From: Styela clava | Taxonomy: Eukaryota; Chordata; Ascidiacea; Stolidobranchia; Styelidae | Reading direction: 5' to 3' | NCBI RefSeq assembly: GCF_964204865.1 | Contig: NC_135252.1 | Coordinates: forward strand, 1,550,001-1,614,000 | DNA length: 64,000 bases | Made by a program: the position numbers and the translations under genes | The notes under the pieces: model-generated | Seen by the model: only the letters and a program-made list of their open reading frames with translations | Database searches by the model: none | Told to the model about the DNA's origin: nothing | Shown here: positions 1 to 64,000 of the stretch, in pieces | Numbering within the stretch: the stretch's first letter is position 1 | Layout: every line of letters begins with the position of its first letter

Positions 1-716
1 ATAATGATTCCATGTTTTTTGTATTCCTGCGCAAGAGAAACCGACAAGGTATCATCAAAGCGCTTTGTTGCTGCATATGTTGTGAGAATGGGACTGACAA
101 GAGCAGCCGACATAGAAGAGATGTTTATAATCAAACCTTTTTTTCGAACGATCATACTGGGAAGAACAAGTTCCATCATTTTCACTCTGGATGATGCGTT
201 GCAGTGTATCAGATTAGATACTGATTTTGAAAGAGCTTCGCCAGGTTTTTGAGATTTATGAAATACATCTACACCACCTGTAGGCATACCAACGTTATTA
301 ACCATAATTCCTACATCTAAATCTTTCATTGCGTCTGATATTACGTTATATGGATCACCAGAGCCTAGCGAATGATCAAAATTGGTGAAGTCGAACACTA
401 ATATTTTTGTCTCAACTTTGTAAGAGCGTTCAATTTCTTCAGCTACCCTTTTCAATTTTTCCAAATTTCTGCTGATCAGAAATATATTGATTTTCCGCTT
501 TGCAAGCTCGAGTGCTATTGCTTTCCCAATGCCATCCGTGGACCCTGTAACAATCGCCCACTTTCCAAATTTTACCAAATCCTCAGGTGAATCAAAGAAG
601 TGTATGACGCAAAACTTGTACAACTTATTCAAAGCTTCAAATACCATAGCAATCATAGAGATGATTCCGAATACGTAAAAAAATGACCCATCAGTGATAA
701 CATTCTCAAAAGCCAT
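1..716 (-). CDS. SDR-family reductase, HSD17B12-like (copy 1, 3' end outside window)
   Basis: Reads open from an ATG at 716 down to the window edge, about 238 codons with no intron. Nearly every stretch aligns with the intact copy at 2845-3810: an N-terminal hydrophobic segment, the NADP-binding TGSTDGIG, the NNVG motif, the INISSMS serine region and the YAATK catalytic Tyr/Lys pair. Proteins of this family (17-beta-HSD12 / 3-ketoacyl-CoA reductase) reduce 3-keto groups of very-long-chain acyl-CoAs or steroids at the ER membrane; that role is inferred from family. All catalytic residues I can see are kept, so it is probably a working gene. The C-terminal quarter lies beyond base 1. The same ATG context is used in the intact copy. 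Confidence 0.85.
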   Translation of the reverse strand, partial: MAFENVITDGSFFYVFGIISMIAMVFEALNKLYKFCVIHFFDSPEDLVKFGKWAIVTGSTDGIGKAIALELAKRKINIFLISRNLEKLKRVAEEIERSYKVETKILVFDFTNFDHSLGSGDPYNVISDAMKDLDVGIMVNNVGMPTGGVDVFHKSQKPGEALSKSVSNLIHCNASSRVKMMELVLPSMIVRKKGLIINISSMSAALVSPILTTYAATKRFDDTLSVSLAQEYKKHGII

Positions 717-2844
717 GTCTGTTTATGCTGTATATTTCTGTAATAATTACAGAATATTATGTCCATTTACTTAATCAACATGATATCAAATTTATCATAT
801 GCTGAATCTAAACTATATTCTTTATACTCGAAAATGCGCCAACTCTGTGTAACTGTGTAAGAAAATCAGGTGAAAATATGATATTGAGAACGAAACACAA
901 ACTTATATGGCTGGATATAAAGCAATCCTGGGTTTAATGGTCAAGAAATGCAGTGCAGATGAGAGTAATATTTCTTCTATTACGATAAAATCATGTTAAC
1001 CTACCATAATTGATTGCATGGAAGGCAAGAAGTATTCTGGGGGGTAACAGATGGCAATAGATGTATGACCGGTAGCGAAAAATCATGAAAATCCAGCAAC
1101 CGGATATGCACAACACTATCTACGATGCAGCAGTAAATTTTTGTTTATCAAGGCCATCGTTGCCAGATCGCAGTGATATAAAGCCAGGTTTAGACACAAA
1201 AGGAAAAATCATCAATTTTCCAAAAGCCCCATGATTTGAAACTCTTGGCACAATGGTAGGTTTGCAATTTTCTAATTTAGAACCAAATGATATAGAACTA
1301 GCTCTTTTTTGCAATTGTCGTGTTCAAAGACTGTGGCGCCAGATTTAATACTATCCTCAATATTGTAACTGGAAACAGAACACTTTCTTAATCTATGTAA
1401 CGTATGCGAAGGTCTTTCTAAACTCAAATAGAACCAGTCATGTCGCTTAATGGCTTCATTAGCACGGATACAGCTTAAATTTTATTGTGAGGAATACTCG
1501 CCTATGCGGTCTTGCTCAATGGTAATGAAGCGCGCAATGGTAAGGACTTTTAGCTGAGAATTTTAAAATCAAAATCCTCATTTCATTTAAAATACCGTTT
1601 TAACACGAATCACTTCCCCTCGTATTCAACTATCAGTCAAATTCCAATATATATAGAACAAAACTAACACAATGACTTTGAGTTTTGTTCATGAAAGAAA
1701 TATGAGCTACATATACTACAGTAAACAGCAACCTTTTGTATTGCTCGGCGAAGCGTCTGAGCGTGATATGAAAACACCCTACATCGCATAGCTGATTGAT
1801 TACCTTAAATGCCTCAAGGTTATTGGCGGTCACGGCTTCTACGCCACCCAAAAAATAATTTGTAATTCCCATATTTGAAATCATCATGCTAATTGCTTTT
1901 AAAGCCCAAGTTGTTTTCACGTCGAAGTAATTTTGGCATTCCAAGCAGACCTAGCTTTTATCAATATATTCTCAATTTAACCACTGGAAGTTCTAATTTC
2001 ATTTGAACAGGCAAACCTACGAACATATTCCAATATTTTCGCACCCCATGTTATCCTAAATTAAGGAAAATCATAATTTTATTCCGACATCAAATAACCG
2101 TTGTATCGGAATCAAAATGTAAAAATAATTTTCCGATTGAACTATCACACAATTGCGCTAAAGTCCAAACACGACATGCTATGATTATTTCAAGTTCTAA
2201 GTATATCTGTATAAATATATATGCGATAAATGCAGCGCTGTAATTACATTGCGTTCCTTAGTACATGCTACGCTACAGGCACATTATTTATTCAAAGTAA
2301 ATATTTAACTTACAATACAACGCTTATCTATTTCACTGGTGAATTGTTTCGAATATTGGAATGCCTCACTTCTGGTATTGTGACCCGACTCTGAACCTAA
2401 CGTACAAAATACACTTATTCAACTCGTTATACATGCAGCTAAGCAAGAAAACCCGAAAGCTTTCAATAATGAACAATACAACGTGCAAAATATTGTCTTC
2501 ATCAAAAACCTACTATCTGATTGTTCAGCACGCAGGCTTTATCATGGCGCAGGAAGCTTGGCCGGAAAGCGTAGTAATTTACTACTCGTTGAATCAAAGA
2601 TTGATTTAGTCTAGAAATTGAAATGACTAATATGTATTAGACTAAGATAGTTAGACTAATATGTATCAGACTAAGATTCGTATTGCAGTTAATAAATGAT
2701 TCCACTCCGAACAAGTTTTGTCTAAACGAGAGGAGAGAGACATTAACGAAACAAGCCACAACAAAGCGAAACAGAAAAATGGTATACTCAAATCGTTCAA
2801 CCGTTTAAATATCCAGCATGAAGCAATCTAAGTTATATTATATT
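717..2844. other. Spacer between HSD-like copies 1 and 2
   Basis: No gene I can support. Parts are paralogous to the DNA upstream of copy 2. The block around 2239-2330, with cttagtacatgctacgc, matches 4259-4345. The block 2490-2610 matches 5100-5170 plus the bases after the MITE at 5406. The duplication unit therefore included upstream flanks. A minus-strand open frame at 1633-1944 (103 codons) has no recognisable domain. Confidence 0.5.
2625..2677. repeat. Short direct repeat, two 24-bp units
   Basis: Two copies of gactaatatgtattagacta plus aagat at 2625-2648 and 2654-2677, differing by one base. They lie just downstream of the intact HSD-like gene (on its 3' side). Confidence 0.7.
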
Positions 2845-3810
2845 CTATGTTCTTAATTTTTCTCCAAGCTCCGTGATCTTTCTGATTATAGCGCGTGACG
2901 TAATATGCTCTGGAACAAGCATGATTAACCATCTTGAAATTGTGTGTGGCCAGTAGCCATTCGTCCAATCGAACTTTCCAATAGTTTTCATCATATGATG
3001 GACGTATGTTGTAGCGGTGGGAAAAAATAAATTTGCAGATGACCCTAAAGGTTCGGTCATATTAGTTTGCACAAATCCTGGTTGAATACTTTGGATAATG
3101 ATGCCATGCTTTCTGTATTCCTGCGCAAGAGAAACCGATAAGGTATCATCAAAGCGCTTTGTTGCAGCATAGGTCGCGAGAATGGGACTGACAAGAGCAG
3201 CCGACATAGAAGAGATGTTAATAATCAAACCTCTTTTTCTGGTGATCATACTGGGAAGAACAAGTTCCATCATTTTAACTCTGGATGATGCGTTGCAGTG
3301 GATCACATTAGATACTGATTTCGATTGATCATCGCCAGATTTTTGAGATTTATGAAATACATTTGCACCTCCTGCAGCCATACCAACGTTATTAACCATA
3401 ATTCCTACATCTAAATCTTTCATGGCTTGAGATATTACGTTATATGGATCACCAGTGCCTGATGAATGATCAAAATTGGTGAAGTCGAACACTAATATCT
3501 TTGTCTCAACATTGTAAGCACGTTCAACTTCGGCTGCAACCTTTGATAATTTTTCCAAATTCCTGCTGATGAGAAAAATATTGATTCCCCGCTTTGCGAG
3601 CTCACGCGCTATCGCTTTCCCAATGCCATCCGTTGATCCTGTAACAATCGCCCATTTTCCAAATTTTACCAAATGCACGGGCGAATCAAAGAAGTGTATG
3701 GCGCAGAACTTGTACAACTTGTTCAAAGCTTCGACTACCAGTGTCATCGTCGTGATGATCCCGAGTATATGTAAAAATAAACTATCAGTTATATCATCGT
3801 TAAAAGCCAT
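2845..3810 (-). CDS. SDR-family reductase, HSD17B12-like (copy 2, intact, single exon)
   Basis: 321 codons in one exon, close to the roughly 310 aa usual for HSD17B12 / 3-ketoacyl-CoA reductases. Residues 11-30 are hydrophobic (ER membrane anchor). TGSTDGIG at 57-64 is the cofactor loop, NNVG at 140-143 is the structural motif, Ser200/201 with Tyr214 and Lys218 (YAATK) form the catalytic set, and QPGFV follows at 243-247. Family knowledge: NADPH-dependent reduction of 3-ketoacyl-CoA in fatty acid elongation, or of 17-keto steroids. The active tyrosine is present, unlike the inactive HSDL1 branch. The substrate cannot be told from sequence. Lack of introns suggests either family-wide intron loss or a retrocopy that was later duplicated in tandem. 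Copies 1 and 3 flank it in the same orientation. Confidence 0.92.
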   Translation of the reverse strand: MAFNDDITDSLFLHILGIITTMTLVVEALNKLYKFCAIHFFDSPVHLVKFGKWAIVTGSTDGIGKAIARELAKRGINIFLISRNLEKLSKVAAEVERAYNVETKILVFDFTNFDHSSGTGDPYNVISQAMKDLDVGIMVNNVGMAAGGANVFHKSQKSGDDQSKSVSNVIHCNASSRVKMMELVLPSMITRKRGLIINISSMSAALVSPILATYAATKRFDDTLSVSLAQEYRKHGIIIQSIQPGFVQTNMTEPLGSSANLFFPTATTYVHHMMKTIGKFDWTNGYWPHTISRWLIMLVPEHITSRAIIRKITELGEKLRT

Positions 3811-5169
3811 TACTATGTTTATGCTTGAATTTATCTGAAGTCATGAATGCGAAATATTACGTACGTTTGGTAGATCAGTATATATGTAATGAGATTTACC
3901 TTGAGCAAAGACTTTAAACTACATTCTTCACCTTCCCAAATAAGTTAACATATGAAGCAAACGATGCAATAATTTTCCACCTGCAAAATACTACTTACTA
4001 TCAATGAAACTTCTATTTTTTCTTTGTTATTTTCTTATGAAACTACCCTCGATCCAATATACAGTGACTAGATAAATTTAATTGATGTCTCGAGATAAGA
4101 TTGGCTAAAGTGTTGTTAATAAGTGAACGAAATTTGAAATCGCAGAGTGACTTTCTAGTAGCCAGCTTTAATATTATAACGAAAGTTTCTATTTAATTCA
4201 GACTTACGAGGTCGCAATCTGTACTCAACTATTCTTAAAGTAGGAAATTTATACCTGTGGCGCTGCATGAGTTTCAACACTATTCGCAATGTGTTACATT
4301 GTGTTTCTTAGTACATGCTACGCGATAAGCAACTCATTAATTAATACAATGTCAATATTTATTTTTCAACAAAGTTATCATATACTTTACCGACAGGCAT
4401 ATTTTCGGCCCAGCTCTATTCCTAGACAACTATAAAGCTAAAGTATGGTAGACTATAAAGGTATCCCAGTTTATTCAAAGAGTGATACATATCAGCCGCG
4501 TAAAAGAAAAAGCATTTCAGAAAACGGGAAGGGTTCGGAGGTCAACACTCTTGCAGGGCAATTTGTAAGAGCATAGCAAAAAAATCCGGTAGCTTGCAAA
4601 ATAAACAATGAATCCGGTGATCATCGAGTCACAAATATTATAAAGAGAAATTTGTCATGTTTACAGAACAAATACAATGAGACTTCCAAATAATGACATC
4701 AATATATGCAGCAAGTAAGTCATAGTACTGTTTTCAAAGCAAGTTTCATGAATGAAAAAGTATAATAGAATATGCGATATATGTGTCGTTGGAGTATGCA
4801 ATACGTGAGTAAGGTGGTAATAATTCAATTGCGGGTGTCATTAGAACAAAGAAAAAGTGACGCTATTGAATTACCTTGACATAAACATTTCTCGCAACTT
4901 GGTTACAGCCGTCCCATTTGGAGGTGCGCGAAACAAGAGGGAAGGAGAACATTTTTGGGGTAGCCTATGCGAGAACTGGATGCTACTCTTCTTTTTCACA
5001 ATAAAAATATTGTTTTTGACCCATTCATTAAAAATTCAATTCTTACCTGCAATACAAGGTACAAAGCATGCCATGGTCTTTAAAGCAAATCTCAATACCT
5101 GATTGTTATTGTTCAGCACGTCAGGCTTCATCATGTGGATATGCTGGCACTCTTCCAGGAAGCGTAGTG
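3811..5169. other. 5' flank of HSD-like copy 2
   Basis: AT-rich spacer without a supported gene. It would hold the promoter of the minus-strand gene ending at 3810. Paralogous to parts of 2239-2610, as described for the previous spacer. Confidence 0.5.
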
Positions 5170-5405
5170 GGGGCTCCCGAAGTATGCGAACCAAGATGGC
5201 GGACATCGGAATGTAATATGTGTACTAGGTTAGGGTTAGGCCATAATTTTAGGTATAAATACTACGGGAGGCTCTTGGCTAGTCTTCGAACAGATAATAG
5301 GACTAAAATAAGGAAAATTGAAAAAAAATTATCGCCTAACCCTAACCTGTTACCCATGTTACGTTCCGATGTCCGCCATCTTGGTTCGCATACTTCGGGA
5401 GCACC
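5170..5405. mobile_element. 236-bp MITE with long terminal inverted repeats
   Basis: The left end begins ggggctcccgaagtatgcga and continues through aagatggcggacatcgg. The right end is its reverse complement for about 45 bp with only a couple of mismatches. The element is flanked by a perfect 8-bp duplication gcgtagtg (5162-5169 and 5406-5413), which fits hAT-type integration. It has no coding capacity. A paralogous site at about 2565-2580 lacks the element and has a single gcgtagt, which shows the insertion is younger than the HSD-region duplication. Both arms also carry ctaaccctaacc next to the TIR. Confidence 0.9.
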
Positions 5406-5462
5406 GCGTAGTGATTTAATTAAAGGTTGGATCAACGGTTGATGCAGTTGTTTTGTCTATGC

Positions 5463-6693
5463 CAGCGTTTCCCAACCTTTTTTGGTCGCGGACTATTTTC
5501 TCATCGGCGAAAACCTTTACGGACTCAAGGTGCGTTTATTGCAACCGTACTCTGTGCGAAGAAGCAATAAAACCAAACACAACAGAAGTTCAAAATCGGA
5601 AATTCGCCGCAATTACGCGTTCGTTAAAAGAGCCGACTTTTTTAGTGTATAATGGCCTTTACTGTCGCACAATATTCAACACACGATAACGACGAAAATT
5701 CTTTTCATTGTAATTTAATAGTGTTCAACACGCGGCTGTGTCGACTTACGACAAGATAGGAGCATCCGCTTTACATTTCCAGAAGATACAACTTGATTTA
5801 GTACTTATTAAAAATATATTTGAAGTATATTAGTAAATCAAAAATACATATTAATCGCCTTGCTTGTTATTAATTTAATTGTGATCATGTCTATTTGAGG
5901 TTGTGTTAACGAAATAAAGGTATTACATACTACTCAGAAAATATCATGACAATCCGCAGACACAAAAATGCGTGGTAAAGTGCCCAATTATTTTTCTTCT
6001 GATTCGTATTTTTGTCAATTCGACAAATCTGAGCCGTTCGTACAACACTTACGGCACTTTAGTACTGTACGTACCAATGTAGAGGCAGTAAAGCAAAGAA
6101 TCTTGAGGGATAATGCCCTGGTTCTTATAGAACGTAGCACCCGAAATTTTGAGATTTGCATGTCCAAAAAACCGTTTTTAATCGGTCGCGGGCCATCATA
6201 AAACAAAACTTATGGTGTTCTCGTTTTAATTTTAGTATTCTGTATTGCCGCTTTTCAATTTAGAAAAATTGTGGTTGCCACCATTGACATCTACCAGAAA
6301 AAAATATTTATTCTTCGTTGTTTGAATTCGCGAGAAAATCTATAGACGCGTGTGCCGTCGTGTTTTGGTCGGAAATCCGCAAGTGAATTGTGAAATCTAA
6401 TCGTTTGTTTAGGCGACGCGCAAGTGACCCGTCGCGTCAGCTGTTACTAAAGATTCCAATTGTAAATTGCTATTCTAATAGTTGAATATTCAATTATATG
6501 CCCAGCCCTACTTAGTAACCAGTAATTATTGACTCGATTAATGTTATGTGAATAAACTTGCTTTTTATGTTTTGTGTAAATTCTAACGTAAATCGTAACT
6601 TGGCTGATAGTTAATTTCTGGCACGTGCGGGCGGACTCATTCAAACGCTCCACGGACTCATTTGAGACCGCGGACTCGGGTTGGGAAACACTG
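5463..6693. mobile_element. hAT-type transposon, 1.2 kb, non-autonomous
   Basis: Ends cagcgtttcccaacc and (reverse complement) cagtgtttcccaacc, a 15-bp TIR with one mismatch. Flanked by the 8-bp duplication gtctatgc at 5455-5462 and 6694-6701. Several small open frames lie inside (for example 5968-6201, 77 codons), but none shows transposase motifs. It lies 57 bp from the MITE to its left. Confidence 0.88.
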
Positions 6694-6930
6694 GTCTATG
6701 CAAATAGTCGTCCCTACAACACCACGGAAAAAAGCACGGCTTCTAAAGCATAGGATATAAAGACATATATACTTGTTACAGCCGACATGAACATCAATCA
6801 GGCGCATTCCATAATACTACATTCACATATAAAATACAAAACTGCGGTTATATGCAAAATGTCGATGTATTATTGAAAATTTAAAAATCTTTCTATCGCA
6901 AACGATCTGCCTTGATTGTTTGCTCTGGAA

Positions 6931-7386
6931 TAGGGGTCTCAAACTCAATTTACCTGGGGGCCGCCGAGACGGAGCTTTAGTGAGTCCGGGCCGCATCCGT
7001 TTAAACTTAAAAAGTTAAATATTTTTTACTGTTTTTCTATACGCAAAACATGTTAAAAACATAAATGTAAGTAATTTCGCGATGGACCTTTCCCCGATCA
7101 TCTACTTCCTTGTTTATTCCGCAACATGAGCTAATCAGCAAGACGCAACAAGTGACGTAACAATAGACTTTTTCGCAAATGCTCAGATACTTGTCACTCA
7201 GAAATATTTTCAGGCGTGTTTATAAACATTACCCCGTTTTTGCATGCTATTTGTTAGTTTAGGGTTGTGTTTCAGAAATTCAAGTATGGATCAAAGAACT
7301 CAATGATCATTCTGATTGCTTGGGCGTCGTAGCTTAATTGCCGTAATCAAAAATTAGGCCCGCGGGCCGCGAGTTTGAGACCCCTG
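6931..7386. mobile_element. hAT MITE, 456 bp
   Basis: Terminal repeats taggggtctcaaactc and, on the other strand, caggggtctcaaactc. The 8-bp duplication ctctggaa is at 6923-6930 and 7387-7394. Subterminal GC-rich ggcccgcgggccgc is typical of a widespread animal hAT family. The internal stretch around 7225-7350 is related to 32040-32170 inside the element in the Ig-EGF-ZP array. Confidence 0.9.
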
Positions 7387-7394
7387 CTCTGGAA

Positions 7395-10011
7395 CGTCTT
7401 GGTGCGATTTTCCATAAGGAAATGAGACATAAGGGAAATTAGGCTTCAATCAATTCTCGGATCTCGCACTTTGGGGTCTATGTGATTCGTCTTCACTTCG
7501 GAATTGTTTGTGATTACCTCTCCAAAATTAATAAAAATTATTTGTAGCGGTTCTGCAACCTCTCTCGTGCAACGCGAAAGTCGAAAGTTTTTGGCCGTAC
7601 CGTACACTAGAGCAGCTGGGGTCGGTACTGTTTCTCTCTGGCTTTCGTTGCGATATATTTGAGTGTCGCTGTCTTTTTTTTATCTAAGTAACAACAAATC
7701 TAGGAATTATTATATTTTTCTATTTCTGGACATTTTTGTCATAGAACCGTACAAAAAATGGAAGGATAATTTTATCTATCAATAGTGTTTTGTCTATCAG
7801 TAATGTTCTTAAATTCAACTTACCATCCAATCTACTTGAATGGTTAGAGTACATCTCTAACTACAATTTCGAATTTCATGCAACTCAACATTTTATTTAT
7901 AACGCCGTGTCACATTTATCATATTTTTAAATAAATATTCATTTATCATTCCATGAAGATTTAGTGATTTTAAGATGCGATAAGATATAGACATTATGGA
8001 ATTTTATTTTTTGCAGCTATAGCGAAACCTGATTATGAATGTCATTTCCACACTTTTTGTTATTGACTGCAATCTTTGTTGATGTGCAACGTAATTGATC
8101 AGTCACCTTGGCAATATTCAGGAGAAAAGAAAGATTTGAACAAATAGGTTGTTTTTATCATAGTAAGGGAATGTGAAGGTTTGGAAACTTCTTTCTTTTG
8201 CATCTTTTGAGCCATATAGCATTCATTTGACATTAAGAAGGGCGTACATGTAAGTTTTATTCAGCGACTAAGAAATTCTGAGCGACACACATTTTACCAC
8301 CAAAATGCTTTAAAAATACGTTTGTCAAGTGTCCCACTGCACCTCACTAGTGGGGCACATTTAGACACACCCTAGTGCACAATGAGTATTCTATTAAATT
8401 CAACCATATATGCCGTTAAAAATTAGCAAGCAATCAGAACCATCATCTAAAGAAGTCTGGGACTTCAAATTTGGAGATTTAATATTTTTGAAATCGATTT
8501 TTAACCAAAAATTTCAAGTCTCTCTCTAAATAATTCTAATTCCTAAAAAAAAAAATTTCCGCATTGACAACCAAAAACCTCTTTGGCGACATACGTATCT
8601 AAAGAGCCTGCCATTGTGAACTCGGTGAATATTTTTATACTTAAATCGTTTCGTTCAATTGAAAATAAGTTTCAAAACGGACAGTGGTTTGTCCTGTTGA
8701 AAAAAGAAAAGATTGAGATGACGACATTTTAGTTTCAAAACGAATTCCATTTCATAGTTGCGTCGCTCTGCACGGCCGCTGCCAGTTTGCGGGAACGTCG
8801 TACCTCACCAAAATACGGCGTCGAACATCAACACGCATCCTGATTCCGAATAGAGTATGAGTGCTGATTTTCCACTGTGTTCCACGTATCACGTAACCTA
8901 ATAAGTTGGACAAAAATAAAACATTTTGCTGCTCCTTTTAGCGACAGTAGCTTGGCTTTTCCAATTGCCAGCGATTTTTTCATAATTTCACTGAGCGTGA
9001 GCTCGAAATTTGTTTTCAAATTATAAGACTTGGAACTCGTAAAATATTTATAAAATATTAAGCAAGTGGGTCCATTTTTTATTTGACAAAAAATGCTTTC
9101 AATACAAATTTTCAAATGTTTTAGGGCTGCCTAATTTCATCGTCAAGCTCCACTATTGTCGACCCAGACATAACAGAACAAAACATGTTTCTGTCGCATC
9201 AAGCTTATAACACGCTTCTTAAAGCGTGATTTTGATGTAACATTGCGTTGCGATAGTACACCACACAAGATGATTTCAATCTGAAATATACTCAGCCTAA
9301 GGTTTACTCTTAAATTTTATTGTGAACAGCTGTTTGAGATTTCGTGGTAAGGTTTCTCGTGAGCCACATGCTTTGTACATCGCTGTTCCTAACGAAGGCA
9401 ATATTTGAAAGAAAGAAAAAAACACTCCAACTCTGAAGTAACACTTGATTACAGAAGCGACATGGGGTGGGATTCCTACACCCTTCCCTCTCTGTACGAG
9501 GTTAATTTTCATATTTAGAAATATTGATTAAAACAAAGGCCATTAAGATTTTTGCTAACAGGGACCAATGTTTAGTTTTGCGTGTCTAAATGGCAGGATA
9601 GCCAACATGTTATCCAGTCTGGATACCTTTCATTTCGATTCGCACACATTCTTAGCTAGACTTAATTAACGCGTTTTGCTGTTTGTTTGCAACTGAAAAT
9701 AAAGCGTTTTATCCGTTATAAGTGATTAATTACACATTGATTAAGCAGAATGTTGTGTTCACACCAGACGCCTTAAACGCATCGTATCTAAGTAATCCCC
9801 AATGATGATCGCCCACACGATAGCAATATAAGCATAGATGTTTTGAAGCTACTTAAAATGTACGTTTTGTAGTATGAATTCAACTATCTTAGACTCGATG
9901 AATTTCTTGGCACAATTATATCTCTTGTCAACGTCAGTAGAAATTTCATAAGTATTTTTATTGGATTTGTTGCAGCCCACTGTCTAAAGTCGGTGACGAC
10001 GTCTTGTTTTG
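7395..10011. other. Intergenic, no gene recognised
   Basis: AT-rich DNA with only short chance frames on both strands (for example 8828-9115 minus, 9297-9512 minus). None has a domain, a signal peptide or a splice context that I would defend. Confidence 0.4.
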
Positions 10012-10870
10012 TCATTCTCCAAAAGCCTTGAACGTACGTCTCAAACTTCGTGCCAAATTCCCTTCCGGCAAACTTGTATAAAACCAACGAACAATGGCAT
10101 GTACCCAATAGCCTGACGTCACATCTGCCTTTCCCAGAGTTTTCATCATATGTCGGGCAAACGTAGCAGCATTTGGTACCGCCAAAATTGCATTTTTTAT
10201 GACTACTTTTGTTAAATTGGTGAACACAAATCCTGGTTGAATACTCTGAATCACGATTCCATATTTTCGATACTCGTATCGTCAAAACGTTTCGATGCCG
10301 CATAAGTTGAAACAATGGGATGAGGGTGAGACGCCGACATTGACGAGATGTTGACAACCAATCCTCGCTTGCGTGCCACCATCCCAGAGAGAATTATTTC
10401 AGTCATTTTTGCCCTGGAAGACGCCTTGCTATGAATTTGATTGTTTGTTGCAATGGAAAGAGTTTGGTTAGGTCTATGTGATAGATGAAACTCCTTCACA
10501 TCTCCCGCTGGCATTCCAACATTATTCACGAGTATTCCAACATCAAGTTTTTCAAAAGCTTGTGATATGGAATCATATGGTGAAACATTATTGATGGTAT
10601 CAAACCGAATGTAGTTGAACTTCAAAAACTTAGTTTCAACATTATATAATTCCTCAATTTCTCTGGCAACCCTTTTCAATTTTTCTTGATTTTTACTTAT
10701 CAGAAAAATGTTGATTCCCCGATGGGCAAGTTGATCTGCGATTGCTCTTCCGATTCCGTCAGTTGCACCTGTAACAACTGCTCATTTGCCAAGTTTTTTC
10801 GAAATTTATTGGCGAATCTGTAACATACGTTAACAAAAACGTGTATAGTCCATAAAACTTTTAACAGTTA
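10012..10870 (-). pseudogene. HSD17B12-like SDR pseudogene (copy 3)
   Basis: The same protein as the two neighbours, recognisable from the cofactor loop (TGATDGIG) to a stop at 10012, but broken. (1) The Trp codon before the cofactor strand is TGA (bases 10782-10784). (2) A one-base frame change lies just upstream of this, near 10800. (3) A 22-base deletion at 10275/10276 removes the residues after YAASKRFDDT and shifts the frame, after which EYRKYG..IQSIQPGF continues in another frame. NNVG, INISSMS and the catalytic Tyr/Lys are still readable. It is more diverged from copies 1 and 2 than these are from each other, so it is an older duplicate. Confidence 0.88.
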
Positions 10871-13675
10871 GGTACAGCAAAGAAAGGTATCCAAATGCAT
10901 ACAGGCACCAACTTTTGTTAAACATGGATTCATAATTTACATACATAACAGTAATATATAATACTCAGCTATACAAGCCAAAGCAAATGACAGTAGTGAA
11001 TTGCAAAGAAAAATTTCATATTTAAATTGGGCCCGTTACATATCATTTATTTCAAGACTAGGAGGAAAGTTTATACATTTTTTAGAAAAACCACACATGT
11101 TATTTGATACAAAGTCAAGTGATTTTCTCAAACCTGATCAACTTCTACCGAAGTTTAACCCTCGGTGAATAAGCTAGGGTGTTTTCAGCGGTGACTATAC
11201 CATATTGATATACAGGTGTTTTGTGGGTTTGTTTCTGAGGAAAATATGTTATGGTTTTGGTCGTCCAATGTTAACGTTGTCCTCTCAATCTCAAACAAAT
11301 ACATTAACACGAGAAGTTTAGTTTCGACCAATGATACATATGCCTTTCAATGGATAGAAGCGACCAGAATGTATTGAACTAGAATACATGTATTTGTATT
11401 ACAATCGAATTGATTAATAATAATAATTGCTGCTGCTCAATTTGTCTTAAATCAATTAACGTATGGAATCACTGCGATTAACAACAACTCTTGCGCAAAA
11501 CCGCTAGAGAAGATAGTCAAGTGCTAGAATTTTTGTTAGCAATGTGGTCATACTGGTTAGCAATAGGAAGAGACAAGCGTTAGTGTAGTTCTATCCTGTG
11601 TAGTGGGCCTTACAACAAATACATTCGCCAACAGCCGCCGTCATAGAAGTGCACTTAAAACCTTCATTGCAACGAGGCCTCAATTGAGTTAGATGAAGAT
11701 TAAAAACTGTCTAAAATCCCGGGCTTTATTGCCGCTCACCAATTTTACGCTGAGAATAGCTGGAATGAAACTACTGCATGCTTTGTTACGCTACCAAAAA
11801 CAGTTAGGAAACGCATTGTTAATCAAATGCGTTCATAGCTTGCGAGGCGCACACACGCGACTTTGCAGCGACCTCGAGTGCCCTCGTGAGAGGGTTTGAG
11901 AAAAATCAGGCGGGCCATGATGCGAAATCTCATCTGCCGCAATGACGCACTCCAAAATATCACAGGATTGTAAACATTTTACAGAATGGCCTCACTAAAA
12001 CGACATCACGTTCATAACAGTTACGTCTAGAGATGGCTATATGGTCCCAATCGTCATTGAATTGCTTTCTCTTTAGGGCTTAGATACTCTGTTTTTATGA
12101 TCATAAGACGGTGTCCTATTTCAATTTCCTTTTGAAAAATACCACTAGGGCTTATTTCGGGGTGATGTCTTTTATTTTCATTTATCAAAAACAAAATTAC
12201 AAAGTAGAGAATTACGAGACTATTTTTTGCTATTTACTAGATCTTATTTTAAGGGTAGGTCTTATTTTCGCGGAAACATGGTATTTGACAGCGGGTTCTA
12301 TTTTTAGGTCAGCTACACGTGACTTGTACTGCCTATCAACTGAATTTTTCATGTGAATACTTGCTTTTTTCTTTTATATATGTGCTTAAATATCCATATC
12401 TACAGTGGGGTAGTACGAAAAGAATTCAAAGCAGCGATGTTGTTACTATATTGCCTAAAATGCAAATTTAGATCGCCATTATGCGGACAATATTATATGA
12501 TATTGATTTTATCATGCTATTATAGAAAGGTCGCTGACTAATACAATGGCCGAAAGAAAAGACTCTTAAATAGCAAATAGTTTGAAGACTTTCTGCAGTT
12601 TTATGAGAACGTTCTTCATTCTATCATCAAAGTGTTACGAGAGAAAATTTACAAAATAAACTTTGGTTTTATTTGCTCATAAGTGTGCATTGCGAACAAT
12701 ATTTTTAATTGGTCCGTTTATTTATTTATTTTTTCTTTGTGAAAAATAATACGATACAATGCTTCGATTTGAGTCCGCAGTCTTCACAATCTTGATACAG
12801 TATATACTACATTTTAATGAATGTATGGGCCTACGACATAATCAATCTTGAATTACTTTTAATTACAGCTGCGTAAGGAAAGATTATCCCGTCATTTGAA
12901 AGTTGGAAAATCATTGATAACTTGTGGCCCATCACAATGACGCCGGTAATTTTTTCTGACGCAAAGCCAGGAACGCTTCATATTCATATACTCAACATCT
13001 AGCTAGGCAGATAGTACTTCCACTAAACCAAAAATCTTAAAGATTCGGCATATAATTTGCTAACCCCAACAGTGACACGAGAACTATAGCACGTAGCGCG
13101 GCATAAAATTAGATTAGATAAGCAGACCGTTACACAGTGCAGCTTAGTATGTTAAAATTCTATTTTAGACCACTGTTCAATCAACCACTGTTTAAATTTG
13201 GCCAAGGAGTTTTGAACAGCCGGTACATCATCAATCCAAATCTGACAGCATTACGCAAACCGCGTACAAGAATTAATTTCGACAGCTGAAGTATGCATTT
13301 GGTGGTTAATACGGTCGATTATGAGCATGATGCCGTGACTATGCAGACTGTTTATAGCTTTCTTGACAGCAGATTCAATTTACTTCTTATATTATTTATT
13401 TTTTGGGTTAACAACTATCAAGTCAAATCCAACCTATGAGAATTGCTAGTGTTTTTGTTTGCTAGAGTTACTAGTCAATCTCAGGAATTGTATAAAATGT
13501 GGTCCATTTATTACCACATAAGTTCCAGTTGGAGTTTTTGAGTACATGGATTTTTTTTTAGACCAAAATATGCAGATGTACTTTTTTGTGTTTAATACAT
13601 ATATATAGTAATTGCTTGTAAGCTAAACCATAGAACTTTATTTAGACGCATTAATGAATTATACAATTTTAGTAA
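10871..13675. other. Intergenic between HSD pseudogene and collagen/FReD gene
   Basis: No gene supported. The last few hundred bases should contain the promoter of the plus-strand gene starting at 13676. A repeat-like stretch lies at 12060-12300. Confidence 0.4.
12060..12300. repeat. Old dispersed repeat (gggcttatttcgggg type)
   Basis: Imperfectly repeated phrases tagggcttatttcggggtg, taggtcttattttcgcgga and aacatggta resemble a repeat seen in many animal genomes whose ends read cttattttcggggaaacac. Borders and target duplication are not clear. Assignment by memory of the motif only. Confidence 0.4.
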
Positions 13676-16600
13676 ATGTCGAAAAAATCAGGGAGTAGGG
13701 ATATGCGTACCTTCTTATTTTATATGGCTTTTGCAAATGCAGTTTTTCACTCCAATAGCCAAGAACTGTCGTCTGACAGAGTGACACTGACAAGTGAAAA
13801 GGGTGCTCATACAGTTGTTAATTTTCAATGTGGGGTTCGTCAACAGGCGACAACTGAATCTGATACAGCAAGACAGACCCAGGGTCGACCAGGAAAGAAA
13901 GGTCCGATTGGGCCTATGGGTCAAAAGGGAGAAAGAGGTTTTAAAGTAAGACACTAACTTACCGAATCATCCTCGTACCATTTTTTGAAGTTACATTGCA
14001 TTTTGTATTTCTAGATGTATTCAGTTCATTTCAACTGATGGTGCAAATGCAAATGCGATCTTTAATACAGTAAAACCTACGAGGCAATCTACAACGAAAC
14101 CCGCTTTTTTCGAAAAAGTAAAACTTGGCTTATGCTTGGCAAAAGAAAATATTTGTATAAAAGAATGATGTGTTGCACATTATCGAATGTGATCAAATTG
14201 GAAGACTGCCTTTCGGCAATAATATATTTAAATGAGATAGTATTGAATATTCAATATTCGGTGACCGTACATTTGAACCCATGTGTATATCCGCGGGTTC
14301 AATCTATATGCGGGTGCTAAAACCCATGGGTTAGGGTTAGTATGGGTTCAAATAACTGTAAAACAAAAAAAATTTCCATAGGTGCAATAGTATGCAGGTG
14401 CAATTGTCATGGGTTCGAGTGTACGTGGGCTCAAATGTAATGAAACCCCAATATTCACATCTGATAACATATAGTTGCCTGTAGCCCCATATTTTGCAAA
14501 ATACGCAAATGCCTGCTGTAAGATTTTATGTATACGTTTCTTTGCCTAATTTTCTTGAAGATGAAATATTTTTTCACGTTGGACAACGTATTTTCCAAGT
14601 AAAAATGTTAATAACATTTTTTCTAAATAGGTCTCTGGATTCATCAAGTATTGCAATGTAATATTGAATATTCTTGATCTAATTAGTCATTGTTATTCAT
14701 AGTTCTGCAGTGTGACTTTTGTCTTATTGGTGCAAAATATTTGAAAAAAATATAATTAGGAATCAGTTATGAGAATTTCACAGCTTGCTTTTAGTCAAAT
14801 GTTAAACTCATTACCTGTAGCTTGTCGTTGTGATTTTGCACACTTGTCAGGTTGAACATATTTCAAATGCAAAAAATGATGTAATGCATTCAGGGAGAAC
14901 AAGGCATGAAAGGTGAACCGGGGAATGACGCAGATTTACAGCGAGTTCGACAGGAAATAGGATCAATGGGTTGGTATCTCACGAAAACAAGTCGGTAATT
15001 TTCAAACTGTTTATCTTATGTTTCTGTAAAATGTTCGGTATTTAAGTAGATGTTACTTTTGAGTGTTTGTTGAAGCTCTGTGCGTACACTTTTTCATGAG
15101 TTTTAACATTGGAAAAAAATAATATAAATATTAATATGCAAAATATTAGGACGCTTTGATAAGTAAATCACGCAATCACTGCCAAGAATAAAATATCGTG
15201 AAAATATCGATAGTTTCTTTCCGTAGGCATGATTGAACATAAGCGTTCTTGGCGCATTAGCAGAAATACAATAGCAGACATGATTCTGGTAATGTAATTT
15301 CTCGGAACTGGACTCAGAGTAAACATAAAATGTTAATTAAACTATTTTTGTCATAAGAGCGTTATTTTGTTTCCTTCGAAACAATGTTTTAGAAATGTAT
15401 TTGTTTTCCGGTTTGTAGCTTATGCCTGAATGCTTGACCTAATAAAAAAGTTTGACCTGACTTAGAACTGAAGACTTGGAAGGGTTGCAGAAACGTTTCG
15501 TTATGAATACGAGAGATCACGTAAAATTTTCCACAGATATAGAATGCCATGATTACAGGACATGCATTATATTCAATATATTTACTGCGCACGACATAAA
15601 AGTTCGATTCGTGATGGCAAATCGCATATTTTAACTGATTGCGTTAGCGCGCTGGTAGTGGGCATAGTTTATGTTAAAAAATTATGAAATGTTTATTTTT
15701 ACTGTTTAGCTGTATCGAACTGTGGTGAACTCAAAGAATATGGAATTACAAAAACAGGTTATTATTTGATGAGGGATCCAGAAAGTTTAAATGCAATATA
15801 TGCATACTGTGATTTTCAGCCCAAAAATGGTAAGATATAAAAAATATAAATATGTTGTTTCATTCTCCATTGAAATTTTTCATCGCACACTACAATTCAC
15901 TTTTCAGGCGTTTCTACGTGTGAGCAGCTTAAAAACAAGTTTCACATAACAGAATCAGGATTTTACACTTTCTTGGCATCGAATTCAACCCAAACATTTC
16001 AAGTATACTGCAATTTTTCCAACTTCAAAGGTATATTAGGATTACCCAGCAAAACCTGTTATTATTTGATGCTTGCTTTTGTTGAAACCGAACTATTGAG
16101 CGCTCCCATTTTGACGCCTCCTTGTGGGCACACTCGTTTGAGAGCTGACAGTTGATAACAGCTGTGCGGTGGCCACTTGATTTGGCGTCAGACAAATGTC
16201 GAAATGGAAAGCATAAAAAAAATTCTGTGTGAAGAAATATAGATATGGAATATCCGATAAAGCCTATATAATTTATTTAAATTTTGTCTTTTTGAGACAA
16301 ATTTGTCTGGTGCCAAACCTCGTCGCTAAATAGATTGTCCCAAACAGAAGCTTAAACTTACTTCTATACCTATACTCTATTGCTATAATTATATATGAAT
16401 TTTTCAACGACAATCCTAATATAATCATTATACACGCGTATAATGGATCATCTTGGTTATTTTTACACCACTGACGATTTGCTAATGTGATTTACATCCC
16501 AAAGATCGTTCGAGAATTAAAAAGTGTTGCAATTATCTCCCATTAAAACATTTCAAAATTGAAACAACTGTAAGTTATAAGCTTGGCTAACAAAAGCGTG

Positions 16601-17755
16601 CATTTCAATATACAGTAATTATAATTAGATTTGTAGTTTGTTAATTAATCGCACGGTCGCACAAAACATTTTTTGTTTGATATCGAATTTGTGCCTTGCC
16701 CAAATATAATAATTATGTTGTTATATCTATATTTTCCTTAGCCGTGACAGAAATTTGGCATGATTTAATGCGAGAGAAAAATATAAAGAACTGCGAGGGT
16801 AAAGGCTGTTATTCCACCACGCCGACGTACAGCATTTCCATCAAACATATTATTCAAATCATCAAAAATTCTGTGGAATGTAAGCAGTACATAAAGGTAC
16901 TCATAACTATGTTCATCTCATTTGTGGAATTGAAACAAATTGGAATTAATATGTCATAGGTAAATGTGACTTGAATGGATTACTTCGAATACGTCCGCAG
17001 ATGAGAAAATGTTGAATTCTATTTATATTTATATATTTAGTCGATAAAAACATACAGAAATTGTTGTCAGGACGGGTGACACGGAATTTTGCTAAACCAG
17101 TTTATATTGCTGACGAATTATTATTGATGTTCCATTAGTACAAAAGAATCAATTATATAAACATGAAATGTAACAAAATCCTATTTCCACGAACAACCTT
17201 GTCTACAAAACGTCAGGTGCATTCTGCGGAAATTATTCCAAGTTATGTGAGGAAATAATGATAAAAGAAACATACCAAGAAAACCCTTTTTTTTATAGTG
17301 GACGCTTCATCTAACCTTATCATTATACCGAAATTTAGTTTCGATGTCGCGGCGCTGTCATCGCCCACACGAATCCAGCCTCTCCTTTCGCATGGTGGAC
17401 ATCACGGGGTGGGGAAAAAATGCTTTACTGGGGAGGTTCAACTTCAAGACAAAACGGATATTGTGCATGTGGAGAAACAGGTCAGTAATCATAGTGGGCT
17501 ACAAAATTTCAGCTCCACTTCACCTCATCTAATAAATTGTTACAGAATAATTTTATTGAAAAGTAATTATATTCAGGCACGTGCGTCAACAACCAATATA
17601 AATGTAATTGTGATAACAACGGTAACGTGATGACACAAGATGAAGGATACTTGACGGATATGGAAAAATTGCCCGTCAGTAAAATGTCTTTCGGCGATGC
17701 AGGAGATCCTTCTGAATACGGTTGGCACACATTGGGAAAGCTTGAATGCATGTAG
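13676..17755 (+). CDS. Secreted collagen-like / fibrinogen-like / CNTNAP-like protein (7 exons)
   Basis: Exons: 13676-13945, 14894-14994, 15710-15829, 15908-16030, 16742-16896, 17339-17480, 17577-17755. Exon 1 gives a signal peptide and starts a Gly-X-Y run (GRPGKKGPIGPMGQKGERG) that continues in exon 2 (GEQGMKGEPG). Exon 3 (NCGELKEYG..GYYL..CDF) and exon 4 (CEQLKNKF..GFYTF..CNF) are two fibrinogen-like N-terminal segments. Exons 5-7 match the region of contactin-associated proteins that follows their fibrinogen-like part: ECKQYIK, then WWTSRGGEKMLYWGGS, CACG, CNCD, DEGYLTDMEKLPV and LGKLEC before the stop. Phases close at every junction except exon 2 to 3, which is one base off, so a small exon may be missing or a non-standard donor may be used. 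No membrane segment is seen. A ficolin-like secreted lectin role is possible but not shown. Confidence 0.82.
14270..14455. repeat. Degenerate 'catgggttcaaat' word repeat in intron 1
   Basis: Variants of gggttcaat, catgggtt and gtgcaat recur about every 20-30 bases (cccatgtgtatatccgcggg, gtatgggttcaaataactg, catgggttcgagtgtacgtg). The units are too diverged to align strictly. It resembles the array at 47577-47790. Confidence 0.5.
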
Positions 17756-19660
17756 TAACAATTATATATCTACGCTGGAATTGTTTACATAATATGCTTG
17801 CATTTGCTCCTAAAAATAGAAAACTTCATTTTAAAACATACCGACATCGTTGTTTATACAAACTTTGGACAGTTTAAAAATGCACCGACCAGTATAGAAC
17901 CAGTAAATATAGATTTCATTATATATTTACGCACTGTTATTTACAAAGGTGTTAAACGTCAATGCTCGTTAGATATCTTATATCAATATTGGAGCCAGTA
18001 GAGTTGACTTTCTAATAAAATTAATGCATAGACTCAATGTGTATTCAGTACAAACAAGATAGATAGATATTAAATTCTGTGTGCAGTATTGTCGTCACAG
18101 ACAATTTTGCTAAGACGTTACTGAGTAAGTTTACATGTATGATTTAATTAAATATTGAACGCCAAAACCTTCAAGATATGCTATTGCAAGGGCATGCAAT
18201 ACGTGCCGAAGTTTGAGAATTAATCTTGGCGCGTACCACCCCATCTTCGAATTATCGGTTATGATTCAACTCCAGCGTTCCAGGGAACAGGGTCGCCGTT
18301 GTCTTAACTGCCGATCAATTCAATTTCCCCTCTCTAGTCGACTGGAGCATCCTACACTCTCATATTCAAAACTTCGTCTAAAATATGTATACTGTATTTC
18401 ATTTTAGCAAATAAAATATATTTGAAAATTTTACTTAAATCACTCCTACTCGCTTTAGCTGTGGCTGGATGACCTGTGTTAATTTTGACATGTTCACCTG
18501 CCACGTTTTTTGTCAAACTTATTTCACACTTGTATTTGCTTTTGTTTATTTCCTATATTTCCATCCATGTGTTTCACCCTTTTGTCTTACACACAATTTT
18601 ATGTAACAAATGCACAGAACACAATGTATTATACCGATATAGTTGGAAGGCAATTCTTCATATAAACGATACTGCTGTGCACATGGGTTACAACGAAAGA
18701 ACACAAAAACATGGCAATATGATCCGAAGTGTTCAGATTGACTTTGTGTATACAACTATTACAAAAGCTTTGATCAAAAAAGCTAATTTCCTGAGAAAGA
18801 AAATTGGCAATCATATTGGGATATTATCTTTAGAGTTACCTTAGAGCTTGGATAGAAATTTTCTAAATATTGCAATTGGCGAACTTTGTTGATCTTTTGC
18901 CATAACGATGAATTTTTCTAACATTGAAGGCGCACTATATATAGATAGTAAGTAGACATAATTTGACGCACATTTCTTCATTTAACATAGGGTTGCAGGA
19001 ACAAAAGAGTGTCTTTTTGTTATTGATCTCATGTCGTCATCATTAGGGGTTCTTGCAGAAAGCGCATAAATTTCCTAAAACTGTGATTCAAATATATTGT
19101 CCCACTCAATTTAAACGAATTCAGTGAGAGCTTTGCTGCTGGATTCTTTCTCCGAATACTTTCATCCAAATTTGCTATGGAAGTGCTAGCAATTCGATAT
19201 GACCCCCATTTTAGAAAAAAATGTAACCGAAAAGTGCCATATTTGGAGCCATGACTTTTTTCAAATGTGAAAAGTTATCTTAGTTGAGATGTTTTCGGTA
19301 TAATACGCCAGGATTCATTTCCAAATACTTTGGTGTCCTTATTCTAGATTAGATTTAAACAAAATCAACTGATAGGCTGAAACCAAAAATCATTTAGCTT
19401 TTGTATCTCTTAATATTAGATTTTTTCAAACTGCTTTCCATTTGCTTTAATCTTCAATTGCCCGTTCTTACAAACTCATTAGCGTCTGCTCCGCATTTTC
19501 CTTTCAATTGTTCGCTGCTCGGTAAGTGACAGCTTTGTGAATCGCGTCGTTCACTCCGCTGTTAGGACGCTGTAACGTCATAGGCAAAACGATAAATTGG
19601 ACTCGAATATAAGCGTTGCAACAAAAAGGGAACCAGATCAAACTAAATTAAAAACTAGTT
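17756..19660. other. Intergenic, convergent 3' region
   Basis: Lies between two genes that end towards each other. Only short chance frames are seen. There is an AATAAA at about 18013-18018 and again near 18410, which could serve as polyadenylation signals of the plus-strand gene. Confidence 0.35.
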
Positions 19661-19763
19661 CAGCTGGCCGCACATCATTCAAAATTGGCACTTCTCCGCG
19701 GGCCGCACAATATTCCCTCGCGGGCCGCATTTGGCCCGCACTTTTGCACACTCCTGCTCTATA
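19660..19763. mobile_element. hAT-type element, right-end fragment
   Basis: ccgcgggccgcac, cgcgggccgcatttggcccg and the terminal tttgcacactcctg look like the GC-rich subterminal region and end of a hAT element related in style to 6931-7386. I could not find the matching left end or a convincing target duplication. Confidence 0.5.
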
Positions 19764-19962
19764 GTATACTATAGTACCAAAATCATCATAGGTATTCATT
19801 GTTTTGTGACGTGAACAGCGCATAATCAGAATATAAATATCCTCAATTTGCCAGTGTGGGTCAATAACTAGCTCCTGGTACTTGTTGAAAATTATTCGTC
19901 GAAACTTAAGTTGATAGCTGGCGTAAAACGGGTTAAGTATGTGAATGACCGCAAAAAATACT

Positions 19963-22900
19963 TCACAAATGTTTATTGGTGTTTCGACATAAAGAAAAAT
20001 TGTAATCTTCATCCGTTTCGTCTTCCTGCTGTTCAGCTTCTTCTATAGTATTTGGTATTATTTTCCCTCTTGTTTCTGGCAGGAAAGCAGCAAAAACACT
20101 ACTTGCAAAACTGACAACACCAAATGCTAGAAACGGAGTATTTAATCCAGAAAACATCTGAAAATAACACATATATGTCAAACAAGTTTTTAAAATATCA
20201 CCGTTTTTGTATAGCGCACTCAGAACATCATTCTTCTAGAAAGCACAATAGAGACAGACTCAACCCACCCACCTCAAATATTCTAGTCTTTGTTGGTCTA
20301 TTAATATTTTTTAACAGACCATTGACTTATACCATTAGCCAGCAATATCTCATTTTATCTGAAGAAGTTAGACTATGATCTAACGAAAGCTTATAAATAG
20401 ACTTACTATTTCGTGGAAAGAGATCATGTTATTCATATTTATATAAAATAGGCGCAAGAATATTCGTAAATTTTTGTACAGCGATGAGTGTTTAAAATGA
20501 AGAACCTGTATGTCTCTGGTTGAATTTCAAAAACATTAATTAATACAACGTTAATGAATGACCATGTGAAATATTGTTCGACGACCTCAAAATTTACTGA
20601 ACTTATTACTTAGCCTTAGAGTTTGTATGTGTTAATTGGCCATACTTTGTAGTTTGAGAATTGTATAATGTGACAATATTGTGTTATTCCGCAAGTCGAC
20701 TGGATGATTTATCAATTTCACTTTATATTACATATAATTACATTTCAACCCTTTTCAAGGTATAATGAAAAAAATAGGGTACATGCGCTTAATATTATGC
20801 ATTGACTTATTATTATACCAAATAGGAAAACAGCTATATGCGTTTTAAACTTGCGCATATATAGACAATACAAAGGAAATCTACTCACCGCTAGATTTGC
20901 TAAAAAGGGAGCAATCACTCCTCCGACTCTTGCCCAGAATGACATTGAACCCAGTCCAACGTTCCGCACAACAGTAGGAAATAGTTCCGCAGTATATATA
21001 TAAAGAAGATCAAATGCTCCGCTAATTCCTATTTTTCCGAAGAACAGTAACGCCAGTTTATAGTTGGAATGCTCACCTAATATAAAATAATGAAATTTTC
21101 CAAATGGAATTGAAGGAGATCGCGCTGTAATTTTCATTAAAAAGAGCTATTACTCTGACACAAGAAAAAATTCAATCTATTCAATAAGTTAAATTTAATT
21201 AAGTTCTAACCCCGAGATCTTGATATGCACATGAAAGCTGAATTTGTAATATAAATAGAGTTTACCTTCTTCAAATGGTACGATATACATCACAAACATA
21301 CATATTGCACCAAGAGCCATAAACCATATGAGCGTTCGTCTACGACCAGCCCTATAAAATATATATACATTATATTTTATGCCTCACAGTGTTTAACTAA
21401 GGTTAGGTTGATGGTTTATACAAATTCAGACTTTAGCCATGTTTAATATATGATAGCATAGTTCATCTAAAATTATATATTATGTTTGGCAATTTACTAT
21501 TTTCCATGAAAGCAATTTATGTGTTTGGATTCAGCTATTTTTGTTATAGGTGATGAAAAAAAATGTATTTTATTAAATGTTTTGGAACCAAGCGTTGAAA
21601 GAGCTGCGCAGCACATTCCATCAATATTGCTAGGCCATGTTTCATTAAAAATGTCAATGAAGTTATTGCACTTGTAAAATTGTATTTCCTGCCATTTTCA
21701 ATGTATGCAACGACTCACCATTTTCGTTCCATGAGGTAAATAAAGAGTGGAACAGCCGGAATCTGACTTATTCCTGATATAATGAATGCAACATAAAAAT
21801 TTGAACTAAATGATCCTGATCCAAGCGTGATACCATAAAACACAAAACTTGCAGTAAACCTGAGAATGAAAGTGAAGTAATTATACTTATGTATAACATG
21901 AAATGTATTGACATGAATGAGGCATTGGCGATATAGTGTCGATAACTTATATGACATGTTAAGTACATAACTGCATGTTAGCACCATAACCCACAAACTT
22001 CGTAATTGAATACTGTTGCTATATTCAAATATTGTCTGCTTTGTTTGAGGCCACAATTTGTCACAGTGAAACTGCAATAAATTTACTGTTTCTACTGTAA
22101 GTCGTCGTAATTCAGTCGAGACAAAGTGGCGAACGACCACGTGTTGATCTGTTATTCACATCACCACACTGTTTACTCTGAAATAATTTTCATGAATGCA
22201 GTCACCTAAAACATTGGTTCTCAAAGTGGGGTCCGCCAATGATTTTTTGGGGGAGGGGGGAGGGGGTGGGGACCTTGACACCGACACAAAAGCACTGCTG
22301 TGACGTTTTTTTTTATAAGGGATAGTGCTGAAAAGATTTTAGTGTTTATTTGTAACACATGAGACACGATACGAGAGTAATGGCCCAAACAGAACCCCCA
22401 AATAGATGAACAGGTGGAAGCCAAGCAATTGCGCCCATCACATTAAAAACAAGAGAGCTATGCTCAAATATATGGACACGTAGAGTCACATAATTTTGAT
22501 GACGTTATAGCGAAAAAAAAAGTAATAGCCTTCTGGAGAAAATTTTTATCTTTAACCACTAAAAATTTCAAAGCAATTGGTCCAGTATTCGAAGAGAAAA
22601 GCGACTTTTTAAAAACGTGTCAAAGAACAAGAACAACAACAACATTATAATTCAAACGATCGTTATGTCCACTACGTGTCCAAAAACTGTACTAACAACA
22701 TGCAATAAATCAATGCTCGATATAACATGTTCCTATTCTGAATTTTTAGTGGACCGCGAGTTCTCATAAAAAATGCAGGGAGACCGTTACGCAAAATTTT
22801 CCAAAAAGTTCGAGAACCACTGACTTAAAAGAAAGCTTCGAAGTTCCAAAAGAAACGTATTTTCAGCCAATGCTCATTGGGGTCATTGTCTGTAAATGAA

Positions 22901-25900
22901 GCATTGGGAGAGTCTCGAATAATAAGCTTCGTTTTGTCATGTCATCAAAGCTTTTCAGACCTGACCAATTGTGTCCAATAGTATTGATATTATATCTTAT
23001 CCAGGATTTCAGTCGATGCCCAATAGTCCTCTTTAAAGGAGCCTGTTCTATTGTCAAAACTTATTATATCGACTCTAATTCTTTACTAAGGATTTAAACA
23101 ATATTTTTTTGTAAAATAGGTTTTTTCAAAGGCACCAACCATTGCAAACTCAGAATGAGAGATCTGTAACGAAGAGTAGGATGCTTGATTAAATCAATAA
23201 TAGATCTCGTTTTCTTAATCTCTGGTTCGGATGTTAATAGTCTGGCAGTTGATATTTCTCTGGAATTGCTTTGCCCTGTTTCAAAAATGAATATCGAGGG
23301 TATATCACATGCTATAACAGAGTGTCATCCGGTGTAATGCAAAACGAAGATATATTTTTCCGACTTGTTAGCAAAGATAGATATTCAAAACGTCGTTAAA
23401 AAATTTCATCATATTAATAACCATGAGTTTCCTCTTTGGCAACAATTTGTCAACGTCGTTTCTGGAACTTGGCAAAAAAAGTGATTCCGCTCATTTATTC
23501 ATATACTACTTACCTGTATCACCGGTCTGGCGATCACTTGAAATCGTTCCGGCATCGTCATCTAATAGTAGATCGTAGTCTGAATTTAGAATATAAGAAC
23601 TTAGATGGTATGTAGTTTCCACAAGGTAACATTTATTTAGTAGCGTATTAATTCTACCCTGAAATGTGCGGCGTATATAACTTGGGTAACCATTATATAT
23701 ATGAAATGTAACATGATCGATGAGAAATGAACTCTACGTAATTGTCACAGGCAGAATTATTTTCCTTCAATTGTTACCGTTGTGGTATTGAACATAGTTC
23801 CCAAATTGGAATTTTTTCAAAACTGTTTTTACCATTTGGTTTTGAATCATCTAACTAAAAATCACTTTTTTCCCAATTTTGAGATAGTATTCTACACCCA
23901 TTTTAACCAAATGATTGGTTGGGTAACAAAAATCCTGTAAAATCATATTGACATTCCAATAACGACGTACTCCATAGTAAAGAAAACCAAAACTGTCAAT
24001 AACCATTAAGATTACTCAACTGTGATAAAATAGAAAAAAGTATGTGAGAAATAGAAAAAAGAATTGGTGGGAATAATCGTACATAGGAATCTCCAGATAT
24101 ACACTCGACAGAGATTTACTGCAGAAATTCACTAATCGAAGATTTCAGCATGTTCCTTTTACTCAAAAACATTTAACCGCTAGCATAGTGTTTGTTGAAA
24201 AAAAAATCTACACTGGTGAGGCACGAGATTGGAATACGTAGTTGAAAAGGGAGTATGTATGAAAAAAATCCACACCTGAAGATGATTGAAATATTGTTGT
24301 TGTCGGTTATGCTTAAGTTTTCTTAATATTTACCTTCTTCATTTGACTTATTCCATTTTGATATTTTTTCAACGACTTCTTGAGCACTGATAATTTTTCC
24401 ACGGGACAGTAACCAACGTGGTGATTCCGGGACGATGCTGAAGTCAAATAGAATATAAAGTTATTAAACCAGGACCGACATAATCAATAACAATTAATTA
24501 TATTATTATTTTGTGTAAATAACTTTAAATATCTACACTCGCATTATAGATAAATTGAACCAATAAAATGAACTAATAAACACAAATGAGCAAATGTCCT
24601 GGATCTGGTTATTGGATGCGGTTGAAACCAGAAAATATATTGAAACACCAAATGACTATCGTATAGTTATATGAATATTTATATGAATGTGTTATAAATA
24701 AAGTGATTCAGCGAACCTAGTCCAGTCGCTTGAGAACCCCTTCGCCATAATTCCATATGTGTATATATATTGTGAGTATTTGTAACTTACTAAAAATAGA
24801 TGAAAACGAAGATCCCAGGAATCGTAGTGATGAAATACATCTGTCGCCAACTTGGAAACAGATAAGCAATCCACAAGAAAGCAAGCATGTTAGCTGTGTA
24901 TCCTATTTCAGCAAGAGCGCCTGAAAATGCGATCATGTTTTGAAATTGCTTAAAAAATTTGTATTTTATTGACGTAATAAATTTGATGTGTTATGGTTAA
25001 TCTATTATTTCTGACAATAAAATATGTATACTAACCAATATAAAAGTTCGATTTGGCTTGCGTCAAACTCACATTGTGTATAAGCTTCCGATGGAACAGT
25101 TACGCAAAAGAACAAGAGTGAGCCGGTCAGTGTTTACAACCAATCTGAACTCGTCACGTCGCATGGGAAAATTAATTATGTACGAAGAATCGAATGAAAC
25201 CTAAACTCGCTATATAATGGACAATAAATGATTGAGTTATAATAAGTTAAAAACACAAATCATTGCAATTTTTCATTAACTCAGTAATCTCAACAATATT
25301 CTCAATCTGGTATTAAAAACCTAACAAAATATACATCACTGATTCCAATATACTCGGTGACAAATCAGAAACTGGAATTCGTTTCACAGTTACCGAGTGT
25401 TCTTCGAAGCCAACATGACGAAATACGTTTTTAAAGTCTTCCGGAATATCTCAAATAGCTTGTACCTATGTAGTGAATGCAATTTATATTGTTATTAAAA
25501 ATATAATTGAAGTATCTTACCATTTACCACCCACAGCTTCGACCCAGTACTTTCTTGAGTTAGAATGGTCTGAACCACACCAAGTCCGCCTATGAGAAAC
25601 CCCGATATTGCTCGACATGCAGCAAATTGTTGCCAGTTCTGACAGAATCCGGTGACAATTTGAAAAACCAGACTGAGTGCATAGACTGTGAAATTGTTAG
25701 AATAGAGTTCAGTTGATTTCCTAATAAAATCTCACCCTGCGGTCATACAAAATGACATATGAGGATGATTTTTTTAGGTTCAATTACCCATAAATACGGG
25801 TCAAATACTTGTACTTGACATACCCTAGACATCTACTAACAGATCTTGAATAGACCAAGCAAATAACTCTTGTACGATATTCGATTTGAAGTTGGTGATT

Positions 25901-27003
25901 TCCTCATGAGTTATGACGAGATGTTTTTCTTCAACAATTATACCAAGTTGCACAAAACAAGTAACGATACAACTAGTTTTGAGTAAACACATACCTATCC
26001 AAGAAACTCGTTTTCTGCCGTAAAGATCAGATAGCTGTCCCATTATTATTGCACCAGGCATATACCCAACATAAAACATTGATTGCAGAAACCCAGGAAT
26101 CCAATTTCGAGAATCTGTTAAATTCCACTAAAATAGAACAAAGTAGACAGCTGATTCTAGAATGTATCCTCAGCAGCTTGTGCTTCTGGTGTAGCGTATA
26201 CATCAGTATGGCAGCTCTCATTGAAAACTCAGTGGGAAAATATACATATAGTATTGCTATGGGGCGTGTACTTAGAAAACGAACATTCATTTAACACGAT
26301 TTAGGTTTCAAACTGTTGCCGGGACATTCCAATTGCTATCTAACCTTACAGTGTCCGTAAATGCTTGTCAGTTCAATCTGTTTTGCTTTTCGTGTAATGT
26401 AACCGCAAATATAAAGATCAATATGGTGCAAAGTTGACTTGTTGAAACAAATGGAATTAACAGTACAACTCGGTTGATGGTGTTGCATCACTTAAAATCC
26501 AGATTAATAGTATTTATTCTAAAGGATCAGGTTCCAAAACAAGCAATGCAAATTTATGTCACATTTCATCATTACCTCAGTAACGATTGTCTGCACATTA
26601 CTAGCATGCGGGTTATCTACGAATGCTGACGAAGGGGCTGAAGAAAATACCATCAGTATGAGATCTGGAGGTTTCGCAAGCTGAAAAAATATTTCAGAAT
26701 TAGGGTTAAGTTATTTCCAGTTTTCAAACTTATTCTCTATGTGCAATAAAATGTCACCTAGTTGATATGTAAAAAAAATTACATTGGTATGCATACAAAC
26801 GAACGAAGTCATTTTTATTTTTGATTAAACATGAAATCTTGTCTTAATGTGTTTTGTCACTTTTACTGCAATTTGCGAACAATGAACATATATATACGAA
26901 GTTAACCTACCGAAAATAGAAAACCCAGCAACGATAAAATGACATAAGCCCTTTTGTAAACAGATCCAACTTGTACATTCAGAATTTTGTCTATACTTCC
27001 CAT
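19963..27003 (-). CDS. SLC22-family organic ion transporter (12 exons)
   Basis: Minus-strand exons 5' to 3': 26911-27003, 26576-26680, 25995-26127, 25521-25685, 24791-24920, 24334-24437, 23514-23579, 23140-23275, 21719-21859, 21266-21351, 20889-21076, 19963-20157. All phases close to 513 aa. Landmarks in order: MGSIDKIL at the start before TM1, TIVTEWNL at the end of loop 1, [11 protein letters not shown] (MFS motif after TM2), [12 protein letters not shown] (after TM6), [10 protein letters not shown] (TM7), [18 protein letters not shown] and LPETRGK near the C terminus. Family knowledge: 12-TM facilitative or exchange transport of organic cations, anions or carnitine across the plasma membrane. 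The substrate cannot be told. The first extracellular loop is short (roughly 50 aa) and lacks the usual Cys-rich stretch, so a missed exon between exons 1 and 2 or 2 and 3 is possible. The exon 8 donor is GTTGGT. Confidence 0.93.
22212..22822. mobile_element. hAT-type element, 611 bp, in SLC22 intron 8
   Basis: Left end cattggttctcaaagtggg; right end, reverse-complemented, cagtggttctcgaac. Target duplication acctaaaa / acttaaaa (22204-22211 and 22823-22830), one mismatch. It contains a piece reading gcaattggtccagta, which recurs at 34007, 47472 and in inverted form near 47060, a sign of shared element sequence. Confidence 0.82.
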
Positions 27004-29409
27004 TTTATTTCCGACAACCGATCGAGGTACCTTCCAAGAATTGCTGTTTTGGTTTCTGAGTCGTCGTCTACCTCCTGGCATTACGTTATGTTAATGGTTG
27101 TTCAACCATACTATTCAGTGCAATTATGCATAGTTTACTTGAATACGTGTTGAAGGCACAGACAACGATATTTCAGGATTGAGTTACAAAACCTGTCAAC
27201 AGCCTCGTCTATTATCATCTGTTTTAATATTATTATCTGGCATTCTCAGCTAGTTCAATCTGAACTCTAGAGCTTGTTGGAAAGTAATCTAAACGGCCGC
27301 GTTAGTGAGGATTTATGAAAATGCCTTTAATGCAGCAGATAAAATCAATCAATGAGACCGGAAACTACGCACACCATGTCAGCATCATGTCTACCGTGAG
27401 TTGCATTGCGTGACATGAAAATCTGCTTTCTTGCGTGATGCCGCTAGAGCGCTCAAATTCTGTGATATCAATTCTGTGTTCGGCATAATTTGCAAACAGT
27501 CTTACGTTCACTTTCCTGGGCATTATCAACAGATTACGAGCGTACCGCTGTAAAATATGTTTCTGGAATTCCCCGTATAGTAATATCACGTACAAAGTTA
27601 TATGCCGTAATAACGCCCAAGACAAATTACAGAAAATTTATTAAAAAGAATTTGCTGGCGGTATGAGAATCAAATCAAGACGAGGTAGCAAATGGTAAAC
27701 TTTGCAAATATTTTAAACCTCCAAAATATTGAATGTGTTGAATAGAAATAAAATGAATGAAATAGGAAATTACAAAAAGTATTTCAAACAACATTTCCAA
27801 GGTCGGGCCAGGCCGTGGCTGCTATTGCTATGCGCTATCCGTCGAAGTGGCGGATACCAAACGTTGTAGTGTGCTAGGCCACCTGCTCCCATGAAATGAA
27901 AGTTTCGTCCCAAAATCATCTCAACGTTTTCGACAGAGCTTGATACCCACATCATAATTAAGAAGTGACAAAGAGTTTTACATCTCGTCTAGGGTAGATG
28001 CCACTCGACGCATTCTGCAATCGCAGTTGCTTTTTTTATTTTATATTTATCCATCAACGTGACATCTAAATTTGATAACTCCCTCCCGTGTACCCCTTGA
28101 ATGGAGAGGACGTACTGAGATTCTTAGTTTATCTTTGTGCCTGCGTTTGACATTGCTCTGCTCTACATTGTTTATATTCTTGCTAACGGGTCGTATTTGT
28201 TTCCAAACTGTTTATTGATTTACGAAATTTTCGACTAGGTGAATAGGGTCCTTATTTACTGACCCTCTGACAAATTTTTAAAATTTGGAAATTTTGTCCA
28301 CCAAATGTCCACCTGCTTGAACCTAAATATAATTGGCGGTACTTTACCATATTATGACTTTTCACAAATTGTCGCATTCCCAACTTGATATTAGGATGGC
28401 CCATTACTTTCGCATTTAGTTCGCTTTATGTCGGATTCTGGTTCCGTCTCCTCAATTTTCACTTAAATTCTTCCAGATATTTCTGACCCTGTTTTGTTGC
28501 AGCTTCATTTTGAAACAAATTCCACGAGTCTTCGTTCCGCCGATCTTTTTTTTGGCTATAAGAAAGATGCTGATTGGGACGATATATATATTTGCTACTC
28601 GCTTCGGAGATCAGACTGGCGAACTGGTATTGCACAGGTATTTCCTAATGGACGGTACCATAATGGAACCATATTCTTCGCCACGGTATTCTGTGGAATG
28701 GACTGCGAAGATTGCGCAACGAAATAGATCAATTATTTGAGAATGCCAGAAACAAATGCTTGATAAAATTAAAAAGAAATATTTGTTTTCTGCAATTCAG
28801 CAAAAAGCCGTATTGCTCCACAGAATCTTGTCCTAAACAACAGCTGCCATTCCATCCCTCAAAAACATCCCCCAAATCATACACCCATCTATGACCAAAG
28901 CGATATTGTTTGCTAATTTATTTCCAAAGACCTGCAGTCCCGATTCAAAACAGTTAATCCTTTCTGAAATTTTCAGAACTTGACAATATTATTTGAAGTT
29001 TCGATAAAACCTTGAATATTCACCCGCGCAATTGCCAGGCTTAGATCCTCAACTGCTTCCGGCTCAGACGATATAGCCTACCCGCCGTGGGGTTGAAGTA
29101 ATGTTCCTCTGAAATTTTATCAAAATTATTTAATCAATGTTTATGTAATCCTTACTTCCAGAGTGATGGAAATTAGATAACCCTGTTGCCGATTTTAAAA
29201 CAGCCAGGTTCCGACCAATTCTGGTAAATATCTCCCAATCAATATTTTGCTAATCATGAGCAAAGTACTTGACTTACTTATCAACACAGTTATTGCTGAC
29301 CACATAAAATTATATAACCTTTTATTCGACAATTTGTTTTCGTCGAAAACGTTCTAGCGCCGATAGGAAAACTGAAAGAACATACCGTGTACTGGGTCGA
29401 AGTGGTGAA
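27004..29409. other. Intergenic, repeat-like, no intact gene
   Basis: Several open frames of 60-86 codons are present. Two overlapping ones at 28494-28740 are the longest GC-richer stretch, but neither shows a domain. A piece near 29020-29060 (cgcgcaattgccaggcttag, tcctcaactgcttcc) matches the spacers in front of later array genes (33967, 47427, 59599), so the left border of the array spacer is already here. Confidence 0.4.
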
Positions 29410-29635
29410 GCTTAATTAATTGCCTTGGATATTCCAGCAGCTTTTGATAGTTTGGCACTCCGGAATCGTGTACAAAATTTGATTCTATTGTATACCTGGT
29501 TGGATTTTTACCATCATTAAATCATTTTCCTCTAAATGCAAAATCAACGTTATTCTTGAAAACGAGATCTGATGCGGTTTCCCAGGGCTGAATTCTTGGA
29601 CCTACATTGTTCCCAATATTTACTAATGGGGAATC
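29410..29635 (+). pseudogene. Non-LTR retrotransposon reverse transcriptase remnant
   Basis: ALDIPAAFDS at about 29420-29450 corresponds to the RT block D-x-aAFD. Further on, bases 29573-29630 read AVSQG-stop-ILGPTLFPIFTNG, which matches the RT block usually written PQGsvLGPxLF. The two blocks are in different frames and interrupted by stops, so it is dead. Family level is uncertain (Jockey/CR1/I-like). Confidence 0.7.
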
Positions 29636-29944
29636 AATTTATCAATGAATTATAATTAAACGTAGATAAGTGAAAATTGAGAACGAGAATGCTCTACGTC
29701 ACAATAGTGCCTTTCGTTGCGAGATGTTTTTCACTTTCTTCCAGGACTTGATCCAAATGAATCGCGTACGGGTTTGCAATGAGTTCGTATTCATTACTAG
29801 ATACAACATTACGTTGTCCATTATTCGATTCCGAATGGCGTTGAAGCCTCGTGTACTTTACAAACTGGTGCTGGGCCATCATGCCGCAAAAGTAGCCCGT
29901 TTGAACCGCAATTGAAACAAACAAGAGAGCGATGCTCATATCTG

Positions 29945-30365
29945 TCGGGTGATGCACAACGGTAATTCTATGAAGTTTCAGTAGCTCTTGGCATTTCAAT
30001 AATAACTCATAACTTTGCTGAGATGTAAGTCCTCTGTACATTCACTGAGCAAATACCATAAAAAAGCGATTTCTATATATATATGCAAAGTGCTTCCTTC
30101 CATTGTGTTCTTTGGTTGGGCCAATTTGGTGATTTGGATTGATTTGATTTTATCAAGAACTTTTTCACCATTAATTCTTTTCTGCGTGTTTCATATGTAG
30201 GGGAAAACGGAACCTCATCGCTTTTTCTACCTGTCAATGACGCGAAGGCACGTTGCGGGAATCGGAACTTTTGCTTGTTTTTTTTTGGATATGTGGTAAA
30301 AAGATACGACCTTATAAAAACCTATTTTCTGTTACGACTCCACGTTGTACGCCACAGGTTGCATC
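29945..30365 (+). promoter_or_regulatory. Conserved 5' flank of Ig-EGF-ZP copy 1
   Basis: A block preserved in front of all four array genes (this one, 35690-36095, 48285-48720, 60457-60892). Shared pieces are ctatatatat (TATA-like), agtgcttccttccattg, ggttgggccaatttggtg (CCAAT) and gattttatcaagaactt. Conservation against diverged surroundings, about 250-320 bases before the ATG, suggests the promoter; this is inference. Confidence 0.5.
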
Positions 30366-33300
30366 ATGAATTTTGGTTTTTACAAAATGAGATACTTCTA
30401 TTGCGTTATATTTTCTGCCTTGGTATGTTTTGGAGAATCTTTTGTGCCATTAGAAGAAGGTATGGTATGTATAATTTCATATGCTGTAATTGTTGAAGGC
30501 AAAAACAGTCTGAACACGTGAAGAAACTTTCTTGTTCCATTCATATTTGAAGTTCGCCCAATAAGAAATTAAATGCAGTTATCTATGTATAGTTGTTGAA
30601 TATTTCAGTATGGAAGCTGTGGTCAGTCTGTATCTCAACAATCTATACTTCAGGTTGCCGCATAATGATGGTATCACACGTAAGCAAGTGGTCCTTACTA
30701 AAGGAGAATCTTTGAAATTGGAATTTATTCCATCTGCTGGATCCTGGTCTTATATTCAATGGTAGCATTTTCATTACTTGGTGATGTTAAGCATTTACAT
30801 AAACATACATGTTTTGCTATAACAGTTTCGGGTTCGATCAGGATCAGTGTGCTTCAGAGCAGGGGTCCGCAAATACAGGGTCGCAGCTAGGGCTGGGCAT
30901 ATTCCAATACCTGATGATTTCAGAATCAAATCGAATACTTTTTTCGAATCGAATCTCGAATACTTGGGAGATATGATTGTATGCGATTTTTTTATTGTAA
31001 TTGGTCCTTTCAAAATATGAATTACTGAAAACGTAGAATACATCACTCAGACAGATTGCTGAGCGTTTAAATACAATAAGAAACACGTTTTATCAATAAC
31101 TCACTACAGAAAATAGTCATATGTCAGAAATGCATTGAAAAAATATGGTCCCGATAAAAGTAAATTAAGGTATTCATGTCGACCATTGGCGGTAAAAAAA
31201 ACAATATGGCGGCGATTCGAGATACTGCTCTGAACCGATTCGAATAATTCACTTTTTCCGTGGATCCGAATATTTCAAGAGTGGAGTAGGTAGTGTTTAT
31301 TTCGATTTTCCGTTACAAAAAAAGAAACAAATATACGAAAAATTAGGAAATTGGGCAAAATCTAAAAAAGATTTAAGACGTGCTGATGCACGTGCCCACT
31401 TACCCCAAACAGCAAACAACACAATTGAAGTAAGTTTAAAATAAATACTCAGAATTTAATCCGGTCGTAAATACTTGGGAGTGGATGTGGAATTTGAACA
31501 TAGACTGCAGTTTCTACTATATCTGCACAAGAAAATAACGAGAAGTGTAGAATACAGCAAATAAACAAGCGGTGCGCAATATGTGATAATTAATGTGATT
31601 ATGTGATTACAAAAGCATTCCGCGCTCTGTCGTTCCAACTTCAGTTTTAATCAAAATCCGTGTGCTTTGTGTATTGTGTCTTTTTTATGGAACCCATCAT
31701 CAAATATCCGTTACATTTGATGTTTGACTGTTCATGTTATCCTCAGCTTCGATCAGGTTTCCATGATAAACTTCAGCCATGCTAAAAGCCAGCATGATCT
31801 GATGCGAACTGATCCATATCGTATCGGTACTGCATCTGAAGAAGAACATAGGCTATATACTGTAATTTCGTGTTTTTTCTGATAATTGTTTTTATAGGTG
31901 CCCGTGCACAGAATTCACCAATCACCAGCATTGTTTTGATTTAGGTTTGTAATATCTTCTCAGGAGGATTTATATTTGTCTGGTTTTCCAATAGAAAATC
32001 GCCGTTTCAATGCAACCGGATGGGCGGATGGGCGAATTTCCTCGTTTTCGCGTGCTATTTGTTAGTTTTTAGCTGTGTTTTGGTAAATATACATCTGAAT
32101 CAAATAACTCAATGATCATTTTGTCTTCGTAGAAGTTTTATTTCAATTGCAGTAAACAAAAATTAATCTAGAAATAGCTGTGATGGAATAGGCTAAACTT
32201 TTGTACCGGTACATTCAAATGAAAGGTTGTTGAATTTTTTTAGTCAAAATGATGGTTTGAAACATATAAACGGTTTATAGGCGCCGACTCGTAAAACCAC
32301 TCATGAAATAAGTACCAACAATTTTGCACAGGTAAAGTATATAGGAAAGATTTCCCGGGGATCGAAATTCGAGGAAACTTCCATTACGTAGTTGTTTGCA
32401 TTGTTATTATCCTACTACGTAGTCAATTGTATTGTTCCGTAGCAATGCGAGGTTAGCAGTGGCTGTGTGGAATTGCTTGATAAGACAGATGATGAGATTT
32501 CATGTGCTAAGTTTCATAAAATTTTGTGCAGTAAAATTGCTAGTGTCAATAATAGTCTTAAAATCAATAACTAATTACATGCTTACCAAATGCGTGGGTC
32601 GCGAGAAATTAGGAAAAAAAAAAAAATTGGGGTTGCGCCAAAAAGTAGTTGCGGACCCCTGCTTTAGAGAAACTATTATGATGCCTAAACATAACTATGA
32701 CTTACACCGAAGAAACTTGATATACGATATTAGTATTATATTATTTATATTTTATACTATATTCAGGATAAAACTCCATGAAGAAGGACAACAATTTAAG
32801 CATCTAATTATTCCCGCTAACCAAGCGTTCAACAATGGAAGCGCAGTGATATCTTCAATAGTTTTAGAGAGTGTGACTGGGAGCGATACAGCAAATTACA
32901 GCTGCATTTTAACAACTGCTCTAGTCACTTCATCCACGGAGTTTTTCGCGGCTGTAAAAGGTGAGTTCTGAAACTGTGATGACATATTTAATTTACAAGC
33001 CTAATGATGGCATTATAGTAATTGCTTACATTGTGTTTTTTTTCTAATCAAATAAAGAATTTTGCACCGAAGGTTTGTGCAAACGTATAGATTTGTTGCA
33101 AGAGTACAGTTATTGAATTCGTAAATATTGACAAAATTGCAATTGTAAATCTTGATATAGTACCATACGATTGCAAAAGAGACCTTGTTTTTATAGCCGT
33201 AGCTCAGTAGCTTGAATCATAAGTATAATCTCAGAAATTGGTTGATTTTCCCGGATATCAGTTTTGTAATGTGCGTGTTTTCTTTTTTCAAGTTACTTTT

Positions 33301-33563
33301 ACGATGTTATATTTATATAAATAAAAAACAACGGCTATTTTCACATGACGTAGTTAGGTAGCTGACCCTGAGATTTCTTTGGCGTTTTGATACAAATCTA
33401 TATATCTATCAGAAATTAGTACTTTTGCAGATATAAATGCGAATGTGATGAAAAATGCACTGGGGAAAATGTAGCAAATTGGATACATGTTTTAATAGAC
33501 CATGCTTAAATAATGGATCATGCAGGATCACAGACTACAAGTTTAACTGTTCTTGTTTAGAAG
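30366..33563 (+). pseudogene. Ig-EGF-ZP family copy 1, truncated and broken
   Basis: Remaining exons: signal peptide 30366-30459, Ig first half 30654-30767, Ig second half 32767-32960, EGF1 start about 33055-33117, EGF1/2 33430-33563. Lesions against copies 2 and 3: the 31-bp micro-exon is deleted, so exon 1 joins out of frame. Six bases covering the first Ig cysteine are missing. The EGF1 acceptor is changed from cag to caa. Twelve bases with a cysteine of EGF1 are lost. One base is missing after ACTGGGGAA in the next exon. Nothing downstream (EGF3-6, ZP) exists. The second Ig half (DTANYSC) is still open. A 1.8-kb hAT element sits in the Ig intron. Clearly non-functional as the full protein. 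Confidence 0.9.
30860..32661. mobile_element. hAT-type element, 1.8 kb, in Ig intron of copy 1
   Basis: Ends caggggtccgcaa and its exact reverse complement ttgcggacccctg. Target duplication cttcagag (30852-30859) / ctttagag (32662-32669). The paralogous intron of copy 3 at about 49834-49845 has a single ctttagag and no insert, which is direct evidence of insertion. The internal part 32040-32170 resembles 7225-7350 of the 456-bp MITE. Near the left end, agggctgggcatattcc and repeats of aatcgaatac suggest a second element nested inside. No intact transposase is seen. Confidence 0.92.
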
Positions 33564-34234
33564 GTAAAATTTATCATTTGAATTTTTGAACCACTGTCAT
33601 CGTTTGCAGTTTTCATAAAACGTCTCTAAATTTTTGTTTTTATCCCGACATTAATCCGGGTCACATTTACTTATTTGCGTAATTTTACAACGGCACAGCA
33701 TATTTGAAAACTGATTTTTCAACAAACACATTTTATCAATAGCCCCATATATTGCAATTTAAAAAAAAACATGCTTTGACTGCACGTTTCCAAGATCAGG
33801 TCATGGTTGATAAATTTACATGAGAAGATCAAACCAGCCAACCGTATACATTCAAATTGCAAATTTGCATTGGAAATTGCAGAAATAATGTAGCCTATGT
33901 GATGATTTTCTCTGTAGACTAGTGGTCTTATGAGCAAGCCGTTTTGTGCATGTTTTTTTACAAATCACCCGCGTAATTGCCAGGCTGAAATCCTCGACTG
34001 CTTCCAAAGCAATTGGTCCGGTAGTTCATGAGAGAAGCGATTTTTTCATAACAATAACACCACAATAACAGAACGGTCCATATGTGACACTTCGTGTAAA
34101 AAAATAGATTCGTTGGTGCAAATTCCGCGTTTGCAAATATTCGTGAAATCAAATGTCCGTGGTCCAAATATCTATGAGTAAAATCTGTATGCGGATGCTA
34201 AAATGTGCGAGTGCAAATATAATATGATGGAAAA
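33564..34234. repeat. Array spacer repeat, first part
   Basis: Starts with the intron-like tail that follows the EGF2 exon in copies 2 and 3, then from about 33965 matches 47425-47720 (accacccgcgcaaatgcc type; gcaattggtccagtagttca; caaatatctatgagtaaaat). This shows that the spacer duplicated together with the genes. Confidence 0.65.
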
Positions 34235-35115
34235 TGGTCCGCATGCGGCTCGCCGGAGCATTTTTGCGGCTCTTCTCGCGAGCATTTATTATTATTCAAA
34301 TTTAACTTAAGAGAAACTGTAGTGTATCAGTTTTTTTTTCAATTTATTAAGCGTTAGAAGTAGTTTTCATCAATGATTGAGGCAAGTTATGTTTTAGTAT
34401 GAAAGTCGTTGTGGCGTGGAATTTTAAATCAGTCAAGCTACAAATCTTACGTCACAATGGTCAAATGTATGTTGACGCGTCGGCGGCATTGTTAGCTTGA
34501 TTGCGGTTTGTCTCAGTTACAGTGCAATATGTCTCCAAGTAAGAAGCGAAAATACAAAGATGAGAACAGAGTAGTCAAGTTAGAATGGGAAGACAAATAC
34601 GCATTCAAAATTTAAGAAAATAAACCTTTGTGATTAATCTCTCATAGGCGACTAAGTCATAATAAAGTTGGCCATGTTGAACGGTACCATGAAATGAATC
34701 TTAAAATTGTCTTACGAGACTACCCTCGTAAATCAGCTGGAAGGAAACACAGATTAAATACCTTTAAATTAAAACTAAAAAGACAGCAGAAATGTATGAT
34801 AATATTTGACAAGCAACCCGATGCATCCATTGAAGCTAGTTTCGTCATATCATGAAATATTAATCGTGCTGCCAGTACTGTGACTCTATTTTGTTAAAAA
34901 AATATTGCTGATGTTGCCGTAGTCAAGAGCCCAAACGCCGGCTTCGCGTCGCGCAACACAAAGACGCATCTCCCAAATTAGTATATATTAATTTAACAGT
35001 TACAATGTAAAATGATTTAATGACTTCTAATAATCATGATTTCGAAATTATGCGTCTCTCACATATTTCTGACTTGCTGCATGCGGCTCTCATACTAAAA
35101 AATTTTGCCTAATTC
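34235..35115. mobile_element. hAT element remnant carrying dead transposase
   Basis: Interrupts the spacer homology with 47400-48720, which resumes at tatagataattaaatctgat (about 35119, compare 47791). The left part has gcatgcggctcgccgg and the right part gcatgcggctctcat, GC-rich subterminal words typical of hAT. Exact termini and target duplication were not resolved. Confidence 0.6.
34529..34857 (+). pseudogene. hAT transposase N-terminus (BED-type, GTF2IRD2/ZBED-like), decayed
   Basis: One frame from ATG 34529 reads MSPSKKRKYKDENRVVKLEW, then EDKYAFK, then HVERYHEMN and DYPRKSAGRKH. This layout is typical of hAT (Charlie-like) transposases that start KKRK..EN..F..EW and carry a BED zinc finger. 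Two internal stops, and the expected C..C of the finger destroyed (TGA and TCT where Cys codons are expected), make it dead. Confidence 0.75.
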
Positions 35116-35689
35116 TGGTATAGATAATTAAATCTGATCTTTTACATTGTTAGTCTTTAACTTAACTGCATGCATATTTTTTCGGCAATGTATCTATTCT
35201 AAACTATTTAGACCTGTTCTACCGCAACCAATACAAAGCGGTTCACCCCCAATTAGGTGTGGCTGGTCGACTAACTGCGAACTCTCACGTCTCTCATAGT
35301 TATTAGCAAGCACAATTATTTGGGATGTGAGCATTTAAAATTATATTCAAGGTGTATTTGTTGAGCTAAGCAAGCCCCAAAACCGCCCATTGTAGATAAG
35401 CCCAGAACAAGAAACCATCCAATTCCACATTAGTGGCTGCAGTGGCGACGGCGCCAACTTCACCTGTTGAAGTTGGCCCGCACGCCGCAAGCTCATTCAA
35501 TTCAGTAATGACTGATTGACATATTCAAACAACCTTGGCGCGACCCATTTTACGACCACAATTTTATGGCCTATATATTTAAAAAATAAATTCTCAATAA
35601 CTTCGGACATATACAATTAATTATCGATGTTTTAATCTTAATATTGACTTCAACTGTTTAAAGTCTTTCACGAATCGGCATTTACTGAC

Positions 35690-36095
35690 TGGTGATGCAC
35701 TACCATAATTTTATGAAATTGCAGTAGTTGATGGCCCGTATCTTTTCTAAGGGGTCTACTTTATTTCTGAGTAACCTTGCTTTGAGCAAATACACTAAAA
35801 AGCTATTTCTATATATGCCAAGTGCTTCCTTCCATTGGGTTCTTTGGTTGGGCCAATGTGGTGTTTTGAATTGATTTGATTTTATCAAAAACTTTTTCAC
35901 CATTACATCTTTTCTGCGTGTTTTTTATTATATAAGGAAAATGTAAGGCATCTTCATCGCTTTTTTACTTGTCAACGATATGAAGGCACGTTTCTGAAAT
36001 CAGTATAATTTATGATCTGTTTTTTGGATATATGGTAAAAAGTTAATACGGCATTAAAGGAATTTATTTTTCTCGCAATCCTTCCACGTTGCATC
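35690..36095 (+). promoter_or_regulatory. Conserved 5' flank of Ig-EGF-ZP copy 2
   Basis: Contains the same ordered blocks as 29945-30365 (ctatatatg, agtgcttccttccattgg, ggttgggccaatg, gattttatcaaaaactt). Likely core promoter and 5' UTR of the gene starting at 36096. Confidence 0.5.
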
Positions 36096-39000
36096 ATGAA
36101 TTTTGGTTCTTCAAAAATGAGCTACTTCTATTGCGTTATATTTTCTGCCTTGGTATGTTTTGGAGAATCTTCTGTGTCACTAGAAGAAGGTGAGATATAT
36201 ATGTTTATTTTAATATGCTGTAATTGTTGAAGGCAAAAACAGTCTGAACACTTGAAAAAACTTTCTTGTTCCATTCATGTTTGAAGTTCACTCAATAAGA
36301 AATTAAATGCAGTTATCTACGTATAGTTGTTGAATATTTCAGTATGGAAGCTGTGGTCGGTCTGTAATAACTTATATATATAATTCTTTACACTAGATTC
36401 AGAGATACCAAATATACATCAAGCGCGGTGAGTCTTTTTTTTTTAATAACAATTTTGTCTTCTTTCTGCGATTTCCTATACTATATCATATCTCTATAGT
36501 CTTATATGAGAACTTATCGCACAACCGAATTTACTTGTATAAATTTTACAACAGTCAATTTTTCAGGTTGCCGCATAATGATGGTATCACACGTGAGCAA
36601 GTGGTCCTTACTAAAGGAGAATCTTTGAAATTGGAATGTGAATTTTATCCATCTGTTGGATCCTGGTCTTATATTCAATGGTAGCATTTTCATTTCTTGG
36701 TGATGTTAAAGCATTTACATAACCTTAAATATTCTCTAACAAATTAAAACATTGCCTAAAAATCCTTGAAGGTGGAACTTCTCTTAATTTATATAACTAT
36801 AAATTACACCGAAGAAACTTGATATATGTTTTTATCATTCATCCAATTTCCAGGATAAAGCTCCATGAAGAAGAACAACAATTCAAGCATTCAATTATTC
36901 CCGCCAACCAAACATTCAACAATGGAAGCGCAGTGATATCTTCAATAGTTTTAGAGAGTGTGACTGGGAGCGATACAGCAAATTACAGCTGCATTTTCAC
37001 AACTGCTCTAGTCACTTCATCTATGGAGTTTTTCGTGGCAGTAAAAGGTGAGTTCTGAAACTGTGATTACATATTTAATTCACAAGTCTAATGATGGCAA
37101 TATACTAATTCCAAAGATTATGTTTTGTTTTCTAATCAGATAAAGAATTTTGTACCGAAAGTTTGTGCAAACCTCATGGACAATGTATAGAACTGTTGCA
37201 AGGGTACAGTTATTGAATTCGTGAATATTGGCAAACTTGCAATTGGAATTTTGGTATAATGTTCAAGCCGGCCGAATGAAAGCTTATTACAAAATATTCA
37301 ACCATTCTGGCTGTAGTATATGGTTCTATCTATATATTATATTACATAATCCGCGCGTAGACAATTCTTAGTAAAAAATCATCCTACTTAATATACGCTT
37401 CACTTTTTCAAATTTCAAATTATATTTGTTGAATTCAACGTAATTTTTTGTTATATCTGTCCGACACCGATATGTAGCTGGGGAAGAACACGCTGTTTTT
37501 GTGGCACTACAGATAGGGTCGCAAAAGCGGCCTTGTGATTATAACCGTACCTCAGTGGCTGGAATTATAAGTATATAATCTCATAAATTGGTTCAATTCC
37601 GGAGATCAGTTATGTAATGTGCGTTTGGCGTGTTTTAAGTTTCTATTATTTTACAATGTTATTATTATATAAATAAAAAACAACGGTTTTCTATTTTCAC
37701 ATGAGGTAAAGTGGTACGTAGTTGACCTGAGCTATCTTTGGCGTTTTGATACAAGTCTACATATCTCTCAGAAATTGAATCTTTTTGCAGATATAAATGC
37801 GAATGTGATGACGAATACACTGGGAAAGAATGTAGCATATTGGATACATGTTTTGATAGCCCATGCCTGAATAATGGATCATGCATGATCACAGACTACG
37901 GATTCAACTGTTCTTGTTTAGAAGGTAGAATTTATCATTTCAATTTTTGAACCAATGTCTTTGTTTGCAGTTTTCATAAAACGTTTTTACATTTTTGTTT
38001 TACAAATATTTCACCCAGACATCAACCAAGGCCACATTGACATATCTGTGTAACTTTAAAACGGCACAGTATATTTGAGAACTGATTTTTCAACAAACAC
38101 ATTTTACCAATAGCTTCAGATATTGCAATTTAAAATAAATTTACATGAGGAGATTAACTCAGCTAACCCGTATACATTCAAATCGCAAATATGCATTGAA
38201 AATTGCACAAACATTGTATATATGTAATGATTTTCTCTGTAGACTAGCGGGATTATAAGCACGCATGTTTTGTGCATGTTTTTTGCTGATTCGTCTTCAA
38301 ATGTACAAGTACAATACTCCTGAAAATCACATTACATTGATTTAGATTATATTAGAGTTTAGATATACGTATATTGAGAGAAGTAAAATTGCTTTATGGA
38401 TTTATTTGCTTATAATTATATGATTGACCCACTAATGACTGATTAGAGTTGTAGGAAAACTCTTGTTTCTGCAGAAAACGACTATTGCATCATATAATCG
38501 GCATAAATTGCTTAGAGGCTTTTTAACTCAAATAAATACGATAGAATATATATATTGTATTAGGTTTTTATTATAATAATAAAAATAGCGGAACCCATAA
38601 AAACGTAAAAATTTCGTGGATATGATATTTCGATTTCCATGGATAAAATATTTCGATTTCCTGTTGTAGATTTTCATTAGGACATGATACAATACAATGG
38701 TGCAATAATGATATGATAACGATCACAGTATGATCGAAAGCAGGAAATAGTTGAGTTACAACAATAAAATTTACTTATTAACCTTATAATTTGACATTTT
38801 CGATCGAAGGTTTTAAAGGAAAAACGTGTGAGAAAGAAGCTTGCCTGGCGTCAAGCTGTTATGGAGGAGGAAGTTGTCGAGAAACAAATGGCGGAAAAAT
38901 CAAATGCGACTGTCGATACAATCGTGCAGGAAAATATTGCGAACATGCTTGTTCATTCAGTAATTACAAGGTACTGATTTCTAACTAAAAATAAATCGTT

Positions 39001-42000
39001 TTTCTTTGGAAACATGATGTCTACTGATAAAATCATACGCATGGAAATATATTAAGTTGCTAGTAGTATATGATAAATAAAGGCGTATATTAAAAGTTAA
39101 TCATACTTTACAATTCGATTTTTTCAATTTGTTGTTTTAATTCAGAGTTTTATAATAGTCAGTTAACCTCATACCATCCTTATTTTTAACTCTTGCGTTT
39201 TACAAAATAACTTACAAATAATTATGCTGTGTTCTTATTTTGTCTTGTTTTCATTTATATGAAAAACTTGACATTAATTTTAAACATTGACGATACTTAC
39301 ATAATAGCGTTAATTTTTATTATTATGTGTAATATGACGGATTGTCATCCGTCTTTGAATCGAGTGTTTAATTTTGCATCAATTATGCTATCACTGAATA
39401 CTAATTGAGATATGCATTTCAGTTTAAATGTGACCCAAAAAAGGAGGGTCATGGATTTTTAGAAAAAAAAAATGATTTAGCCTACACTAATCTGGGTTGT
39501 AAATCTAACGTTCTAACGAAAGATTATCTTACTGTCTTCCAAGCGTAATTTGTTTATAAACTATTTGCAAATTTTGAGGAGTACAAATTGAAAAGCGCTG
39601 TCCCAAGTAGACTGAGTTTCGCAAATAGATTCATTCTAAGCTGAAAAGTTGCTAGAACTAAACATGTGCATCGAAACATCGAAAATGCCGTGTTCCGCTT
39701 GTCCCACAGTCGTTCCACGTTCTCCTATTCTTCGATTTTCTAAATCGTCGTTGTTGTTTTGGTATTGTTGGAATCCTTGGCTTTCCTTCGCAACTGCCGG
39801 ACCTTTCAATTTCAAACTAATTTTCAATACTTGAAAGCGAAAGAAGTCACTGGAAGGCGATACTTTTACCGTTTTCGGAGGATTACGGGGTCAGATATTT
39901 CACCAAAATATTGCTGTTTTATTTTAATTCGCGAGAGAACTTGTTGGTTTATGCCTTGTTTGTTTATGCTCTGTGTTGTCCATATGTTCGAGCACGGCTT
40001 TCTAAATGCGGTTTATTAAAATACCAAGAGCTTATTTCCACTGATATTTATCGCTGAAATGTTACTATGTTTTTTGCTCAGTGTCTTGCATTGAAATATT
40101 AAATATTGATGACATTAATTGAAATGGATACAATTCTGATATTTATTGTAACATAGTTTTTTGAAATCTCTTTCCACAGAGATGATCGTTCTTCGTCTTT
40201 TTAAATATAGAACTCTAGATTTTTATATAATAAACAATAATACACATGAAATTATTTTATACTTTAGTTCCACTACAGAAACTATTATTGCTCTCGATCG
40301 AAAACTTGTGTGATTGGTGCTGACGATGGAGTTGAAAAGTGCTATTGTGAAGAGCGCGGATCAGGGACTCACTGCATTATGTCATCTGGTATCCCGTATT
40401 TTATAAAACATAGCATTAGGATGGATTAAGCTAAGTCACATTTTATTCTTCAAGCCGAATAAATATACTTGTTTAATTTGAAGTTGACCAAACAGTTTGA
40501 CTTCTTTTTACGTAGAGCCTAAAAAAACATAATCTTTACCAAATCATCAATTTGTCTTTATTTCACAAGTTTCAAAGCACTGGGTAGTGGGTATTATAAC
40601 ATATCGCGCATATAATTTTTTTTTAATGATTTTTAAAAGCATTGCAGTGACACAACAGAATTGACTCTACTCATACAGTTCTCGAAAAAAAATAGTTGAT
40701 GTTAACTCAACGCATAATCGTACATATCTGTAATCTGCTTTTTTAAAACAATGTTTGCGTGCAGCCTACAGAGGTTAGCCATGTAACTGAAACTATTTCA
40801 TTTTGATTACTTTCTTTATGTCACCCAGAATTCCATCATGATTATAGCGATTCAATTATATGGACGTTCATTACCGTGATAGAAGTATTATACTTCTGGA
40901 TATATATTTTTTTTAGATGTTACGAACGAATGCCTAGAACCGAATATTTGTAATGGCCGTGGTACCTGCTACGACCTAACGTACAAATATTCCTGCGACT
41001 GTCATAGTTATGCATCTGGGACTAACTGCGAATTTTTTAACGAATGTGATACCTCTAACGTGAGTTTTTTCGAATTTTTCATATTTAACCCTGCTAAAAC
41101 GCTTAACTAGCATTCGTTCCTTTGCATCCTTGCCGTTATTGCCTATGTTTTACAACATACCGGTGCTCATGAAAAATTATAATTTTTTCTTTCCATACAA
41201 AAAAAATAAAGTAATAATTTTTATAATTTTATGGATATATTTTAGACTTATATTTGTTATGTTATATGTTATATTCAGGAGCAAATACCTGTTTATTGTA
41301 AATTGTAAATTTTACGTATAATCGTATAGTTTCTCATTGTTTATACAGCTTTGTCATCGATATGGAGGGACATGCGTTGATTTAGTACAGGGGTACAAGT
41401 GTACCGACTGTCCAAGGGGTCAGACTGGCGACAAATGTCAATATATGAAAAGTAGGTATTACGGCACTTTAAACATATGGATAGGCAGTATACAGAGTAT
41501 TTATTCTTCTCGCATACATCAATATGTGGTCAGTTTTAGTTTATGATATAGGAATTTAAAATTTGATTGCCCATCTATGCGTATGGTTTTGACATACCAT
41601 TCTCAATTAGACGCCCTAATCATGAAATTGTGAGATAATAATATGGGGTCGAATATGTAGAACGCACCAATAAAATTTGGTATGCTAAACCAACTTTTAT
41701 TGAGCCTATTTCTAGTTTTTGGGTAAAACGTCTTTAGTTTTGCTGCTATTATGAATGAATAAGCTTATATAATATATTTATCCCTTTTTTTCATTTAAAT
41801 TTGATTCAGTTATTACTAAAAGAAAATTTTCTATCAATGTTTGCTTGCATAGATCCGTGCAAAGTTACATGTGGGCAATCCTCTATGGACTTTAAATGTT
41901 ACATGAAATTTTTGAATTCTAAACTCCAAAAGATACCGATTTATCTAAATTTACAAACCGAAAATTGTGAATTCAAATCTCGATACGGCTATTCGTCTGA

Positions 42001-45000
42001 CGTGGTAACAAAATCTATTACATACAATGAGTGTGGAACCAAAATAGCGGTAAGAAGTTTTTGATTGACTGACTAAAGTAAGAATCTTTTCGTCAGCAAA
42101 TCCCAATATATGTTTTACAGCATGATGGAGACACAATTATTTATAGTAATTCTTTGCGAGCCGGCATTTTTGGAAATAAGGAAGAAGAGAATGATGTAAT
42201 TACCAGATTGGTAGGAAATTTTCGAGTAAGTTGACTGACATACATTAATTTATTGAACTGGTTTTGAAAATTTTAAATATAAAACAAGAGAAAGTGAACA
42301 TTACCGCTTCAAAATGTCAAAGTAGCGTACATGAATAAAAAAAACACGTGATTTAGATTCTATGAGAAGGGCTGTGCAAGTTTTACTTGAGTTCAAACAT
42401 GTTATAAAACATTGCATCAAGATTCAGTATGCACGATTCTTTTACATCAAGAGTTGAGGCCTGAATAGTTTACTCATTTATATCATTTCCAATCACCAAA
42501 TGTAGAATATAAATATATATAAACCAGTGGACCTATAATATAAATATGGTAAACTTCAATATTGTCTCATTGATTTCAATTAACAAAATCTATAAATCAT
42601 TAAAAATGAAATACTGTGCATTCGTGTTTTTCCTACAAGTACATTCATGCACAAGAATATTTGTATTAATTAACATAACAAATCATATATTCAAGTTTGA
42701 CATGGAATGCAGAATTCCGATAGTTTACAACGATACTTCAGCCATGATAAAAGATTATTCACTTGAAAGAAACGAATCAATTCATCTTCACGACGAACGA
42801 AAAGTAACTTTGTCAACGCTCGTTGCTTTTAAAAAGTATAAAAATGCTACTATTTGCTTTCGTTTATTACCTAGTGCTACTTTTTTACTCAATCATGTGA
42901 CTATTCACAAAATTTGTAATTTTCACTTGTAACAATAACGAAGTCAAATTGAGTCAAGTGCAATAGTTAATAAAATTTATGCAATATATTGTAGAATTTT
43001 TCTTGTGATTTGGAAAACTAGAAAAATTTGGAAACATTAGTTTCAACGAGCTGCTAAATTTGAAGTAATTGATAATATATTTTTATGTATTTCAATTACT
43101 GCAGTTAAACAACATATATATACTGTTTATTTTTTAGCCGTGATTGGAACTCGATCACAAAATATAATGTGGGAGACCGGCTCTATGTGGAAGTGAGTCT
43201 CTATATACTTAAATATAACAAACCCACGAACAGATACCCGAAATTTATACTTTGTTATATTAATAGAGTTTGGTCAAAAACGCAATATTTTGCAATTCGA
43301 TGGGCTCCGCCTACAATTTTCATGAGAGTATTAGATTTAAGAATACTTAAACTACATTGTGCATGATGGGGCCTACACTGATTACGATATCCTGATATTT
43401 GAATGTCGCTGCTGACGGATCGGTGCTAAACTTTGGTTATAGTGAAATTTTACTGTATAGCATTATCCAACATACAACTAAACTGTGAGATGCCGGAGAT
43501 TACTCAACATTTGAAAATGAGTTTTACTGAAAAAGAATTAGAGAGCTTAGAGAGAATTTTTGATATACAGTATAATTATTTGGCACGCTCCACTATATAT
43601 TCATTTTGTTTGTTCGTTTTTACATCATAGCTTGTCCTGCAAACGTCAAACCCAATTTTGTCACAAAATGGTGTTTTAAAACCAACCACGTGTTATGCGA
43701 CTCCTGCGAATGCGAACCTCGTTACGTCCTGCTAGAAAATGGGTGAGAATAAATTAAATTTTTCGAAATTAGAATAACTGAAATAAAATGTGGAAATAAT
43801 AAACAATTGTGGAGTTTTTAATAGCACATATTGAAGTGAAATCAAATATTTTAAAAAAATTACTAATTGAAAATTGTAATTTTCTTAATACATTTTAACG
43901 ATTGTTTGTTTTTGTATATAGATGTATAAGAGATAAAACATTCAGATATGAACAAAGGAACTCAAGAAGATCAGAAAACAATCGATTTGCTTATTTCAGT
44001 TTTGATTCATTTTCTTTCAAAGGAGAACGTGGTAAGGTACGATAGAACAGTTTCAATTTTGAATAATAGCAATCAGTAAAAATGTAAAAAAAAGGGTTAA
44101 AACACATGTGCGGATGTGCCAAGTTGCATTTAGAATATTTACTTGATGTAATACAATATACCACCAACAAAACTACTGTATTCTTGTTTGTTTACATGAC
44201 CGAAAGACAAATACATTGTATATAACCGGGAACTAAATATAAGTTAGTTCCTGATGTATTGCATGTGTTAGGTACAAATAGTGGTATATCCTAGCAAAAT
44301 CTGTTGCATAACACGGCGCCACAATATTATTGTTTTTTGAAAAACCTTGTTTATTGATTGATATTATGTTTAATGCAGCTTTACCTGCACTGTAATGCTC
44401 GGCTTTGCATTAACCGAACGAGTGGAGGGGAAGATTTCAGTTTTGAAGAATGCATGAATATATGCTCCGAGCAAAAGGTTTTTAGAACATTTTATTCAAT
44501 ACTTTTTTCTTTAGATAATTACTGTTACGTTATTTATTTATTATAATATAGTCAGCGATGGCACAGTGGTACGAACGATGAACTTACCACGCTTGCATCC
44601 CTTGTTCGACAAGTTTTTCACAACCTAAAGCAATTTTGCGATATGATGCGTGTGTCATCGAATATTGAAATTCCGGGTTCTAACTTCGTTTTCATACTTG
44701 TATCGAGAATGTACAATATTGGATAAGCAATGCCGAACAGGAAAGTAGTAGTAGCTCTTGTCATGCAGTAGCTTGTTGTACAGACCCGTGTTTGGGGAGA
44801 ATTATAGGTAAAATCTCTTCAAAATAATGAATAAAATGGGTCGGCAATGCTAAGCCAAAAGGATTACCGGACTCTCTAAAAACAGTAGGTTCGTACGTCA
44901 TAAATTCTCTCATCTAGAGTTGTAATAGCAGTGAACGCCACATAAACACGGTCGTTAATATAATATGTAAGTAGGGTGGGGTAAGTCGGACCCCTGGAAT

Positions 45001-46264
45001 ATGATGGACAGGCAAAATCAAATCCTTCTGATAGTGACACCCCGCGTTTTTTCGTCGCCCAAAACGCATGGCGTGAAAGAGCGACATCATGCGAATAACG
45101 ACAGAACCAAGATTTTACATTTCAATATCGGCAGCTTACAAGGCGGGGCTTTTTGGGTGAGGGGTGTTTCTGCTGGGACAGAAAAACGTGAACTGCGAAC
45201 TCGGATTTATTTTGTTTATTTACTGAAATTAGATACATAAGATTGAATAAATTCTTTGGTAGACTGCCAGTGCTCATTTTTGGGTAGGCAGGATCACTTA
45301 AGAGGTAGGGTGGATTTTGAGTGGGGGGGGGGGGGGGAGGGGGAGGGGACATTTTTCAAAATAGTCTGTTGGGAATGTCAATGGGCCTTTGTCATCGAGA
45401 CTTGTTGATAAGTATTTCTTGGTACTAAGTACTCTTTTACAACACGGATTAAAAGCACTCTCATCGCCATATTTATACTGGGTCTTCTAGAAGTTGGGTC
45501 CGGCCTAAAATCTCATCTTACCCCATCCAATTTTCCCCACAGTTTAAAATACCTCCAAGGTTATTCCAAGAAAATACAAAATAAATACTTCTAGAGGTTT
45601 GTATAAAGAAGACATAAAAAGTGCAAAAAATTTGTTGTTTTTTCTAAAGCTGTTCGAACACTTTTGAAAATTGCCATGTATTGTCCTTTACGTGGAAAAG
45701 ACGGACACACTGGTTAATACGCAGGAAAAATGCTCTGTTTAAACAAAATGTTAAGATCTAGGCGTTGACCAAAATCTTATGAGACATCATCAAGTTTGTT
45801 TTGATGTATGTCCGTCTTGCCCACAAAATGTTCAACTTACCCCGATATTTTTTAGGTGAAAATCGCGCGTAAATTCCGATTCGTTGCTATGGCAACAATG
45901 TGCAAATGTGGCAAGATAGCTGGAGGGCGGGTGCATAAATCACAAGTAGAACGAATGCATCTGCGGTATTTTGTAAAGAGTTATTCAAAATAATTTATTA
46001 GTGGGTCCGACTTCCCCCGACCTACTATAATTGTTGTTGGAAGCCATCTACGATCTGATAAAGATAGAAATAAAAGTTATACTAATATACTTTTAGAAGG
46101 GAGTTGGAGAGGAACTAGTCACGACTGCTTCATCTAGCGCAACTTCATCAACAACAGATGGTGGTGTATTAGCGAGAATGAAACGATTTATTTCAGAAAC
46201 AGATGATGATCGAGAACTAATCGATCGCCACACTGGAAATACTGTGTATATCTATGATGTATGA
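36096..46264 (+). CDS. Ig-EGF(x6)-ZP secreted protein, copy 2 (18 exons; frame broken in exon 15)
   Basis: Exons: 36096-36189, 36397-36427, 36567-36680, 36854-37047, 37140-37203, 37791-37924, 38810-38970, 40268-40388, 40917-41059, 41349-41451, 41853-42049, 42121-42225, 42696-42835, 43138-43192, 43631-43742, 43922-44036, 44379-44477, 46097-46264. All phases close except exon 15, which is one base short; with that base the protein would be 716 aa. Order: signal peptide (YFYCVIFSALVCFG), Ig domain (LKLEC, SWSYIQW, DTANYSC), six EGF modules (exons 5-10), ZP-N (exons 11-13: CKVTCGQSSM, NECGTKIA, DVITRLVGNF, MECRIPIVYN), ZP-C (exons 14-17: YNVGDRLYVE, CYATP, RYVLLENGC, FAYFSFDSFSFKG, LYLHCNARLC), then exon 18 with a furin-like RMKR and a short acidic tail. 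No TM or GPI signal found. As read, the frame ends at TAG 43733-43735. ZP domains polymerise into extracellular matrices; partner unknown. Confidence 0.85.
39420..40060. other. Extra DNA in intron 7 of copy 2
   Basis: Intron 7 is about 1.3 kb here and 0.7 kb in copy 3. The additional sequence lies roughly at 39420-40060 (starting near tgtgacccaaaaaaggaggg). I could not define terminal repeats or a target duplication. It may be an insertion here or a deletion in copies 3 and 4. Confidence 0.4.
44971..46025. mobile_element. Inverted-repeat element in last intron of copy 2
   Basis: Left end gtagggtggggtaagtcgga and right end, reverse-complemented, gtaggtcgggggaagtcgga form a TIR of about 25 bp (…ggaccc). 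No coding potential is seen. The flanking duplication is not clear (TA-rich on both sides). The same element is in copy 3 at about 57382-58197, shorter by 239 bp. Inside the copy-2 version lies a run of G around 45324-45337. Confidence 0.65.
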
Positions 46265-48284
46265 TATGCGTATGGCGTACTGTAAATATAATATGACATT
46301 GAATTCAGTTCATCTTATATCATATACATATTTGTATAAAGCCAATCTACTGATCATAGCTCATCAAAAATGGACAACACGCTATTGAACATTTAGTTGC
46401 TTCCCTGGAGAGGGTAATTGTCTTAGTCTGTTTTGAAAGCATTTTACATGAATATTTCGATTTGTTTGTTATATGTTATATCCAATCCTGTTGCAGTTTC
46501 AATGTGAATGTGGAATATGTTCTAAAAAAATCTGGACTGTTTGTACTCTCTAACTATTTTAGTTTACCTAAGCTCGAAAGTGTCAGAAGAAGTTTGATCA
46601 CGGCGTAAGCCGATATTTGTCCCGTGACTGCACACTGCACTCCTACAAATAGCTGAAACGTTCATGCATGGAGTGTTACTGTCATATTGAGGCTAGTTGT
46701 CCTGTGTCTGCATTAAACCTTCAAGTCCTAGACCGTATTAAAAATGGTTATAAAATATTAGTGGCTTCCAATTGGAGACCAAATGAAATTCGTGAAAATA
46801 AGAAAAAGAAAATAGAAAGAGTGAAAATTCAAGTGTAGAGTCTATAAAAGATTAGGCCCATTATTATTTTGAAATTGGATATTGACGGCTATAATAATTT
46901 TTCCATTGAAATATACTTGCTCACACTGAATTACTCTATAGCTCGTGAGAGTGTCGACTTATTGGACACTTCAGTGGACATACCGATCGTTTCAATATTA
47001 TGTTGTTGTTGTTTTCGTCATCATTATCATTGAAAATCACTTTTCTCTTCAAATACTGGACCAATTGCTTTGAAATTTTCAGTAGTTAAAGATTGATTTT
47101 TTTGCCAGAAGGCTATTACTTTCATTCATTCCTAAATTTTCTATGAGTCTTATGAGATCTAATATTTCATCCAAAATTGCGCTGTATTATTTTTTAATTA
47201 TGTAAACACGGTTTTTAATCCGCCAAGCGTGACGGCTGACTGTGAAAATTCTTGCGACTGAAAACTCGGAATTTTTTTTAGGGTACGGTACCGGTAACGT
47301 CAAAGGTAAGAACTGCTTCGCTCTGGCCCATGTGTCCAAATATTTGAGCGTTGCTCACTTGTATTATTTCATTCTTCCTAAAATTTTCTAAACTTAGTAA
47401 TATTAGTTGAAGTTTTGATAAAACCACCCGCGCAAATGCCAGGCTCAGATCCTCAACAGCTTCCAACGCAATTGGTCCAGTAGTTCATGAGAAAATCGAT
47501 TTGTCATAGCAATACGAACAAAAACAAAATAATAACAAAACGATCCATATGTACACTTCGTGTCAAAAATAGATTCGTGGTTAAAATGACCATGGGTGCA
47601 AATTCCGTGTGTGCAAATATCCGTGGAATCAAATGTCCATGGTCCAAATATCTATGAGTAAAATCTGTATGCGGATGCTAAAATGTGTGAGTGCGAATGT
47701 ACGAGGGAAAATGGTCGTGAGTTGAATCTCCATTTGTGCCAAAATATACAAGTCCAAATGTCTGGGCGCAGTTTAGGGGTACAAATATACGTGGCTGTAT
47801 AGATAATTAAATCTGATCTTTCACAATGTTAGTTTTTAACGTAACTGCATGCATATTCTTTCGGCAATGTATCAAAACAATTTAGACCTGTTCTACCGCA
47901 ACCAATGCAAATTGGGTGTGGCTGGTCGATTAACTGCGACCTCTCAAGTCTCTCATAATTGACGAGAAGCAGAATTATTTAGGATGTGACCATTTAAAAT
48001 CATATTTAAATAAGATGTATTTGTTGGGCTGAGCAAGCCCCAAAATTGCCCATTGTAGTTAAGCCCAGAACAATAAACCATCCATTGCCACGTAAGGTCG
48101 CCAATTTTTCTTATTGAAGTTGGCCCGCACGCGGCATGCTCATTCTCTTCAGTGATGACGATTTGACATATTTGAAAAACTTTGGCGCGACCCTTTTACG
48201 ACCTCAATATTATGTCCCATATAAGAAAAAATTCATATTAACTTCAACTGCTTAAAGTCTTGCACGAATTGCCATTTACTGGCG
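46265..48284. repeat. Spacer between copies 2 and 3
   Basis: Holds the dispersed pieces also seen at 22535-22650, 33965-34215 and 29020-29060. Around 47035-47115 the ggaccaattgctttgaaatt element is in one orientation; at 47395-47500 gcaattggtccagtagttca is in the other. At 47577-47790 there is a degenerate array of words such as gtgcaaatatccgtgg and atggtccaaatatc. No gene is supported. It is repeated almost unchanged at 58437-60456. Confidence 0.6.
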
Positions 48285-48720
48285 GGTGATACACAACCAT
48301 ATAATTCTATGAAGTTGCAGTAGTTCTTGACATTACAATGATGGACTATTTCTTTACTAAAGGGTTCATTTTACCTTTGAGTGACCTTGCTTTGAGCAAA
48401 TGCACCAAAAAGCTATTTCTATATATGTCAAGTGCTTCCTTCCATTGGGTTCTTTGGTTGGGCCAATTTGGTGATTTGGATTGATTTGATTTTATCAAGA
48501 ACTTTTTCTCAATTACATAATATTGTTTGTGTTTTGTATGTAACGAAAAAAAAGTATCTCCACCGTTTTTCTACTTGTGAACGACATGAAAGCACGTTGC
48601 TGAAATCAGTATATATATATAATTTGGGATCTGTTTATTTGGATATATGGTATAAAGTTACGGCATTATCGAAATTTATTTTCTCTCAATTCTTCGACGT
48701 TGAATCACTCACGTTACATC
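48285..48720 (+). promoter_or_regulatory. Conserved 5' flank of Ig-EGF-ZP copy 3
   Basis: Same ordered blocks as the other copies: ctatatatgtcaagtgcttc, ggttgggccaatttggtg, gattttatcaagaactt. Probable core promoter and 5' UTR. Confidence 0.5.
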
Positions 48721-51700
48721 ATGGATTTTAGTTCATCAAAAATGGGATACTTCTATTGCATTATATTTTTTGCCTTGGTATGTTTCGGAGAATCTTCTGT
48801 GTCATTAGAAGAAGGTGGGATATGAATATTTTTAAATGCTGTAATTGTTCAAGTCAAAAATAATTTGCACATGTAAAGAAACGTGATTGTTCTAGTCAGT
48901 AAGTTTGACATTCGCTCAAAATTTGAAGCAGCTACCCATACCCATGTATAGTTTTTGATTTTTCAAGATGTGTAAGTTGGTCGGTTCTGTAATAACTAAT
49001 ATAAGCTGATTCTTTATACCAGATTCAGAGATACCATATATGCATCAAGCGCGGTGAGTCATTTTCGTTTAATAACAAAAGTAATCAGTTGATTTGATTT
49101 TGCGCTTATATATTTCTCTTTGGGCGAACCTGGAATACTATATCAGGCTGCCCCAACGGCCTTATCGTTAGTCAATCCGAAAGGGATAAATAATAGGTAC
49201 AAGAGGATTCTGGACATCTTCGGGTTGCAAAGTTGCCGCGTAGCCAGCCGATGGTCGCCTATTTTTCTCAACACCATCCGATTGCACATGCAATTGTCCT
49301 TATCCGACATGGACTGGTAACCGAACTAAAAGTTGTGACGATTGAGCCGTCGTATTAAATTTTGTCTCCTGGCGATTTCCTATAATATATTATATCTCTA
49401 TAGTCTTATAAGAGAACTTTTTGCAAAACCGAATTAAATTAAATGTTTAAGTTTTAAAACAATCTACCTTTCAGGTTGCCGCATGATGATGGTATCACAC
49501 GTGACCAGGTGGTCCTTACTAAAGGAGAATCTTTAAAATTGGAGTGTGAATTTTATCCATCTGCTGGATCCTGGTCTTATATTCAATGGTAGCATTTTAC
49601 TTCCTTGGTGATGTTAAGCATTCACATCACCGTAAATATTCCTTAACAAATTAACACATTGTCTTAGAATCCTTAGCAGGCGGAACCTCGCTTAGCGCTA
49701 GATGATTCAACTTAATGAAACTCGTTAAATATTCATACTAATTAAAACAGGTTTATTGATAAATACAAATGATTAATAGCTTTGCTTGTTTTGCTATAAA
49801 AGTTTCGGGTTCGATCAGGATTAGTGTGCTTTAGAGGAACTATAACTCATGGTGCTTAAATGTGACCTATAACTTACACCGAAGAAACTTAATATACGTT
49901 TTTATCATTCATCCATATTTTCAGGATAAAACTTCATGAAGATGGACAACAATTTAAGCATTCAATTATTCCCGCTAACCATACATTTAACAATGGAAGC
50001 GCAGTGATATCTTCAATAGTTTTAGAGAGTGTGACTGGGAGCGATACAGCAAATTACAGCTGCATTTTAACAACTGCTCTAGTCACTTCATCTATGGAGT
50101 TTTTCGTGGCAGTAAAAGGCGAGTTATTTAGAAATTGTGATAACATATTTAATTCACAAGCCTAATGATGACATTGTACTAATTGAATATATTATGTTTT
50201 TTTCTAATCAGATAAAGAATTTTGCACCGAAGGTTTGTGCAAGCCTCATGGACGATGTATAGAACTGTTGCGAGGGTACAGTCATTGAATTCATAAATAT
50301 TGGCAAATTTGAAATTGGAATTCTTGGTATATTGTTTGAGCCGGCCGAATGAAAGATATTTATTAACTATTTAACCATTCTGGCTGTAGTACATAGTCAT
50401 ATGATATCTGTATCATATTGCATATTCGCGCGTAGACACTTCTTAAAAAATCATCTTACTTAGTATGCTTTGATTTTGCTGCGAAAATGTCAAATTCTAT
50501 TTGTTGAATTCAACGTAATTTTTCGTTATATCTAACCTATCCGACACCGCTATGTAACTGAGGAAAGACAAGCTGGTTTTGTGGCACTACAGTAGTAAAT
50601 GGTCGCAAAAGCGGCCATGTTTTCTATAGCCAGCCGTACCTCAGTGGCTGGAATTATAAGTATATAATCTCATAAATTGGTTCAATTCCGGAGATCAGTT
50701 ATGTAATGTGCGTTGGGCGTTTTTCAAGTTTCTATTATTTTACGATGTTATTATCATATAAATAAAAAACAACGGTAGTTATGCTGTTATACGTTGTTGA
50801 CCTGAGCTTTTTTTGGCGTTTTGATAGAAATCTAGATATCTATCAGAAAATAACAGTTTTGCAGATATAAATGCGAATGTGATGACGAATACACTGGGGA
50901 AGAATGTGGCATATTGGATACATGTTTTGATAGACCATGCCTAAATAATGGATCATGCATGATCACAGACTACGGATTCAACTGCTCTTGTTCAGAAGGT
51001 AGAATTTATCATTTCAATTTTTGGACCAATGTCATTGTTTGCAGTTTTCATAAAACGACTGTGAATTTTTGTTTTACAAATATTTCACCTCGAAATTAAC
51101 CCAGGTCACATTGACATATTTGTGCAACCTCAAGACGGCACAGCATATTTTAGAACTGATTTTTAAACAAACCCATATTATCAATAGCTTCAGATATTTA
51201 ATTTTTTTAAACACGATTTGACTGCACGTTTCCAAAATCATGAGGGGATCAAATCCACCAATCGCCTGCATTCAAATCGCAAACTTGTATTAAAAACTTG
51301 ATTAATAATGTGTGTGCTGCTTTTCTCTGTAAATTAGCGGTATTATGAGCAAGCCGTTTTGTTGCATGGTTTTTTGCTGATTTGCCCTCAAAGTTACAAT
51401 ACTTTTGAAAATCACAATGGATTGATTTAGATTATATTAGAGGTTATATATACGCTTTCAAATTTACAATATTTTTGAAAATCACAATAGATTGATTTAG
51501 ATTATATTAGAGGTTATATATACGCCTTCAAAGTTACAATATTTTTGAAAATCACAATAGATTGATTTAGATTATATTAGAGATTATATCTACGTATATT
51601 GAGGAAAGTAATGTTGTTTTATGTATTTATTTCATTAAAATTGTTATACGATTGATCGACTAATGCCTGATTGGAATTTAAAAAAGACTCTTGTTTCTGC

Positions 51701-54700
51701 TGAAAACGACTGTTCCATCATATAATCGATCTCAATTGCTTAGACTTTGTATTTCCAGTAAATACGAAAATGAAATATAATGAATATATGATAAAGAAAA
51801 TAGTGAAACCCATATTTACTGGATAGGATATTTTGATTTCCAACCATTTCACTGCAGTCGAAAGTCTACTAAAATGGCGACACCAACAAGATAATGGAGC
51901 AATATTTATATGATAACGATCACAGTATGATAGAAAGCAGGAAATAGTTGAGTAACTACAATAAAACTGCCTTATTAACCTTACATTTTGACATTTTCGA
52001 TTAAAGGTTTTAAAGGAAAAACGTGTGAGAGACAAGTTTGCATGGAGGCAAGCTGTAATGGAGGAGGAAGTTGTCGAGAAACAAGTGACGGAAAAATCAA
52101 ATGTGACTGTCGATACAATCGTGCAGGAAAATATTGCGAACATGCTTGTTCATTCAGTAGATCTAAGGTACTGATTTCTAACTAAAAATATATCGTTTCT
52201 CTTGATAAAAAAAGGTTGTCCGCTAATAAAATCAAATGCATGGAAATATTTAGTTCCTACCAATACGCTAGTTGTATAGGATAAAGGCGTATATTAACGT
52301 TAACGTCCGGTCACTCTCGAGATTTAAAGTCAGTGACATCCATACCGTCCTTGTTTTTAACACTTGTGTTTTACAAAATAATTTTGTCCCCATCTTGTAA
52401 ACTTGTTTTGAGCCGTGTGCTCATTTTGTGTTATTTCCATTTACAAGATAAACTTGACATTAATGTAATGTTGAAAACCAGATGCACATTAACGATTCTG
52501 AGATATTAGCCTTGATTTTTGTTATTATGTGTAATGTGACGGATTGTCATCCGCCGTCGAAACGAGTGTTTATTTGTTGCATGAATTATGCTATCATGCT
52601 ACTGAACACTAATTGAGATATTTATTTTAAATTGAATGAGCCGATGAAAGACCTGCTTATATGTTAACTGAAATTAATTAGAATATTTGATAATGACATT
52701 AATCAAAATAGATACAATTCTGGTATTTATTATAACAAACTTTTTGAAATCTCTTTTCACAGAGTTGATACTACTTCGTTTTTTGTTATTCTTTTTTTAT
52801 CTACAACTCTGGAATTTTCATTAATAAACAATAATGCAGATGGAATTTTTTATACTTCCTAAATAGTTCCAACACGGAGACTCTTATTGCTATCGAGCGA
52901 AAACTTGTGTGATTGGTGCTGGCGATGGAATTGAAAGGTGCAGATGTGACAATCGCGGATCAGGGACTCACTGCATTATGTCATCTGGTATCCTGAATTT
53001 TATAAAACATAGCATTAGGATGGATTGAGCTAAATCACCTTTTATTCTTGAAAACGACTAACTATACTTGTTTAATTTGAAGTTGACCAGACAGCTTGAC
53101 ATTTTTTTTATGTAGATCACCTTGAGACCATAAGCTGTACAACCATCCAATTGTCTTTATTTCACACATGTTTGTAATCACCGGGTATCATAACACACAC
53201 ATAAGGTATTGACTCCATTCGTACAGTTCCTGAGAAAAATTAGTAATATATAATCGTACATATATATCTCAAATATGCTGTTTTTTGAAACAATGTTTGC
53301 GTGTAGCTATCGGAGGTTATCCATGTAACTAACACTATTTCAATATAACCAACCTTGAATATAATCATCTGAACATGTAAAATTACCTTGATGCAAGTCT
53401 GGATTTGGACTTTTGGATATTTTTTTTTCAGATGTAAGAAACGAATGCCTAGAACCGAATATTTGTAGTGGCCGTGGTACTTGCTACGACCTAACTGACA
53501 AATATTTTTGCGACTGTCATAGTTATGCATCTGGAACTAACTGCGAGTTTTTTAACGAATGTGGTACCTCTAACGTGAGTTATTTCGAATTTTTCCATAT
53601 TTAACTAGCATTTTTTCCATACAATGTAATAATTTTCGAAATTTTATGGATATATTTTGAACTTATATTTGCTATGTTATATGTTATATTCAAAAGCAAA
53701 TAACGATTTGTTGTAAATCGTAAATTTTACGTAATCGTATAGTTTCTTATTGTTTATACAGCTTTGTCAACGATATGGAGGGACATGCGTTGATTTAGTG
53801 CAGGGGTACAAGTGTACCCGCTGTCCGAGTGGTCAGACTGGCGACAAATGTCAATATATGAAAAGTGGGTATTACGGCACTTCCAACATATGGATAGGCA
53901 GTATACAGAATATTTATTGTTTTCTCATACATCAATATGTTGTCAGTTTTAGTTTATGATATATGAATTTAAATTTGATTGCCCATCTATGCGTATGCTT
54001 TTGACATACCATTCTCAATTAGACCCCCTAATGATGAAATTGTGAGATAATAATATGGGGTCGAATATGTAGAACGCACCAATAAAATTTGGTATGCTAA
54101 ACCAACTTTTATTGAGCCTATTTCCAGTTTTTGGATAAAACGTCTTTAGTTTTGCTGCTATTATGAATGAATAAGCTTATATAATATATTTATCCCTTTT
54201 TTTCATTTAAATTTGATTCAGTTATTACTAAAAGAAAATTTTCTATCAATGTTTGCTTGCATAGATCCGTGCAAAGTTACATGTGGGCAATCCTCTATGG
54301 ACTTTAAATGTTACATGAAATTTTTGAATTCTAAACTCCAAAAGATACCGATTTATCTAAATTTACAAACCGAAAATTGTGAATTCAAATCTCGATACGG
54401 CTATTCGTCTGACGTGGTAACAAAATCTATTACATACAATGAGTGTGGAACCAAAATAGCGGTAAGAAGTTTTTGATTGACTGACTAAAGTAAGAATCTT
54501 TTCGTCAGCAAATCCCAATATATGTTTTACAGCATGATGGAGACACAATTATTTATAGTAATTCTTTGCGAGCCGGCATTTTTGGAAATAAGGAAGAAGA
54601 GAATGATGTAATTACCAGATTGGTAGGAAATTTTCGAGTAAGTTGACTGACATACATTAATTTATTGAACTGGTTTTGAAAATTTTAAATATAAAACAAG

Positions 54701-57700
54701 AGAAAGTGAACATTACCGCTTCAAAATGTCAAAGTAGCGTACGTGAACAAAAAAAAACGTGATTTAGATTTTATGAGAAGGGCTGTGCAAGTTTTACTTG
54801 AGTTCAAACATGTTATAAAATATTGCATCAAGATTCAGAATGCACGATCCTTTTACATCAAGAGTTGAGGCCTGAATAATGTAATCATTTTTATTCATTT
54901 CCAATCACCAAATGTATAATATAAATATATATAAACCAGTGGACCTATAATATAAATATGGTAAACTTCAATATTGTCTCATTGATTTCAATTAACAAAA
55001 TCTATAAATCATTAAAAATGAAATACTGTGCATTCGTGTTTTTCCTACAAGTACATTCATGCACAAGAATATTTGTATTAATTAACATAACAAATCCTAT
55101 ATTCAAGTTTGACATGGAATGCAGAATTCCGATAGTTTACAACGATACTTCAGCCATGATAAAAGATTATTCACTTGAAAGAAACGAATCAATTCATCTT
55201 CACGACGAACGAAAAGTAACCTTGTCAATGCTCGTTGCTTTTAAAAAGTATAAAAATGATACTATTTGCTTTCGTTTATTACCTAGTGCTACTTTTTTAC
55301 TCAATCACGTGACTATTCACAAAATTTGCAATTTTTACTTGCAACAATAACGAAGTCATATTGAGTCAAGTGCAATAGTTAATAAAATTCATGCAATATA
55401 TTGTAGAACTTTTTTATGATTTGGAAAACTAGAAAAATTTGAAAACATTAGTTTGAACGAGCTGCTAAATTTGAAGTAATTGATAATATATTTTTATATA
55501 TTTCAATTACTGCAGTTTAACAACATATATATACTATTTATTTTTTAGCCGTGATTGGAACTCGATCACAAAATATAATGTGGGAGACCGGCTCTATGTG
55601 GAAGTGAGTCTCTATATACTTAAATATAACAAACCCACGAACAGATACCCGAAATTTATACTTTGTTATATTAATAGAGTTTGGTCAAAAACGCAATATT
55701 TTGCAATTCGATGGGCTCCGCCTACAATTTTCATGAGAGTATTAGATTTAAGAATACTTAAACTACATTGTGCATGATGGGGCCTACACTGATTACGATA
55801 TCCTGATATTTGAATGTCGCTGCTGACGGATCGGTGCTAAACTTTGGTTATAGTGAAATTTTACTGTATAGCATTATCCAACATACAACTAAACTGTGAG
55901 ATGCCGGAGATTACTCAACATTTGAAAATGAGTTTTACTGAAAAAGAATTAGAGAGCTTAGAGAGAATTTTTGATATACAGTATAATTATTTGGCACGCT
56001 CCACTATATATTCATTTTGTTTGTTCGTTTTTACATCATAGCTTGTCCTGCAAACGTCAAACCCAATTTTGTCACAAAATGGTGTTTTAAAACCAACCAC
56101 GTGTTATGCGACTCCTGCGAATGCGAACCTCGTTACGTCCTGCTAGAAAATGGGTGAGAATATATTAAATTTTTCGAAATTAGAATAACTGAAATAAAAT
56201 GTGGAAATAATAAACAATTGTGGAGTTTTTAATAGCACATATTGAAGTGAAATCAAATATTTTAAAAAAATTACTAATTGAAAATTGTAATTTTCTTAAT
56301 ACATTTTAACGATTGTTTGTTTTTGTATATAGATGTATAAGAGATAAAACATTCAGATATGAACAAAGGAACTCAAGAAGATCAGAAAACAATCGATTTG
56401 CTTATTTCAGTTTTGATTCATTTTCTTTCAAAGGAGAACGTGGTAAGGTACGATAGAACAGTTTCAATTTTGAATAATAGCAATCAGTAAAAATGTAAAA
56501 AAAAGGGTTAAAACACATGTGCGGATGTGCCAAGTTGCATTTAGAATATTTACTTGATGTAATACAATATACCACCAACAAAACTACTGTATTCTTGTTT
56601 GTTTACATGACCGAAAGACAAATACATTGTATATAACCGGGAACTAAATATAAGTTAGTTCCTGATGTATTGCATGTGTTAGGTACAAATAGTGGTATAT
56701 CCTAGCAAAATCTGTTGCATAACACGGCGCCACAATATTATTGTTTTTTGAAAAACCTTGTTTATTGATTGATATTATGTTTAATGCAGCTTTACCTGCA
56801 CTGTAATGCTCGGCTTTGCATTAACCGAACGAGTGGAGGGGAAGATTTCAGTTTTGAAGAATGCATGAATATATGCTCCGAGCAAAAGGTTTTTAGAACA
56901 TTTTATTCAATACTTTTTTCTTTAGATAATTACTGTTACGTTATTTATTTATTATAATATAGTCAGCGATGGCACAGTGGTACGAACGATGAACTTACCA
57001 CGCTTGCATCCCTTGTTCGACAAGTTTTTCACAACCTAAAGCAATTTTGCGATATGATGCGTGTGTCATCGAATATTGAAATTCCGGGTTCTAACTTCGT
57101 TTTCATACTTGTATCGAGAATGTACAATATTGGATAAGCAATGCCGAACAGGAAAGTAGTAGTAGCTCTTGTCATGCAGTAGCTTGTTGTACAGACCCGT
57201 GTTTGGGGAGAATTATAGGTAAAATCTCTTCAAAATAATGAATAAAATGGGTCGGCAATGCTAAGCCAAAAGGATTACCGGACTCTCTAAAAACAGTAGG
57301 TTCGTACGTCATAAATTCTCTCATCTAGAGTTGTAATAGCAGTGAACGCCACATAAACACGGTCGTTAATATAATATGTAAGTAGGGTGGGGTAAGTCGG
57401 ACCCCTGGAATATGATGGACAGGCAAAATCAAATCCTTCTGATAGTGACACCTCGCGTTTTTTCGTCGCCCAAAACGCATGGCGTGAAAGAGCGACATCA
57501 TGCGAATAACGACAGAACCGACATTTTTCAAAATAGTCCGTTGGGAATGTCAATGGGCCTTTGTCATCGAGACTTGTTGATAAGTATTTCTTGGTACTAA
57601 GTACTCTTTTACAACACGGATTAAAAGCACTCTCATCGCCATATTTATACTGGGTCTTCTAGAAGTTGGGTCCGGCCTAAAATCTCATCTTACCCCATCC

Positions 57701-58436
57701 AATTTTCCCCACAGTTTAAAATACCTCCAAGGTTATTCCAAGAAAATACAAAATAAATACTTCTAGAGGTTTGTATAAAGAAGACATAAAAAGTGCAAAA
57801 AATTTGTTGTTTTTTCTAAAGCTGTTCGAACACTTTTGAAAATTGCCATGTATTGTCCTTTACGTGGAAAAGACGGACACACTGGTTAATACGCAGGAAA
57901 AATGCTCTGTTTAAACAAAATGTTAAGATCTAGGCGTTGACCAAAATCTTATGAGACATCATCAAGTTTGTTTTGATGTATGTCCGTCTTGCCCACAAAA
58001 TGTTCAACTTACCCCGATATTTTTTAGGTGAAAATCGCGCGTAAATTCCGATTCGTTGCTATGGCAACAATGTGCAAATGTGGCAAGATAGCTGGAGGGC
58101 GGGTGCATAAATCACAAGTAGAACGAATGCATCTGCGGTATTTTGTAAAGAGTTATTCAAAATAATTTATTAGTGGGTCCGACTTCCCCCGACCTACTAT
58201 AATTGTTGTTGGAAGCCATCTACGATCTGATAAAGATAGAAATAAAAGTTATACTAATATACTTTTAGAAGGGAGTTGGAGAGGAACTAGTCACGACTGC
58301 TTCATCTAGCGCAACTTCATCAACAACAGATGGTGGTGTATTAGCGAGAATGAAACGATTTATTTCAGAAACAGATGATGATCGAGAACTAATCGATCGC
58401 CACACTGGAAATACTGTGTATATCTATGATGTATGA
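48721..58436 (+). CDS. Ig-EGF(x6)-ZP secreted protein, copy 3 (18 exons; frame broken in exon 15)
   Basis: Exons: 48721-48814, 49023-49053, 49475-49588, 49925-50118, 50212-50275, 50865-50998, 52007-52167, 52867-52987, 53432-53574, 53762-53864, 54265-54461, 54533-54637, 55108-55247, 55549-55603, 56042-56153, 56333-56447, 56790-56888, 58269-58436. Exon lengths are identical to copy 2 throughout. Same domain order: signal peptide, Ig (LKLEC, DTANYSC), EGF1-6, ZP-N, ZP-C, RMKR and tail. The exon 4 donor is GCGAGT, a GC-AG intron where copies 1 and 2 have GT. Exons 11-18 are almost identical to copy 2; I see one amino acid change (Thr to Met in exon 13). Exons 1-10 differ by many replacements, above all in exons 7 and 8. 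Exon 15 has the same missing base as copy 2 (near 56128), giving a stop at 56144-56146. Expression or functionality is therefore uncertain. Confidence 0.85.
49090..49365. other. Extra block in intron 2 of copy 3 (and 61262-61537 in copy 4)
   Basis: Intron 2 of copy 2 lacks this GC-richer stretch, which includes a 66-codon open frame at 49120-49320. The shared flanks resume at ttttgtct and cgatttcctata. Probably an inserted element; identity and ends unknown. Its presence in both copies 3 and 4 places the insertion before their separation. Confidence 0.5.
51389..51598. repeat. Three tandem 70-bp units in intron 6 of copy 3
   Basis: Units start at 51389, 51459 and 51529, each reading caaagttacaatatttttga, then atcacaatagattgatttag and attatattagaggttatata, with few differences. 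Copy 2 has a single diverged unit near 38296-38370; copy 4 has the same three units at 63561-63770. Confidence 0.9.
57382..58197. mobile_element. Inverted-repeat element in last intron of copy 3
   Basis: Same TIR-bearing element as 44971-46025, but lacking the 239 bases found there at 45109-45347. The junction reads gacagaaccgacatttttca. Confidence 0.62.
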
Positions 58437-60456
58437 TATGCGTATGGCGTACTGTAAATATAATATGACATTGAATTCAGTTCATCTTATATCATATACA
58501 TATTTGTATAAAGCCAATCTACTGATCATAGCTCATCAAAAATGGACAACACGCTATTGAACATTTAGTTGCTTCCCTGGAGAGGGTAATTGTCTTAGTC
58601 TGTTTTGAAAGCATTTTACATGAATATTTCGATTTGTTTGTTATATGTTATATCCAATCCTGTTGCAGTTTCAATGTGAATGTGGAATATGTTCTAAAAA
58701 AATCTGGACTGTTTGTACTCTCTAACTATTTTAGTTTACCTAAGCTCGAAAGTGTCAGAAGAAGTTTGATCACGGCGTAAGCCGATATTTGTCCCGTGAC
58801 TGCACACTGCACTCCTACAAATAGCTGAAACGTTCATGCATGGAGTGTTACTGTCATATTGAGGCTAGTTGTCCTGTGTCTGCATTAAACCTTCAAGTCC
58901 TAGACCGTATTAAAAATGGTTATAAAATATTAGTGGCTTCCAATTGGAGACCAAATGAAATTCGTGAAAATAAGAAAAAGAAAATAGAAAGAGTGAAAAT
59001 TCAAGTGTAGAGTCTATAAAAGATTAGGCCCATTATTATTTTGAAATTGGATATTGACGGCTATAATAATTTTTCCATTGAAATATACTTGCTCACACTG
59101 AATTACTCTATAGCTCGTGAGAGTGTCGACTTATTGGACACTTCAGTGGACATACCGATCGTTTCAATATTATGTTGTTGTTGTTTTCGTCATCATTATC
59201 ATTGAAAATCACTTTTCTCTTCAAATACTGGACCAATTGCTTTGAAATTTTCAGTAGTTAAAGATTGATTTTTTTGCCAGAAGGCTATTACTTTCATTCA
59301 TTCCTAAATTTTCTATGAGTCTTATGAGATCTAATATTTCATCCAAAATTGCGCTGTATTATTTTTTAATTATGTAAACACGGTTTTTAATCCGCCAAGC
59401 GTGACGGCTGACTGTGAAAATTCTTGCGACTGAAAACTCGGAATTTTTTTTAGGGTACGGTACCGGTAACGTCAAAGGTAAGAACTGCTTCGCTCTGGCC
59501 CATGTGTCCAAATATTTGAGCGTTGCTCACTTGTATTATTTCATTCTTCCTAAAATTTTCTAAACTTAGTAATATTAGTTGAAGTTTTGATAAAACCACC
59601 CGCGCAAATGCCAGGCTCAGATCCTCAACAGCTTCCAACGCAATTGGTCCAGTAGTTCATGAGAAAATCGATTTGTCATAGCAATACGAACAAAAACAAA
59701 ATAATAACAAAACGATCCATATGTACACTTCGTGTCAAAAATAGATTCGTGGTTAAAATGACCATGGGTGCAAATTCCGTGTGTGCAAATATCCGTGGAA
59801 TCAAATGTCCATGGTCCAAATATCTATGAGTAAAATCTGTATGCGGATGCTAAAATGTGTGAGTGCGAATGTACGAGGGAAAATGGTCGTGAGTTGAATC
59901 TCCATTTGTGCCAAAATATACAAGTCCAAATGTCTGGGCGCAGTTTAGGGGTACAAATATACGTGGCTGTATAGATAATTAAATCTGATCTTTCACAATG
60001 TTAGTTTTTAACGTAACTGCATGCATATTCTTTCGGCAATGTATCAAAACAATTTAGACCTGTTCTACCGCAACCAATGCAAATTGGGTGTGGCTGGTCG
60101 ATTAACTGCGACCTCTCAAGTCTCTCATAATTGACGAGAAGCAGAATTATTTAGGATGTGACCATTTAAAATCATATTTAAATAAGATGTATTTGTTGGG
60201 CTGAGCAAGCCCCAAAATTGCCCATTGTAGTTAAGCCCAGAACAATAAACCATCCATTGCCACGTAAGGTCGCCAATTTTTCTTATTGAAGTTGGCCCGC
60301 ACGCGGCATGCTCATTCTCTTCAGTGATGACGATTTGACATATTTGAAAAACTTTGGCGCGACCCTTTTACGACCTCAATATTATGTCCCATATAAGAAA
60401 AAATTCATATTAACTTCAACTGCTTAAAGTCTTGCACGAATTGCCATTTACTGGCG
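58437..60456. repeat. Spacer between copies 3 and 4
   Basis: Near-identical to 46265-48284 at a constant offset of 12172. Contains the same dispersed pieces and word-like array (59749-59962). No gene. Confidence 0.65.
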
Positions 60457-60892
60457 GGTGATACACAACCATATAATTCTATGAAGTTGCAGTAGTTCTT
60501 GACATTACAATGATGGACTATTTCTTTACTAAAGGGTTCATTTTACCTTTGAGTGACCTTGCTTTGAGCAAATGCACCAAAAAGCTATTTCTATATATGT
60601 CAAGTGCTTCCTTCCATTGGGTTCTTTGGTTGGGCCAATTTGGTGATTTGGATTGATTTGATTTTATCAAGAACTTTTTCTCAATTACATAATATTGTTT
60701 GTGTTTTGTATGTAACGAAAAAAAAGTATCTCCACCGTTTTTCTACTTGTGAACGACATGAAAGCACGTTGCTGAAATCAGTATATATATATAATTTGGG
60801 ATCTGTTTATTTGGATATATGGTATAAAGTTACGGCATTATCGAAATTTATTTTCTCTCAATTCTTCGACGTTGAATCACTCACGTTACATC
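60457..60892 (+). promoter_or_regulatory. Conserved 5' flank of Ig-EGF-ZP copy 4
   Basis: Virtually the same sequence as 48285-48720, with the TATA-like and CCAAT-bearing blocks in place. Confidence 0.48.
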
Positions 60893-63800
60893 ATGGATTT
60901 TAGTTCATCAAAAATGGGATACTTCTATTGCATTATATTTTTTGCCTTGGTATGTTTCGGAGAATCTTCTGTGTCATTAGAAGAAGGTGGGATATGAATA
61001 TTTTTAAATGCTGTAATTGTTCAAGTCAAAAATAATTTGCACATGTAAAGAAACGTGATTGTTCTAGTCAGTAAGTTTGACATTCGCTCAAAATTTGAAG
61101 CAGCTACTCATACCCATGTATAGTTTTTGATTTTTCAAGATGTGTAAGTTGGTCGGTTCTGTAATAACTAATATAAGCTGATTCTTTATACCAGATTCAG
61201 AGATACCATATATGCATCAAGCGCGGTGAGTCATTTTCGTTTAATAACAAAAGTAATCAGTTGATTTGATTTTGCGCTTATATATTTCTCTTTGGGCGAA
61301 CCTGGAATACTATATCAGGCTGCCCCAACGGCCTTATCGTTAGTCAATCCGAAAGGGATAAATAATAGGTACAAGAGGATTCTGGACATCTTCGGGTTGC
61401 AAAGTTGCCGCGTAGCCAGCCGATGGTCGCCTATTTTTCTCAACACCATCCGATTGCACATGCAATTGTCCTTATCCGACATGGACTGGTAACCGAACTA
61501 AAAGTTGTGACGATTGAGCCGTCGTATTAAATTTTGTCTCCTGGCGATTTCCTATAATATATTATATCTCTATAGTCTTATAAGAGAACTTTTTGCAAAA
61601 CCGAATTAAATTAAATGTTTAAGTTTTAAAACAATCTACCTTTCAGGTTGCCGCATGATGATGGTATCACACGTGACCAGGTGGTCCTTACTAAAGGAGA
61701 ATCTTTAAAATTGGAGTGTGAATTTTATCCATCTGCTGGATCCTGGTCTTATATTCAATGGTAGCATTTTACTTCCTTGGTGATGTTAAGCATTCACATC
61801 ACCGTAAATATTCCTTAACAAATTAACACATTGTCTTAGAATCCTTAGCAGGCGGAACCTCGCTTAGCGCTAGATGATTCAACTTAATGAAACTCGTTAA
61901 ATATTCATACTAATTAAAACAGGTTTATTGATAAATACAAATGATTAATAGCTTTGCTTGTTTTGCTATAAAAGTTTCGGGTTCGATCAGGATTAGTGTG
62001 CTTTAGAGGAACTATAACTCATGGTGCTTAAATGTGACCTATAACTTACACCGAAGAAACTTAATATACGTTTTTATCATTCATCCATATTTTCAGGATA
62101 AAACTTCATGAAGATGGACAACAATTTAAGCATTCAATTATTCCCGCTAACCATACATTTAACAATGGAAGCGCAGTAATATCTTCAATAGTTTTAGAGA
62201 GTGTGACTGGGAGCGATACAGCAAATTACAGCTGCATTTTAACAACTGCTCTAGTCACTTCATCTATGGAGTTTTTCGTGGCAGTAAAAGGCGAGTTATT
62301 TAGAAATTGTGATAACATATTTAATTCACAAGCCTAATGATGACATTGTACTAATTGAATATATTATGTTTTTTTCTAATCAGATAAAGAATTTTGCACC
62401 GAAGGGTTGTGCAAGCCTCATGGACGATGTATAGAACTGTTGCGAGGGTACAGTCATTGAATTCATAAATATTGGCAAATTTGAAATTGGAATTCTTGGT
62501 ATATTGTTTGAGCCGGCCGAATGAAAGATATTTATTAACTATTTAACCATTCTGGCTGTAGTACATAGTCATATGATATCTGTATCATATTGCATATTCG
62601 CGCGTAGACACTTCTTAAAAAATCATCTTACTTAGTATGCTTTGATTTTGCTTCGAAAATGTCAAATTCTATTTGTTGAATTCAACGTAATTTTTCGTTA
62701 TATCTAACCTATCCGACACCGCTATGTAACTGAGGAAAGACAAGCTGGTTTTGTGGCACTACAGTAGTAAATGGTCGCAAAAGCGGCCATGTTTTCTATA
62801 GCCAGCCGTACCTCAGTGGCTGGAATTATAAGTATATAATCTCATAAATTGGTTCAATTCCGGAGATCAGTTATGTAATGTGCGTTGGGCGTTTTTCAAG
62901 TTTCTATTATTTTACGATGTTATTATCATATAAATAAAAAACAACGGTAGTTATGCTGTTATACGTTGTTGACCTGAGCTTTTTTTGGCGTTTTGATAGA
63001 AATCTAGATATCTATCAGAAAATAACAGTTTTGCAGATATAAATGCGAATGTGATGACGAATACACTGGGGAAGAATGTGGCATATTGGATACATGTTTT
63101 GATAGACCATGCCTAAATAATGGATCATGCATGATCACAGACTACGGATTCAACTGCTCTTGTTCAGAAGGTAGAATTTATCATTTCAATTTTTGGACCA
63201 ATGTCATTGTTTGCAGTTTTCATAAAACGACTGTGAATTTTTGTTTTACAAATATTTCACCTCGAAATTAACCCAGGTCACATTGACATATTTGTGCAAC
63301 CTCAAGACGGCACAGCATATTTTAGAACTGATTTTTAAACAAACCCATATTATCAATAGCTTCAGATATTTAATTTTTTTAAACACGATTTGACTGCACG
63401 TTTCCAAAATCATGAGGGGATCAAATCCACCAATCGCCTGCATTCAAATCGCAAACTTGTATTAAAAACTTGATTAATAATGTGTGTGCTGCTTTTCTCT
63501 GTAAATTAGCGGTATTATGAGCAAGCCGTTTTGTTGCATGGTTTTTTGCTGATTTGCCCTCAAAGTTACAATACTTTTGAAAATCACAATGGATTGATTT
63601 AGATTATATTAGAGGTTATATATACGCTTTCAAATTTACAATATTTTTGAAAATCACAATAGATTGATTTAGATTATATTAGAGGTTATATATACGCCTT
63701 CAAAGTTACAATATTTTTGAAAATCACAATAGATTGATTTAGATTATATTAGAGATTATATCTACGTATATTGAGGAAAGTAATGTTGTTTTATGTATTT

Positions 63801-64000
63801 ATTTCATTAAAATTGTTATACGATTGATCGACTAATGCCTGATTGGAATTTAAAAAAGACTCTTGTTTCTGCTGAAAACGACTGTTCCATCATATAATCG
63901 ATCTCAATTGCTTAGACTTTGTATTTCCAGTAAATACGAAAATGAAATATAATGAATATATGATAAAGAAAATAGTGAAACCCATATTTACTGGATAGGA
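60893..64000 (+). CDS. Ig-EGF-ZP secreted protein, copy 4 (5' part, runs off window)
   Basis: Visible exons: 60893-60986, 61195-61225, 61647-61760, 62097-62290, 62384-62447, 63037-63170, covering signal peptide, Ig domain, EGF1 and the start of EGF2. By the constant offset to copy 3, exon 7 should begin at about base 64179, outside the window. The encoded protein is the same as copy 3 in this part; the few base differences I see in exons are silent (for example GTG/GTA in exon 4 and GGT/GGG in exon 5). It shares the GC donor after exon 4 and the intron 2 insert with copy 3. Whether its ZP half is intact cannot be seen here. Confidence 0.85.
63561..63770. repeat. Three tandem 70-bp units in intron 6 of copy 4
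   Basis: Same three-unit array as 51389-51598, at an offset of 12172. Confidence 0.9.

Follow-up and report, generated by a model that had tools for sequence, protein, structure and literature searches.

The window, a 64,000-nt stretch of the Styela clava genome (NC_135252.1, positions 1,550,001 to 1,614,000), contains on its forward strand much of an array of tandem Ig-EGF-ZP genes, copies 1 to 5, whose products, judging by their domains, are probably secreted. By domain plan, the genes combine a single Ig domain with six EGF modules and a ZP polymerisation module. Copy 1 (30046..33959) is degenerate and comprises just the front half, with no exon from EGF3 onward located in it; it entered no rate test. 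In copy 2, the signal peptide (called by eye), a short exon 2, the Ig domain and the start of EGF1 were placed at 36096..37203 from splice sites and frame. The Ig exons are IgA (36567-36680) and IgB (36854-37047), and the domain scored weakly, under the curated cut-off (Pfam Ig_3, E = 1e-4). The first part of EGF1 lies at 37140-37203, and the rest of EGF1 with EGF2 at 37791..37924, as determined by splice sites, frame and Pfam EGF models. Exon EGF3 (38810..38970) encodes the last Cys of EGF2, the six Cys of EGF3 and the first Cys of EGF4, an assignment derived from Cys spacing, and exon EGF4 (40268..40388) encodes the other five Cys of EGF4. Exons EGF5 (40917..41059) and EGF6 (41349..41451) are followed by ZP1-ZP7 (41853..44477), in which Pfam identified ZP-N (E = 4e-9) and ZP-C (E = 7e-12) when the two sides of a frame break were searched separately. 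A simple hydropathy scan found no membrane segment in the approximately 2 kb 3′ of ZP7 in copies 2 to 5.

The remaining copies follow on the same strand. Copy 3 occupies 48721..56888, with exon EGF3 at 52007..52167 and exon EGF4 at 52867..52987. Two more copies lie downstream: the window holds only the front of copy 4 (60893..64000), the modelled exons of which run on to C3:1619091, and copy 5 is located beyond it at C3:1623345-1636582. A DNA-level search of the whole genome returned four EGF3 loci and four EGF4 loci, and no array copies beyond these four. Among the matches listed in protein searches (32 in one, and 117 in another that scored 150 of 427 candidates), only one distant paralogue outside the array, copy 6, approximately 12 Mb away, had hits in Ig, EGF and ZP pieces alike; the remaining matches outside the array were weak and of EGF type. 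No relatives were found among viral contigs, and a mitochondrial COX1 search aimed at placing the species gave no match.

Exon ZP5 of copy 2 (43631..43742) is 112 bp long, versus 119 bp in copies 4 and 5. Copy 3 is short by the same 7 bp, and in both genes a stop codon falls within the ZP module, a disrupted reading frame of the kind expected of a pseudogene; in copies 4 and 5 the frame stays open through ZP7. The products of copies 2 and 3 would thus end within the ZP module, and these genes may be either recent pseudogenes or sources of soluble forms. A sequence-only reading of this DNA, which had proposed diversifying selection focused on EGF3 and EGF4 from a codon comparison of copies 2 and 3, did not include this shared defect or the two further downstream copies.

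The codon counts behind that proposal were reproduced exactly. The exons aligned end to end without gaps (38810-38970 with 52007-52167, and 40268-40388 with 52867-52987), with AG/GT splice sites intact in both copies. Changed codons numbered 11 non-synonymous and 1 synonymous in EGF3 (of 53), 13 and 0 in EGF4 (of 40), and 8 and 7 in EGF5 and EGF6 combined (5 + 5 and 3 + 2, respectively). The seven ZP exons were, as claimed, near-invariant (1 non-synonymous, 1 synonymous), and the cysteines were kept. Replacement and silent changes stood at 28:2 in EGF3+4 versus 23:21 in Ig and EGF1, 2, 5 and 6 (Fisher P = 0.0002; omega heterogeneity P = 0.0003), though the Fisher contrast was weaker for copies 3 and 5 (P = 0.095) and copies 2 and 5 (P = 0.054). 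Between copies 4 and 5, the ratio was 14:0 in EGF4 and 6:2 in EGF3. A scan in which synonymous and non-synonymous labels were shuffled over the ten exons from signal peptide to EGF6 and the best adjacent exon pair was scored, with counts rounded to whole changes, gave scan-corrected P values for EGF3+4 against the other exons of 0.0007 (copies 2 and 3) and 0.0027 (copies 4 and 5).

Introns, which had been left out of the earlier comparison, showed the same regional contrast as the exons. Those adjoining EGF3 and EGF4 differed by 20-32% between copies 2 and 3, with K of 0.24-0.30, or 0.24-0.41 after realignment; the estimates depend on the alignment, the EGF3-EGF4 intron giving 0.26 versus 0.41. 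ZP introns gave K of 0-0.05. Because they are as invariant as the ZP exons, the invariance of the latter was attributed to a recent crossover. The contrast between exons is thus largely not selection, being mostly a by-product of recombining copies.

The pattern of matches indicates that copy 3 arose recently as a hybrid of its neighbours, with a copy 4-type front and a copy 2-type back that includes the ZP5 defect. Its front differs from copy 4 in 6 of 8229 columns, and 3 mismatches to copy 4 occur over 41.06-43.2 kb on the copy-2 scale. Over 43.2-45.0 kb on that scale, copy 3 has 1 mismatch to copy 2, and copy 4 differs by 3-26 per 200-bp bin. The single switch, which falls between 43100 and 43400 in copy 2 and at about 55.5-55.8 kb in copy 3, is as expected of an unequal-crossover hybrid, the front resembling one neighbour and the back the other. 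The near-identical fronts could also arise if the assembly had duplicated a single locus into copies 3 and 4, or had placed two haplotypes in tandem. We consider such an assembly artefact distinctly unlikely, since the backs differ (ZP5 84% identical, the query being copy 2, which equals copy 3 there; introns 6-13%), the order of copy 2, hybrid and copy 4 with one switch is that predicted by unequal crossing-over, and no N occurs across the 114 kb stretch.

A second discontinuity separates copies 3 and 5. Divergence, introns included, rises from 2.8% to 13.2% over 38950..41050 (copy 2 coordinates) and falls to 4.0% just after (P = 7e-66 in a chi-square test on four blocks that were delimited after the sliding divergence table was known). 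EGF5, for which copies 2 and 3 gave dN 0.046 and dS 0.306, sits within this divergent block and EGF6 in the transition zone, two points that the sequence-only reading omitted. Such an island would suit an import by conversion without selection, in which the block from the end of EGF3 to EGF5 in copies 3 and 4 (or in copy 5) came from an allele outside the sample or from a paralogue since lost. A neutral import, however, should carry silent differences, and EGF4 has none against 14 replacements; nor was a fifth EGF4 locus found at the DNA level. We regard this explanation as rather unlikely.

Rates were estimated by the Nei-Gojobori method and by our own codon likelihood code (a GY94-type model with F3x4 and kappa set to 2.84, run on a three-sequence star tree), excluding ZP5 where the copies differ in length and ZP6-7 from the ZP totals of copies 2 and 5 and of copies 3 and 5. 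Of the two modules said to be under diversifying selection, only EGF4 had omega above 1 (P = 0.003 pairwise, 0.017 with three genes, uncorrected for the nine exon groups tested); EGF3 did not (P = 0.46 and 0.70). Together they gave omega 4.35 for copies 2 and 3 (P = 0.016), though with three genes the P value was 0.063. Against a flanking-intron clock, omega for copies 2 and 3 was 0.43-0.67 in EGF3 and 0.76-1.38 in EGF4, and for copies 4 and 5 it was 1.05-1.79 in EGF4, none significantly above 1. Relative to neighbouring introns, EGF4 evolved at about the neutral rate and EGF3 more slowly. When replacement rates were compared with intron rates by branch and exon, an excess was found in one of six tests (EGF4 on copy 3, 2.15-fold, P = 0.022); the other five lay at 0.22-0.57-fold, and EGF3 stayed under the intron rate on each of the three branches.

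Silent changes are scarce in these exons. For EGF4, 0 of 16 changes were silent (binomial P = 0.013, before correction); for EGF3+4 the same test was weak in copies 4 and 5 (P = 0.079) and gave nothing in copies 2 and 5 (P = 0.31). Likelihood ratios for the shortage in EGF3+4 relative to introns gave P = 0.006 at K 0.15 and 5e-5 at K 0.25. Short, exon-sized conversions, if they occurred, would produce such a shortage. Constraint on synonymous sites, as from splicing or RNA signals, was not favoured, because in both exons the silent sites have reached saturation relative to copy 6 (dS not computable).

The EGF4 changes were unevenly distributed among lineages. Of 17 assigned sites, 11 had changed on the copy 3 side, whereas in the pair of flanking introns the figure was 53 of 264 (P = 0.00016), and EGF4 of copies 2 and 5 changed far below the intron rate (6/121 versus 211/974, P = 1.6e-6). 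At the 11 copy 3-side sites, copy 6 carried the copy 3 base at 4, the base of copies 2 and 5 at 6 and another base at 1. Changed residues clustered within a 14-residue window in copies 2 and 3 (9 residues, P = 0.027), copies 4 and 5 (8, P = 0.011) and copies 2 and 5 (7, P = 0.019). Over the 10 of 17 exons compared with copy 6, dN was 0.22-0.23 for EGF3, among the two lowest of the ten, 0.27-0.32 for EGF4, third to seventh lowest, and 0.40-0.43 for IgB, EGF5 and ZP1. Since neither EGF3 nor EGF4 is fast in this comparison, these sequences indicate no long-term hotspot there.

Two further readings were weighed. If EGF4, and perhaps EGF3, had become dispensable in one lineage, constraint would have relaxed, with silent changes lacking through chance and exon-sized conversion. 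The near-intron rate of EGF4, the broken ZP5 of copies 2 and 3 and the modest binomial P value are consistent with this. Against it, the EGF3 and EGF4 encoded by copy 3 are shared by copy 4, which is open through ZP7, no Cys codon was hit (0 of 13, with 24 of 93 codons changed; P = 0.015), and EGF4 of copies 2 and 5 is strongly constrained; we give relaxed constraint alone an appreciable but minority chance. Neutral drift since the frame break was rejected, as copies 4 and 5, both open, share the EGF4 pattern, and the Ig exons keep omega of 0.25. Diversifying selection on both modules, as recognition surfaces pressed to keep changing, draws on the omega estimates, the clustered changes around retained cysteines, the recurrence of the EGF4 pattern in copies 4 and 5 and the variable sites between Cys 3 and 4, in linkers and, in HaVC80, between Cys 1 and 2 of the Halocynthia proteins HrVC70 and HaVC80, as described in excerpts of PMC9265791. 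The failure of EGF3 alone to exceed 1, the three-gene P value and the slowness of EGF3 relative to both introns and copy 6 make it unlikely for the two modules together; the proposal has partial support, confined to EGF4.

On balance, we favour as the probable explanation that recombination history produced the contrast of EGF3-EGF5 with ZP and that a replacement phase in EGF4 was superimposed on it. The array would change by unequal crossing-over and, we infer, gene conversion, so that every gene stretch has its own age; a very recent crossover, as the sharp switch shows, joined a copy 4-type front to a copy 2-type back, giving copy 3. The divergent EGF3-EGF5 region and the invariant ZP exons would then reflect recombination history, not selection. 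Exon EGF4 and the adjoining end of exon EGF3 would have passed through an amino-acid-replacing phase, mainly splitting copies 3 and 4 from copies 2 and 5 and mostly affecting the EGF4 loops from Cys1 to Cys4; this may reflect either positive selection or loss of constraint. The differences of EGF3 itself would represent ordinary weak constraint within an old block.

From its domains, the ZP part of the protein would form a filament or coat with the EGF/Ig part facing outward, and EGF4 may be a ligand-contact module in which the copies differ. A more speculative reading, which we think improbable, is that EGF4, which is encoded across the junction of exons EGF3 and EGF4, serves as a recognition cassette. 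Crossing-over and conversion would homogenise the scaffold of the array, while selection would hold the EGF3-EGF5 blocks of the copies distinct and drive replacements in the Cys1-Cys4 loops. Crossovers like that in copy 3 would couple an existing specificity to another ZP tail, in this case a truncated one, so that a form bound to the matrix becomes soluble. More generally, codon comparison of tandem copies can mimic a selection hotspot when exon ages differ through recombination, for which introns provide the control. What is left after this control is one tunicate EGF-ZP exon with replacement changes only, a candidate self/nonself or gamete-recognition site.

HrVC70/HrVC120 and HaVC80, the vitelline-coat (egg-coat) EGF-ZP proteins of Halocynthia, likewise combine an EGF array with a C-terminal ZP, the arrangement that Pfam EGF, ZP-N and ZP-C models identify here, and vary in the Cys 1-2 and Cys 3-4 loops and linkers of their EGF modules (excerpts of PMC9265791); the differences among the S. 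clava paralogues lie in comparable loops. Members of the HrVC70/HrVC120 family, which are expressed in the gonad, carry 12-13 EGF repeats behind the signal peptide and no other domain; in HrVC120, 12 EGF and an incomplete one are given, with no Ig named in those excerpts, whereas S. clava has an Ig domain (with its weak Pfam score) and six EGF. Their variation, at restricted EGF sites, is between individuals, while that of S. clava is between tandem paralogues in a single genome. CiVC57, from the Ciona vitelline coat with its 11 ZP proteins, shares EGF repeats and ZP, but its EGF repeats number 24 and it also carries a von Willebrand domain and a transmembrane part (excerpts of PMC8849226). 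Botryllus FuHC-sec is also a secreted tunicate EGF protein, with reported positive selection, but has two EGF domains, and the word zona is absent from the text of PMC3691228. The gibbon L/M opsin pair resembles the array in that conversion keeps tandem genes alike save where it matters that they differ; its exons, however, diverge more than its introns (excerpts of PMC3213168), whereas introns of the S. clava block diverge as much or more. Among the matches listed in the open-licence PMC literature, titles and abstract openings contained no description of an Ig-EGF-ZP family. Against solved chains, the copy 4 ZP module matched only uromodulin and GP2 (6 sequences, best E = 3.5e-8). These are vertebrate ZP proteins whose front half is unlike that of the array genes. 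Elsewhere in the genome, a GH6 exon scored over cut-off at C9:16179895 (E = 1.5e-6), and directly 5′ of it, on the same strand, cellulose-synthase-like (glycosyltransferase-like) exons with QRSRW were recognised by eye; a cellulose synthase-GH6 fusion marks tunicates.

Searches of the genome (376.6 Mb in 379 contigs; the window is C3 1550001-1614000) placed the tandem Ig-EGF-ZP genes at 30046-33959 (copy 1, front half only), 36096-44477 (copy 2), 48721-56888 (copy 3), from 60893 to an end beyond the window (copy 4), and at C3:1623345-1636582 (copy 5). A distant paralogue, copy 6, at C3:13.847-13.855 Mb, has exons matching Ig to ZP7, with a weak IgA match (E 0.09). The modelled protein comprises, in order, a signal peptide, an Ig domain, six EGF modules and a ZP module; among solved structures, uromodulin and GP2 are relatives of the ZP part. 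Copy 1 retains the signal peptide to EGF2 only, with an EGF1/2 match of 133 vs 134 bases and an IgA match of 108 bases, and from its sequence looks like a dead relic. The IgB exon donor is GC in copies 3 (50119-50120), 4 and 5, and GT in copy 2. In copies 3 and 4, the intron between EGF2 and EGF3 carries a threefold repeat of a 70-bp unit (51384-51594; 63556-63766).

The sequence-only reading compared copies 2 and 3 codon by codon, and proposed diversifying selection on EGF3 (38810-38970 in copy 2) and EGF4 (40268-40388). Its codon counts were exact: 11 non-synonymous and 1 synonymous in EGF3, 13 and 0 in EGF4, and 8 and 7 in EGF5 and EGF6 together; a recount found 1 and 1 in ZP. Non-synonymous/synonymous substitutions (Nei-Gojobori) were 12/2 in EGF3, 16/0 in EGF4, 7/8 in Ig, 7/4 in EGF1-2, 5/7 in EGF5 and 4/2 in EGF6. 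The introns of this pair showed the same contrast as the exons, differing by 14-25% from Ig to EGF5 (up to 32% on realignment) and by 0-5% from EGF6 onward, with four of seven below 1%. The contrast between EGF and ZP exons is therefore mostly due to recombination, and reflects the mosaic ages of the tandem array.

In a three-way comparison on the scale of copy 2, copy 3 was nearly identical to copy 4 as far as about 43.1-43.4 kb, and from there on to copy 2; at 41.6-43.2 kb, copies 2 and 4 were themselves 95-100% alike. Near-invariance of the ZP exons thus held as a count, though not as constraint, since it measures the youth of the crossover together with this similarity. One unequal crossover of copy 4 with copy 2, on sister or homologous chromosomes, would produce the order copy 2, copy 4-front/copy 2-back hybrid, copy 4. 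Copy 3 versus copy 5 is an additional mosaic: differences numbered 96/3474 (2.8%) up to 38.95 kb, 186/1409 (13.2%) in 38.95-41.05 kb, 16/398 (4.0%) at EGF6 and 205/1311 (15.6%) beyond it, with block borders set after viewing the sliding divergence table.

Copies 2 and 3 are, moreover, two genes with a damaged tail. Their ZP5 exon is 112 bp and the reading frame hits a stop within it; in copies 4 and 5 the exon is 119 bp and the frame is open to the end of ZP7. The frame break alone does not explain EGF4, because copies 3 and 4 do not differ in the EGF3 and EGF4 that they encode, and copies 4 and 5 differ in EGF4 by 14 non-synonymous and 0 synonymous changes (6 and 2 in EGF3). The ZP4-ZP5 intron of copy 5 is ~4.2 kb longer than in copies 2-4 (81081-85726, extended window coordinates; stretches L006-L007).

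In favour of the proposed selection, omega was heterogeneous between EGF3+4 and Ig+EGF1,2,5,6 (p = 0.0003), and scan-corrected label shuffles gave p = 0.0007 (copies 2-3) and 0.0027 (copies 4-5). Also in favour, omega for EGF4 exceeded 1 in pairwise (p = 0.003) and three-gene (p = 0.017) tests, uncorrected with nine groups tried. Against selection, the same tests did not place EGF3 above 1 (p = 0.46 and 0.70), and EGF3+4 together gave p = 0.063 across three genes. Copy 2 versus copy 5 had dN 0.073 and dS 0.065 in EGF3+4 (binomial p = 0.31), and copy 4 versus copy 5 gave binomial p = 0.079. Fisher contrasts of EGF3+4 with the other EGF/Ig exons gave p = 0.095 (copy 3 versus 5) and 0.054 (copy 2 versus 5), and with ZP1-4, p = 0.0096 (copy 3 versus 5).

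With time fixed by the flanking introns, omega was 0.43-0.67 for EGF3 (copies 2-3), and 0.76-1.38 (copies 2-3) and 1.05-1.79 (copies 4-5) for EGF4; no EGF3 or EGF4 value was significantly above 1 (lowest p among values above 1, 0.055). The EGF3+4 value for copies 4-5 varied with the assumed intron divergence K: a K of 0.05 gave 1.96 (p = 0.008), 0.10 gave 0.98, and 0.171 gave 0.57 (p = 0.008). Neither exon was fast-evolving in comparison with copy 6. The excess rests on a scarcity of silent changes that itself calls for explanation. By judgement, not computation, positive selection on EGF4 has slightly less than an even chance, while on EGF3 it is unlikely.

Beyond mosaic ages, EGF4 remains as the part deserving test. 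In a three-gene star, its non-synonymous changes numbered 11 on copy 3, 4 on copy 2 and 2 on copy 5, with no synonymous changes and one site different in all. The copy 3 share (11/17) was higher than in the flanking introns (53/264, p = 0.00016) or the near intron flanks (16/71, p = 0.002), and copies 2 and 5 were constrained (p = 1.6 × 10−6). At the 11 copy 3-side sites, copy 6 carried the copy 3 base at 4, the copy 2/5 base at 6 and another at 1. Altered residues clustered across the EGF3/EGF4 exon junction, and 12 of 15 changed EGF4-module residues lay between its first and fourth Cys (hand count on the alignment). By position they resemble the variable zones of HrVC70 and HaVC80 described in section 10 of PMC9265791; as the Ig domain and EGF number differ, this is a likeness, not membership.

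CYGGGSC or CNGGGSC is kept in EGF3 of copies 2-5 (38857-38877 and homologues), fitting the O-fucosylation consensus C2xxGG(S/T)C3 as quoted in PMC9265791; the copy 6 counterpart is CHYGGGNC. The copy 6 region (L026, C3:13848001-13858000) also holds an inverted EGF3-like copy (C3:13851890-13852030), and the EGF6-like match (C3:13851030-13851146) contains an in-frame TAA.

Elsewhere in the window, 1-10818 holds three related short-chain dehydrogenase-type stretches, including a 331-aa open frame at 2845-3840 on the minus strand (Pfam adh_short, 2.7 × 10−42). The cellulose synthase-GH6 fusion is a tunicate marker; on contig C9, a GH6 exon lies directly behind cellulose-synthase-type glycosyltransferase exons with QRSRW, on the same strand (glycosyltransferase read by eye).
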